Shown: in pieces, positions 1 through 64,000 of the stretch
Layout: every line of letters starts with the position of its first letter
How positions within the stretch are numbered: position 1 is the first letter of the stretch
DNA from: Paracyclopina nana
Lineage: Eukaryota; Arthropoda; Copepoda; Cyclopoida; Cyclopettidae
DNA: 64,000 bases
NCBI GenBank assembly: GCA_019096065.1
Contig: JAGUCH010000001.1
Coordinates: 8,742,001 to 8,806,000, forward strand
Reading direction: 5' to 3'
Program-made: the position numbers and the translations under genes
The notes under the pieces: model-generated
Told to the model about the DNA's origin: nothing
What the model saw: the letters and a program-made list of their open reading frames with translations, nothing else
The model's database searches: none

Positions 1-486
1 ATTGGAAGCTCTTGGCCGTGATAAAATATCTCCTTGTCAAGAGTGCACTCCATTACGACCTTACCCTTCGCCATGAGGAAACCCTTGTCAGCCTTAGCGG
101 TTGGGGACCTTTGCTTTTCGTCAGTAGCAGCATATTGAGCCTTTCAGGAGAACTTTTTGTTAACCAAAAATGCTCATGAAAAATGTTAATATTTCTTGGC
201 ACCTTTCGAATGCTCATGTGGACGGAGGCCTTCTTGGGCCCTTGGTGGTCATCTGAACTGTCTGTGACATGAATTTTGACCTCGTAAGACACACCCATAG
301 TAGTGGAGTCACCCTCCTCGCCTCTGATAAGCACAGAGTTGGGGGCAGACTGGGGAAAGCTCAGGGTGAAGGGTTTAGCTCCTTCGCCCAGCTTTTGCAT
401 CAGACGGGTCTAGAAGTTTGTGTCACACGTTATGACAGGGACCCAACGCAAGATATTTAAGTATATAAGTACTTGTAATTTAGTCC
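1..486 (-). CDS. Arrestin, downstream part (end of exon 3, exons 4 and 5), cut from its 5' half by a retrotransposon
   Basis: This is the downstream half of an arrestin-family gene. Arrestins bind phosphorylated G-protein-coupled receptors in the cytosol and uncouple them. Positions 473-486 are the last bases of exon 3 (codons Arg-Thr-Lys-Leu-Gln) before donor GTACTT. Exon 4 is 203-409, after acceptor CTTCTAG, and reads TRLMQKLGEGAKPF, the arrestin LTRLQERL.KKLG..A.PF block; it ends SVHMSIRK. A 62-bp intron (141-202) follows. Exon 5 begins at 140 with AQYAATDEK and contains GFLMAKGK and TLDKEIFYHGQ, the canonical arrestin DKEIYYHGE motif. It runs off the window at position 1. Phases are continuous (0/0). 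The C-terminal arrestin domain lies outside the window. Exon 3 is broken between 486 and 17886 by the element at 487-17885, so this copy probably cannot make normal arrestin unless the element is spliced out. Confidence 0.88.
483..486. repeat. Target-site duplication GTCC (left copy)
   Basis: GTCC directly precedes the TG of the left LTR and is matched by GTCC at 17886-17889 directly after the CA of the right LTR. Removing the element and one copy restores a continuous arrestin exon 3. Confidence 0.9.
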
Positions 487-912
487 TGTGGAGTTACATG
501 GCCAGCAAGCTTTAACATAACTATACTGTAAAATGCCATGCATTTCAACTCAGTAAATGTCCTGAAGCCTAACTAAAATCAACCTACCAATGTAGGCAAA
601 TGGGAATAAATGTTAAGTCATGTTTTTAGGGGGAATAGAGCAAATACTCTATTAGTATTTTATTGAGGGATATTACCTGTATAGTACAGAGGTAGTTGGG
701 TGAATGTACATGTTAGATTTGAACTGGGCCTTATATACAGTTTTGTGAGGGAGGGAATTCTTGGGTGCAACCAAGCAACAAGCAACATATGCTGACATCA
801 AGGTCAAGTATTGGTTAAGCACAAAGAACCAGGAAGAGGAAGTATATTGAAAGATCCAGTAATATCTGGATCTATTTATACAATGCTATTGAACTTCATG
901 TATCACACTTCA
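487..912 (-). repeat. 3' LTR
   Basis: 426 bp, TG (487-488) to CA (911-912), identical by eye to 17460-17885. A minus-strand TATATAAG lies at 730-737 and AATAAA at 659-664. Confidence 0.93.
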
Positions 913-920
913 TTTCCCCC
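913..920 (-). other. Polypurine tract
   Basis: GGGGGAAA on the minus strand directly abuts the start of the 3' LTR, the position where plus-strand DNA synthesis is primed. Confidence 0.75.
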
Positions 921-3054
921 GGTGCAAGAAGAAAAAAATTCTTAAAATGTGACTTTTAAGAATTTTTCACCCCAAAACCACAAAGGAAATTATTATTCCA
1001 CCAAAGTGCTGCATCTTTCCAAAGTAATTACTGCTAAGTCTTATTCATTATGTAGCATGAATCTGGAGTGATCAGACCCAGCAAAATAGTTTTAAGCCAT
1101 AATGGCGACTTATGTTTTTGGAGGCCGTGAGCGAATCGCGTTAGGCTAACTTTAATCCTAGTTAGTTTTTTTTTTCAAGATGAGCACTTTGACAAGGATG
1201 ATGCTCATGAAGTTTTAATTTATGTTATGAATGGTGGTTATTTTTGATGGGAACTTCTGATTGGATGTGATTGGATATTACTTGAATTCTCTCCTTTGGT
1301 TGTGCAGATGGTCTAGCTTATTCCAGATGGATTAGTTCGTAGACAATTCTGACGTCATCAGCCTTTTTTTCTAGGATGATTTCAATTTCCGGGCCTTCAG
1401 ACATGAGTGATGGTAAACTTTTCTGATGAGGCTTGGAGTCGCAGGACGCACGGTGTTGGAGGATGGAGGCCAGGTGTAGGTCATTATTGGAATTGTTGTT
1501 CCTGTCGCTATATTTGCAGTCATCCTTGTTGTGCTTTGGGGTAGCCATTTTGCTGTACTGATGTTGGGGTGCAAAAATCGATTAGGTATTTATGGGCTAG
1601 TCTCCAAGGCTAGATATGAGGGTGTGTGGGACCTATGGTTGATGATCAAGGACTTATATTTCTGCAATTATAGCTTGGAAACACAAGGTGGATTAAACAT
1701 AGGGGCATTTCCTATCCAGTTTGGAAATGAGCCCTGGGATGATATCAAGAGGGAAACAAAAATGTTGGTTTTGTAATATGAAAGGTTATGATTTTATTTA
1801 GAATAATATGATGACTTTTGTTACTTAAGAATCTCGTAGCATTTTCCTAGGTTGAAACCGAGCCATAATTTTTTGGGCCAAATTAACCTTAGAATTCTTA
1901 ACTATACCAAGAAGAAGACCAAATTTGACGAGGAAAAAGGGCATAAAATGTCTATTATTAATATAGCAAATAAATTTTGTGCAACTATCCATACTAATTT
2001 TTAAAGCAACTTAAAAGTATTTTTGTGTCAAAAAGTTCGAGTCACCTTTTTGATCTGTTTGTTTTGGTTTGCCAAAAGCGACTGGAATTTCTTCAAGGTA
2101 AGTTCAAAACAAAATTAATAATTCGAAATTCTGGATTAGTTTGGCCAACAAGGTCCAAACAGATGCAAGGAAATCATGCATGGGTCTTTGCTGCATGGAA
2201 AAAACGCCATTTTAAGCCAAAAGATCAAAATCGGAAATCGCTTAACGATTAGCGTCATTTTTGAGCTTTTGAGGGAAGCTGAAAAAGAGTCGGCGTCATT
2301 TATTTTCGCTTGTATCTCCGTTGTTTTTGGGCCTAGAGCAAAACCAATTACAGATTTGGAAACGGCAGATCGAGCTCTACAAAAGTTATTTTATGAATCC
2401 TTCCCGTAAACTTGCAATTTCGGCCGCTAATTGACCTTAGAAAACGGGAAGTCATGTCCTATAGGGAACAAAAGACAAGCATAATGCAATAGATGGTGCT
2501 GAATCTTTGGCTGTCTGGCGTGCATGCGTTAACGCGACGCAATTGCCGAAAAAAAATAGCGCATTTGCAAAAACGTAAACAAAGCTGGTTTTGCTAATTT
2601 AGTTAAACAAGTGGCAAAGAAAGTGCTTAGATAGTGCTTGTAACGCTTAGAATTAAACAAGGAACAGAATGGTACAGATTTGAGAAAATTTCATGAAAGT
2701 CAGGGAATTCTGGATCATGAGACATATCAAATCCAGGCTTGAGCATGATGGATCGAAAATGAGAAAAATGCCTTACATTACCTTACTCAATTCTCTTACA
2801 GCTCCAAACTAGCATATTCAACTTGAGAGGATAAAATAAAAATATCCAAGTTTGGATATACCTTCCCCCCCTACGCTAGCGCCATCAAATTGTGTAGTGG
2901 CAAAACGCCTGAACTAAATCTTTTAGCCTAGGCTATAAGAGTTATTTGATTAATGTTTCCCAGGGACATTTTCAAATCAGATCATTAATTTAGAAATATC
3001 CTTTACAGGTTAAATCTACTGTTCCCAACATGAAGTGGTCAATATTATTACATG
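913..3054. other. Mostly non-coding 2.1 kb inside the element, next to the 3' LTR
   Basis: No convincing complete gene. On the plus strand, after an acceptor-like GTGTAG at 1477-1482, an open frame reads a hydrophobic run of about 20 residues (VIIGIVVPVAIFAVILVVLW, 1483-1542) that continues to a stop at 1776. It could be the membrane exon of a third antisense gene, but I could not find an upstream exon in phase. The region 1880-2560 has no retroviral coding and may be a nested, decayed element. Confidence 0.35.
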
Positions 3055-3745
3055 ATGGGGGCTGTCCATGTATTGATATTTATCTCCCTTTGCTTTGGAA
3101 ACATGGAACTGAGTACGAGTGCACCTGGGTAAGTGAACTTACGACTTAGTTTTTAAGGCTTAGAATGAATTTAAGTCTATTCTTCCAGATTTGAAATCAG
3201 GAAGCCTGCAAAGACTTCCATTTTGAAACCACTAACTGAGAATGACTTGCCTTTCAACAAGCCATATGGAAACCCAAAGGTGGCAAAGCCTGCCACGCCC
3301 ACACCTGCTGCCACGCCCACCAATGCTGCCACGCCCACCAATGCACCTGATAGGCAGGGATCAACTGGTGCCACTGGGCCCAAGCAGAATGCCCAGGACT
3401 CCTTGGCAGAAGATGAGGCCTCCTTCTTTTACTACATAGGTGCTAAGTTTTAAGCCTTAAATCCTGCAAAGCTTAAGTCCTTAACTATGACTTAATTTCA
3501 GGCTTCCTCTATGGCCTTAAAGTTGCCCAAGTACTGATAGACTGGGCCATATATGGATTGATTTTCTTGCTACAATTCATATGCAGCAAGGCAAAGAGTA
3601 AGTCCCTTATTACTTAAGTCTTTTAAGGCTTAAAACTTTTAAGTCCATTTTAGGACCAGTTGTGCAGAAAGGCTGCTACTATCTGGCAGTGCTATTGCGC
3701 ACTCAACTAGGGCCAGGAGCAGTGGAGGTCCATTTGAACCCCTAA
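3055..3745 (+). CDS. Antisense spliced gene 2 in the element: secreted-signal, Pro/Thr-rich, single-pass membrane protein (170 aa, four exons)
   Basis: Exons 3055-3128, 3189-3439, 3502-3597 and 3654-3745, with introns of 60, 62 and 56 bp. All are GT-AG and keep one frame (phases 2, 1, 1), ending at TAA 3743-3745. Exon 1 is a signal peptide (MGAVHVLIFISLCFGN). Exon 2 is an ectodomain with a mucin-like ATPTPAATPTNAATPTNAP repeat. Exon 3 is a membrane span (about ALIDWAIYGLIFLLQFIC type residues after GFLYGLK), followed by a short basic tail in exons 3-4. A different-frame ATG at 3030 precedes the start. The host-like intron structure, opposite to the retroviral genes, is the notable feature. 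No family recognised. Fused phases over four exons make coincidence unlikely. Confidence 0.72.
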
Positions 3746-3766
3746 GTCAAAGGAGACTTAATATAT

Positions 3767-3830
3767 GACTTAATCGCTCTGTGACTTAATCGCTCTGTGA
3801 CTTAATCGCTCTGTGACTTAATCGCTCTGT
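3767..3830 (+). repeat. Four copies of a 16-bp tandem repeat (GACTTAATCGCTCTGT)
   Basis: Four perfect head-to-tail copies start 21 bp after the stop codon of antisense gene 2. The GACTTAA core also recurs in the introns of that gene. Confidence 0.9.
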
Positions 3831-4284
3831 GACTTAACTTTTTATGTCCTAATGTTAGAATTGAAGCAAGTAATGAAGCAGCACCCTTCATGTTGAAATT
3901 GTGTGATTGTCTATCTTTTTAAGTCATACATGGAATGGGTAAGTACACCTTCACCTTAAGTTTCGAGCTTAGAACTTGTAAGTACTTTATGTGTTACTAG
4001 CTAATGAGCAGCTTTGGACTTATTAAGATTTGATCCATGCTATCTTAAAACTTCCTTAGCTTGAGCCTAAATAGATTATTATATCGACAAAGATTTTGGG
4101 GCTAATTTTGATTACCTTTTACAGATTGAAATCTTTGTACAGCAACTTTATACTATGAATTCCATCTTGTATCTCCCAAGCAGGTTAGGGACTTAAGAGA
4201 TTGAAAGTTGAAGCAGTTACTTAGACTTAGGACTCTTATTCGTAAGGAAATAAGCTTTCCTATGGGATTAAATTAAAGGGGGAC
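3831..4284. other. Non-coding stretch between antisense gene 2 and the envelope-like ORF
   Basis: AT-rich with scattered CTTAAG/GACTTAA words. It contains a strong donor-like GGGTAAGT at 3938-3945 on the plus strand, but no ORF that I can join to it. Confidence 0.5.
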
Positions 4285-6225
4285 TTAGGCAACTTCGATG
4301 CCAATGGCTCGATTAAGAAGCATAACTGCCTGAACTAAGTCTGGTTGAGGGATAGGACGCAAGGGCACAACCTGCAATTGATTGGCAGGTGCTTCCCCCA
4401 ACAAGGGAGGCATTTCAATACCTTCCTCATTATTTCCATTTTCAGGTCTGTCACAACAGCATCTACAATGCCCTAAAAATCGCAAGTAACAAACCATTGC
4501 CAAGATTATGACGACAAGAGTCACCGTTGCCACGCTACTTAAAACCACGGTGATATTCGAGGCTTTAACCCATATGAGATCCGGGTTGGGAGTGGGGATT
4601 TTCTCACCCATTGAGGAATCAAGGACTTGAGGATCGGATAGGCTGGGTGGTAAGAGAACCGAATCATCCACCTTTAGTGAACAACCAGAGGTGATCTTTG
4701 TAATGCCTTTCCTGAATAGTCTGGTTCCTTCTGAATTTTTGTTGCAGATGACCAATCCTGTGATGTCTTGTGGAGTGGCCAGGATTCCCATGCTGGATGA
4801 GTTTGCTGCATCACTTGAGCATGCTGTTCGATAAGCTGTTGGAACCCATGATTGTGAGGTCTGGCAAGAAGTTAGTGGCCCTCCTAGGTCGATCTGTAGG
4901 CCACACTCTCTTTCTTGTGAGCTGGCATGGAATGCCTGGAGCTCGCAAAAAGAACTATTGCACCGGTCAAAGACTGGTTTGGATGCTGAGACAAATGGGG
5001 CCAATCCATTTCCTTTCATGAAGTACGATGGTGATATTATTCTCCCCATGGTGTTCAGTGGGAGAATCTTGTAAATGTCAGCCACCTCAGTTGGATCATG
5101 GTAAGAAAATGAAGCTTTTACCCTTATGACTGCATCGTCAGTCCTAGGAGTCTTCCCTGTCACCCTGAGGGTGACTGGTGATAGGATTTTACCCTCTGGG
5201 TTGAGCCCAGCCATTCTCAAGAAGTCCGCTGCCTTGTCATCTTGGATTACCTGCCTGAAGTTACCCTCAGGTGTAAGGAAGAACCCTATGTCATCCTTAA
5301 GCTTTTTCAGCTTTAAGATGTTTTCAGGTTGCTCATACGTTTCAGGATTACCAAGCTCGCGAAGATCATCGCTGATTTCCACTATGCGGTTTGATAATGG
5401 CCATTGGTACGGAGTGCCAAGAAAGTTTCGCTGCTCAGTCCCTTCTTCAACAAGGTTGGGAACAGTCCTGATGACCGATTCGAGCACTGGTATCTTTGAG
5501 AGGAACCCATCCTTAAAGCCCTTCAGAAAAGAGTGCAAGCCTTCATTCAACCTTGCGCCTGTTAACCTCCGCTGGCATAGGACAGTGACAGGAGCCGTGC
5601 CTGACGGGGAATGGTTGACTGCGAGATCAGCTGCCTTAAAAACCGGCAAGTTATCAGTGTAGTGTTTCATGATTTCAGGTGTGCGCTCCTCAGGCCTAAG
5701 CTCCGAGAAGTACCTGTTGTTCCATAGGTACTTTCCAGCCCTAGTGATAGTCATTTCGATTGGTATTTCAGGAATGCCAAATGACTTCATGATCTTGGCT
5801 AAGGTGGTGAAATCCTGGGGCGTTGGTGGCTGAACCAAAGAGTCTGGATAGCAAGCTTCAGGAGCCGAGGCAATGGTTTTATCCTTTACAGGATAAATTT
5901 CCATGTTGCCTATCCGTGATTTGGCTGGGATGAAATCATCTGGAATCTCTTGCCTGATCATCAATTGTGCTTGCGACAATTCCTGGTTCAAGCCTTGGAA
6001 AGAGGCTACTAGCTTGGTCATGTCAACATCCAGAGTTCTTTCAACATTGGTCTTAAGTGGAACCCGTTGGTGAGGTTTTAATATAAGTTGGTCTAGGCAT
6101 TTTGTTCTCATAGGTTCGGCAATGGAGGATTGAGGTGAAAGGATATGGGAAAGGATCAGTAAGGGTAGCCAAGATTTACTCACAGAAGCCTTGGTCAGGG
6201 TGGTCAGGGATCGAGTCGTCACCAT
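4285..6225 (-). CDS. env: Envelope-like type I membrane glycoprotein (about 646 aa)
   Basis: Sits in the env position between pol and the 3' LTR, in sense orientation. The frame opens at 6303, but the Met at 6225 is preferred because it starts a signal-peptide-like N-terminus (hydrophobic SWLPLLILSHIL, then small residues). The ectodomain carries paired cysteines (for example CNSSFC, TSCQ, CSSDA, VICN, SGC) and N-glycosylation sequons, including NSS twice and NIT just before the membrane. A membrane span of about 22 residues lies near residues 584-605 of the longer frame, followed by a cysteine cluster (CRCCC, a likely palmitoylation patch) and a tail of about 65 residues. I see no classic furin site, and no sequence similarity to a named Env is claimed. 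Expression would need a spliced subgenomic RNA, because it is out of frame with and far from gag. The frame is intact. Confidence 0.62.
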   Translation of the reverse strand: MVTTRSLTTLTKASVSKSWLPLLILSHILSPQSSIAEPMRTKCLDQLILKPHQRVPLKTNVERTLDVDMTKLVASFQGLNQELSQAQLMIRQEIPDDFIPAKSRIGNMEIYPVKDKTIASAPEACYPDSLVQPPTPQDFTTLAKIMKSFGIPEIPIEMTITRAGKYLWNNRYFSELRPEERTPEIMKHYTDNLPVFKAADLAVNHSPSGTAPVTVLCQRRLTGARLNEGLHSFLKGFKDGFLSKIPVLESVIRTVPNLVEEGTEQRNFLGTPYQWPLSNRIVEISDDLRELGNPETYEQPENILKLKKLKDDIGFFLTPEGNFRQVIQDDKAADFLRMAGLNPEGKILSPVTLRVTGKTPRTDDAVIRVKASFSYHDPTEVADIYKILPLNTMGRIISPSYFMKGNGLAPFVSASKPVFDRCNSSFCELQAFHASSQERECGLQIDLGGPLTSCQTSQSWVPTAYRTACSSDAANSSSMGILATPQDITGLVICNKNSEGTRLFRKGITKITSGCSLKVDDSVLLPPSLSDPQVLDSSMGEKIPTPNPDLIWVKASNITVVLSSVATVTLVVIILAMVCYLRFLGHCRCCCDRPENGNNEEGIEMPPLLGEAPANQLQVVPLRPIPQPDLVQAVMLLNRAIGIEVA

Positions 6226-6823
6226 CAAAATAATGTGCAAAAAACTTTTTGCAAAATTGCAGGGCATTGAAGGTAATAATATGAAGTAGATGCAACCTGA
6301 CATTTCTATTGTAGTGAATCAGGCGACCACTTTTCAAACTATTTTTCGAGTAGATGCTGGAGTAAGCAGGGAAAGCCTTCTTACCAAAAAGTCCTAAGAA
6401 TGGATCGTAATAGCTAACTTTTCTTGCATTCAAAAATAGTTGAAATGATTTTAACAGACCCAACTGCAAAGACCAAGTTTTCTTATTGTCCCTTACCAAT
6501 GGGAGAATTATGAAAAGCCTTGAGGGGTGTATGGATTCCAAAAGGCAATCTATTAGATATTGGTAGTCAAAGTAAAAGGTACTGTACTGGTTAATATTGT
6601 ACCCGTTTGGGAGGAGAAAAAGAGCAAAATATTTGTTAGTAGAAGGGTTAACTGCCAAAATTCTGGCAAGGGTTTCTTTTCCTACCTTCGCGCCTTTCTT
6701 TGAAATGTTGATAAGGTCAACTTGCCGATCGAAGTAGTCAGGTCTCCTGTATTCCTTTTCAATTTCAATTAGATTTGAGCCTCCAACAATGATTATTTGG
6801 GGTTTCTCATAAAACTCAGCCAT
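6176..6823 (-). CDS. SGNH-hydrolase-like ORF (215 aa) between pol and env
   Basis: The ATG at 6823-6821 starts MAEFYEKPQIIIVGGSNL. Four blocks occur in the order and spacing of the SGNH/GDSL hydrolase fold: a Ser in VGGSNL (about residue 16), a Gly in ISKKGAKV (about 45), an Asn in PNGYN (about 76) and a His in LIHYN (about 172). The Asp usually three residues before the His is an Arg. Activity is therefore doubtful, or uses a Ser-His dyad. No signal peptide. The 3' end overlaps the env start in another frame. SGNH domains occur in some transposon-encoded proteins and, as esterases, in some viral glycoproteins (established knowledge); any role here is inference. Confidence 0.4.
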   Translation of the reverse strand: MAEFYEKPQIIIVGGSNLIEIEKEYRRPDYFDRQVDLINISKKGAKVGKETLARILAVNPSTNKYFALFLLPNGYNINQYSTFYFDYQYLIDCLLESIHPSRLFIILPLVRDNKKTWSLQLGLLKSFQLFLNARKVSYYDPFLGLFGKKAFPAYSSIYSKNSLKSGRLIHYNRNVRLHLLHIITFNALQFCKKFFAHYFDGDDSIPDHPDQGFCE

Positions 6824-6988
6824 GTCATCTGGAAGTTAATAGGATGTTTTGGGAGAATTAGTACGATATTGGGCTTAGAGCAATTTGCTTGGATTTTGGC
6901 AGTTAAATTGCTTTATGAGGCTGTTTTTGAGAAGCTCTCCAGTCTTGTTTGAATTTTTCCAGAGAGAAGAAGCAGGAAGAGAAAAGCA
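6824..6988. other. Short divergent spacer between SGNH-like ORF and antisense gene 1
   Basis: 165 bp separating the start codons of a minus-strand and a plus-strand gene. It could hold a promoter for antisense gene 1. No TATA box is evident. A TTTTTCCAG acceptor-like site at about 6953-6961 leaves room for an upstream exon. Confidence 0.35.
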
Positions 6989-7725
6989 ATGTCATTCAAG
7001 AGGAGATTTGGATCCTCTTTCATGATGGAGGTCTTGACAACTACCACTGAAATTCCAGTTCAGCCTGAGGGTATCATCCTTGAGGAGGCAACAGAGGCCT
7101 TTAGGGATGTTGATCCTGCTGCAACTTCTTCAGTGTGGCCAACAATGGAGAGTGTACTTCAGTCTCCATTTGGGGCAACTCCTTTGCCAATGGAGGCCAT
7201 TGAGGCCACAATTTTGCCAATTGGGACCAATGAGGCCACTACTCTGCCAACCATGGAGAAGTTGACTGTGCCTACCATGGAGGAGTTGACCACCAAATAT
7301 GTGGGTACCACTACTCAAAAAATCTTTGGGATTTCTGAGGATGATGCTGGTGAAGTTTCCCAAATCATGGATACTATTGGAGAGGTTGCTGGGGACCTTG
7401 ACCCTTTTGAGGCCAAGCTGATCCCTAAGCTGGATCCTTCTTCATCAGTGATTGAGGTAATTTGTCAACATTAATGAAAATTCAATTAAGCTTTAAAGAT
7501 CATTTTTAGTTCTCAATTGAATGGTGGATGATGGTCATTTCAATGCTGGCTTTGCTCCTCATCGCAGTGTCATGTGTGACCATTGCTTTTGCTGCTATCT
7601 GCCATCCAAGGAGGAGGAGAGATGAGGGAATAAGGGCTGAGGAGAGGAAACCTGAGGCAAACACTGAAGGACTTCTGAACCCAACCATCTATTTGTCTGA
7701 CCCCATCTATGATGTAGCACTATGA
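6989..7725 (+). CDS. Antisense spliced gene 1 in the element: Thr-rich single-pass membrane protein (227 aa)
   Basis: Encoded on the strand opposite to gag/pol/env. Exon 1 is 6989-7456 and exon 2 is 7510-7725, joined across a 53-bp GT-AG intron (GTAATTT...CATTTTTAG) in phase 0. The first exon encodes an acidic, Thr/Pro/Glu-rich region with repeated short units of the type LPTMEKL / VPTMEEL. The second begins FSIEWWMM and continues into a hydrophobic segment (about 20 residues), then a basic stop-transfer RRRR and a short cytoplasmic-type tail ending YDVAL. Charge bias predicts N-terminus outside and C-terminus inside. No signal peptide is evident at the ATG, so an upstream exon or type III insertion is possible. 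The gene converges on the end of pol (72 bp away). No homologue recognised. Splice and reading-frame consistency make the gene convincing; its function is unknown. Confidence 0.72.
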
Positions 7726-7796
7726 TCATTGTAATGCCTATGCTTTTACTGCAAAATGCATCATGATCCAGCTACCATTTCGTTATTTTGTGTAAT

Positions 7797-10700
7797 TTAT
7801 GTTGACCAGTCTCCATATCTGTCAGGAGGCTTTGAATCTCTCTTAGGTCTGGATGGCTTGAGAGGTTCTTTAATGTCCATACCCGTTTTTACATTTTTTG
7901 ACTTCTTTTTCACTTGTTTGCTATCAGGTTCTAAAGCTTGAGTTGGGCTACTCTTGCTAGGTGTCTTTGCAAATGTAGGCTTAGCAGAAGGACTCAACTT
8001 TAGACCTTGAAATTGGGATAGATCTAGCCCTAGTGATGAATCAAGCAATGGGGATTTACGAGGAGTTATAGAATCAGATTCTAATTGTAATCCTTGTAAT
8101 TTGGACAGGCTAAATTCAGAATCAGCATGTTTTGGAGAAGCTGAATCTGCAGCACTTTGGAATGACTCATTTGGTGAAGATGGTGGTGATGGACTCACAG
8201 AAGGAGGTGAAGGACTTTTTAATCTGTACAATCCTTTTTCAAAAGGCTTGGTGATATAGGAATCGTCACCACCTCTTTGACCAACAGGTGTATAGAAAAT
8301 TTCCTTAGTTGGAGTTGAAGCCAACTTTGGCTTTCCAGGAGTTGTTGGAGGGATCTGAGAAGCTAGTTTTCTGTATGAAACAGGGGAATCAATGGAGTGC
8401 CTTCTCTGTCCAAATACCTGTTTTGGTGGAGGGGGTAGGACTTTTCCTCCATACTTTTCTCCACTAATGAAAGCTTGAGTTCTATCCACCATACTGGCCC
8501 CAAACTTTGAAAGTTTGTCGAACAGGGATTGTTGCTTATGAAAGGCCTTTTTCTCCTTGAATACTATTTGGGAAATTGCTTGCCGTTGTTTTGGAATAGC
8601 ACCAAGTGATGCAAGTGGATGAATTGATCTCCCTATTTTTGAAGCCAAGTCTAGCAAAGGTGTTTCAGGTTTCTTAGGTGGATCAACCTTTTGAGTTACA
8701 CCCTCAGCTTTTGGTATCAAATGGATGGAGTTGACATCATCTGAACTATTGTCTGATATAGTGGGAGCATTAGAAGATGATTCTGAATGATGTAATATCA
8801 GAGCAGGAGCTGAAGCTTTCGATTTAGGAGCTAGTCTATTTCGAAGGTTGTAAATGTTCTTTTCAAAAGGCTTATCAGCAACCAAACTAGGAGTTTTCCC
8901 ATGCTTGGAATTTAGCAATTCCTGCTTTGATCTGCCATGACCCATAAGGATTTTATAGTCATCTGGCAGGTTATTTATCAGTAAGTCCTGCTTATATCTT
9001 TTTACATCAGTCAAAGAGATCCAAAAGTTGTCCTTTTTGTTGGAGACATTTGACACAAGTGCTTTTGCTTTGCCAATTTTTTGTATAGTATAAATTGCAC
9101 GTTTGTAATTAGGAGTATGTTTAATTCTGGGATGACTTTTGATGAAAACAAGGTCCCCAGCTTTAAGCGGAGCAGAGAGGGTTAATGCACTAATTTTAAG
9201 CTTGTGCTTTGTGGTTTCTCTCTCTTCATATTCCTTAATAATTTCATTATACTTTTCCCTGTAAGCAGCCTGAGAAAGATCATCCATTTCATTAATCCAA
9301 GAGCTAAGAATGCTATGCTGAGGTCTTTTCCCAAAAAATAATGCATGAGGAGTTACCAACTCATTACTATTGTTTTCAGTTAGCCTAAGAAGTGGCCTAT
9401 TGTTCAATTGGTTTAATGATAAGTAGAGTACCTCAAATAAGTTTCTCCTTCTAAATGTTTCTTTGTTCAAGTGAAGAATTCTTTGGATGCTTTTGAAGGC
9501 CCTTTCAATTTTTGAATTTGATGTACTATGGTATGGGCTTGAGTATACAATATTACTTACTCCATAATTTGTTAAAAATTGCTTTGTAGCCTTAGCAGCA
9601 AATTCTGGGCCATTGTCAAATAAAATTGATTGAGGTGTCCCAACTAAAGAAAATAACTTCTTCAGGTTCAAAATTACCTGGTCTGATGTTTTATCTTTGA
9701 GTGGAAACATGAAAAGGTATGATGAATAACTATCTTGAACTCCCAAGCAGCAGTTATAGATTGTTGAATTCATCATCCCTTGTGGGAACACCACCAAATC
9801 CATGTAAAAGATTTCACCAGGGGAACTAGCCCTGGGAAGCCTCCCTGGTTTCACAAAGGTTTCCTTATTTACTTCATATAGAAGGCAAGCTTTACAGTTA
9901 TTGCAGATTATTTTTGCATAAGTTGTAACAGAGGCTTGGCTACAAAAATTAATTGAGAAAATTTTCCTCAGCAGATTCTGCCCACTGTGTCCAGTAGAAA
10001 GATGGATGTAACAAAGGATTTCTAAGATCGCACTTTCTGGAATAACTATTCGAAGGTTACCAGGCTCAAATGGCTTAGATTTTGACTTCCTTGCTAGCAA
10101 AAGAGCAGAATCACATACCCTATATCGTTTTAAAAGCGACTTGGAGATTTTGTCAATGCTCCTAATTTGAAAAGTATTGATGATTTTAGCACAAAAATCA
10201 TCCTTTTGTTGCAGACTAATCAAGTAAGGAATGTCAAGGCTTTTTATCGACCCTGGAGGAGATAGCTTTACCGCATTTATGGCTGGCATGACTGGTAAAG
10301 TGCTAGAAGCTGGAGTTACAAAGGGGATGGAAAAATCATCATTGTTTGTTAACTGCTCTACTCTTTTATGGAGAGTTGACGATTCATCGCTGCCATTTGG
10401 TAGATGAATGCTGCCCCAATAGTCATCTATTGCATCATCTAAACCTTTTAATCTTTTTGTTCTAATCTTAGTGCTCAATTTTGGATCATTGTTAATTGTG
10501 CTTCTCACATGATCTGCTAATTCTTGAATTGTGAACTCAGAATTGAATTTCTCAAAGTTTGCAGGTATATTGTTCATTTCCAAATATTGCTTCATTTCGT
10601 CTTTAGACAGAAACGGCAAACCACTTCTTTTCAAGCCATGATTAGCTAACCTACTTAAGCAATCTGCCATGACTATATTTTTTGAAGCCGTGTGTCTCAT

Positions 10701-13700
10701 TTGCCATATAAAGGGTAAAGAATACAGCCTATGTGACAGCCTGGTTATATCAGGATCCTCACAATCATATGAACTGCTAACCATGCATATTGCTGCACTT
10801 AGATCAGTAATAATAACTGTTTTGATGCTGTTATGAAGGAAGTATTTAAAAGCCTTTACTGACATGTATATGCCAAGTAGTTCCTTGAAAACTGATGATT
10901 TGTGAGCGATTACTATTTGGGGAAACCGTTTTGAGAAGAACCTGATGGGCATTCTCTCATGGGTGTCTGGATTTACTTGGAAGAGTACGCTTCCACATGC
11001 AAAGCAGCTACTATCTGATTCTAACATAATAGGTTTGTTGGGGTCCATAATGTAAGTAGTCTGCGCTTGATCGAGCAAGACCATAATATTATTGAATGCT
11101 TTGATTTGCACATCGTTCAGGGAAAAGTCCTTCCTATTTGTAGATTTTAGCAAGTCAACAAGTGGACCTATCCTTGCATATAACCCAGGGATATTGCTCG
11201 AGATAAAGTTGAGACATCCCAGAAGTGTCATCAATGCTTTCTTTGAATTTGGTATCTCAAATTTGCGGAAATTGACTAACCTTTTCTCAGGGATTTCGAT
11301 TTTTGTCCCATGATCTGATGGAGTAAGCTCCCAACCTAGTATTTCAGTTTTTGGCGAGAACAATTCTAATTTTGGCAAAGATACCAATGCATTTAGTTTT
11401 TGCAGCCTATCGAAAACTTGCTCAAGAATGTCTAAAGCTTCTTCCTTTGTAGGAGCACTCCAACAAATATCATCAAGAAATACTGAGACATTTAGCCCAG
11501 CACATGCTTTAGATATTCGGCTTGAAAATTCGCCAACTGCAATGCTACTTCCATCTGGAACACTATGAAAGGCAAATACTTGAAATGGGAAAAGGTTGCT
11601 GTTACTTGGAGCAAACGCAAAGTAATGCTGGGCTGCAAGAGTTATAGGTAATGTCCTATAGGCAGACTTGAGGTCCAGCTTTATCAAGTATTTCCCATGG
11701 GCCAATTTAGAAAGTGACTCATCAACATTAGTAATGAATGAGTCAAGATGTGATTTCTTTATGTACCTATTACAATGCCTATAATCAATCACTATTCTAA
11801 ATAAATTTCCAGATCCTTGCTCTTTGGGATCTGATATCCTGTTTTTAAACCCAGGATCTGTCTTAGCATTGCTATTGTGGTTTACAATAAAGGCTCGAGA
11901 TATGTTAGTCAGATAAGGGGATGCATGGACATCGATTGGCACAATCAGGTCATTATCAAGCAATGATATTATCTTTTCATCTAGTATTCTATTTGAAAGA
12001 GCACTTGAAGAGAATGCTGGAGCATAGTAAGGTTCTTTCATTGTATGGAAAACATCCATAGGCTCTGTGTTCAAATATCTCCAAGCATTTGGCTGAGCAG
12101 TTAATAAATCATTATACTTATCAAAAAGTTTGCATATCCTTTCCCTATGGTCAACTGGCAGATTCTCTTCAGGGTAATTATCACGCCAGGGCGTGAACTT
12201 GTACCTAGAAGTTATCAGCGCCTCAGTGTCAATTTGGGTTGGAAATTCAATAAGATCCTTTTGAACACTTTTCAGGGAAAGCTTTTCCCAATCATCCTGC
12301 TCAATGCTATTGTTATTTGCTACCAAAGAGGTTGACATGAAAAACATGTTTGTTAATACACTAGCGCCTTGTTGCAATGTAACTGATCTCTTTGGCATGT
12401 TATGCCTAAGAAGATTTATTTTCAGACCAGTTTCCTTTTTCTCTTTAGACATATCGCCATCAAAGATAACATAATCTTTCGCTACTTTACAAAGCTCTCC
12501 GTGTTGAATCTTGCGACATGCTGTGCAGTTGCAAGTAGGTATGTAAAATGCAAGATTCTTTAGTTGGGGCTTTAAAGTCTTAATTTCTAATCCAGGCCTT
12601 TGTGTCCAACCATGAAAGTTGACAACTGTTCTAGCAGCATCCTGAGCATGCTTTCCTTTGAAATCGGATGTATCAATTGATAGAACCAATTGCTGGTGTG
12701 GTCTATGAATAGCCAACTGATACAAAACCTTGTGGATTAAAGAACGAAGAGTCACATTGTATCTGTGATAAAGTCGGCCCATGTGTACAATGACCATTAG
12801 TTTGCCTTGATTCTGAAAAATCATGGCTGAGCTGTCGTCCATCATATAGTACCTAGGTGCTTTCCCTTTAACACTTCTCATGGTAAAATCTGGTAACTGA
12901 GTCCCCCCTGTGGAGACATGAATTTTAGTAGTATCAGTTTCCATGATGAGTTCAGTTAGATCATCTGTAGCAATTGAAGCACACTTTGTGCAGTCTCCAG
13001 TTTTGAAGTAAATTATGTCCACATTTTCCCATATTTGGAAAACAAGGGCAATAATCTTTATCATGCTCAAATCGAGGACCTCATTGTGGGGTATGACAAA
13101 AGATATCTTTTTCCGTACAGCTCCCTGTGGAAGTTTACCAAGGTATGTTTTCAAATAGTCCTCGGAAATCTTGAACAAGTTTGCCTTACTTTCATAAAAG
13201 AAAAGGTCATTGTTTATCAATACGACAGGAGATTTTTCTGGAGACCAGTCCTCGAAATTTTTAGCTCCTGATTCAGCAAAGTGGGTGGTGCCATATGAAT
13301 CGCAGAAAAAAGCCTTTGTGATTGAAGCATGCTCCTTTCTAACATGGCACATGCATGTGAGGTGAGAAAATGGAACTTGATGTATGGCTTTCATGCTATC
13401 AAGATTAGGAGCTAAGGTATGTTTTTCTGCAAACTTGTCAAAGTCGCCTACAAATTGGACCTCTGCTGGCTCTGAATTTTCTGGCAAGCAGATTGGTTCT
13501 CGAGATTTGTTGTGAAGATTGACCAGTACATTATTATTTCTACTGACCACTGTAACCGTGCTCATAACCAGGTCCTCCCCATAAGAAGAAGGCAAGATTA
13601 GGCAATCTAATCCTTTTAAATTATGTGGGACTGATGGAAGGCCGCTAATCTTCATAGGGACAGTTCTGCTTTCAGATGGGAGCAACATTAAATTTTGCTC

Positions 13701-15194
13701 CAATCTAGCTGGCAAAACTTCATTTTTTGAAAGGTAGGCCTTGACTTGACATGTAGTCCCTTGGGATCGGAACCCAATGAAGACTTCATTTGGTGACTGG
13801 TCCAATACCATTCTTTTGGAAAGCAGCACGTTCTGGCCCAGGATCATAGGTACATTTTGCTTAGTCTCAGTAACTAGCATTGGGACATTACAAATTGGTA
13901 CCTTATTTCCAAGTTGCAAATCAAGCAACACAACCTTCATAGGTGGAGTTGGACTGTCAGAGCCAAATACATTGCATCTAAAAGTCTTATCAAGAGTTGG
14001 AAGCCTATGACCTAATCTTCTTTCAATGTCATCCACCAGTGATTTTTCAATGCTTGAAGAGTTAGCCCCTAAATCAATGAGGCCACAAGTCATTAAATCA
14101 CTGGGAAGTCTCACATCTATAGTGATTCTGTCAGCTGTCAAAGGGATTGGGAGTTCATTAGGTGCTGTCACTTTCCCTGAAGAGACTTTTAGTGATCGTC
14201 GCTTTCCTCTGATCTCAGTCGTTACTGTCCGATCAGGAATCTTCAAATTGCTGTATTTGAGTTTTACAGCATTTTTGTCCAACATATCTACCTTATTTAT
14301 GGTAGGTAGATGGTGGATGAACCTCTTCAGCAATAGATTTTTCCCATCAATAGTAAGCCTCTTCCTTTTAGGCTTTCTCTTGATTTTTATTTTCCAAACA
14401 CGAAATCCTGCAATTGTCATCAAGACAAGTGCCAAGTACTTCCAAGGATCCTGTCCATATCCAATGGACAGAGCCCCTATCAAGACAAAAATAATGGAAA
14501 GTAGAAATCCCCTTTCGGTAAACAAATTACACGCAAATTTCTCAATTTCCCTACTGAACAATGCTCCCATTGTTACAAAATTGGAGCTTTCTTTCCAACT
14601 GTTATCAGAGCTGCTAGCATCAGTCTCATACTGATCATGGGTGACATTATGTCTGCACAAGATGTCTTCAACACCTTTCCTAAGACCATCAGGGTCCACA
14701 TACTCATTTGCTGCTGGCAAAGTAGTATTCATCTCATTACCCTTGGGACCGCCAAGAGAAAAATTTGCTGCTGGCAAATTTCGGGCCTCCTTAGATCCAT
14801 CTGGACTTCTAAGACAGGCTTCTAATTGGAGCTGATCTATAGCAAGATCCTTATTCACATTTTGCTCAGGTCTCATGGGACCTCTAGGCAAATTATCTTC
14901 AATCGACTGACTTTCTTCATAGTCAGATTCAGTCTGGCTTTCAGCCTCAAGAAATTCTTTATACAAATCATGCAAGCTACTGGATGTATCGAATACAGGG
15001 TCACACAGGGATTCACTGTCATCCTCAACTAGGGTTAGAACTTTTATGTCAATGGAAGAGACATCATTAAATTCTTCTACTCCTGTTACACGAGGATCAG
15101 AGCTTCTATTTAATACCTTTTGAGGCAGGTATCCTACCTGAGCAGAATCTGGGCACAGATTCAGCAAGTCCTTACCCTGGTGACCACTATACCG
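7797..15194 (-). CDS. pol: Pol polyprotein (about 2,465 aa): membrane segment, protease, reverse transcriptase, RNase H, integrase and long C-terminal tail
   Basis: In frame with gag and open directly after its TGA. Residues below count from the TTG codon at 15167. An acidic linker with two LPAAN motifs (about 131 and 150) is followed by two hydrophobic segments (about 221-255) and a basic stretch. The retropepsin core is LIDLGANSS (Asp365; Leu where Thr/Ser is usual), with flap-side ILGQN near 442. An unexplained region spans about 460-1000 and includes a CNCTAC cluster near 880. RT begins FRIVIDYRHCNRY (1123), with LDLKSAYR (1164) and active site FLDD (1230). RNase H acidic residues are near 1384, 1429, 1455 and 1502. 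Integrase has HLSTGH and CNNC zinc ligands (1722-1758), then the catalytic triad YMD (1790), DNGPEF (1851) and IE (1888). A Ser/Pro-rich tail of about 500 residues follows. No frameshift is seen in over 7 kb, so it appears functional. Confidence 0.93.
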   Translation of the reverse strand, partial: RYSGHQGKDLLNLCPDSAQVGYLPQKVLNRSSDPRVTGVEEFNDVSSIDIKVLTLVEDDSESLCDPVFDTSSSLHDLYKEFLEAESQTESDYEESQSIEDNLPRGPMRPEQNVNKDLAIDQLQLEACLRSPDGSKEARNLPAANFSLGGPKGNEMNTTLPAANEYVDPDGLRKGVEDILCRHNVTHDQYETDASSSDNSWKESSNFVTMGALFSREIEKFACNLFTERGFLLSIIFVLIGALSIGYGQDPWKYLALVLMTIAGFRVWKIKIKRKPKRKRLTIDGKNLLLKRFIHHLPTINKVDMLDKNAVKLKYSNLKIPDRTVTTEIRGKRRSLKVSSGKVTAPNELPIPLTADRITIDVRLPSDLMTCGLIDLGANSSSIEKSLVDDIERRLGHRLPTLDKTFRCNVFGSDSPTPPMKVVLLDLQLGNKVPICNVPMLVTETKQNVPMILGQNVLLSKRMVLDQSPNEVFIGFRSQGTTCQVKAYLSKNEVLPARLEQNLMLLPSESRTVPMKISGLPSVPHNLKGLDCLILPSSYGEDLVMSTVTVVSRNNNVLVNLHNKSREPICLPENSEPAEVQFVGDFDKFAEKHTLAPNLDSMKAIHQVPFSHLTCMCHVRKEHASITKAFFCDSYGTTHFAESGAKNFEDWSPEKSPVVLINNDLFFYESKANLFKISEDYLKTYLGKLPQGAVRKKISFVIPHNEVLDLSMIKIIALVFQIWENVDIIYFKTGDCTKCASIATDDLTELIMETDTTKIHVSTGGTQLPDFTMRSVKGKAPRYYMMDDSSAMIFQNQGKLMVIVHMGRLYHRYNVTLRSLIHKVLYQLAIHRPHQQLVLSIDTSDFKGKHAQDAARTVVNFHGWTQRPGLEIKTLKPQLKNLAFYIPTCNCTACRKIQHGELCKVAKDYVIFDGDMSKEKKETGLKINLLRHNMPKRSVTLQQGASVLTNMFFMSTSLVANNNSIEQDDWEKLSLKSVQKDLIEFPTQIDTEALITSRYKFTPWRDNYPEENLPVDHRERICKLFDKYNDLLTAQPNAWRYLNTEPMDVFHTMKEPYYAPAFSSSALSNRILDEKIISLLDNDLIVPIDVHASPYLTNISRAFIVNHNSNAKTDPGFKNRISDPKEQGSGNLFRIVIDYRHCNRYIKKSHLDSFITNVDESLSKLAHGKYLIKLDLKSAYRTLPITLAAQHYFAFAPSNSNLFPFQVFAFHSVPDGSSIAVGEFSSRISKACAGLNVSVFLDDICWSAPTKEEALDILEQVFDRLQKLNALVSLPKLELFSPKTEILGWELTPSDHGTKIEIPEKRLVNFRKFEIPNSKKALMTLLGCLNFISSNIPGLYARIGPLVDLLKSTNRKDFSLNDVQIKAFNNIMVLLDQAQTTYIMDPNKPIMLESDSSCFACGSVLFQVNPDTHERMPIRFFSKRFPQIVIAHKSSVFKELLGIYMSVKAFKYFLHNSIKTVIITDLSAAICMVSSSYDCEDPDITRLSHRLYSLPFIWQMRHTASKNIVMADCLSRLANHGLKRSGLPFLSKDEMKQYLEMNNIPANFEKFNSEFTIQELADHVRSTINNDPKLSTKIRTKRLKGLDDAIDDYWGSIHLPNGSDESSTLHKRVEQLTNNDDFSIPFVTPASSTLPVMPAINAVKLSPPGSIKSLDIPYLISLQQKDDFCAKIINTFQIRSIDKISKSLLKRYRVCDSALLLARKSKSKPFEPGNLRIVIPESAILEILCYIHLSTGHSGQNLLRKIFSINFCSQASVTTYAKIICNNCKACLLYEVNKETFVKPGRLPRASSPGEIFYMDLVVFPQGMMNSTIYNCCLGVQDSYSSYLFMFPLKDKTSDQVILNLKKLFSLVGTPQSILFDNGPEFAAKATKQFLTNYGVSNIVYSSPYHSTSNSKIERAFKSIQRILHLNKETFRRRNLFEVLYLSLNQLNNRPLLRLTENNSNELVTPHALFFGKRPQHSILSSWINEMDDLSQAAYREKYNEIIKEYEERETTKHKLKISALTLSAPLKAGDLVFIKSHPRIKHTPNYKRAIYTIQKIGKAKALVSNVSNKKDNFWISLTDVKRYKQDLLINNLPDDYKILMGHGRSKQELLNSKHGKTPSLVADKPFEKNIYNLRNRLAPKSKASAPALILHHSESSSNAPTISDNSSDDVNSIHLIPKAEGVTQKVDPPKKPETPLLDLASKIGRSIHPLASLGAIPKQRQAISQIVFKEKKAFHKQQSLFDKLSKFGASMVDRTQAFISGEKYGGKVLPPPPKQVFGQRRHSIDSPVSYRKLASQIPPTTPGKPKLASTPTKEIFYTPVGQRGGDDSYITKPFEKGLYRLKSPSPPSVSPSPPSSPNESFQSAADSASPKHADSEFSLSKLQGLQLESDSITPRKSPLLDSSLGLDLSQFQGLKLSPSAKPTFAKTPSKSSPTQALEPDSKQVKKKSKNVKTGMDIKEPLKPSRPKRDSKPPDRYGDWST

Positions 15195-15197
15195 TCA
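15145..15197 (-). promoter_or_regulatory. Probable gag-pol readthrough signal: TGA-CGG plus downstream hairpin
   Basis: Gag stop TGA (15197-15195) is followed by CGG, a context known from several viruses to allow ribosomal readthrough. The frame then stays open for 2,465 codons. A perfect 7-bp stem with a 4-nt loop (GAATCTG/CAGATTC, 15162-15145) begins about 32 nt downstream. Gag and pol are in the same frame, which argues against frameshifting. Confidence 0.65.
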
Positions 15198-16763
15198 ATC
15201 TTGAACATTTGATCCCTTGGGATCCTGCTCAATTGCCATCATATTTGTAGGCCTTACATTTTGGCATACCTCCTGATGGTATCCATTACATTTTGAGCAT
15301 GCATTTGCAGCCATGTTCTTATTAGAGTAGACATTGCACTCTCTAATTACATGATTTGGAGAAGTGCATAGAAAGCATCGACCTCTTAGCTCCTTTACGT
15401 AGTGAAATTTAGGAGCATTCCCCTGGGAAGGCTGCCTATTTTGGCCCATTGAGCGAGCTTGATAGGCATGAATATCCACAGATTCCTCTGATATTTCAGA
15501 GATTTCTGCAGACATTATCATGGGCTTTTGGAGAACAACTGGTGGACAATTCCCAAGGGCCTTTGATGCAATTGCAACCAACATTGGAAAGCTTTGAACT
15601 CCACTTGCACCTGAGCTCTTTGCGGAGGATACAGCTTTCTCATAATTTTGCTGGATTGAAGCGAAGAAAGCAGGCCAAAAAGTCTTGATCAAAGTAAAAA
15701 CATGAGTCCTAGCCTCAATTTGCACCATGATTGATTTCTCACTTGATTCCATATGGGAGCATTTCTCCCTGACCAAGTTGTACAATTTGAGACATACAGA
15801 GCCAAAGTTTTTAGGAGGAGTAGAAAGCAGTTCCCTAATCTCCTTTTCACAAATGGACGAATCATTGGAGCTTTTGTTTATGATCTGGAGGCTGTGCCAA
15901 TATGAAGAAAATGGCAAGTTATCAGCCTCAGAAGAGATGGTGAAGGCCAAATAATCATTAGCCATTACGTGGCTGGCTAGATTATAGGCAGCAGTCGTAT
16001 CATAACGCAAGTGAATGGCTGATCTCAGCACCTTGAGGTAATGTGAAAGTTTCCTGTGAGCCTTTCCACTTCCAAATGCAATGTTATTGCAGTTTACAAA
16101 GACAGCTTTCAAGACATTTACCTCAATAGTGTTACTCTTGCCAAGAATTGGACAAGGTATGTATTCACTATTATTGGTATCCTCGAAGATGGTGGATTTT
16201 GAGGACTCCAAGTTTGCTTTCTTTACCATTTGGACATTATGATCAATGATCGCGCTTGATACATTGATCGAATCCAATTCCTCCTCTATGATTTCAATCT
16301 TTGCTTTCACTAAAGGCGTATTCTCCATCTGATCAAACTTTCTCAACAACTTTGCCAACAGTTGCTGCTTAGTCATCAACTTTGCAAGGTTAGATGAAAA
16401 TTTGTGTGATCCAAATTCCTTGCCTAGCATTTCAGAAATGGATGCATTAGGTCCATCTAAAACTAGCTTGAAATAGGATATCTTAGCCACATTCTCATCT
16501 TCCCTTGCTTTGTATTCAAGAAGTTCAGGCTTCTTTCTTGAATTCATAACAGAAAGAGAGCTTGCTATGGCCACTGCCAATGATCTCTCAGTCTCACCTA
16601 ATCCTAAATCCTGAGTAATAGTATTAATCCTATCTACCATATTCCTCTCTTCAGAAACAGGAGCCAATTCAAGATTATCCTGTTCCTCGATTCCAATGAA
16701 GAAATTAGCAGAGGTGGCATTCAGCCCACCTTCTGCTACAAATCTACTTTGATTTGGTTCCAT
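15195..16763 (-). CDS. gag: Gag (522 aa) with two zinc knuckles
   Basis: Capsid/nucleocapsid precursor of the retroelement. The ATG at 16763-16761 (MEPNQSRF) is the first ATG of the frame; a GTG five codons upstream also keeps the frame open. The middle of the protein is helical and Lys/Glu/Leu-rich without a motif I can name. Near the C-terminus is a C-x2-C-x4-H-x4-C knuckle (CFLCTSPNHVIREC, about residues 463-476) and a second, shorter CSKCNGYHQEVC (about 489-500). The frame ends with TGA at 15197-15195, immediately followed by CGG, and the same frame stays open into pol. A Gag-Pol fusion by stop readthrough is therefore likely. Confidence 0.85.
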   Translation of the reverse strand: MEPNQSRFVAEGGLNATSANFFIGIEEQDNLELAPVSEERNMVDRINTITQDLGLGETERSLAVAIASSLSVMNSRKKPELLEYKAREDENVAKISYFKLVLDGPNASISEMLGKEFGSHKFSSNLAKLMTKQQLLAKLLRKFDQMENTPLVKAKIEIIEEELDSINVSSAIIDHNVQMVKKANLESSKSTIFEDTNNSEYIPCPILGKSNTIEVNVLKAVFVNCNNIAFGSGKAHRKLSHYLKVLRSAIHLRYDTTAAYNLASHVMANDYLAFTISSEADNLPFSSYWHSLQIINKSSNDSSICEKEIRELLSTPPKNFGSVCLKLYNLVREKCSHMESSEKSIMVQIEARTHVFTLIKTFWPAFFASIQQNYEKAVSSAKSSGASGVQSFPMLVAIASKALGNCPPVVLQKPMIMSAEISEISEESVDIHAYQARSMGQNRQPSQGNAPKFHYVKELRGRCFLCTSPNHVIRECNVYSNKNMAANACSKCNGYHQEVCQNVRPTNMMAIEQDPKGSNVQD

Positions 16764-17439
16764 AATGGACTTCCTCACAACAAATGTGCTATGGTTCTAC
16801 CCAAAAAGGAATCCTTACAGCTGGAATTTGCTAATCACAGTACAATGGGAACCAAATCAAGGAATTTTGCACAAAGTAACGCTATATAGACTTCAAGGTC
16901 ATAAGCAACAGTTATACCTTCTCTATATATACACAACCACAACACTAGCTTTTCAAGGACAAACCTGAACAAGTAGTATGCAACATAAATTGGACAACTC
17001 AGAAATGCTGATCCAACAAAATATCTCCCCTTAAGAAGTCAAAAAATCTAAAAAGGGAATAAACTGTGTCTTACTTTGAATTGATGGTATATGGGTGATA
17101 GGAAAAATGGGCAGGATGGCAGATGCAAATGCAACTTGGGCAATTTAATCAGGCAGACTAAATTGAGAGGGCAGCAGCAGAAATTGGTGTCAAATCTGTA
17201 ATCAGAATATTATTAATCAGATGCATGGTACTATTGACTTCCCTTTTCATTGAATATACTCAAAACAAATCTGAGCAATTCTAGCCTCTGATTCTAGTCA
17301 GATAAATGGTACTATTGTCTTCCCATTAAATTGGATGTGCTCAGAACAAATCTGTGCAATAATCCATGTATCTGAAATATTCAAAATTATTCTAATTTCT
17401 GAACATGACTTATCCTTATCCTAAAAAGATTTTAGATAG
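16764..17439 (-). other. Untranslated leader of the retroelement
   Basis: About 680 nt between the PBS and the gag ATG. No long ORF; it would hold packaging and splice-donor signals. A GTGAGG donor-like string lies just before the gag ATG, but no use can be shown. Confidence 0.5.
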
Positions 17440-17457
17440 GCCCCACGTTGGGCGCCA
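17440..17457 (-). other. Primer-binding site for tRNA-Lys(1,2)
   Basis: The minus strand reads TGGCGCCCAACGTGGGGC, starting 2 nt after the end of the 5' LTR. All 18 bases match the tRNA-Lys(1,2) 3' end complement used as primer site by several retroviruses (established knowledge). Confidence 0.93.
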
Positions 17458-17631
17458 ATTGTGGAGTTACATGGCCAGCAAGCTTTAACATAACTATACT
17501 GTAAAATGCCATGCATTTCAACTCAGTAAATGTCCTGAAGCCTAACTAAAATCAACCTACCAATGTAGGCAAATGGGAATAAATGTTAAGTCATGTTTTT
17601 AGGGGGAATAGAGCAAATACTCTATTAGTAT

Positions 17632-17637
17632 TTTATT
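17632..17637 (-). terminator. LTR polyadenylation signal AATAAA
   Basis: AATAAA on the minus strand in the 5' LTR. The functional copy in the 3' LTR is at 659-664. Confidence 0.45.
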
Positions 17638-17702
17638 GAGGGATATTACCTGTATAGTACAGAGGTAGTTGGGTGAATGTACATGTTAGATTTGAACTGG
17701 GC

Positions 17703-17710
17703 CTTATATA
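17703..17710 (-). promoter_or_regulatory. Putative LTR TATA box (TATATAAG)
   Basis: TATATAAG on the minus strand lies about 175 bp into the 5' LTR and about 70 nt upstream of an AATAAA. This spacing is expected for a U3 promoter and R-region polyadenylation signal. Confidence 0.5.
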
Positions 17711-17885
17711 CAGTTTTGTGAGGGAGGGAATTCTTGGGTGCAACCAAGCAACAAGCAACATATGCTGACATCAAGGTCAAGTATTGGTTAAGCACAAAGA
17801 ACCAGGAAGAGGAAGTATATTGAAAGATCCAGTAATATCTGGATCTATTTATACAATGCTATTGAACTTCATGTATCACACTTCA

Positions 17886-17889
17886 GTCC
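17886..17889. repeat. Target-site duplication GTCC (right copy)
   Basis: Matches 483-486. A 4-bp duplication is within the range produced by Ty3/gypsy and retroviral-type integrases. Confidence 0.9.
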
Positions 17890-18374
17890 TGGCCTCGTCT
17901 TTTCCAGCAGGATAAACCTGGACTCGGTCCACGACCAATTCTTTCTTGAAGGAGACTCCCATAATTTCGTCCTCTTCTCGGCCATGACGGAACGTGACAA
18001 TCAAGCTGGCATAAACAAACTTGCCTGCCGAGTGGAAGATTTATTACATTTTTGGGGGCTATCAACGATGTGTGTCATGAGCGAATATGCCAAAATGAGC
18101 ATGAATTAATTTTAAAGTTTGCATTGATGTGAAGGCATTTTTCGCGCAAGCTGATCAATCAAATATCTACCTTGGATGTCCTGGAGTTCTGGCATGTAAG
18201 CAATGCCTTTAATGTCGTCAATGTTGCCTTCGCAAGAAATATACTCTCGCTGTCCCATGTACAGATACACTCGTCCTATCAATTAAATAGATTATTGGAA
18301 ATATTCGTTTGCTAAATGATAAATATGTATATACCGTTAGGAGAGCACTTCTTATAAACCTTAGTTCCAACCAT
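17886..18374 (-). CDS. Arrestin, upstream part (exons 1-3), truncated by a retrotransposon in exon 3
   Basis: This is the 5' half of the same arrestin gene. Exon 1 is 18335-18374 (ATG at 18374-18372; MVGTKVYKKCSPNG, the classic arrestin start V.KVFKK.SPNG). Exon 2 is 18171-18275 (RVYLYMGQREYI...). Exon 3 begins at 18024 (KFVYASLIVTFRHGREEDEI, the arrestin FRYGREDDEVMG block) and is interrupted after AGG-AC at 17886. The two missing segments resume at 482-473 on the far side of the element, restoring Thr95 and then Lys-Leu-Gln before the donor. Introns are 59 bp (18276-18334) and 146 bp (18025-18170), all GT-AG with compatible phases 1, 1 and 0. Visual versus beta-arrestin cannot be decided from the N-terminal half. 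The region after TPNG/SPNG is divergent (SCEGNIDD in place of HID-type residues). Gene and element are in the same orientation. Confidence 0.88.
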
Positions 18375-18913
18375 ATTGAAGTAATGCAAGAGAAGCAATT
18401 GTCTGAAGACGAATGCGCAGTCGGTTTGAGCATTGGAAGCCTTTGTAAGGAAAGCAAGAAGCCATCGAGGTGCACAATCCACTTTCGGAATTTTTATATA
18501 ACCACGCACTTTTTAAGCGGACGTGTCTTTTGATATTTTTTTAAGATAAAAGGTTTGACCTCCCATGATAGCTAACAAAAAAAGGCAACTGGGAGGAGTA
18601 ACTGATTATCAACCTATGTTCATCATTTTGCAGCTGATGTATTAGCGCCACCATTATCTGAGGTTGGCTAAACAGCCCAAATGATGAGTATATTTCTAGA
18701 GGATATTTCTATTATGGCCACAGTGACTTAAGAATCCTTAATAGTATCCACGGATGTGAGTGCTATATAGCTCAATGGCAGTTTTATTTCAGGCTTAGGC
18801 CTATGAAATGCAAGTTGAGTTGTCCCAATTGACGACGTATTGAGCTGGAGTCAAAATTGAAGCTTCTACTTTGACTTTGCAGAAAATAACCAATGTCACA
18901 TCAGAGGATGATA
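18375..18913. other. Intergenic region upstream of arrestin
   Basis: No gene seen. It should contain the arrestin promoter and the 3' UTR of the small secreted protein at 18914-19273. No core promoter motif stands out. Confidence 0.4.
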
Positions 18914-19273
18914 TTATTTTTCCACGCCAAATGCAAGCCCCACAACCAGTGACGTTAATCTGAGTAATAAAAAAGCAATTTTAAAGCTGAGTGTAGCATA
19001 TCTTTTTAAGATGGCTGAATATTGGGATACTTGAGCACCACCATTGTATTCGCAAGGATTTGGCTGAACTGGCAATGCGTTCAATCCTGATCCGCATTTC
19101 CCTTGAGCAAACTTGAATTGTGTACCATTTATGCATGTTGCAGAAACAGCTAGGCAAATGTTTGCAACAGGCTTGTGACCTTCTCCAATGTTGCCTCCAT
19201 GCATACCACCTTTGAAAAGCTTCGCTGTAGCAATAGACAAAACCAAGAGCAAATAAATGATTCCCTGCTTCAT
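18914..19273 (-). CDS. Small secreted or membrane-anchored cysteine-containing protein (119 aa)
   Basis: The ATG at 19273-19271 begins a clear signal peptide (MKQGIIYLLLVLSIATA). A short mature domain of about 70 residues follows, with four cysteines (ICLA, ATC, GKC, NPC) and one N-glycosylation sequon (NGT). The C-terminus is hydrophobic (KIAFLLLRLTSLVVGLAF), which fits a membrane span or a GPI-anchor signal. The layout (signal, small Cys-paired domain, hydrophobic end) is that of small GPI-type surface proteins, but the family is not recognised. The start codon lies 32 bp from a large hairpin (19305-19451) that would be in its promoter or 5' UTR. Confidence 0.5.
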   Translation of the reverse strand: MKQGIIYLLLVLSIATAKLFKGGMHGGNIGEGHKPVANICLAVSATCINGTQFKFAQGKCGSGLNALPVQPNPCEYNGGAQVSQYSAILKRYATLSFKIAFLLLRLTSLVVGLAFGVEK

Positions 19274-19304
19274 TGTTTTCTCGTCGCTTAGTAAGGACTG
19301 ATTT

Positions 19305-19451
19305 AGGCTTAGTCTCTTCTGGAGATTTCATAGTGACCAAGCCACGGTCATTATCGATTCTTATGTAGTTCCATCGCAACCTACTCAGTACATAAGAAAC
19401 GATAATGACCGTGGCTTGGTCACTATGAAATCTCCAGAAGAGACTAAGCCT
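19305..19451. repeat. Near-perfect inverted repeat: 63-bp arms, 21-bp loop
   Basis: Arms 19305-19367 and 19389-19451 are reverse complements with a single mismatched position (19357/19399). The outer 52 bp are perfect (AGGCTTAGTCTC... / ...GAGACTAAGCCT). It lies just upstream of the small secreted protein gene. Confidence 0.9.
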
Positions 19452-19573
19452 TAGGTACAGCTTTCATTTCGTCAATTAATGCAAGATTTGATTGATAACA
19501 ATAAGGTCAATACAGGCATTTCCTCCCTAGGACCAAATTCATGTAAAGCGATGTAAATGTGACGATGCAAGAG

Positions 19574-19760
19574 TCCCTACCGCCACAGCAAAAGTTAGAC
19601 CCCAAGAAAAATCCCTGAGAGGTCGGGAAAAAAATAACCTTGCACATTTTTCATTTCCCCTCGCTGCGCTCGGATGAAAAATAGTTGCTCGGTTCTAAAA
19701 ATTTTCCCGGCCGATCAGGGATTTTTCGCGGGGTCTTACTTTTGCTGAGGGTGGTAGGGA
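19574..19760. mobile_element. MITE-like inverted-repeat element (about 187 bp)
   Basis: The ends TCCCTACC... and ...GGTAGGGA extend into imperfect inverted repeats of about 60 bp (AGCAAAAGT-AGACCCC-AAAAATCCCTGA type blocks). No coding capacity. Confidence 0.7.
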
Positions 19761-20049
19761 TTCATTTTTCTCTAACAGTAACCGACAATCCCAGGGCAGT
19801 TGAAATTCCAAGAAAAGCTCGACCTACTTTTTTGATCCATCATCAAGTGACCAAAGTTGACTCGCGCAAGCGTTAACGCGCCGACTTTGAGGCTTGCCAG
19901 TGCAGTGGCTTACAGCTAAATGCCAACTCTCAGCTGAGTAACCGTCTTACCAAGCGCAAGCTGATTGACGCCATTGCGCATTTTCAACATGTGTTGGGCC
20001 GCTCATGATTACAAATTGAGTTAGCTGCAATTTGTTAAAACTGCAATTT

Positions 20050-20272
20050 ACGCTGGCAGCGTCTCAAGCACCTGGCAACGTCTCCCGCACCTGGCAGCGT
20101 CTCCCGCACCTGGCAACATCTCCTGCACCCGGCAGCGTTGCCTGCACCCGGCAGCGTCTCCTGCACCCAACAGAGTCTCCCCGTCTCCCGCACCCGGCAG
20201 CATCTCCCGCACCCGGCAGCATCTCCCGTACCCGGCAGCATCTCCCGCACCCAGCAGCAACTCCCGCACATT
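20050..20272. repeat. GC-rich 19-bp minisatellite (about 11 units)
   Basis: Head-to-tail units of the type CTCCCGCACCCGGCAGCAT with point differences. One unit carries an 8-bp insertion. The open frames across it on both strands are a by-product of the repeat. Confidence 0.85.
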
Positions 20273-20312
20273 GTGGCTGCTCAAGACTACAAAAAATGGG
20301 TGCCATCTTTAA

Positions 20313-21520
20313 GCTAGACACATTTTGTACAGTCGGAATAAGTTAGACACCTTTTGGCATAGTCATTTTTGGTTAGACACATTTTTCATGACTGTCATGT
20401 TTTAGCATAGACACCTTTTGGCATAGTTGGATTTTGTTAGAAAGTCAAGATGTTTTAATTTAGACACACTAGCATAGTACTTTTAGGTTAGACAAATCTG
20501 AATAACTGGTATGCTTTAAGTTAGACACCTTTTGGCATAGCACTTTTAAAGTAGACACCATTTTTGTGACAGGAACATTTTAGGTTAGACAACTTTTGGT
20601 ACAGTACTTTTAGTTTAGACACATCAAGACCTTTTAGGTTAGACACCTTTTGGTACAGTACTTTTAGCTTAGACACACCAAGACGTTTTAGGTTAGACAC
20701 CTTTTGGCATAGCACTATTAGATAAGACATGTCAAGACACGCCCCACTTGAAAAGTCCCTGATAATTCTTTTATGAAAATCATAATGATGCATTAATTAA
20801 TCATAGTTTGAAGTAATGTAAAAGAGCAATACTAGTTTTATGCAGAATGCCAACAATTTGTCTACTTTCTTGAATAAGCTCTTGTCACTCTGACGAATTA
20901 CTGACGAACCAAATTTTGAAAACTTGAAAAAGCTTGAAACCCTAAAACTGCAAAGCCTGAAGCTAAAACCCAGCTTGAACCAAATTATGAAAAACTTGAA
21001 AAAGCTTGAAACCCAAAAAATGCAAAGCTTGATAACCCAGTGTCTAACCTAAAACGTCTTGGTGTGTCTAAGCTAAAAGTACTATACCAAAAGGTGTCTA
21101 ACCTAAAACATCTTGGTGTGTCTAGGCTAAAAGTACTGTACCAAAAGGTGTCTAACCTAAAACGTCTTGGTGTGTCTAAGCTAAAAGTACTGTACCAAAA
21201 GGTGTCTAACCTAAAACGTCTTGGTGTGTCTAAGCTTAAAGTACTGTACCAAAAGGTGTCTAACCTAAAACATACTAGTCACTAATTTGTGTCTACTCAA
21301 AAAGTACTGTGCCAAAAGGTGTCTATCATAAAGTATACTAGTCCTTGAAATCTGTCTACGCTAAAAGTGCTATGCCAAAAGGTGTCTAAATAAAAATATC
21401 TTGACTTTCTAACAAAATCCAACTATGCCAAAAGGTGTCTACACTAAAGCATAGACGTTGTCTAACCTAAAGTAACTTGGCGTGTCTAACTTAAAACGAC
21501 TTGACTTTCTAACATAAAAA
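20313..21520. repeat. Foldback-like structure: inverted arms made of 54-bp tandem repeats
   Basis: The left arm (about 20313-20740) repeats GTTAGACACCTTTTGGCATAG-type units. The right arm (about 21035-21520) repeats their reverse complement; units at 21040, 21094, 21148 and 21202 are 54 bp apart. A 290-bp unique centre separates the arms. Foldback-type transposons have such arms. No transposase is seen inside. Confidence 0.8.
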
Positions 21521-22567
21521 GTTCACCCCAAAAAATTCGCCAGGTGTTTTTTTTTCCGGAAAAAAAATTCCCCTGGTTAATTTTTTCCCCAATGTATTTG
21601 TTTACATTTCGTCTTGGTAGAGAAATAAATTGAGAACTATTTGGAAATTGAAACCTAACCAGGGATTTTCGGTTACCGGTAGAGAAAATTTGTTTTCCTT
21701 AAGCCAGGGAGAGTACAGTACTTGCTGAGACAAACTTTGCTTTTTTGAGCCTGTACCTATGAATCTATGTTCTGAAATCTCCTGTCACAGCAATGACTTT
21801 CTTGGAAATATTAGACCATTTGCCAATTTAAAAACGGTTTGTTTTAATTAAATAAAGAATTACTTCAAAACTGAATATTCCCTCTTTTTTGGCAGCTTTG
21901 GCATATCATGGCTGCGTTTACAGCTTTGGCATATCATGGCTGCTTTTAAGGTAATTTGTCATTGTCACAATACTAAATATAACATTTCATTAAAAAAGTT
22001 TAAGTTAAATCCCTCTAGTTTAAAAAAGAATGTATATCTTTTCAAGCAACATGGTTAGTTATAAACAGTTCATGCATTATTGCCTTGTTCATATATTAAG
22101 AATGCCTTTAGGTATGGAAAAAATTGCCGTAAGTAAAAGTGAATCTGCTGCTGACTGCCATTCTACGAGTTCAGCTTGAGGCCGATGGAAATTTTTGATG
22201 AAATTTGACTAGTGATTTTGCTCAAAAGGACTAAAATGTGGAGCACTTTATAGCCAAAATTAGATTTCTTTACTTTTACTTCGATTAAAGTCGATCTGAT
22301 TTTTTTAGTATCAGCACTCAGCAGATGGCACTAGTCATAAGACAATTTTTCTCCTTTCCTTGATGTGTTATTCGTTCATTTTCCTGAGGAGTTGGGGGCA
22401 TACATGAACAGGACATATGTAATCCTTCGATAAAAAAGTCAATGGCAGTTTTAAGCTCTGCTCATCACTACAACTATATATTAAGCTTCATAGGGGAGAG
22501 ATGGAACTCGAATTTACGCCTTAATTCGTGAACATTCACAAAAAGGGACAGCCAGCAGCATAACAAA

Positions 22568-22789
22568 GGCCTGGTTCACCTGCGATATTATGATCAAAAT
22601 ATCGAACGATATTATGCTGATATTTGCAAATATCAGGTACTTCCAACATCATTTTTTAGATTTTTTCTTCGAATTCGGTCTTTTGGCACCAAAAGCCATC
22701 CTACAACAGTATCTAATTTCTCAGTTTCTCAGTATTTCGCTCCGATATTTTGTCAAAATATCTGATATTATGAGCAGGTGAACCATGCC
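22568..22789. mobile_element. MITE with terminal inverted repeats GGC(C/A)TGGTTCACCTGC
   Basis: A 222-bp element. The 16-bp ends are inverted repeats with one mismatch, and further complementary GATATTATGA blocks lie inside. Non-coding. Confidence 0.75.
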
Positions 22790-23235
22790 AAACTCTGTTT
22801 TAACTAATGTAATCCACAATTGTAAACCATGAGAGAAATGACAGTCTCTTGTGACAGTCAAGCTATTAATGAGTCTTAAATACCTTGCCAATCAGCCATT
22901 ATAATGACTTTTGTTGTATTGACCAATTTTTCTGTCAGCAGCAAATGGCTGAGGTAGAATCATAAATGACAATTCCTCTCTTTTTAATCAGCAATCACTA
23001 TTCTCAACTTATATTGCCCTGTAAACAAATGCAGTTTTTGCAATTTTGTTATTACTGAGCAATAGACGTTTTCAGCTTGATCAAATGATTTTTTAAAACA
23101 TTGTGACAAAAAGCAAGGAAAAGCGGACTTTTGCCATGAAACATGTTGATAAGTATTGGACAAAATTGAAAAATTGCCCATAAAAATACTGCTTGGTTAA
23201 GTCAAGTCAAGGATACATTTCAAGTGAATGTAATG

Positions 23236-24667
23236 CTATAGGTTTATTTCTGTCAAAGGAATAACAGGGTTAAATTTCATCATGTCAAGCTTATTAGTCG
23301 CTTCGTTGTACCCCCATAATTTCATAGCTTGGCTACATTCTTTTTGGACTGAGTGAACTTCATCAATGTCCATATTGCTTTTCCAATGAGTTAACGCTGC
23401 CATTGGATCTCTATAAGTATTCCACACTTCTTGTCTGTGTTTCCGCACTTGATTGGCATTTGTATGCTCGTACAAGAAGTCTTTCATTGGCTGCTGAATT
23501 TCAAGGCGAAAAAAATTGGCTAAATCTTGCAAAACCTCATTTTGTTGCAATATTATATCCTCATACCTGGCTATCCTAAAAACCAAGGTTCGGAAATATG
23601 CACATATTTAGAAGACACATATGCTAAGGAACCTACTTGATTCTTCCAGGGTATAATTTTTTAAGCTCACGGTAACTGAAGTAATCATTTTCCAGATCAT
23701 GACACAAAAACTGAGGCTGTATGCAGGACTCATTAATGATGCAAAAATCACGCCTTTTTCTAGACTGTATCACAGCTCTCGGATCTCTGACAAGATAGGC
23801 AATTTTTAGGCCTTTGTTGGCATCAAGCAACACTCTTGTAAAGTTTAATGCCAGTCGCACAGTTTTTGTCAGTTGTATAGGATGATGAGAGCACACAGAA
23901 CTCAGAAACTCTGGGTCGGAACACATCAGGTTTTTTTTGTACTGTTCATTGTTGCACAATTTGCTAAGCATTGAATTGGAAGGATAGACAAACTTGTCTG
24001 GAAAATCTGGCCAGTGTTCTAAAAAAAGGTCATAAAATTTTCGGAACCTGTAACTATGCGAAAACATTTACTTGATGCATATGTGAAGTTGCATTTGAAA
24101 AAATGCGACATCATTGACAAAGCCGAGGTTAATCCTTCATCCTGCGGACTAGTGAATCGATGAATCATAGCATAGTTCAAAGGCTCTTCAAAATAGAATG
24201 ATGCTGGATGAGAGTCAAAGAATTGCGATAGAAATGTTGATCCGCTTCTCCAGGTTGTGACAATCAAGTTTGTTATCGTAGGACCTCCATCACTGAATAA
24301 ATTAGTTTTTATGTGAGGCCTAAATGATGTGAGATGATTATGATCAACTAAAGTACGTTTAATAGGCAATAGTTTACTTGAGAGTCTGTAGCTCTAGGAA
24401 GACTTGACGTTGTGACCTCTTTAAAGCTGATTGCCATGACTGTGGACGCTCCAATATGCGTGGAGCAACAATTGCTTTGTTAATATAATTTACCTGACGC
24501 ACCATAGTATTTTGTTCTTGTAAATTCAAGGTATCTTCTAACTGAATTGGCGAGATGTCCATGTTTGAGATCAAGTGTAGCAGCATTATAGTAGAAGACA
24601 CAATAAGAGCGAAGGGCCACACTTTTGCTCTACCCTTAGCCTGGTTGTGATTCTGCGATTCAAGCAT
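23236..24667 (-). CDS. Golgi carbohydrate 6-O-sulfotransferase-like protein (419 aa, four exons)
   Basis: Transfers sulfate from PAPS to sugar hydroxyls on glycans in the Golgi lumen (family knowledge). Exons are 24378-24667, 24072-24319, 23637-24018 and 23236-23575. Introns of 58, 53 and 61 bp are GT-AG, with matching phases 2, 1 and 2. The protein is type II: a cytoplasmic N-terminus of about 17 residues, a membrane anchor (WPFALIVSSTIMLLHLI), a stem, then the 5'-PAPS motif TTWRSGSTFL, the EEPLNY block, the 3'-PAPS motif YLVRDPRAVIQSR and the late IARYEDI motif. This is the Gal/GalNAc/GlcNAc-6-O-sulfotransferase type (CHST1-7 relatives). Length is normal. The acceptor sugar cannot be told from sequence alone. 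Confidence 0.88.
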
Positions 24668-26162
24668 AGCAGACTTATTACTGACTACTGATCACAGAAC
24701 TTAACCAAAGTACACATGTGCTGTTCTGACATGTGTAACACTTAATGGCGCACGCTTTTTCACTGATAAGAAGTAGAAGATAAGAGAAACAAAGCCAAAG
24801 ATATGGTCTATTTACTCCTCTTGGTAAGTATGATCAATGCCAGGTATCCAAGAAAATCGACACAATCCGAAGCCAACTTATGTGAAATAGCCAGGTTGTT
24901 CAAAATTATCAGTACTCGCGAACATTTCATCAGCAAAAATTTTTGCGATTTCTGAAATTATATACGTTTAAGCACGATGGCTAGTTGTCATAATTAAGCT
25001 TCGATTCACATTAATATGTTGAAAAAAATAACCCTTCAAATATGTAGTACTTTTAGGTTAACAGGTGTGGCTTTTATTTGAAAATGAAAGCATTTTTTGC
25101 ATAACTGTTTATAAAATGTGTGATTTGTTGGATTGTCACTTGTTCATTTTGGAGCAAATAATGCATACTATTTACTCATTTATTAGAATCATCGTGCGAC
25201 TACTCATGAATAAAAACCGGTTGAACGTCGTCGGTAACTTGCGTCCCATTTGCTAATTTGATCAAGAAAAAATTCAACTGCGTCAGCTATGACTAAAATG
25301 CATTTAAAAGAGCCAACTTATCATCTTCACTAAAGGCTAGAAAATGGCTGATATAATTTGAGGCTTTTTACAGCACTGTTGAGGAGGAATGATTTACGAA
25401 AATGGTCTGCGAGTTACGTACGTACACGCAACTTCACTCAGCTATGCAACTCGTCTAGTGTTTTCGGATTTTAAGGTAATTTGAAAAATGCTGCCAAAAA
25501 TTCCTGTTAGACAAGGCAAAAACGTAAGACCAGTCAAGCATTAAATCATTCATACTTGGTTTGCTAGCTGCTGCTTTCTTTTCCTATGTGCTATTAGTTT
25601 GTTTTGTGGGATTAATCCTCTGCGCTCACCTACACCAAAAGGCGCATTATTCTCCTTTCTCCAGTTTGAAAAAAATTCCGCATCGAAGGCTTGAGACCTG
25701 GGAGCTTTCGCAGAAAACTCTTCTTCCACTGGGCCATGGGCCAGTAGACCCCACTGATCCGCAACGAGGCTCATACAGAGGCTTGAATTCTTGATGAGAT
25801 GCTATAGTGCAGTAGTGGCCTACTTCTACGTTCTACTGTACTCTATCGGGAAAAGACCCACTGATCCAGCACTGCACCATAAGATATACTAGAGAGCACC
25901 AGTTAAGTTCGCTATTTTGACCGCAAGAATGGGCCATGAAATGTTTGAATGGTTTTTGGGGAAACCGCGTGGCTTTGGGCAATCAAATCGCGGCTTAATT
26001 CGCCTCATAGGAGCGAAAGGCTGACAAATAGAAAGCATGCCTTGCACGAAATTTCCTCGATCTGAGTGAGTGAGCTCTAGTAGCTCACTGCGGCAGTAGA
26101 GACTCGAATAGAAGGCCCGACTTTCTTTAGTATGGCTTTCTAATCCGACTCGTTCGGTTGTC
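24668..26162. other. Intergenic region
   Basis: No supported gene. A hydrophobic frame at 25561-25650 (+) lacks an ATG and any joinable exon. Otherwise nothing notable. Confidence 0.4.
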
Positions 26163-26189
26163 TTGAACACTTTGTGCTCGTTCAAGGTG

Positions 26190-26409
26190 ATGCTAGCGAG
26201 GATGAAGCCCTCTCTTGGGAGGCTTGTGGCTCATGGCATGGCCTCGGCGGCCTTTTGTGCGACCTCAAGTGTGGCGACACTGCAAGAGGTCGACGGTTGC
26301 TCACACAGCTCCGATTGCATTGACAGCTATTGGCGCACAATTTGGATCATCATTGGTTTGGCAGTTTTGGCATACTTCTGCATGTGCGCGTGGACCTGCT
26401 GCATATCGA
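26190..26409 (+). CDS. Possible first exon of a small cysteine-rich membrane protein
   Basis: From the ATG at 26190 the frame reads a moderately hydrophobic N-terminus, a short Cys-containing ectodomain (DGCSHSSDCIDSYW), a strong membrane span (IWIIIGLAVLAYFCMCAW) and a juxtamembrane TCC cluster. It reaches a good donor (TCGA|GTAAGA) after 26409. No downstream exon could be assigned. The pattern resembles small single-pass adaptor-type proteins, but no family is recognised. Confidence 0.4.
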
Positions 26410-27246
26410 GTAAGAATTCACTTTTTGAGCCTGCTTCTTGACCTTGGCATTCCTGATGACTATCTACAACTTTCGAGAAAAACTGCTTCTACAACTGCTG
26501 CTGCAACTGAAGCTGCTCTTTGTGTCCTTAAATCTTGCTCCCATCTATTCGACCGCAAGCAGGGCTCAATTTCAGCTTTGATTGCTTCAGCTGACACCTC
26601 GTGAGTGTAGCTTGGAGCGTTCACTTTCTCTGGCCGCCTGGTTCAGGAAGAGCTGAGGCCCAGCAGCTCTTTGCCTTTTCTTTCGTGCCTTGTAGGCACG
26701 ACGACGACACTTAAAATACGATACTTTTGCTACTTCAATTGCCCAGCTTTCACGAAGGTGCGGCAAATAAAGCTAATAGCACTAGAAGCACACCATGTTG
26801 TTGGCTAACTTTTTGATGGTTGGCCCCCTGTCAAAAGCATGGACAGTTTCGTTTTCCTGGGCCTTGAGCCAACATGTTATTGGCAACTTGCAAGGTAGGA
26901 AACGCTATATCTTCCAAAAGCAATACCTTGATTATTATATTGTTTGGCAAATGAAAACCAAGTAGCTGCATCCATCTCAAAAACGCCGCAACTTGAGTCG
27001 TACGCATAGCTAATCAACTTCCCTTTGCTCCACTCAATGTGCGCACGAGTTTCGGTGTGTGGTCTATGTACCTTCCTATATCACATGTGGGAAAAATCTA
27101 ATTATAGGCGGACTGAGCAAATAATGCATTCCAGAGAATATAGTCTCCTAGCCGACTCTCCTCTGAACGAATCCCAGCAGCCGCAATAATCGAAAAATTT
27201 CAAGTATCGATTGAATTTAGAATACATTGTGAGACACACTAGAAAA
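26410..27246. other. Region between two plus-strand candidates
   Basis: No clear exon. An Ala/Thr-rich open frame around 26460-26604 may be a continuation of the 26190 candidate or chance. Confidence 0.3.
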
Positions 27247-28350
27247 ATGCCTACCATGCCTTTCATATATTGTGTCACGAAGGAAAGTTGCTCACCCTAC
27301 TTTCTCTTCTTTTTCAGATCGTGTCCGAAAAAAGTTTTGCTATTTATGCGAAGATATGGTACCGAAAAATCAATGGTCCAACGGTAGCCATCGGAGACAA
27401 TGTCAAAAACTTAGAATTAACAGAGAATTTTTGGCAAGATTGCCAACTCCATACGCTTCAGTCTGCTGTCCGGATTGCTCAGAGGTAATCAACGAAGCAA
27501 GCAGGGCAGAGTATTTTTATTGCATGACCTGTGCTGCGACAGGATTGCTCTCTTCATAAATCGCTCAATTAGCAACACGATTTCCGATGCCTTTTTTTGC
27601 GTGCCTCCTGGCTCGAGAACTCTCGCTAAAAATGGTAACTTTTCTGTTGCAGAAGCTCAAACTGTGGCCAGCAAACAGGGGACCACAATTTTTTACTTGT
27701 GATGGTGATACGTGCATTTACGAGGGATATGTAAGCGATTTCGATTAATAGTAACAGAAAGAAAATTTCTAACGTTGGGCTGACCACTGCAGGAGCTGAA
27801 GAACACCGGAAACAGCAGATTCAACTGCTTTCTGCATGACTTCAACTTGTGCAAATCATGCGTCGACCGAGCACTAAAATGGAAGATCCATGTCAAAGCT
27901 GCATCAGTATTAAAAAACTCAATCAACAAAAAACAGCCTGCTCAACTTCACCAGACCCCCACCACAGCCTCCTCGCTGCACCCGCAGCCGCCCCCAAGAG
28001 CTGTGAAGAGCTCAGCAATAATTCCAAAAATGACTGAGTGCAACGAAAGCAGAAAAACCATCAAACAGACCAAATCAGTGAAGGCTGCCGTGGAGTCTCC
28101 AACCACCGTAGCTGAGATAGCTACGCCATCAGGCGACCCTGAGCCCGCAGCTGCAGTTACAGCCGGGAACGGGACAGGGGCAGCAGAGCTTAACCTGTCG
28201 GCAGCTGCCAGCAAGTCATCCGAGCTTTCGGAGGTGAAAATTGAACTCACAAACTGTGGCAGCAGCCAGCAGCAGGAGAAAATAGCCACTGCCACGGGGA
28301 ATGAGACGTGGTCACGCTCCAACTCCTTTGGCCATGCAATTGGCACATGA
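27247..28350 (+). CDS. Unrecognised cysteine-rich zinc-binding protein (275 aa, four exons)
   Basis: Exons 27247-27271, 27318-27484, 27653-27730 and 27793-28350. Phases 1, 0 and 0 are continuous, and the last three acceptors have good pyrimidine tracts; the first donor (GTGTCA) is weak. The N-terminal half has ordered Cys/His pairs: CYLCEDM, then H and C (SHRRQC), CCPDC, FTCDGDTC, and NCFLHDFNLCKSC. This spacing suggests two treble-clef or crossed zinc sites. The C-terminal 150 residues are low-complexity (Pro, Ala, Ser, Thr, Lys), likely disordered. A polyadenylation signal AATAAA is at 28683-28688. It converges on DDX18. Could be a ubiquitin-ligase-like or nucleic-acid-binding protein; neither is shown. 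Confidence 0.65.
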
Positions 28351-28715
28351 ACATGCACCGTACCCGAACAGCTACCCATAATTTTGTCATTCCAAAACGC
28401 GCGCTAACTCTTCAACACAAAACTATTACTACTACTGCTATACTGCCTAGTATTTGCCTTGACTTGATTGCAACACCAAGGTTTTTCTGCTGGCCTTTGT
28501 ATTTTTGGACAAGTGCCAACTATTAGCCGCTATGATTTCTGCTGAGAACTCTTTACGACAATGCTTGACCCGCATGTGACATGGACATTAATGAATCGTG
28601 CTGAAATCGCAGAAGGAGACTCTAGTGGGAAAAGTGTCGTTACCACATCCTATATAGTATATGCCACCAGATATTCATACTCAATAAAACAAAGCCTTCC
28701 ACCGAGTTGGTTTAT

Positions 28716-31294
28716 TCATCGGGCAAACTGTACAAGACCCTTCGGCTTCCCCTGGCGATAGATTTTGGCCTTTTTCTGTCCTCTGTCCGCCGCGTTGTGT
28801 CCCATCTTTTTCCCTTCCCGGGCAATTTTCTTTGACACTCCGACCCCAAGGTCAATGTGAGGGGGTGACACAAAGCCAAAAGACCTGCCCACAGCTTTCA
28901 AGTCCAAAGTTTGAACATTAAAAATCTGAAATGAAAGTTGGCATGTCAATCATTGAGAAAACGTGTCTTGGCAAAGTTTCAAAAAGATTTCCTTAATCAA
29001 TGCTTCATCAGCGGCATATCATACCTGTTTGAGGCTGTGAGACTCGTAAGATCTCACATAGGCTTTGAAGGCCTCCTTGGCGCTCAAGTTGAGAAAGTAG
29101 TTCTTGGCAATCAGTTTTTCTAACTGAGGCTGGATGTCGGAAATTTTGCTCCAGCTGAACTCGAACTCGTTCAAAGGAACGTTGGCTTGTCGCAGATAGC
29201 GCAAAAAGCCCAGTTCCTCAGGTCTGAGAATCAACAAAGCGTGGCCTTTCCCACCTTCTCCTCGCGCAGTCCGGCCCACTCGATGAATGTACTCTCGTGG
29301 ATCATCTGGTGGATCGAATTGGACGATCCAGTCGACGTCTGGGATGTCCAAGCCTCGAGCTGCAACATCTGTACACAGAAGGATGCCAGAGTCCGCATTG
29401 CAGAACTGGAAAAAGGTAGTGGTCCGCTTTGCCTGTTTTTGCTTGCCCTGAAAAAAAAATACTTTCAACATTCCAGCAATGTCAGGACTCAAAGAGCTAT
29501 CAAGAGCTACCTGATCCATCAGAACATCTGCTAACCTACAATATGCAACTAAGTAGCTCGTATGACGCTTAGGGAGAAAAAATGCAAAATCAGATAGCGA
29601 TATAAGAAGCTTTCCCATGACCTGAATCAAGTCAAAAGTGGAGCTGTTGACAGAATCACTCTGCTAATCGAGTTGGTGAGGTGAAAAACGGAAAATGTCC
29701 CCGAAAATCGTGACGTACGCAGCCCACAAGTAGAACATATTACATTAGCGAGCAGCATTCGTATCTCACAAGATCGTCAACATTTTTAGCGCTCTTAGGC
29801 ATAAGTTCAGGAGAACGCTTAGTTGAGCAATACAAAAACACGATATCACCGCATTTATAAACCCGAGCTACCAAGCGCGCGAGCTATGAAAAAGAAAGCT
29901 GCACTCACTATAGAATGACTAATAGGTACTTACATGAATGCACATGACAGACAAGTCGATGTAATTAAATAACTCGTTGTGGTACTTGACAGACATGCAC
30001 GAGGAAAAGAACACCATGACCTTCTTCTTGCGGTTTTTCTTGAGGAAGGTGAACAAAAGTAAAAGCCTTTTGTCCGACGGGCAAATGACGTAGCCTTGTT
30101 CAAGGCCACTCACCGTGGCAGATGATTCGTTCGCCTTGTCTTCAAGTCCGACATACAAAGGCTCCTTTTTCAAGGCCAACTTGACAAGGTCCTCTGTTTT
30201 CTTCGTTGTTGTTGCGCTGAACAACATAGTTTGCCTTTTTTCTGCAACACAGATGCCAATTAAACAGTTGGCATGGAAAATGCTCATTAAAATATCAGGA
30301 TAGTCTCAACTTACTGGGGAGAATTTTAACTATCCGCTTCATCTCTTCTTCGAAGCCGACGTCCAAAATACGGTCAGCTTCGTCGATGATCAAACATTGC
30401 AAATTTTTGTACAGAAAGTCCTTCGTATTTTGCAGGTGATCCAAGAGCCGTCCAGGAGTGGCGACAAGAATGTTGATTCCCTTGGCCAATTTTTGAGCCT
30501 CGGAGCTTCGATTGGCTCCACCCATTATTAAACCATAAGTGTGACAATGGTGCTTGAGGAGTTCCCTCAGCACTCCAAAAGTCTGCATGGACAACTCTCT
30601 TGTGGGTGAAATGATGAGAACTCCAGTTCCATTACGGGGTAGGAACCGTAGCTTGTAGATCAGCTCAACTGCTGGAATAAGAAATGCCAGCGTTTTTCCG
30701 GAGCCGGTTTTAGCGGCGCCAACCAAGTCTCTTCCTTCAAGGAGGGGAGGAATGGTTCTAGCTTGGATGTCAGTCATGTGAGTGAAACCCATATCGGCAA
30801 TGCCCTTCAAAGTTGCCTCACACACGTGACTTTTCAGGCTCTCAAAGCTTTTGTCGGACAGTATACCAGCCATTTCCAATCGATTTCCAGGCACTAAATA
30901 ATAAAATAATTGAAATACGAAGGCATCGTTTAAAGAGTAGGTTTTTACGTTGGTGATCGGTGTCTTCGGAGGTCTTGCCCTGATCCACCTCTTCAAGGGT
31001 TTCATCTTGAGACCCCTCCAGCTTAGCTTTCTCTGCAACGAATAACAATTAATGTAAAAGAATCAGGTGTCGAGCGAAAGTCTCACTTTTCTTCTTCTTC
31101 TTTTTCACTTCCACGTTCGATCCAGAAGTTTCGGTGTCATTTTCCATCTTTCTCTTCAGCCCTTGATTAGGCTCAATGACATCGTTTTCTTCATTTTCCT
31201 CGGTCTGAGCTCCTTTACGCTCCTCTATCACTTTCAGCTTTTGCTTCTCCTTCTTCTTAAGCTTGCGCTTAAGAATTTTATCTTGAAGCGACAT
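28716..31294 (-). CDS. DDX18: DEAD-box RNA helicase DDX18/Has1 (603 aa, six exons)
   Basis: Nucleolar ATP-dependent RNA helicase of 60S ribosome biogenesis (family knowledge). Exons: 31087-31294, 30949-31032, 30315-30893, 29934-30241, 29025-29447 and 28716-28925. All phases match, giving 604 codons including stop. The ATG at 31294 starts [17 protein letters not shown] and a Lys/Glu-rich nuclear N-terminus. Helicase motifs in order: Q-motif region FTHMTDIQ, motif [26 protein letters not shown] in [13 protein letters not shown] in LFSATT, then [12 protein letters not shown], and HRVGRTARG. The tell-tale [16 protein letters not shown] and SHSLKQIFNV stretches identify DDX18 rather than other DEAD proteins. 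Complete and apparently functional. Confidence 0.95.
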
Positions 31295-31726
31295 GTTTCG
31301 GACTGTTATGCTCGTTGAATGTAGCAGCACGTGAACTTTTGTTATGAAAACATTGCGGAAATATTATAAAAACTCGCGCAACCTTTCACATAATTTATAA
31401 CATTCCATAATTTCAATTATTTGAAGATTTAAGGCAATTTAAAAAGCGCTACATTGAATAAAAAACCAATAATGAAAGTTTTCAAGCTTGTGCACGACGA
31501 GAAAGCTTTTTAATAAAAGCTCATAATTTTGCGGCAGAGTTGGCTGGGGCAGATTTTCGACTCGTCGATTTCCCGAGATTAAGCCAATGAAGAGTCGGTT
31601 ATGTAAACAAAGAATTGTCAAATTTCTGAGGAGAAGGTGTTTCGTTTCTGACATCGTGTAATACGGCAACAAAGCGAAAGCAAGCCCCATTTCTACCCAG
31701 AAGACCATGGTTACTGTGGACACCTA
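31295..31726. promoter_or_regulatory. Shared divergent promoter region of DDX18 (-) and the RGG-rich gene (+)
   Basis: 432 bp between two start codons facing away from each other. No TATA box is clear. A 7-codon upstream ORF (31707-31727) ends TAATG, overlapping the ATG of the plus-strand gene. Confidence 0.55.
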
Positions 31727-32476
31727 ATGAGTGGACTGCCCCCTTCAAACTTTGAATTGAGAGGCCAACAGCAGCCTCCTACTTCTGATTCGAGGCTGCT
31801 GGACGCCGCCGAGACCCTGGTGACGCTTCAGTCTGTTAGCGGTAGGGCTTCTGGGAGTGGCTCAAGTAGTTCCAAGACGAGGGCCATCTATTTGACCCCA
31901 CACCACCAACAGCGGCCTTTCAGTAGCAAAATGTCGCCTCAGCCTCCGACGCCTTCTGCCAGCCTGGCACCCGCATCTATGGGCCCACCGCCACCTCCTT
32001 CCAATGTCACATACGTTCTGATTAATCAAGCACAGCCTCAGACAGCACAGTCGCCCAATCTGATGCGTCCTCCCACAGAGCCTCCTCCGAGAAGAGGCAG
32101 AGGGCGAGGCAGAGGGCGGGGAGGTGCCAACGTCGCCACACCAGAACCGAGTTCAAACCGAGGTCGCGGTAGGGGCCGGGGTCGAGGCTCAGGGCCCAAA
32201 AACAATGGCACTCACCAAGTAACATCATCACAAGCTAGTCAGTTCCATGAGCCAGATCCGGATCAAGATGATGACATGGGGGAAACGGATCCCACCAAGG
32301 AAACAGCTGCTATTAAAGAAGATGCAACTTTCATGGTTGGCAACCACCTTGAACTGAGAGAGTCCATTTTTGACGAGATTCTGAACAAGAAGAAGCTCGA
32401 GTTGATGACCGATCCTGAAATTATGAGCCTGTTTGCGAAGCACCAGCAAAAGCTAAGTTGTTCAAAAAAGAAATAG
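31727..32476 (+). CDS. RG/RGG-rich, Pro-rich protein (249 aa, single exon)
   Basis: The ATG at 31727 overlaps the stop of a short upstream ORF. The N-terminal 120 residues are Ser/Pro/Gln-rich and disordered. Two arginine-glycine blocks (RRGRGRGRGRGG and NRGRGRGRGRGSG, about residues 121-155) are typical of RNA- or DNA-binding and arginine methylation. An acidic linker (DPDQDDDMGE) leads to a conserved-looking helical C-terminus (ESIFDEILNKKKLELMTDPE). That C-terminus vaguely recalls the RFXANK-binding end of RFXAP, but this is only a guess. A polyadenylation signal ATTAAA is at 32561-32566. Codon structure and context support a real gene; the family is not established. Confidence 0.7.
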   Translation: MSGLPPSNFELRGQQQPPTSDSRLLDAAETLVTLQSVSGRASGSGSSSSKTRAIYLTPHHQQRPFSSKMSPQPPTPSASLAPASMGPPPPPSNVTYVLINQAQPQTAQSPNLMRPPTEPPPRRGRGRGRGRGGANVATPEPSSNRGRGRGRGRGSGPKNNGTHQVTSSQASQFHEPDPDQDDDMGETDPTKETAAIKEDATFMVGNHLELRESIFDEILNKKKLELMTDPEIMSLFAKHQQKLSCSKKK

Positions 32477-32574
32477 TGTGTTGTTACATTCAAGAATGTA
32501 TTATGGGTTTTATCATATGTATCGGATGTCCTATCCTGTCCAATAACTGTCACAAGTGGCATTAAAGAAGTTCG

Positions 32575-33694
32575 CTACAGCTTTCTTGGTGAGGAGGATC
32601 TCAATTTTTGCGGGGAGTGCTTACGACTGGCCTCTCCTCCAAGGCCAGGAGTGAGGCCAGCTCCAGCAAATCTTCGAGAAAGCGCAGGGCTCGTTGCACC
32701 ACTGCTGAACCTAAAATTGAAGAATTTGTCGTCATTGAAGCACATAATTTTTGAGCTACAAAAAAATAGCTGTCGGAAAGGTGCCATGTCAGCAGTCATA
32801 TTGATTGCAATTTTTGCAGGCGCATTTTGCTTGAATTCTGCTGAATTTGCGAAACGGATTGTACTTGCAGTAAGACAACCAGAGTATTCTGGCTTTTCTT
32901 TCCGGATCAACTGCCTAGTTATCTATTTCAGCTAGCACGGCAAATTTAAGGATTGTGCGCCTCGCTTTTGTTTTTAGTACCTGCTGTTACCAGGATTAGA
33001 GCTGTTTGTGGACAAAGCAGAGAGTGAGCCATCATTATTCCCTCCATTGATGCCATGTCGGCCTTTGGCCACAATGTTGCCACCTCCCCTTAGCCTTCGA
33101 GCAGATGGGAGGCCCACCTTTGTCACCAAAACATCATCATCATCATGGCCCTCGTCATCGAGTGACGCATCTTCAGAGGCCAAGCGAAGGTTATTTATCT
33201 GCATGAAGATATCCTCGTTGTCCACTGCGAATTCATCGGAATCCTGATCGACGAAAAAATTAAGTCAAGTGTGCTTTCCAGTTTTCATGATTAGTTTGAA
33301 TTAATTGCAACAGGCATAATGTTCCAAAGTTGCCGCAAAATCAATGCAAAACCATGGCTTTGGCATGGGTAAATTGCTGGTAAAGCCAGACGTAGTAATT
33401 ACTCGATCACAAGGCCTAGTGAAATATTACCTCATGAGTAAGCTCCTTTCCTCTCCCTGAAAGACGAGCGGTTGCAGCTCGCTCTTCAGCATCGGACCCT
33501 GTTCCCAATGAGGACTGCATTGGCAAGGAACGGCCGTAAATTGAGTTTTCGCTGGAACTGCTGCTACTTGAGGCGTCTGAGAGAGTAACTGATGCACGAG
33601 GGCCCCTCAAGTGGCCGTTCATAGGAGCCCACACCTCGTCGAGATCAAAGTCAAAACCTGAAGGAAAGGCAAACGAGCCTTCAATGCTTGTCAT
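32575..33694 (-). CDS. Unrecognised acidic, Ser-rich protein (220 aa, three exons)
   Basis: Exons 33431-33694, 32981-33243 and 32575-32710, with GT-AG introns of 187 and 270 bp in matching phases 0 and 2. The N-terminus MTSIEGSFAFPSGFDFDLDE is followed by a poly-Ser tract (SDASSSSSSSE). The second exon has an acidic stretch (DDEGHDDDD) and a Gly/Arg block (ARRLRGGG). The C-terminus is Ser/Pro/basic, ending SPQKLRSSSPRKL, a pattern of proline-directed phosphorylation sites. Probably intrinsically disordered and nuclear or cytoskeletal. No catalytic motif, no family recognised. It converges on the RGG-rich gene (98 bp between stops). Confidence 0.62.
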
Positions 33695-36567
33695 GATCGA
33701 TAAATCGTTTTAATTGCATAATACGATAGAATGTTTTGTTGTAGTTTTGGGGCCTTTCGGAGATTGATTTGCAACTTTTTTATTAAATGTATTCGCCGAA
33801 AATGAAGCTCATTTTGGTGTCGATTGCACGATTAAAGATTCATGGGGAATTCATAACATTCATGATTTTGCAAATACGAACGAAAGGAAAGACTCACCAT
33901 ATGGAATTGATCTTTTTCTCGGAGGAAATATTCCGGGAGGCTTCTGAGCAAGCATTTCTGGTATGTTCTTATCATTTTTCCTCATGTTGTTCCCATGCGC
34001 CCTTGAGATTCGACATTGCTCCTTTGCATCTGGAAATTGTCACTGAATAGTTAGGGAGGACGATGAATGTTGTTGCCAAATAGTTGCCTTATTAATTATT
34101 GTTTTACGCGTCGAAACTGAGCCCCTTTCCTTGCGGAACTGGCAATTTTGGCCCGAAAGGCTCACTTATTATATATGTATAGAGAGAGCCGAGGTAGGCA
34201 AAAATACAGCCAGCCCGATCAAAATGGTCGAATCAGAGTGCTAGTCAATTGTGCAGTAAACTTAGAAGAAAGCGACAAGCAATATGTTGATACGCTACAA
34301 AAATGGGGGTATGGACAAATCAATGAAAAACCCGACTGAATGGCCGAATAAAGAGAGAAACCTTATTGAAGGCAATCAATTTGCTACTTTTTCCTTCGCT
34401 GCTTGCAGCTAAAAATAACTGAAAGTTGAAAACTATTTCAGATCACCATGTCGGTCATAAAGTCCTAGGTTACGTCTCCTAAGAGACCCTTGTTCTGAAA
34501 GGATATTGCATCTCTCGGTGTGTATTTATGACTGCAGCAGCCCAGACAAGGGAATTCTTTATTGCTTAGGTAAAGTTGCTTTTTCCCTTGTAAAGTTTCC
34601 TAGGCCGCTGTACGAAAAAGTCCAGACTTTACTTTTTGAGTTGTTTACGAGGACAGCGAACTAATAAGTTGTCTTTGGCTTCGTGACGTCAGCCCTAAAC
34701 TACTGTTGAAAGGCTTTCTTTTTTAGAGGCACTCTATGCTACCTTTGGGTATAAAAATAGACTGTTAATGGTACCACGTGCGAGGCACTGCAGGAACTAA
34801 GAAAAGGTATTTATTTCATTCTGAATAAGGTAATTTAACGCACGAACCTGCGCCTCAATACCAGCAAAAATCAATTTCAAAAACCTAACCTCACAAATAG
34901 TGAGATCTTAGAAGCAAAGAAGTGCATGTAATTTGGGTGCGCATTCAAAGTTTTCTGTAGCCTGCTTGTTTCTATTTGATAAGCCAAAAATGTAAATTCA
35001 AAAAGAAAGTGCATTTTGCAGTGCAGTATATAAACTTCCCCGAATGCTTTTCAACCAACGGAATTTTTTATAAGCTTTCCCTCTAACAAGATTGCAGCTA
35101 AAATCATTTCAAAAATAGCTCTAAGCTCAAATCCAATGCATGCAAGTTTAAGGAGCTTTTGAAAATGGGATCTTGGGATCTGTCTTGATGAGATGGCGTA
35201 CATGGATATACAATTTAGCACTTTCGTTAGAGTTAAAGATTCGTTAAAGATTTTTATGGAATGAAACATAGCTCAATATTCCAATTTAAAACAGAAAAAA
35301 AATCTTGTGTTATTTGCAGGAAATGCCTAGAGTAGCCTTATAGTAAATGGTTGATGATAATCTTACCAAGCAATCGATAATTTTTTGTGGCTAGCTGGGA
35401 CATCTTGTGAGAAGTATTTTGCGGACGAACGTTCAATCTTGAGTGAGTGTCAGTGGGCTTGGTGCAGCAAGATATACACACCCTTGAGATTTTGGGAGAG
35501 GAGAGCAGAGCTACGGACTGATGTGATGTTCATGTACGTCATCATAGTTTCATCATATTTAAAATAATAAGATGATAGCTTGTTTCTTCGCAGATGAAAA
35601 ACCCAGCTCACTGACGGTGGTGCCACAATGTGACACAAAATCCTTAATATTATCCAGCGCGGCAGATGCATTTTTGAATAAGCCATTGCAGCGCATTTGC
35701 AAGTACGCTTTAAATAAAACTACAGTTTCGAAAGCAATATGAAAACAAATCTGCTTCATTGACAATTGGAATCTCAACATATTCTCAAAACTCATCATAG
35801 GGCTTTTTCGTATTACTTTTGGTTCTTAGATAAACTGGCTAATTTAATGATTAACTGTACGAACGAAAATTGCATAATTGCAAACGAAATCAATGAAAAC
35901 GTAAGAGTTAGAGAAAATAATCAGCCCTGAAGCAATGTTAAAAGAGGGAAAAAAACTGTACATTGGCCAAGAAATGTTACTACATGACTAGCTGTGTAAG
36001 TGGTCCATCATTAATAATTAATAAAGATTACACAACTAGCACTATACATGACTTTCTAATTGACAACCATAGCAAATAGGCCTAGACCATAATTGCCAGT
36101 ACCATACAAGTAATTCTATTTAGAAATCTATAATTTTTAAAATTGAGTTGGAGGTGGAAATATTTATCTTAGCTTTATTGTGCGACATTGAGTTGCGCTT
36201 CAACACTTGGATTCGACGACCTTTTTTATTGCACCCTGAGGAAATTCAGAGGGTGAAATATTAATCTTGGAAGTGGGCGGGTCATTTGGCATACATAAAC
36301 TGGGCTAATTGCCATCATTGAATATTTCATCGTTGTCGAGACAAAGCCCGGGGGTAACATTTTTATGCTGCTTTTCGGCTTTGTCGAAGGATCCTAATCT
36401 CTAATTTTCGTTTGGCCACAAAATTCATGATGCGACCGAGAGCTTCATTTGCAGCCTCGGGCTTTCAAGCAGAAAAATCTTGACCTGTGATTTACCATAA
36501 AATTATAAGCAACAGACAATTTTGAAGAATTTGTCGCATAGCTTCTTTGGTGTGGTTGTGTCGCATT
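33695..36567. other. Intergenic region, no supported gene
   Basis: TATA-like strings occur at about 34751 (GTATAAAAATAG) and 35025 (GTATATAAAC), but nothing coding follows convincingly. Open frames here have no recognisable features. Confidence 0.4.
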
Positions 36568-37356
36568 TTATGAGGCTGCACCAAAAACCTTTCCGGTGAA
36601 ATCCAGGCAGCATTTTTTGTACTCCTCTGGATACTTGTCAAGATGGCTGACATGCTGAGAGGCCATAAACGTTTCCAGAGTGGTGTCAACTCCGGCTTCG
36701 GACTTGATCCGAGCCATTTCCATTGAGTCTTCCGGATCGACGCAAATGTCAGCTTTTGAGCAAATGTAAAGCTGGGGCATTTTCAGCGGGTCTGACTTCT
36801 CAATATAGTCCCACCAAATTTCAGGATCAGTTTGCCCTGCCAATGATCTGAAGATCTTTTTTCCAATCAGATACACAAAGTAAAAAAAGGGGACCATTTT
36901 CCGCCGAAAAATGTTTCCTCCCACGACGAACTCCATGGCGTTGAAAAAGGAGCGAATTTTGCGCTTTCCAGGACAGCTGTCAAAAATGATGCCTTTGAAC
37001 TGATGCGAGGACTCTTTTTCAGAGAGAAGGATTCGAGTGTAGTGTTGATAGACTGCACAACCAAGATTGCTGAAGACGTGGAAAGCGGAGGGGTTTCTTG
37101 CAAACGGAGCCTCCTTGACGAATTCGACCAACTTTTCAGCCTTTGCAGGGATTTTTTCATTGTTGACAAATATGAAGTTCCACGGAGCAGTGTATGCGAC
37201 TGTGATGTATCCGTTTTCGTTGTAGAACTTTTGGTACTGTGACAGCTTCTCAACAGATGCTCCTGCCCAACCGAACAGGAAAATCACTGGAAGCCTGGTT
37301 TTGTCTTCTTCGGTACAGTTTTCGGGAAAGGACACGCGAATTTCATCGGAACTCAT
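36568..37356 (-). CDS. TMEM53: TMEM53/DUF829 alpha/beta-hydrolase-fold protein (262 aa, single exon)
   Basis: The ATG at 37356-37354 begins MSSDEIRVSFPEN. Family hallmarks in order: FLFGWAGASVEKLSQY (strand and nucleophile-side loop), YITVAYTAP, HVFSNLGCAVY (the FSN-x-G elbow), GIIFDSCPG, then a hydrophobic FFYFVYLIG patch, LYICSKADICVDPED (acid position) and SQHVSHLDKYPEEY (His near the C-terminus). Length is normal for TMEM53, a nuclear-envelope protein linked to BMP/SMAD signalling in vertebrates. Whether it is a hydrolase is unsettled for the family. No intron in this copy. Assignment is confident at family level. Confidence 0.9.
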   Translation of the reverse strand: MSSDEIRVSFPENCTEEDKTRLPVIFLFGWAGASVEKLSQYQKFYNENGYITVAYTAPWNFIFVNNEKIPAKAEKLVEFVKEAPFARNPSAFHVFSNLGCAVYQHYTRILLSEKESSHQFKGIIFDSCPGKRKIRSFFNAMEFVVGGNIFRRKMVPFFYFVYLIGKKIFRSLAGQTDPEIWWDYIEKSDPLKMPQLYICSKADICVDPEDSMEMARIKSEAGVDTTLETFMASQHVSHLDKYPEEYKKCCLDFTGKVFGAAS

Positions 37357-40300
37357 GGTTATGATTGCTGCCAGGTAGTGGTTTCAAAAGCTTACGTAAA
37401 ATGTGTACAAACTACAAAGGAATCATAGTGACGCCAGAAATGACCAGTAAGATCACGCAACCTTAATTCACAATAGTCATGAAATGAAATCTAGCATATG
37501 CCGCTCATTGAGTAGTTGTTTCCTAATTTAGTCTCATAAGAAGAGTCAAGTGTTGCTTCCAGAAAAGATGTTTGTTTCATAGTTGGTCTTCAGTAGGTCA
37601 AGGGAACCCATCTGGAGTCGTTTTTGTGACCATGACAATTCGATGTGGATCAGCTTATTTCATTCCAAGCTCGATATAACCAACCCTCTTTGTTGTGCAG
37701 CACAGAGACGCACCTCTTTACTTTTAAATAGCTGGTTTCTTTTTCATGATCTCCTAAGAGGAGTCGTCGACGTCGTCGCGTGCTGCTGGATAAATGGAAT
37801 CTCAACAAGACTGGAAACAGACTTCCAACTGAGATTTGCATGCATTTTGATCGGCACCCTAGAGGCTTTTTTCAGCTCGGCCACCAGTTACACTTAACCA
37901 GGCTGAGATGGCCATTACTTACTACAAATGTAGCTCTGTTCGACTATTCAATTTATCGATTTAAGAGATTGGACTCTGCCCATAGGTTCGAGCTCTCACA
38001 GTCTATTTGAAAGGTTTTCTTATAAGGATCGCAAGCTTGTTCAAATCACGATTAGTTATAGTTGCAGTCTGTTGCTCTGGGAGTTGTTCGGAGCAACAAG
38101 CTGTCTAACCCATAAATTAACCGAATGACACAAGTAGTAATGGGATGTCATTCTCGGATTCCAGCGGAAATGAAAAGGTAACCATGGTTTACCCTGAGCT
38201 GTCTACTAAGCAATTACGCTCACGCAAAAGCCCAAATATATCTGAAATCAAATAGCTATAGGATGCGAATCCCAGCATTTCGGAAAACTATAGAGAGTTA
38301 AGCGTCCAAAGGCTGTGGTGGGCTGTAGAACATTGACTCGGATTTGAAGAACTCCTCTGTACTGACTTTCCAACTGCAGCATCACCAAGTGACCCTATCA
38401 AGCTTTTTTGCAGCGAAGCACACGAGATTTGCCTCTGAGGCATCATTTATTTTTAAGCCGCTCTGAAGCAGCAAAGGTCAGCCATAAAACGTTGGGATGC
38501 GTGTCTCTGCAACAGATCTATTTTGTTGCTGAATATTTTATGGGACGCCCTGTATAGTCTGACCCTTTAGACAGATGGTTCTCTAAATGGCTTGAACGTC
38601 CGGCGAGATAAACATTCCAGCCTTAATTTTTATCACCATCGACCATTTCATAGCCTCGAGTCATAGCTGCATGAGCTCAGAACATCTTCGTACGTAGCGT
38701 AAGGAATTCAAGAAAAAGCTGCCACTTTTAGCCGCAAGCCACTCTCATGACTTATGGCTACAAATTAGGGGGTGGGTCTTCATATGCTATGGCAAGGATC
38801 TAGAAGACATCCTGCCGAGCGCCCACTTAAAATTGCTTGCAAATTCGCCATCTTTCTAGAGTAGTGGACCCGCATAAAATGCCGATGATGGCCAGCCGTC
38901 ATGGTGGCCAATGAATTTCTCGCAATCATCTAAGATTAACATGATGTCTCCTTTTGGGCGGGCTGCGTGGTATGCAAGGAAACCGGTATTTTGCATATGA
39001 AAGAGGCCTCCCAAGCCGTTTAGCCTTTTCCTCCAACTTCCTAGGCAATACGACTGATTAGCATTGAAATTTCCCCGCGGAAAAACATCAAAAGTGACAC
39101 TTACCATCCAAGTTTTGGGCTGCTATGTTGAAATTGAAGGAGGAGTACTTACTCAGAGCCAAAGAGGCAGCCTTAACTATTCTAATTTTTGGGTTGGATG
39201 CGTGCTAAAAGGGACAAAGCCGAAAGTACCAACAATTTAGATTACTTCCAATGAGTAAGCCATCAATAACTGTCTCCACAGTTGACTCACTCTAAATCGT
39301 AGGGACGCTCCACCCTTTTCTAAGTGACTTCAGTCAAACAAGAATGCGTGCATGCTCGTAAAAAAGCCCCCCGAAAAAAGGGAGACTGTCTTGTCACACT
39401 TTTGAGAACACCTAATTATTCGTGTATTAAGAAAAGCTTCGGTTCTCAGCCATGAACGCTCTCTCTCGCACCTTGCAAAAATCTAAATTGCCACCTTTCT
39501 TGGCAAGGATCGAACCGTATTTCACACGATACCAAAAGGAATGGTGGTGGTGCTCCCGCTCGTTTTGGTTGGGATCATTCCTGAATAATAATTTGGATGC
39601 TGTTACATCTACCTGACGTGTGTCCAAACGCGAAGTTTTTAGGGTCAAGCCCTAAGGGGTATAAAGCGGTGACGCCCTTCATCATCTTCATGCATAAAAA
39701 GGCAGAGAAAGATTCTCGCTAGTGATCACGTGAACGACCGAATCGGCTACACCTAAACCTCCTCCTATCACATGACTTCATGCGCGTTTTTACGATATTA
39801 TTTGTCCTGAGGAAATAAAATAAGGTAACAATCATCTCTCTCAGATGGGAAAGTTTAAACGTGATGCAGCCGTGACCAGTTTAACCAACCCAATTGCCAA
39901 CACCTCAGCTAGGAATGGCAACAGCGAGCTAATATTATACGAGATATGCATCAGTGATTTCCATTCTTAAATATGAGTGTCTTTGTGCAAAATAGTTGTG
40001 AGGCTCCGGCCAAATTGGGTGGGTGATAAGAATCACCAGATTCTAATAAACGCTGACCTCTTTTTCGCAAAGTAATTATTTTTTTCATACGTGGGCACTT
40101 CATTAGCATGCCGAAAAAGTAAGGCATGCCCAGCAGTGTTTCGTAGGAGGTGCGAATTTTGGGCTTGCAAAAGTAAAGGCCCTCGAGGCTTGAGCAATTT
40201 GCATACCCAGCTGATATTTTGCAGCATTTTCTGCAAGTGGTGGTTGGGAGATGTCAAATTTGGGTCTGCTCTAATTGCCCTATTTTTGGTGCGCAAAAAG

Positions 40301-42849
40301 TGTTGTAATTTACGATGCCATTTGCGTCTGGCTTGATTAACCATAAAGAGTGAAAAATGGAATGCGCTTCGCTCCATTTGCAAAACTGCCTCGCACTTTT
40401 GCTTGCCCATTCAAATCAATAACTAAATTTAATGAGCCTCAAACTTTTCAGCAATCAAGATGAAATGATGCTAAGGAATTTTCCATGAACCCCATCACAC
40501 TCTGCCATTCAAGCACTTCAAAAGTGTTTTATATCAAAGAAAAAAAAGGCCGAGCAGCATATTTATGGACAAACTCTGCTATTTTTTCCAACTTTTTTAG
40601 CCTCACCCAACCAACCGAATGTATGCTAAAAGTTAAATCTTATGTTAGAATAGTCTGAAAACATGCCGTTTTGAGTTGACTAATCAGCAAAAATTAAGGT
40701 CTTTTACGTTCAAACTGACTAGCAGCAACTGAACTCATTTTGTTATTTACATGATGGGCCATTTTATTTCCTTTTCCATAGAACATAGGCCTGGCACCAT
40801 AAACTAGCGTCATTTATTACATGAATTAGATATATCCAAACCGCACTGAAAATCTTGATGATCCGACCTAGCCACTGTTGAATAATGTATTGGTCATCAG
40901 TCATGCATCGACGCTTCTTCAAATAATGAGTACACGTGGGCTATATTTTACGACGTCGTGAAAGTCGACCTCAACTTTTTCCCTGATAAATTTTCTGCCG
41001 TGTCATTTGTGATGCTCACGACCTCTCGTGCCCAGTTGAAATAAAATCGAAACGATTAAATCAATTTTTTCACGCCCTATGTGAAGTTCATCTTCGATCT
41101 GAGAAAGCACAAAAAGTCGTAGTCTAAAAGAGGCCGTTAGATTTTTGATCGTTGAATGAAGGTAACACATGTCTCAGTTGGAATTGCCGTTTTGAGATCT
41201 TGAGCTCAACCTTTTTTGTTCATCTATAATTTCTGACATTTTACATCTGCTTCCCTTAGTTTTTGTGTGAAAAATGATCCAATAATTATGGGAGAAGTAG
41301 GCGCAGCCTGCTTTTCATGCTTTTTCAACGAAATAATTGTATTTCTTGTATTTTTTTAGCTTGTTTGAATGGCGCCAAATCAGTGTCTCTTTGATAACTT
41401 GTCGGCACCCGAGGTGTAGAGCTAAACTCGCAACAATTTGTACAAAGAAAACAAACAAATAGCCTTTTGAAAATTCCTTCCAGGTGTGAAAATTAAACGG
41501 CGACAAATTTTTGAATGGCCGAAATTATGTTAATGGTTTTTAGGGGGGGGTGAAATCCTTGAGGATTATCATCTTGAAACTACCTGCTGAGTGGGCATGG
41601 CAAATGAAATCTTTGACGGAGAAATCCTCAAAAGGACAGACACAAAATGGTCTTTGCTTTGGTCGAACCAGTAAATTTATCACTTTGTGTGTGACAAATT
41701 CCGATATTCCGGACGCGCTAGACTTCCATCGAATTCTTGGTACTATTTTCAATAGTGACAGATTTTCCAACAAAAGTGCTTTCTACCAAACATGACGCGT
41801 AATACCAAAAAGGCGCAACTTCCTTTCTTAGTACATGCATTCTTGAGCAGAGTTTCGATGTTGGCCAAACGCCCCATGATACTATTTCGAGCCGTTTTTG
41901 GATGGACGCGATGCAAAATCAGGTAACAAGTCATGACCACAGAGTCAGATAACTGGAACTGCTTGAGTGATCTCGATCTTGCTCCTAAAAGTTGACAAAT
42001 AGTGGAAGTCTGGAGAAATCCTATTTGAATAGCTTTTACAATTATTAATAGGGCATCATTGTCTGATCAGATTGCGGCATCTGCTGTGTCATCTATTTGC
42101 TCCAAGATTACGATTGCTAAACCTACTTTGGATGGACGAATGAAAAAAGTTGGACTCGCTTTTGCTGCTGCTGCTGCTGCTGTCAAGCCAGAAGCTATAA
42201 AGTATGACCAAGCACTTTCAAAACAATTCTGTCTTGTCTTTTTTCCCTCCTTCTGCATGGTACATTATTTAAGGCTTCATTCAACTGGCTATTCAGCTTT
42301 TAAACATAATTTTTAACTCGGCTGTTTTCTTACAGGTTCTTAATGTTGAGTGATGAAGAAAAATAAAAAAAATTCACGGGAGACAACTGAGCATGAAAAG
42401 GCGTAATGTAGCTGTTCTCATAGAGCTCAATCATGCTATATTCGCAAGGACAGCGGGTAAATGCGAGAGTATGTGAATATGCCTCATATGTACATCGTTT
42501 ATGAGGGACGTTGTAATCTCTGAAAATCTGAATGCCCATAAACGTCAGGCATAAAGTTCTATTTTTTACAAGGCATCTGTACGTCCAACAAGAGATTTGA
42601 AATCTCAATTGTATCAAGAAGAAAACAGTTCAGGTCGCGGCAAAAAACATCCAAGTCACCCTGAGTACGTTCAATATGAGCGTGAAATATTGTGCAATTC
42701 ACATACCCGTCTTGGAATAAAAAATGGTCATCATAAAGTCAGAAAACATCTGTTCAACTGCAGAATAATGGTAGCATCCTATTGAGCCTACTTAGCAATC
42801 ACGATCTTTGTTATAGCAAAAAAGCTACCACTGCACCAAATGAACATTA

Positions 42850-43231
42850 GCTTGTTCTCATAAAACTCAGTAAGGCAGGCGGTAAGCAAAGCAAGGCACT
42901 TTGGAAGCTCATAACTCAGTAAGTATTCAGCCGATTAGAACCAAATTTGGAGGGATTCATAAGAGCGTATTGAAGAACCTTCTTGCCAATTTTCATCCGG
43001 ATCGGACGCCTCTAAGGTGGTGGCTGATTTTTCTCCCTCGCTTAACTGATTTGCCTAACTTTCAGTAAGGCGGCCTTAGAGTCCTCCGATCCGGATAAAA
43101 ATTGGCATGAAGATTCTTCAATATTTCCTTATGAATTCCTCAAAATTTGGTTCCAATCGGACGAGTAGATGCTGAGATATAAGCGCGCAAAGTGCCTTGC
43201 TTACCTTATAGAAATGTTTATGAGAACAAGC
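42850..43231. mobile_element. Long-TIR MITE flanked by TA
   Basis: A 382-bp element bounded by TA (42848-42849 and 43232-43233). The ends GCTTGTTCTCATAAA / TTTATGAGAACAAGC continue into imperfect inverted arms covering nearly the whole element (blocks AGCAAGGCACTTT, GGAACCAAATTT, ATCCGGATCGGA). Non-coding; the TA target fits Tc1/mariner-type mobilisation. Confidence 0.82.
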
Positions 43232-44250
43232 TATTGACAACATTTCCTATTAACAGTCTTTGTTGATAACATGAGAGCCTATTGCTCAGCTTTACCATGG
43301 GAGCAAATCTTGAGTTGAGTTATGACATTCGGAAATGTTTGCAAATTATGTATACAGAGCTCTGAAAAGTGCATGATTTCCAAGCCAAACCGCATTTGTC
43401 ATGCCATGACATTTCCTTTCACTGAGAGGCATCTAATTGTCACGACATTGAATCTCTGCCACTACTGCACTTTTAGGGCAAACCTCTAGGGCTATGGCAT
43501 ACGAGCTTGAATTAATTCGTTTTTCTTAGCAGAGTGAGGTCAGATCACTCATGACCAGTCGACTTGCGAGATTAGCCAAAGGCGGTTTCCCTATGCAGGC
43601 TACTGTCAATCGCAGCCAATTGAAGTTATATCAAGAAGTAAACTAACTGTTCCATTATGAAGTATTAATCATTGCTCATTAGCTATACGCTAAACCCGAT
43701 CTGGTTTGGGTAGTCATCGATCAAAAGTGAAAAATATCTTGTGCGTCAAGCAGCCCAATTAGGGGCATTTATCATTAAGTGACAAATAACAAAAACTACT
43801 ACTGTGGCAATGCTTTTTGCACTATGTCAACGAAAGACCCTTTTTTATCGACCTAATTAAGTCAATGGAAGGGAAATATTACCATAGGTGATGGACGACA
43901 TCTGTTTCACTTTTCTACGTGCAGAATCAAGTTTTATGAGCCTGTGAATATCTTTTTATATCCTCTTTCAGTGAAAGCCAAATATGGTAGCTACAGAACC
44001 CTATTGGAAGGTGGATTTTTTGTCATGATCGGTAAAGAAAACAATGTAAAGAAGATTGAGAGCGTGTGGGCCGACATGTTGGTGGCCAGCAGGGGCATCA
44101 TGTCCAACTCTCTCCTATTCATCTTCTAGTTATGCAAAGGAGGAGCTCAATACGCCTCCTAACCATGCATTTGACTGATCTAGTTCACTCGTTTTAGCTG
44201 AGATCATCCAAAATGACAAATTTGACAGGGAAGTAACTCGAAGCTCATAA

Positions 44251-44319
44251 CAGTGATGCATGGCCAAGCGATGCTCGTGACACAGCAAAATTGGCCAATA
44301 GGGAGGCCATGCATCACTG
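44251..44319. repeat. 15-bp perfect inverted repeat (hairpin)
   Basis: CAGTGATGCATGGCC (44251-44265) and GGCCATGCATCACTG (44305-44319) around a 39-bp loop that also contains a TTGGCCA. Could be a decayed MITE. Confidence 0.6.
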
Positions 44320-47300
44320 CAAATGAAATCAGAGGCAAATGAGAGCGATGCAGGGGCAGAGACATTCTGCTTTTTCTTCGAGTGACATTATTTTCGAAGC
44401 ATATTCTGCATTTGTATGAAAAATTGTTTGCGTCTAAAGAATGCACTCATATTTAAATCACGCTATCACGATCTTAGCGGCAGTGAAGGAATTCGAGCCC
44501 ACGCCGAGATCCGTGCCATTGTCCAGGAGCTGCCGATCGAAAAATTACCAATTGTCCACTCAACTGACAGCAGCAGCATACCAGCTCGGAAACAATATCG
44601 AGACCAAAATCTATTTAGCATTGTACAAATCCAATTGTCACCCACTGAGCACCTATAATTGCTCTATTGTCTCCAATGTGCAAAACACGAGCTGCATTTG
44701 GACACGTGAGGGTGATTGGAATTTTTCCCAGCCCTGAACTGCGGAAGGATGCCGAAGTAAGCGAAAATTCTTGATGTTTGCCACCAAAAGACTGCTGTTG
44801 TTGTGAAACTTTTGGAAAATCAGGGTGGTCAGAAGACACAAAAGTATTTTTTGACCAGGCTTCTACTTACAAACACGCCAGCCAAGTCAATCACAGTTAT
44901 GATGTATTGGCTGCAATTCGAATTCTAGTCTGTCAGGGTGGCCCCTCTGTCATCATTTGGTTGGCGATGATGCGATGATTGTAGCAATTTTGCCACCAGA
45001 TACGCTGCATTTGGTCGGAGATTTCAACGAATCTTCGATAAACGAAAAATCGTGCTTGCTCCAAAAGTAGTTTTTTTCGTTGCTGCTTTGGGGCCCCTAT
45101 AGGTAAAAAGTTGTCAAACTCTAGAGCTTACTGCGGCAGAGGACCACTCCATTAAAAAGTTAATGCAGACATAAAAAAGGCTCTTCCAACATGAGTTGTG
45201 CAATCCAATTTGCTAGCTTGCAGCTTGAAAAGGAAATAAAACTTTGTTGTCGTTCTTTTATGGCAAGCCAACCCCACAAAAATAGCCCATTTTAGGCTTG
45301 ACTTGAATAGGCTACAAAGGTGCATAAAAAGAGAAATTTCCCGCTATGTCCGACTTTTAAAAATAGCGCTTACCCCAAAACAGAATCTATTAAAGGCTAG
45401 ATGGAGAACAACGCAGCACCAGGTTTTGGAGACATCAGACTATCTATATTAGGATAGGAACCTATCTAAAAGAAACCTTTCACAAGGTGACAAGAAGGGT
45501 GGCATCATGCTAAGCAGAGAAATGTAAAATATGATATTAGACTAACGCGCGTTTATAGGAGTCATTTTGCTCGACTCTCTCGTTGTATGTACTCCTCCCA
45601 GGAATTTGAGTACAGCAATGATGCACATCTTACTTTGCAGCTCTACCATTCCATTATTAGTCTCTTCTCATTTTTAAATGTCAAGCAGTGCATATGGCAC
45701 ACCGCGATTCTTGACTTCATATAACAATCTGCATATAGCTAAGAATTAGCCTTAGATTTTCCACCGGTGAGCTCAGATTAACCACCGAAATAATAAAAGG
45801 CAACGATAGCTGGCGGGCTTTGGCTATAAAAAAAGAAGCGTGCTGCGCTGTGGTGATCCATAAATAAAATCTCCAGAGATGACCTGAAGTCTGCTGGGTA
45901 ATTAAGCATTACTTAGATCAAATCTCGACTCGAGCGTAAGCTCGGCGATCCATATATTACATTTTCTGTTAGGCGAAGACATTGCTCAGGGTTGCGCTTA
46001 GTACAAGCGAGCTGGTCTCTCTAGGTAAAGTGTGCAAGTCAATTATAGCATAGTGGTACGAGATACTTGTTGGACTGAGAGATGCTTTATCGCTGTCAAA
46101 TCTCGGGACCCTTCGAATAGGCGTCATGCGGATGACCCTTGGGGTGAGATTCCAATCTGAAGAAAAACTACCAGAAATGGAACTAGTAAAAATACATGTT
46201 CGTGGCACGCAGCGCTGCTGAGAATCGTACATTTCCATCTTTTGACAAAGTGGAGATGGGTGTTTTGGAAGCAAAGGGTTCTCCCCCCTGAAGATGTATA
46301 GATCAATTCGTGGATCTCGACACGTATATGGGCTCTTCCTCCGCCATTAGAGCCGTAATCAGATGTCGGCAGCATCTTCTTCTCTGCAAAATGCAGCGGG
46401 CAGAGCAATACCTTCGATTGCCTCCTACTAAAATGGATCCAGGCCGAACTTTTCATTTTTCCCAACACTATCCTCAACTCTACATTTTAAGGAATTTTCT
46501 GCTAATTACATGACTTTAATGAGGGTAAAAAAGAAAGCTCGCTAAAGTGTAGTAGATCGGTTTGGACGCCCCCCGTTCGGTGCTAGACTCTCATCCAGTA
46601 AGTTCGTAATGGCTGAGCAATTTCACTGGGTGGATCCCCAAGTAACATGAGCTTCAAAAGACACCTCAATGTACTAGCATGAGGTCACGTCGTTAAAAGT
46701 GTCATTTTTTCCGCCGGTAATGTCTGAAATGTCTTGCCACATGAAGTATATAGGCCCAGTCAATTTCTTAATGCGACCAGGTGAAAATTGAGCTCTAAGA
46801 AATCAGGCTCTCATTGGTACTAATGTGCTGTATAGTGCTTTATTGTGTGGTTGTCCGGCTGACCAAGGTGGCCACCATTTTGGGTTTCTAAAGATGCCAT
46901 TTGAACAAAAAGAAGCTTTCTTTACAATTGAGGTGTCAAGCCATTATGGGTTTGCGGATTTTCGAGCCAGGGTAATTCCATTCCAAGCTGCCTTTCTTGA
47001 TTTTGGAAAGTGGTTAATCGAAATAAAAAGTATGTAGGTATTGATTGGTTACCACTTTCATTGCCCAATCTATTATCGCAACGTGTGCAAAACCAAGCTT
47101 CATAAATCACTCCAATATGAAACCCATTCTGGGAAGGATGCCTTGGAGGTACCCTAGGCTGGAAAAAATCAACTTTTGGGTATGAGCAAACTTTTCCCAG
47201 CTTTTTTCACGATCAATTTCACCCAGTGCTCGCGCTCGGTCACCTAATGTGAATCCAAAGTGAAGAGTGACTTCGAATGGCATTTATCAAGTCGTAGAAT

Positions 47301-50300
47301 CTCTGCCAGTTCCCATAGAACTCTGGATTTTGCACTTTGAAGCTTTAATGGTCTTCGCCACATTTGTCAGCAGTAAGAAATATCAGCCCACTTTCCATTC
47401 CGAAGATCGCGTGGAGACTCGAATTTGTTGCAGAGCCAATGCATTCTCTATAGCGTGACACTCAAATGATGCAGATCTCTGAACAAATAGATTTTCTTTT
47501 TCATTCAACTCACTTTTGCTCTTATTGCCAACTGCAATCTCTGTTTGGAAGCTACTTACAACTAACAAGCTCGGCCACATTCCAATTCCGAGCTAACTCT
47601 GTGGTCTAACTATAAACAGAGCATAGTATCCACATTTGCCGAGATTGGAAACTTTTTCGGCGCAGCGAGGACAAATTGTAGGTCGAGAAGTTGGTAATAT
47701 GAGAAGTTCAGCCTGTGAAATGCGTACATGGCGCATAAAAACCAAATGCTGACCTAATGAAAATACCATCAAGGTTACGTTGGGTCGAGAGGTGACACAA
47801 AGAAGCAATTATTCTTAGGACAATGCAATGGAATTGCCTTGAAAGAAATGGGGAAAAAATGAAGAAAAAATTATCAGCAGTTCTACTCTGAGAATTTGTG
47901 AAAAGTAGCAATATTTTTCAGTCTTCTAGCCATTTTTTCCTTATCAATAAGCTGCCATCAATCGAGCCAGGGAATCGAGAAGAAGAACAATAAAGAAGGC
48001 GCCTTTGGTGGTTAAGTGGTTTGATAAGCATCATGTTATTGATATTTGGCCAAGTTGTTGACGGCAACGGGAACAGAGCCGGGCTTTTTGCATTTATTTG
48101 ACGCATAAACCGCCCTTATCTTTGCCACATCTTCTCCTAGCCAGAAAATGACCACAATTTAATCTCTGCCATGACTTGGCTACTTTGCTCTTTGGGGTTT
48201 TCATTCATGATGCAGTCTTTTGTATGATCTATCCGTAACAAATTTTCCTAATTTAGAGCAGCAGATTCTAATCTTATTTCCACAGTAGAAAGGTACGTGT
48301 ATGCAGCATTGGCATTGCTATGAATAATGAGACTTTGCGACAAGAGTGAGGCAGTTTTTCCTCTCGTGCAACTGATCTTCCTGGCAATCAAAGCAAGGAT
48401 CCAAAGTATAATTGTACCTAAAAAAGGACCCACCACAGAGGGAAACGACTATCTGAATTGAATGAGCACACAATAAAGCCTTTTTGCATAGCTGCTTATC
48501 AACTATAACGTCATGGCAAGAACTGCATGCGTACTATTCAAGCAAAAGTTCATGGTTTCAAAGAAAAAAATATGCCTCGATAATGCTAAAAGACCAAAAC
48601 TTTTCTGCTTTTCCAATCTAAAGTCAGTCTGAGCTTTTGGGCCATTATACAAAAAGAAACCAGCAAACCAGTCAGAGCGTTGTCGTGTTAAGAGCCACGC
48701 AAACTTCACCAGTTAGACAAATAACATGAAGATGAATTTACAATTACATCACAACTTGCCGGCCAAAAAAAGCTTGTAGGGGAGAGCTATTATTAAAAAT
48801 CAGGGCTAACGCTCATCAGTGAGCTCTGAAGTTGAGATGAGGATTTCAAATGGACTCACTGAAAGCTGGGATGTTTGTCAGAACATCCAGCTTTGGCTTA
48901 GAAATGTTGATTTGGCAGCGCTTTCAGCATAGGGATTTTTAAATGGTTCAACCGCAACCCAAACAAAATTTAATAGTGGTTTTACTACGATCGCAGTTGG
49001 CCAATTTTCTTCATCAACTTAACAATAGTTGTTTATGCCTGAGCTTCGGACTGTTGCTACTGTAAAATTGAAAATTCCTTTATGCTTGACAAACAAAACA
49101 CTGCTATGATGAAAAATAGGTAGCAACAAACACAGAGTGTTATCCTAACTGAAAGAAATTCACCTTCAGAGCGGAGAAGGCCAAGGACCTTTTTCAAATT
49201 GAACCAGAAAGATCATGCATTGCGATGGACTTTTCCCACGACTAGACTTCTTTGAAAACTTGTTGACAGATAGAAAGAACACTTTTGTTATGTTTGCCAA
49301 AGGTTATCGCTCAAAAAATCACATTCTGCGCTAAAGAATAGCCTTTTTTCTATGCTTACTCCACAGAAGCAACAGATGATGAAGGTGCGAAAAAACTGAT
49401 TTCCTGCCATGAGTTTGAGCAGAATGACAAAAAACTCTAATAGACGACCGACATGCTTTTTCGAATTCAAACTTTGATTTTTAAAAATCCTGAAAATTGA
49501 GGAGCCCATTTTCGACGAAAAACTGAGGCATTCCGCTTGAAGAAGAAATCTGTTTTGCGATGAAACTTAACGAGGAAAGAAGCCTGACCAATGGCAGAAG
49601 ATAAGATAGCCATCATCACTTTGACTAACAGCTAGTTATGAAAACAACATCATTTTGTTCCCACTAAGCATTTCATGTTGTTAGTATGCCATCCGTATAA
49701 AGAAGTAAGATTTTTTCCTGAGAGCGATGGACCATGTGTCATGCTGACAGCTTTTGCTCATGCGTGAGGCGATTGCTTGGAGACCCAATTACAAGGGCAC
49801 AAACACCTTTTTCAATCACCTGGGTGCTTTTTTCAAAGTGCTGCTCAAAAAACTTGTTTTGCTTGGAAGCTCTCTTTTGTGCGCGAAAAAAGCCATTACG
49901 GGCTCAATTTTATGCTGATCGGAAAAGGCTTCAAAACTGCAGGGGATTATGGAGCATTAAAGTGCTGTAAAACCGCTATAGCTCGATATTTGTATAACAC
50001 CCAGCAAAGTCCCGGTGATTTGAGATTTAAAAAAAAACACCTAGAGTCAATGCTCAAAAGTGAATTCTAATAAAATTCAGAAGGTCAGATGAAGATGTTT
50101 TGCCCTCTGGCCATTTACCTCCAGAAATAGCTGCTGACTTCAAGACAAAAGTTTCGTCATATCAGCTCACTGGCCTTTCACGTTCGCAATGTAACTGTTA
50201 ATTAGGATTCTGCATAAATTAATATTTCGCTTTTGGGCTCTTTGAATGTGAAAAATCAAGATTGGGCAGCTATGCCAAAATTCCAGGGACACTAAAGTAC

Positions 50301-52273
50301 CCAGAAGTGAGCTTATTATTGAGAGGTGTCGAGGGATCTTTTCACGTCAAGCACCTCAATCATCACAAACAAGGGATTAAACGCAGATCAGCGCAATGTC
50401 GAATTCACTCCCAATAGCCTGATTGACATTCAATGACTTTTAGGAGGCTTTGACCACTCAGCTCTCCCAAAATGTTGGACACAAAGAAGCGCCTTAGCAG
50501 GTAAAAGTCCATGGAGTACGAGTAATTAATGGCATTAGCAGTCAGGATAGCGATTTATCAGAACCCACCGTGGATTTATGAGAAACGAATAGTGCAGTCC
50601 AGATGTTGAGCGAGAGACTTCGAAGGCAGGATTTTATCAAAATTATAGGGTTAGTCTGTCCAACTGCCATAATGCCAATAAAATTCTAGCCTGCAATCGG
50701 TAAATTCCTTCAAAACTGATCCGTATCACTCATTTCACCACCACCACCAAGTCTTTGGAAAGTATTACACGAGGGCAGCTAGTGGGTGAGCCTTAAAAGC
50801 TAACTCCAGATTTGACATTCCTGTTTACCCACGAGTTGACCTGTTTGCTTGCCATCTAAGCCAAGATAGATTCCTTTCCCACGAGCTTATCTTACTCTTG
50901 TAATAATTGACTGTTTGTCTTCCGAATCGGGAAAAATCCTAGAATTCCTTGCCGAGCATTGGCGAGGTTGCTTAATTTTCGTCATAGGTCATCAATTTTT
51001 TTCCAGATTGCCCGAGGGTCAGAACTGCAGCTTCCATTATGGAGAAGCTAGCCACTAATCAATAGAAAAAAAGCCATTATATTTCACCCATGGAATTCTG
51101 TGCAAGGTTCTCACCTGCATACGAGTATATAAAGAGATTATCTTCCGAAAGAATTTCAACAATTTACGTTGTGAACTTTTAAAAAACCATGCTTTTTGTT
51201 TCCAGTAGTGCAATGCTTGGTGGGGTGATAAGTTTGCACTTTTGCTCGCACCACCATTCCACTGTGCGCTGTCAAGAATTTCTCCTTCGCGTATCTTTTT
51301 CGAGAATGATGGTATTTTCCTCCAATCGATGATGATAGAAAAATTTCCGGATAAATGATGAATGATTTTACCTTTCCCTGCTTAAAATGGGACCCCGTTC
51401 TCTTTCAACTAATAGTAGTGGCATGCTTCACGCTCAATAGCCCATCTGAGTCCATTAAAGCGCGCGTAAACTGCAAGATATGCCTTACCTTTTTTCTGAA
51501 GTTTGGCTTCATTGTTAGCTCTTCACTCAATATTCACTCGAAGAAATGCACCAGCATTTTGCACTGCTGTTTTAGGGTTTCCGTGTTCTGCCGCACAAAG
51601 CGACAACTGGCAAAAAACCTGATTGATCACGCTTTTTTTCTTGCCTTCGTTTCACTTGCTACTGAGCTGCGAGTCGCAATTTCGTACTGAGTCATCAGCT
51701 CAGCGCGAGCCCTCAACGTTGAAAAAGCAGCTGAGCTTTTATGGAAATAGAGTGAAACCGATGCATCGAGCCTCGAATACCGTCCAAGATTTGCTAGTGA
51801 TAATTTTGGTAAGATAACCTGGATTTCCTGCAAGATGGAGAGGCAGAGGAATTTCTGCTGGGAAGCCGATAGGGTTGAAGGTTTACTGAGGAGAATCCTT
51901 AAAATATTTCACTCAAACTGTGGGAACTCGGGCAAGCTGATAAAGAACGGTAGTTGCTAGTATCTCAATTGCCGCTTTTCGGTTTTCGTCCACTTTCGGT
52001 CTCATTTGACGGCTTTCACGCCTGAGAAAACAATTGTAATTGGCTTCGGCTTGTATCATCTACGTGACAATGTCTTGCACCAAATGGGCAATGACAACTC
52101 ATTCTTGGTCAGAGAAAGTGATGTGCCCCCCTGATATAATTTCCGAAATGCCGAAACGTCACAGCTGACCCACAACCGCTAATTTTGCGTGCTTATGAAG
52201 TACTTGATACGCGTAAAGCAGCTCAAGAAAAATTCATTAACGCCCTCGATGATGGGAGTTGCATCAATTAATA

Positions 52274-52426
52274 GCCCGGTTCCAACAATGAAAATCAGTA
52301 TAGTATGGACACCTTACTTATACTTATAAGTATGGTATGGTGCCTGCTAGCTCGCGCGCTCAGCTGTACCATACTATACTGGTTAATCGTACTTATACTA
52401 TACTTATTTTGTTGTTGGAACCGGGC
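52274..52426. mobile_element. MITE with TIR GCCCGGTTCCAACA flanked by TA
   Basis: A 153-bp element between TA dinucleotides (52272-52273, 52427-52428) with a perfect 14-bp TIR. The interior is rich in ACTTATA/GTATAGTATGG palindromes. Non-coding. Confidence 0.8.
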
Positions 52427-55400
52427 TAATGGCTCAAAAACACCGTTCACAGCTTAGCCCATATTTCATATGTTGAATGCACAATGGGCCGCCGACTGCA
52501 TCACTTTCCATGTGGCATTTGCAATTATTAGCGCCATTGCTGGCCTGTTCCGGATCTGTAATTCACATGACAAAGCTTAAGGAATGGCAGTCAGAAGGCA
52601 CTCAAATGGCCATTTAACCGCATAGCTTTTCTGATCAGTGCACATGTAGAATTGGGGCATTTAATCGAAAGCGTCCATTAACATACCTTTTTAGTTACCA
52701 TTGTGCTCAATTGGATTGATCTCCTAGACTACTGCTAGCTACTCTTCTTCGGTTTTTCTCCGCTATTAAAAGCTCTGGCACGTTGAACTATGCTAGCGCC
52801 TGCTGCATTTCGAACGGCTCAATTTGAGGAGCAAAAACTTGACACCTTGTAGCCGCAAGATCACAAAATCAATCACGACTCCCGCAAAGTCAATCGCTTC
52901 TGAGCACTTTTGCAGACATAACTGCAGTTCAGGGATTATTTGCGCTTTTTAAAATACGACCGGCCGAAAAACAAGCTTAATGGCCCGTGAAATATTGGAT
53001 CCCTGAAAATAAGACTCCCTTTGAATGATCAACATCATTTGTAGGCTGTAAATAAACAGCATGCTGTTGTTGATGGATTCTTTGCGTGAGCAAACTACAT
53101 TTCTCAATCAAGACACGGCTACCGTTAGCTCCGAACGAATTGGGCAAGAATTCGATGCCCGACAACGTTCAATGGATTGTTGTACATGATGTGACGATTC
53201 TCCTCACAAATTTGGCGATGCAGCTTTTCAATGAAAATAGTCAATGCTGAGTAAGTACGGCCAGTTTCTCTGCGCTGGCATCGCTATTTCAAGAGCAGGT
53301 GTAGCAGAGTACTGAAAAAGCATGGAAACTAAAAGATTAATTGTGTGCTGTGTGAGAGTGTCTGTGTTTCAGATTTACATATTGGCTAGAATGTTGCTCT
53401 CATTCTCTCACTAGTACAGATTTATGCTTGGGCCAACAGAAACGTACAATCCAGCATATCTCATTTGACATTTATTGATGAGTGCATCAAAGGCAGATCG
53501 CTTTTTTCTTGCTGAAGAAAAAACTTCATCTTCAAAGCGACAGCTGCTACAGGAGGAGCGAGTAGCTTTTTTTTGCTCAATCAACCGATCACAGTGGGAG
53601 CGAAAATAGTTATTTGACCGACTGTGGCTGGATGTGCATTTGCATTGAAGATATTTTTTGGTTCAGGGTCAGCGAACATGCTTTGGGCCAAAATCATTAC
53701 TCCACTCCACTGCAGCAAAAACAGAGTTGGGTTTTCTTCCATGTAAACGAGGATGATGCTCTGGCATTAAAATAATATGCGAGCAAAGCTGCGCGGGTTT
53801 TCTCTGTGCCACAGATTAGCCAGCTGAAATGTGAAATTAGTATTTATTTAGGTGTAGGTCAAAAATGCTGTTGATTCTTCTATTCAAATAAGATCATGAC
53901 TTTTAACTTTCCATTTGCGTCTTTGATGACAAGTGAGAGTGGAATTCTAGCAGCCTGAATTCAATCCGACATCTTGGATTACAAATTGCACTTTTTATTC
54001 AAATTTGAGCTCAGATGCTGCTAGCTTGTACGTTTCATGAAGCGCTTTTAAAGAGTAATATAGCATACTATCTTTCGCTTATAATTTGGAAAAAAGGAGG
54101 CAGCTTAAAATGCATGAGTCCCGAGACATATTACAAATTGAGATTCGAGAAAATGTCAGATTCAATTGAATTTCTCCTCACCATACAAATGCTAATTTTA
54201 CCATCACATTTTTTCCCTTTCTTCTAGAATCCTCCACTAAAAGTCAAATACATCTAACGCAAACCTCAAGGAGTGTCCTACTTTAAACGCTGTAATTATT
54301 GGTTATCAATGCTGTTATAAATTACGTTTGGCAAATACGAGCGAAAACGTTTGAATATAGAAGTCAAGCAGCAAGGAAGGTGGAGCTTTTACCCTCGAGG
54401 GCAATATAAAAGAGTAGTGTATGAAGCAGAGTTACGATTATTGGCTTTGAAATTATTCCGTCTAAGAATGGGGGGGCCAGGTACGCGAGATGCCAGGGGC
54501 TATTTTTGCCACATCAAACGGAAATATTATTGATGATTTCAGCAAGCCAAGAAGGGCTCGGATGAATTTCACGATATCGAACTCTCACTTTTCCTCCTCC
54601 TTGCTTGGACATAAATTTCCAGTTTGGCGTTTAGGCAGAAAAATGGGCGGTCACCCCATATTTTACAGAGCAAGATTGCTATTTACCAGATTTTCATCTT
54701 GTACAGAGCAGCGCAAGGATGAGCATCATTTCATGCCATAAAGTAGGCAAACGGAGCGCGTCACGACGGCTTCACCAGCTTGTATTTTCATGGCTGTTTT
54801 GCTCATCATTTTGTCATGGCAAATGCCAATATAGCAGCTGATCTTAGGCACAATCATGATAATGTGGAGCATCAGCAATATCTCAGTTCTAGGCTCAATT
54901 TCACGCTAGCCAGGAGTGCTCAAATTGCTCTTGACTTCGCTTGACCCCCCCCCAAAATAAACCATTTTTAACCCTCTTTGAGAAGATATCCCGCGCCATT
55001 CAAGTGGCCGAGAAAAAGGCGCCATTTAATTTTTCCTTGTCAGGTCTAATGAGCTTCAAGCTCAATCTAATTTTCGCATTGTTGAGTTTCGAGTTTTGGG
55101 CGTGTGCCGTAGGTTCTCTAGCCAACTTTGTTAATGTATGCAAGATATGGCAACTAGGCTGGAATATGCGCGAGTGAAACCCACTCCACGATGAGGGAAA
55201 CTAGCGCAGAACGGGCCACTTTGTCGTCGTGGTAGTCTTGCATTGCCAAAAAAGAAACAACAATTTGTTTGGGCTAATAGCTTTAAGTGGACGAAGGCTA
55301 GTCGTTCCCCAATTGCTATAATAGAGTTGGCCGTAGGCTGAAACACCCTGTAATCTTGCAGTTGCTCTCATTGCGGGCACACGCGAAAAGCATTCGGCAC

Positions 55401-55834
55401 GGCCTGATCTAGAGAAATTTTTGAGCTCCTCTTTTTGATCGTGAGTCGGTCATTTTGAGCCGTGAATTAACAAAAAAGCTCGGCCAAATATGGATTCTCA
55501 TGACGAGGCTGCTCCCTGTACCTGAACTTTGGCTGTCTTTAGTTGCGTGCTTTGCCTCGTCTCCGAAAATCTTGCCAAGGCGCGTCTTTTAGTAGCGTGA
55601 TGAGCAGAAGACAAGCAAAGTCTGCTGAATTAACATCTTTCATGAGCTGCCGCACTTAGATAGCTGTGATGGTGTCACATTCTAAGCTAGGAAGAAGGAG
55701 GAGGAGAAAATGTGCATAAATATGCTTATGAGCTAAGTAGTTCTCGAGTTTCTCCTCCTCGCGGTAAACAGTCACGATTATTTTAATGAATAGCTTTATT
55801 AACTTAATAGCAACTTTTTAGCATGACTAGAATC

Positions 55835-58800
55835 TCAAACAAGGCTCTCCTGTCGTCGCCTCTTCTCTGACGAACTGCAAAAGCTCGGACTTAAACTGAG
55901 GTTCGTGCTCAAATAGTCTTCAACACTGTAGCGTCTCTGCATGATCGGCTGCACTCGAATATTGCCGTTCTTGTCGCTGCTGCTGTGGTCCTCGTAGCAC
56001 TCGGTCGAGGACGTGGAGGTCGTCGCCGTCCCGTTATCGGAGGGAGGCTTGTGGCTGGTCCAATTTTGATACGTCACATCCTCGGTGGGGAACTGGAGCG
56101 ACTGAGCTGGAATGCTGCTCGAGCTTCGGTAGTCATGTACGGGTACATGCACTGGGCCCCGCGCGTTGTACATCATCATGTTGGTGTACTCCTCGAGGCT
56201 GCTGTTCGTCGGGCTGTTGTTCGAGGGCAGCCCAGATGCATGAGTGGCCCACACCTCGGAGTAGTTTTGGGGCTTTTCGGGGGCCAAGTCGGGCAGAGCT
56301 GCGCTTTGAGATTCCAAGTCGTTGACAAAGATTTGCGTGCGGGCGTTCTGCTTGCGCTTCTCCTCGGCCTTCTTAGCCTTGGCGCGGCACACGGAGATGA
56401 TGACGATCAGGCTGATGATCAGGACGAGACCGCTGATCACTCCCGCAACGATGTAGATCAGAGTGTCGTTCGACCCGAAAGCCTCTTGGATCGCCGAACT
56501 GAAAATGTTGACGTCATCGCCGTCGCTGCTGACGCTGCTGTTGAGATCGCTATCGAAGCCATCGGAGCTCGAGCTCTCCGAGACGAAAACGGGGACGAGG
56601 TTGGAGACGGGGCTCCGGTTGCCAGCCGCGTCCACAGCAACGAGGCCATAGAAGAAAATCTCGTTAGCCCATGGAAGGCCCACTGTGGCCGTCTGCTCAA
56701 TGCCTTGATTGGCCGGCTTTGGGAGGAGGCTGTCATGCACTGGGATTCCCATGCTCGCAAAGTTGGTAGTGCTCAACGCCTCAGCGTTGGTGTAGCATCT
56801 GATTTCGTAGATATCGGCCTTGCCGAGGTCGTAGTCCCCGCCGGGCGCGCTCCACCTCAGCGTGGCATAGAGGGTGTTGTTCACGAAGGCCAAGACGGAC
56901 AGATCTGTGACCCGGGACGGGGGAAACACGTCATCCATTTCGGGCTGGCCGTTGACGACAAAATATTCGACGCCCTTCGTTACGTAAAAAGCTGGCGACT
57001 TGAGGTACCGCGTGAACTGGGCCATGGGCGTCGCGTAGAACAATCCAGGGGTCATTAGAGCGCTTCCACAACACTCTCGGTCCACTGGGCTGGCGCCCAA
57101 CAAGGTAGGTGTGGAGGCTCGGCCTTCATTGTCCGACACCTTGATGTCGATTCCGTAGAGGCCAGTCTTGGTGGTGAAGCCAGTGAAGTATCCAGAGTAG
57201 ATTCCGTCACCAGAGGTGATGTCAGGGTATCCAAGACCATTGTCTTTGAGGACAACTTCAAACGCCACTGATGAGTCTGGTCTCAAGACAGTGGCCACCA
57301 CTTGCGCGTTCATGACTGGCAGAACTTGGCCTTTCGTGACGCGGGCGTAAATGATGAGTCCGTTCTCGTCCGAGGACTGAGCAAAGTCGTGGCTGGTCCA
57401 GGATTCCACTTTGATGGTCTCATCGTTGGTTGAGGTCGGCTGACCAAAGACCTCGACTGTCACCTCAGTAGCCTTCAGCGCCACGGGGAACAGGGTGGCC
57501 TTGTAGGACCATATTCCAGCCTCAGAAAGGCCTTCCAGATAGAAGTAGACGAGGCCGTTTTCAAACTTGGGGAACACCTTCCTTTGCCCAGAAGGGCTGG
57601 TGATTTCAAAGATCTCGACGTCCTCCTTGAACGGGCTCGTTAAAATCACCCAAAGGTTGGACCTGAGGTTGTCTTCGACAACAAAGTTGCCAGATATCGC
57701 CATTCCTCGTTTCCCATTCGAGCTGGCCACTTCATGTCTGTGGTTGTCCAGCGGGAACCTCCTCTCGTGGCATTTTTCGAGCCTCTGGTTCAAGTCGCGG
57801 CGACCTTTGTTCAAAATCTCGACAAATATGTTGCTCAACGTTTGGAGGGGCAGGCTCTTCTCGACCACATAGTTTCCCCCATATTTCGCCAGCCTCGCGA
57901 TATCCGGGTGCATCTCAGCCTCGAAGGCCACCATATAGACTGGCAGAGCTTTCTCCTCAACATAAGCGGCCACTTCTTCAACCACGGGGGACTCTTGGCC
58001 CTTGGTTGCAGTGAGTACGGTAATGGCTCCGTTTGAGACGTGCCTCGGCGTATCCATGACCTTAGTGGCGAGACGTAGGCCGCACTCAATGCAGCCGTCT
58101 TGGCCTTCGGTCAGCCTGAAGGGAACTCGTCCATAGAGGCCTTCCCTGTTGGAGGCGGTCACTTCAGTGGGTTCAATGTTAATCCTCGCTTTAGCTCCGA
58201 AGCTGATGATGCCCACTTCGTCTCCCTCAGGAACGTGAGCGATGAACCTGAACAGAGAGTTGCGAGCCATCTCCCACTGCCTGTCTGCGGCCATATTTTG
58301 CGAAATGTCCACGACCAGAATGTGCCTTCTCCTGGTCGGCAAAACGTATCTGAAGGTGGGCTTCTTGAAGGCAGCCTCGGCAACGAGGCCGTTTTCCATT
58401 TTTTGACCCTCGTCTGTTGTGACGAGTTCAATTTGGAACGAGTCCACATTCCTGATCTTTTGCTTAAGAATTTCATCCTCTTCGGTAAACTGTTTGAAGT
58501 CGGAATGGTCGAGCATGGTTTCCAGAGCAGATCGTCGATTGCAAAGCAAATTCTGCTTAGTAGGCGAGTCTCTGTCGTAGTGATCAGTTGTGGCATCACA
58601 CATTGCCTATAAAAGGGAACACAAAGTTGGGAGATTGCTACGTGAATCAGATAAAAAACACACAGAAATAACGCACCCAAAAGTGCTGCTGCTGTTGGTC
58701 GACCCAACGAAATTAATGTGAAGCTGAGCAAAGGTGACAGGCAGACATGCTGCACGTCAAAAAGTTATGAGGGAGAGACCCGTCAATTTCAATCAGAGAG

Positions 58801-61580
58801 CCGATAAAATGCCCAACTTCAAAGCTTGAATTCTATATGGCTCTATAAAGAACCATCATGCCACTGCAGTGTATGTACCTTCGGGCGTGGCAGAGAAAAT
58901 GGCAACGCAGAGCGTTTATTGCGCAGCTGTTAAAAAAACCTACGATCCAGCCTCTAATGTCTTCTTTTGAGCCATGGCGAGAGATCATTATGATGATCAT
59001 GATCAGCGTGATGATGATCATAATCACGATGATGATCATCGCACTTTCATGAGAGTTAGCACACTAGCGTTGTTGATAAAAAATTATCCCACTTTTTAAT
59101 GGTTTCCCCCCGCGAGTTTCACATCTGGTCCAGTTGGTCAAAGCACAGTATCAACTGCTACAGATAATACTTATCATTGCCGAAGAATCTAACGACCCTC
59201 GGCTTGATCCACACTGGGGCAAACCGGTACTACAAAAATGAGGAATTTGATAAAACTTGGGATCTAAAGTTCAGGGTCTTAAAAGTGTCCCCAAGCTTCC
59301 TTCATCGTAGGAATGATCACATTGACCGACTGTGAAATTTTCCTTCCATTTTGAAAATTCCTCAGGGGCAGCCGAACCTGTAGAATGTCCATTAAAAATG
59401 AACTAAAGCACATGACAAACGTTGAGAGCCCTCTAAATTACCCCTGGCAAGCTTCAATATTTACTGTAGCTAATGCTGCTTTGACTATGACACATTTGAC
59501 TATTTCGTTTCAATGAAGGGCTTGACAATTTAGTCCATATTTAGTGAGGAGAGGAAAGAGAAAATGTTTGTTAATATGACGGTAAGTTTTGAAAGTATAA
59601 GGTCAGAAGTGTCGTATCAATTTCACTTCAGTCGACTTACTTCTTATGCTCTAGTGGCATTTTTGAAAAAAAAAATTTGAAACCTTAGCCCTCGATTTCT
59701 AATCTATTGAGACCTGTCAGCCAACGAAAATAAATTATGGTTTCAAGTCCTAAGGGAGCTATTTGCTAATTTCCAATATTGATATCAATGCATCATTTGT
59801 TAAGCTTTTTTCGCCGATTTCTCCCCGCATCAAAGAAAGATATTTGTAATTTCCTTTTGATCTGGTAACAATTAAGAAAAGATTCTGGACACGCCACTAA
59901 ACCTCAGGAATGATCATCAATCAATGAACACTGTGTGACAATAGAGGGCAAGACCATATGCACTTCTATCAAAAACTTGGTACAATAATCACCCCCACCC
60001 AACTCCGCCGGCATCCATCCCCTTTTCACAAATTAGTTCAACGTCATCTGTTGCTCCAGGTCTACTTTTTGTTCAACTTTACCTCATCATTCATCCTAAT
60101 TGATAAATGCTCTCAGTCATCCTCCATCCAAGCTTTGGCGATGCTGAGATCCCCAAAATACTACTCAGAGCTAATTATCTTATCCCAAATGGTGGCTCTC
60201 ATCTCAAGCTTTTTTGGAAATTGAAGATTCCCATCAGGGCTCCTTTTTAAATAATAATCATTTTGAGCGAGCCATCTTAGTTTTTTGAGGCGTCCCAAAA
60301 TTCCTTCGCTCAGTTTCACAATTCATGGTCGACGCGTTTGATAGTCTTAGTGCAGCGGCCGATTCCACTAAATGGACATTAGTATCATCAGTTAGGCGCC
60401 GCAGGTGAAAGTTGGATTATTTTGAAAAATCTATATAAGATAGGGAATTATTGGCTCACCTTAGGTTCAATGGAAGCATCAACCACCTGGTCGAAATCTT
60501 CACCGTTCCACGTTACGTTAGAGCAGCCCTGGCTATGCTTTTCCAAAGGTCCAAATTGGTATTGAGACGGATACAAAGGATCCGATTCGAAGCCTACTTC
60601 CGAAAAAGTGCCATAGCGATAGTGAACCCACTCTCGAAAAGTGGAGATTTCTGTGGAGAGAGGAAAAATCATGATATGTGGTACGAAGTGTAGGCGCCAA
60701 TGACCAGCAGCAGCAGTAGGGCAAAAAGAAGTGGCTTGTGGTCAGAAACTAATAAGCACCAAAGATACAAGCACGCGATTTTTACTCTCAAAGTTCTCAG
60801 CTTGTCTCGGTGGTAACAAAGGCCACGTTATTGCGTGCTCAGCTTAAAGGATCAATATAGTTGAGAGCAACAGAAATTGAGAAATGACCATAAGTCATCT
60901 TAAGCCACAAATGTAGCCTAATATTGCATTACAAAAATTGAGATTGGCAACACTGAGCCCGTAAAATAACACAAGATTGTAATTAGACATGCCTAAAATA
61001 TTTGAGGAGAGGGAGGGGGGTTAAAAATCGCATAGATCTCAAATTGAGCTTTTGAGTTTTGACCGAAATGTCTGCACGCTCAAATGTAATGGTTGCATCA
61101 CGACATCATGATGATATTGTGCATGGCTTATAGCTATTGACGCGCATCCCTGGATAGCAAAATTAGGCCGCGCGTCGAAAGTGAAGGTAATCCTTTTCGA
61201 TGCACTCTCCCAAATGTCAGGCCTATTGTGAGCCTTGTAAAGTATGGCTCGGTGCAATTTGGGCCAGTCGAATACTTACTAGTCGATTCAGTCAGATTTG
61301 CCGAGCTGATGAGCCCATACGGTATTTGAACGCCGTCCCGTCCGGATTGACCGCATTGTCCGTGCTGCACACTAATGGGCCTCTCCTGGCCAAAAAGTGG
61401 ATGTGGAGACGATATGACAAAATCAGCATTTTCTGGCCAACTGATTTTGTCCTCGATAGGTCGGCCATTGAGGCAATCTGAACCGGACCAAGAAGAGGGG
61501 AGGAGAACGTTGATGGAATCGAATCGTGTCCTGCTCTTGCTCGCTTCGTACAAACTCTTGGATGTGGAGGTGAGCAGTTG
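55835..61580 (-). CDS. CLCA-family (calcium-activated chloride channel regulator-like) protein, N-terminus not found
   Basis: CLCA proteins are secreted or type I membrane proteins that modulate calcium-activated chloride channels. Exons found: 61280-61580, 60460-60650 and 55835-58606. Introns are GT-AG with matching phases (1, 0), about 1,023 protein residues in all. The first holds KSLYEASKSR..FDSINVLLP and SVQHGQCGQSGRDGVQIP. The second has STFREWVHYRYGTF, where active CLCAs have HEWAH-RWG. The third has a CNRRSALETML block, a VWA domain (ILVVDISQNM...), a beta-rich and FnIII-like region, a membrane span (IYIVAGVISGLVLIISLIVI, about residue 715 of the last exon) and a Ser-rich cytoplasmic tail of about 180 residues. 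The metalloprotease motif (REWVH) and the VWA metal site (DISQN; Thr and Asp positions replaced) are degenerate. The signal peptide exon should lie above 61580. Confidence 0.88.
58607..60459 (-). other. 1.85-kb intron of the CLCA-like gene
   Basis: Bounded by the donor after 60460 and acceptor TTTTATAG at 58607. Contains an ATGATGATCATG-type microsatellite at about 58988-59043. Phase 0 on both sides means no exon is required, though a small in-phase exon cannot be excluded. Confidence 0.55.
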
Positions 61581-64000
61581 CTGCAACGAAAAAGAGAAGT
61601 TATGGGCTGAGCTTTAAAGGCGTGGCGTGGCGATTGCAATGGTTTCATTTGCAGAAATGCACGCGGAAAGGCCATAAACAAAACTTTCTCTGATAATCAT
61701 GATCGAATCGGCGTCAGGTCATTTTTGTCTCGCGAGCTGCTGTGAATAATGTCAAGGTTTTTTCTTGCGCAAAAACTCGAGCCAATTCATCATCTAATGG
61801 CTCAAGGTTCCTCGGAGGAGTAGTGAAGAAGATGTCCACTTCACGGTAATTTCCTATGATCTCGCCAAATACGGCCACATAATGTGTGCAAGCTGATAGC
61901 CGAATCGTGAGCGCATTTACAAATTGATGTCATGCGAGCATACGCTATCTTTTTGGGAGCTCCGCGCGAGTGACTGATGATTTTTTCAAAGACTATGGGA
62001 TGGGCATGAATACCTAATGAGTGACAGGAAATGATAATTAATGAGCTAAATGACGGATGGGTGATTGCTTAAGATCTGTTTGCTCATCTTGTGAAAGTTT
62101 CCTTTTCCTCCATTTTAAAATATGGGCCTGTTGGAAGTTTTGCGGCTTGTGTCACCGATAAAGAGTTGCGCGGCCCCCCTGCGAGGCGGGAGAACCGTGA
62201 CCGGCTTGACTACTCGCCTTCATCATAAAGCTTAACTGACCCACAATTCATGCTCGGTGCAGAATATTGATTCTCTCCCCCTCCAGCCATAATGCAAACT
62301 TAAAAGTGCGCGACCGTTGCAGGACCGCGTACACCGGTAAGACACCATCATTTTTCAGCTTCAGGTGTCATGACACGAAATTTGGAACATTTCATGGCAG
62401 GCAGAATAATTTTGTCCACCTACTGAATACATTTTTGTCAACTACTTGCCAAACGAAGAATTGTGGCCCCAACATATTCGTCGGCAACACAATGTAGCAC
62501 ACAAGCATTATGCATTTTAGGGCGAGCTGAGGGCGAAAAAGGTTCCCTTTTGAGCAGCCTCGCAAAGTTTACCAAGAGTCATGCTGAGTAAATTGATGAA
62601 ACTTGAAATGATGACCCTTTCATTTCCTGGGTGTCCATCAATTCGATGACAGCTGGTGTTGTTGTTATGGTGGCCTCGATTCTCCCCGTGACAAGAAGAT
62701 TGGATGAAATTTCTTCTCAAGCCCATTCAGTTTTAACCAAACCCCATCACAATCAATGAATCCTGTCGCCTCTTTATGCTTGCTTGCTACCAGCAAACAA
62801 TTACAATGAACCAACGCTGCTTGCTGCGTGTTTGGGCGTTAATCGCGAGGTGGTATGTCGCGAGCTTTGTGCACGATCATCCCATTCAAAATGGTCAATT
62901 TTCCTTAGCCACCATCGCATTTGAAGAAGAATTACTCGGGGTTTGTAGCGGATGGCTGCTACTGCCCACCCGCTGTGATTATCTGTCTATCTATAGCTCA
63001 AATGGACGGAAATGGAAATTCAATGACCCTTTGGGAAAAAACCAAAGAGTCATCGTGAAACCTTGGGGGGTTATTGGTTTTTGGTATACTTCCAGTTGAA
63101 GAGAAAGAGCCATTGCCGTGACTCGAATGAATTTAGGAAGTGTAATCAGCAACGAATTGAGGCTTTTCAACTAGATTAGTTAACCCTAAGTACAACATTT
63201 GGAGTTTCACGAGACCCGGGCACATCTTCGAATCTCAAGCCATATAGTTCCTCCCTACCTTGAGCCCACCGCACAAAAAAGAGTTATAATTGGTCCCACA
63301 AGGTTATGTTTTATGCAAGAAAATCACAAAAGACCTCAGGACAAAATTGCTCTAGAGGAAGAACCTCTTGAATACGACGGTCGTGCGCTGTCGTTAATGG
63401 GGGCCTGCTAAGGCAATAACATCTGTATTGCGACTTCGCTTTCAAGATGGATGAAGTCTTTATTATGCCCTTGAATGTGCGCCTGTGAACCAGGAAAATG
63501 TCAATGCAAATGGAGCGATTGTAGAACAATTCGAGCACTGTCATCGCCATTTTCTAGAAGCAGGGGGAGCCGTGCGGTCTTTTCTTTTGATCGCCGAAAA
63601 GGCACCACCATCAAAATATAGCACTTTCAGCATTCGTCTTCACCGAACTAAATTGAAGACCACTCACTTGGTAGCTAATTTGTCACAGACTCGCACATTT
63701 GACTGCCCACAGCGAGCTCTCTATGGTCATCAACTTGAAGCGGTTGCCAAATTCATTTATCATTTGGACAAACCAAAATACTGGTAAGTAACCGCGCAAT
63801 CATGGCTGCTCTCAGGATAGTACAGCCGATGTGCAAAGCCTGCTCTATTCCAGATTTCTTTGTTACACATACCATCCAACCAGGTCAGACATCTGAATCT
63901 AATGAGATAATTAGAAATAATGTCTGGCCTGCCATTTAAATAAAACATGCATGCCAGTTTACTGCTCTTTCTCCCCATGATTAATCTGCCGTCCTCCCAA
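61581..64000. other. Region upstream of the known CLCA exons
   Basis: Expected to contain or precede the missing CLCA signal-peptide exon. The only hint is a stop-free minus-strand frame of 72 codons (61714-61929) with a coding-like composition (for example REVDIFFTTPPRNLEPL), without clear splice sites linking it. Confidence 0.3.

Follow-up and report, generated by a model that had tools for sequence, protein, structure and literature searches.

We report what is very probably a genuine spliced coding gene for a membrane protein, located antisense to gag, pol and env in an LTR retroelement of Paracyclopina nana. The gene (gene 1) is encoded by the plus strand, in the interval between the 3′ LTR and env, and its four exons join to 516 nt, encoding 171 aa and a stop. 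Its predicted product is best read as a type I membrane protein of small size whose stalk is mucin-like. We consider gene 1 to be coding because the four-exon frame is open in two of the three copies of the element, the substitutions between copies are of the coding type, and a similar gene is present in a related element family, L069. Positions refer throughout to the window, i.e. the whole 64,000-nucleotide stretch of DNA that we analysed.

Structure of gene 1

A reading of the sequence alone (the sequence-only reading) had proposed four exons with short GT-AG introns in this region, and we located an open frame interrupted by introns of 60, 62 and 56 nt where it had placed them, all on the plus strand. 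Exon 1 (3052..3128) encodes a signal-peptide-like N-terminus and is followed by intron 1 (3129..3188; GTAAGT..CCAG). Exon 2 (3189..3439) encodes a Pro/Thr-rich stalk with 18-nt repeats of variable length, at residues about 55-80. Intron 2 (3440..3501) has a weak donor, GTGCTA, and its GT and AG are kept in 3/3 copies. Exon 3 (3502..3597) encodes the predicted membrane span, and intron 3 (3598..3653; GTAAGT..TTAG) separates it from exon 4 (3654..3745), which encodes a short tail and the stop. The proposed allocation of N-terminus, stalk, span and tail to exons 1 to 4 is borne out by sequence and hydropathy, and the antisense orientation agrees with the position of the element's ORFs on the minus strand. 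The proposed start at 3055 also fits, but ATG 3052 is possible as well; we take ATG 3055 to have the better start-codon context.

In the hydropathy profile, the top-scoring 19-residue window starts at residue 120, within exon 3; among N-terminal 11-mers, the one starting at residue 5 scores highest. Judged by this profile, residues 1-26 look like a signal peptide and exon 3 is predicted to contain a membrane span; about 90 residues precede the span, and SKAKR follows it. The strand opposite gene 1 has no notable sense ORF, the best minus-strand chain being 29 aa. We detected no homologues of gene 1 (E up to 1e-3), nor of a second candidate described below, gene 2 (E up to 0.01), among ~5.8 billion proteins, and a Pfam scan of gene 1 gave no bZIP or TRP28 match. 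The gene 1 sequence was found solely in the three copies of the element, and we rejected the idea that it is carried by a nested transposon.

The carrier element and its copies

A single LTR retroelement of 17.4 kb occupies positions 487-17885 of the window, in minus-strand orientation. A search of the 92-Mb genome (10 contigs; GCA_019096065.1) found three copies: the window copy, C4 and C2. In the window copy, the 3′ LTR (487..912, minus; the left end in window orientation) and the 5′ LTR (17460..17885, minus) are 426 bp long and identical (0/426 differences). The 5′ LTR adjoins an 18-nt primer-binding site at 17440-17457, which we presume to correspond to tRNA-Lys; a 15-nt pattern from this site occurs 82 times genome-wide (reversed control, 0).

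The gag-like ORF (15195..16778, minus; 527 aa) is named for its position and open frame only, and had no match in a Pfam scan. The pol ORF (7797..15167, minus; 2456 aa) encodes protease-like, RT, RNase H and integrase regions, with Pfam matches above the cut-off to RT_RNaseH, RT_RNaseH_2 and rve, and below it to RVT_1 (split over two pieces) and Asp_protease_2. Between pol and env, overlapping the start of the env-like ORF, there is an open sense frame of 215 aa (6176..6823, minus), whose pN/pS is 0.30 in the comparison with C4 and 0.33 in that with C2. Its start, IIIVGGSN, is presumably reminiscent of SGNH esterases; a Pfam scan gave no match, and the structure model was poor (pLDDT 39). The env-like ORF (4285..6303, minus; 672 aa, with a C-terminal membrane span) is called env from position and topology; it had no match in a Pfam scan, a single-sequence structure model was too poor to be of use (pLDDT 36), and pN/pS is 0.31 against C4 and 0.27 against C2 (codons 221-672 only). 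The element has two LTRs, a gag-like ORF, and a pol with RT, RNase H and integrase, and, as judged by domain order and pol matches rather than by a tree, it is a Ty3 (Metaviridae) kind of LTR retroelement. A search for relatives of pol returned 14 matches, of which the three that are named are elements from the spider Araneus and are 29-30% identical.

The C4 copy has both LTRs, identical to each other. Its pol has the same amino acid as the window copy at 698/699 examined codons (pN/pS 0.07 on 5 changes in the pol part compared), and the first codons of its env (about 1 to 30) are in a different frame. The C2 copy is degraded: its env match is in four pieces, three with a stop, and there was no close RT match on C2 among the matches listed. 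Next to the C2 copy, L033:3714-3841 and 5175-5666 comprise an LTR fragment and another stretch of the 3′ region, 80% identical, that perhaps stems from an older insertion.

Two further observations concern non-coding sequence. At about 1460-1640, between the 3′ LTR and gene 1, likeness between the window and C2 copies seems higher than in the surroundings; a plus-strand ORF there is not kept, and the block is possibly regulatory. Outside the element, at 20333-21450, there are tandem 54- and 63-nt repeats in an inverted arrangement. An Rfam search of the window returned nothing.

Substitutions in gene 1 are of the coding type

In C4, gene 1 retains 6/6 splice dinucleotides and its frame. One additional in-frame 18-nt stalk repeat is the sole exon indel relative to the window copy, and intron 3 has a 2-nt indel. 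In C2, 5/6 splice dinucleotides are retained (the intron-1 donor is changed from GT to AT), exon 2 has a 2-nt frameshift, and the stop is lost. The sequence-only reading had named stop codons and broken splice sites in most other copies as evidence that would speak against a gene; the C4 gene is intact, and the broken C2 gene lies in a degraded element.

That reading had also suggested dN/dS across copies as a check. Between the window copy and C2, dS is 0.31, dN is 0.07 and dN/dS is 0.23 (152 codons, excluding gapped codons and the Pro/Thr repeat at 3296-3348), and in 500 shuffles preserving the base changes the number of non-synonymous changes was never as low. This is mainly one comparison, with the degraded copy; dN/dS between the window copy and C4 is 0.21, on 5 substitutions only. 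Exons 1, 2 and 4 each have a low pN/pS in the predicted plus-strand frame (0.31, 0.22 outside the repeat, and 0.16, respectively), with no stops, while exon 3 has a pN/pS of 0.91 that is uninformative alone, since it comes from 4 substitutions, 3 of them non-synonymous. The predicted frame ranks second lowest of 162 frame/strand combinations, and the lowest one contains a stop. Changed synonymous sites amount to ~25% in gene 1 as against ~8% in env, and the gene 1 introns differ at only 17/175 sites (~10%), below the synonymous-site divergence; hence, recombination is likely.

Other antisense candidates in the element

A second candidate, gene 2, is situated between pol and the 215-aa ORF. Its exon a (6989..7456, plus) encodes a Thr-rich ectodomain and is separated by a 53-nt intron (7457-7509, plus) from exon b (7510..7725, plus), which encodes a membrane span, RRRR and a tail. 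Spliced, gene 2 would encode 227 aa with a strong predicted span; no signal-like start was found in the modelled part, where N-terminal hydropathy is low. Chains of at least 227 aa arose in 0/300 shuffles (longest 208), and a 173-codon open frame alone in 13/1000. Scanning of exon a, the only gene 2 exon scanned, gave no TRP28 match in Pfam. Comparisons of gene 2 with C4 and with C2 (33 codons left) gave no sign of purifying selection: each yielded 4 non-synonymous and 0 synonymous changes. Since all changes are non-synonymous, 4/4 in both comparisons, we retain gene 2 only as a weaker candidate. We rejected a third candidate, the hydrophobic plus-strand ORF at 1480-1773, which has 1-nt indels in C4 and C2; its hydrophobicity could be the complement of a hydrophilic ORF at 1321-1581 on the opposite strand.

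A predicted spliced antisense gene in a related element family

Among 401 candidates we scored at least 64 pol matches, 2 belonging to this family and 62 having 24-29% identity in the part searched. We inspected 3 kb around and after the pol end in each of three related families (L068, L069 and L070), whose pol is 22-26% identical, and found a spliced antisense membrane-protein gene in one of the three. The L069 gene (L069:263-1140, plus; pol is on the minus strand, ending at 2475) has three exons, which encode 252 aa and are separated by introns of 59 and 60 nt that have strong splice sites. Its predicted membrane span is complete only after splicing, across an exon junction, and is followed by HRRR. 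Five N-glycosylation sequons, counted with what we take to be the standard motif, precede the span. The modelled part has no recognisable signal peptide, and an upstream exon may be missing from the model. Chains of at least 252 aa were obtained in 0/300 shuffles, the longest being 250 aa.

The L069 protein matches at least seven places in the genome, and in 7/7 a pol match lies 4.1-13.0 kb away on the opposite strand. The exon-2 and exon-3 matches are free of stops in all seven. Exon-1 matches run beyond the exon end and contain 1-2 stops each; in L069, one of the two copies that were read, these stops lie within the intron. Between the L069 and L071 copies, the only exon indel is of 18 nt and the intron indel is of 1 nt; pN/pS is 0.31, which is not significant alone (0.089).

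The two other families gave no such gene in the regions inspected: antisense chains reach at most 88 aa in the 2.4 kb after pol in L068, and at most 134 aa in L070, where sense accessory ORFs are found instead. The two L070 ORFs (L070:465-1094 and 1240-1971, plus) are similar to each other, lie in sense orientation after pol and match Pfam DUF5662 above the cut-off (E 1.9e-6 and 5.5e-9), an unexpected accessory gene for a retroelement.

Sequence composition, chance and other explanations

The predicted introns differ from the exons in composition. CTTAA/TTAAG words occur 13 times in 180 nt counted as introns and once in 519 nt counted as exons (a few spacer letters are included in these lengths), suggesting that the predicted exon/intron boundaries separate two kinds of sequence as well. 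Elsewhere, the counts of these words are 13 in the 539 nt that follow the gene 1 stop (3746-4284), 9 in 913-3051, 18 over the 13,175 nt that stretch from env to the 5′ LTR, and 75 in 42 kb of host DNA. The interiors of introns 1 and 3 are alike (0/1000 shuffles were as similar), and the other two pairs among the three introns have no significant likeness (0.244 and 0.101). Membership of a genome-wide introner family is unsupported: the donor together with the shared intron motif occurs four times in the genome, three of these in gene 1 copies, and the motif alone is found at more places.

The introns and the 3′ flank have a word composition in common, unlike that of the remaining element; this would fit a host gene that had been captured antisense with its introns and was now a passenger in one element family, and the introns themselves fit an insertion of genomic DNA. 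We nevertheless consider such a capture unlikely, since no related sequence turned up at other sites of this genome or among the proteins searched, and a second element family has a different gene in the same layout.

A stretch with few stops and common GT and AG dinucleotides could also give rise to a gene-like chain that has no product. We searched both strands for chains containing at most three short introns. The best chain in the gene 1 region is 178 aa long and is not exactly the four-exon model; chains of at least 172 aa occurred in 0/20 and 3/300 shuffles (longest 192 aa). When strong donors were required, the chain in the gene 1 region fell to 113 aa, because the intron-2 donor is poor. 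Host-part tiles reached 172 aa in 6/29 cases, all six overlapping ORFs, and in two of these the long chain lies opposite a 922-aa host ORF, indicating that the shadow of a sense gene can also yield such a chain. Chain length alone is thus weaker evidence and is not decisive for gene 1. A chance frame would also agree with the lack of homologues and with the weak intron-2 donor. It would not account for the coding-type substitution pattern in the spliced frame or for the recurrence of such a gene, with strong splice sites, in the L069 family, and we regard it as very improbable. We give equally little credence to the idea that the antisense RNA itself carries the function, either as a regulator or by giving rise to double-stranded or small RNA directed against the element, with the frame incidental: retroviral antisense RNAs can work without a protein (PMC10186651, in the text available), and the introns and a non-coding block are fairly conserved too, but gene 1 substitutions avoid amino-acid changes, and between C4 and the window copy the one exon indel is of 18 nt while that in intron 3 is of 2 nt.

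Putative expression and function of gene 1

Within 487-4284, the plus strand carries five GTAAGT sites and the minus strand one; for wider donor words the counts are seven and four, respectively. One of the plus-strand donors, AAG|GTAAGT at 2098, could be spliced to an acceptor, TTTACAG, ending at 3008, giving a possible leader intron of gene 1 (2098..3008, plus). The 26-nt donor context has 0 differences in C4 and 1 in C2, and the acceptor is kept in 3/3 copies. A dispersed repeat of ~0.4 kb (2460-2853), with over 25 other occurrences in the genome, is nested in the element. It falls inside the possible leader intron in the window copy and in C4; we did not find it in the C2 copy. Downstream of the coding exons, GTAAGT at 3939 and 3978 (plus) may act as donors of 3′ untranslated introns, and ATTAAA at 4267 and 4272 (plus), at the env stop codon, is a putative polyadenylation signal. 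TATA-like words in the 3′ LTR number one on the plus strand (TATATA at 732) and two on the minus strand. Antisense transcription may start in the 3′ LTR, though we hold this to be somewhat less likely than not. The sequence-only reading had supposed that the gene would need its own promoter; a separate internal promoter is not necessarily required, since a start in the 3′ LTR is possible.

If gene 1 is a coding gene, as we favour, RNA polymerase II would transcribe the antisense strand, starting in the 3′ LTR or at an internal promoter. The short introns would then be removed by the host spliceosome, and the protein would pass through the secretory pathway to the cell surface. Genomic RNA is of the opposite polarity, so the introns would stay unspliced in it and survive each round of retrotransposition; antisense polarity would be a simple route for a retroelement to retain introns. 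From its topology, we guess that the protein most likely serves as an accessory surface protein, acting in attachment, in passage from cell to cell or in hindering a second infection, and we hold any one of these functions to be doubtful.

A broader possibility, for and against which we see the case as evenly balanced, is that a clade of large Ty3-like elements in this animal is ambisense, with gag, pol and sometimes env set against opposite-strand multi-exon genes for surface glycoproteins, which would have arisen more than once and would be transcribed and spliced as separate units, perhaps starting in the 3′ LTR. Such an element could place surface proteins independently of sense transcription.

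Comparison with known systems

Antisense genes in such elements are already known; what appears new here is a multi-exon gene for a membrane protein. The sequence-only reading had described such a gene as, so far as known, unreported, and we likewise found no multi-exon antisense membrane-protein gene in an LTR element among the literature matches listed, subscription papers being mostly outside the scope of that search. The deltaretroviral antisense genes are the nearest in layout. HTLV-1 HBZ is expressed as an antisense RNA from the 3′ LTR that is spliced, with an intron of about 1.4-1.5 kb, according to the accessible parts of PMC1459196 and PMC10186651. Gene 1 is similarly antisense, near the 3′ LTR and predicted to be spliced, with a possible leader intron of 0.9 kb whose donor is conserved. 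HBZ is, however, a nuclear bZIP protein, whereas gene 1 has four coding exons and encodes a predicted membrane protein, and for gene 1 the signs of an LTR start are in the sequence only (the TATA-like site and the donor at 2098).

HIV-1 ASP is sited opposite env, whereas gene 1 has no overlap with env codons. Like the gene 1 product, ASP is an antisense membrane protein in a retrovirus, but it has two predicted spans, where gene 1 has one span, a signal-like N-terminus and three introns (PMC10186651, in the portion available).

In the plant elements Grande, RIRE2 and Retand, the interval from pol to the 3′ LTR likewise contains antisense coding sequence, and an antisense additional ORF is typical of a lineage in Retand, the TRP28 domain being present in the antisense ORFs of 97% of Retand clusters (PMC7264820 and PMC11963269 for the former points, PMC11963269 for the last, each from the accessible text). 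The plant products are described there as nuclear (Grande) or possibly DNA-binding (TRP28) (PMC7264820, PMC11963269). Unlike gene 1, these ORFs are discussed in the accessible text of both papers without the word "intron", and no antisense membrane protein is named in it.

The sORF2/FAST-like proteins of the insect MDG1 group are, like the predicted gene 1 product, short membrane proteins from an arthropod Ty3-like element. In the available part of the survey (PMC11952523), the candidates are all sense-oriented, the sequenced full-length transcripts are without splicing, the ectodomain is about 30 residues long, and there is often a myristoylation motif (MGxxxS/T). By contrast, gene 1 is antisense, predicted to be spliced and signal-like at its N-terminus, has a longer stalk, and has no S/T at the corresponding position of that motif. 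One span followed by a basic patch is common to these proteins and to gene 1 (SKAKR), gene 2 (RRRR) and the L069 gene (HRRR). Antisense homing-endonuclease genes in group I introns resemble gene 1 as antisense genes of a mobile element with a short spliceosomal intron, and they are expressed; the kind of element and the protein are different (PMC9548176, in the text available). Bdelloid LTR elements have extra ORFs, some with membrane spans, none of which is described as antisense in the accessible part of PMC5408684.

Searches for extra genes that translate unspliced ORFs, as in PMC11952523, would miss spliced genes. If genes like gene 1 are common, a second way of reaching or protecting the cell surface would be open to invertebrate LTR elements, and the antisense strand should be treated as possibly coding when elements are annotated.
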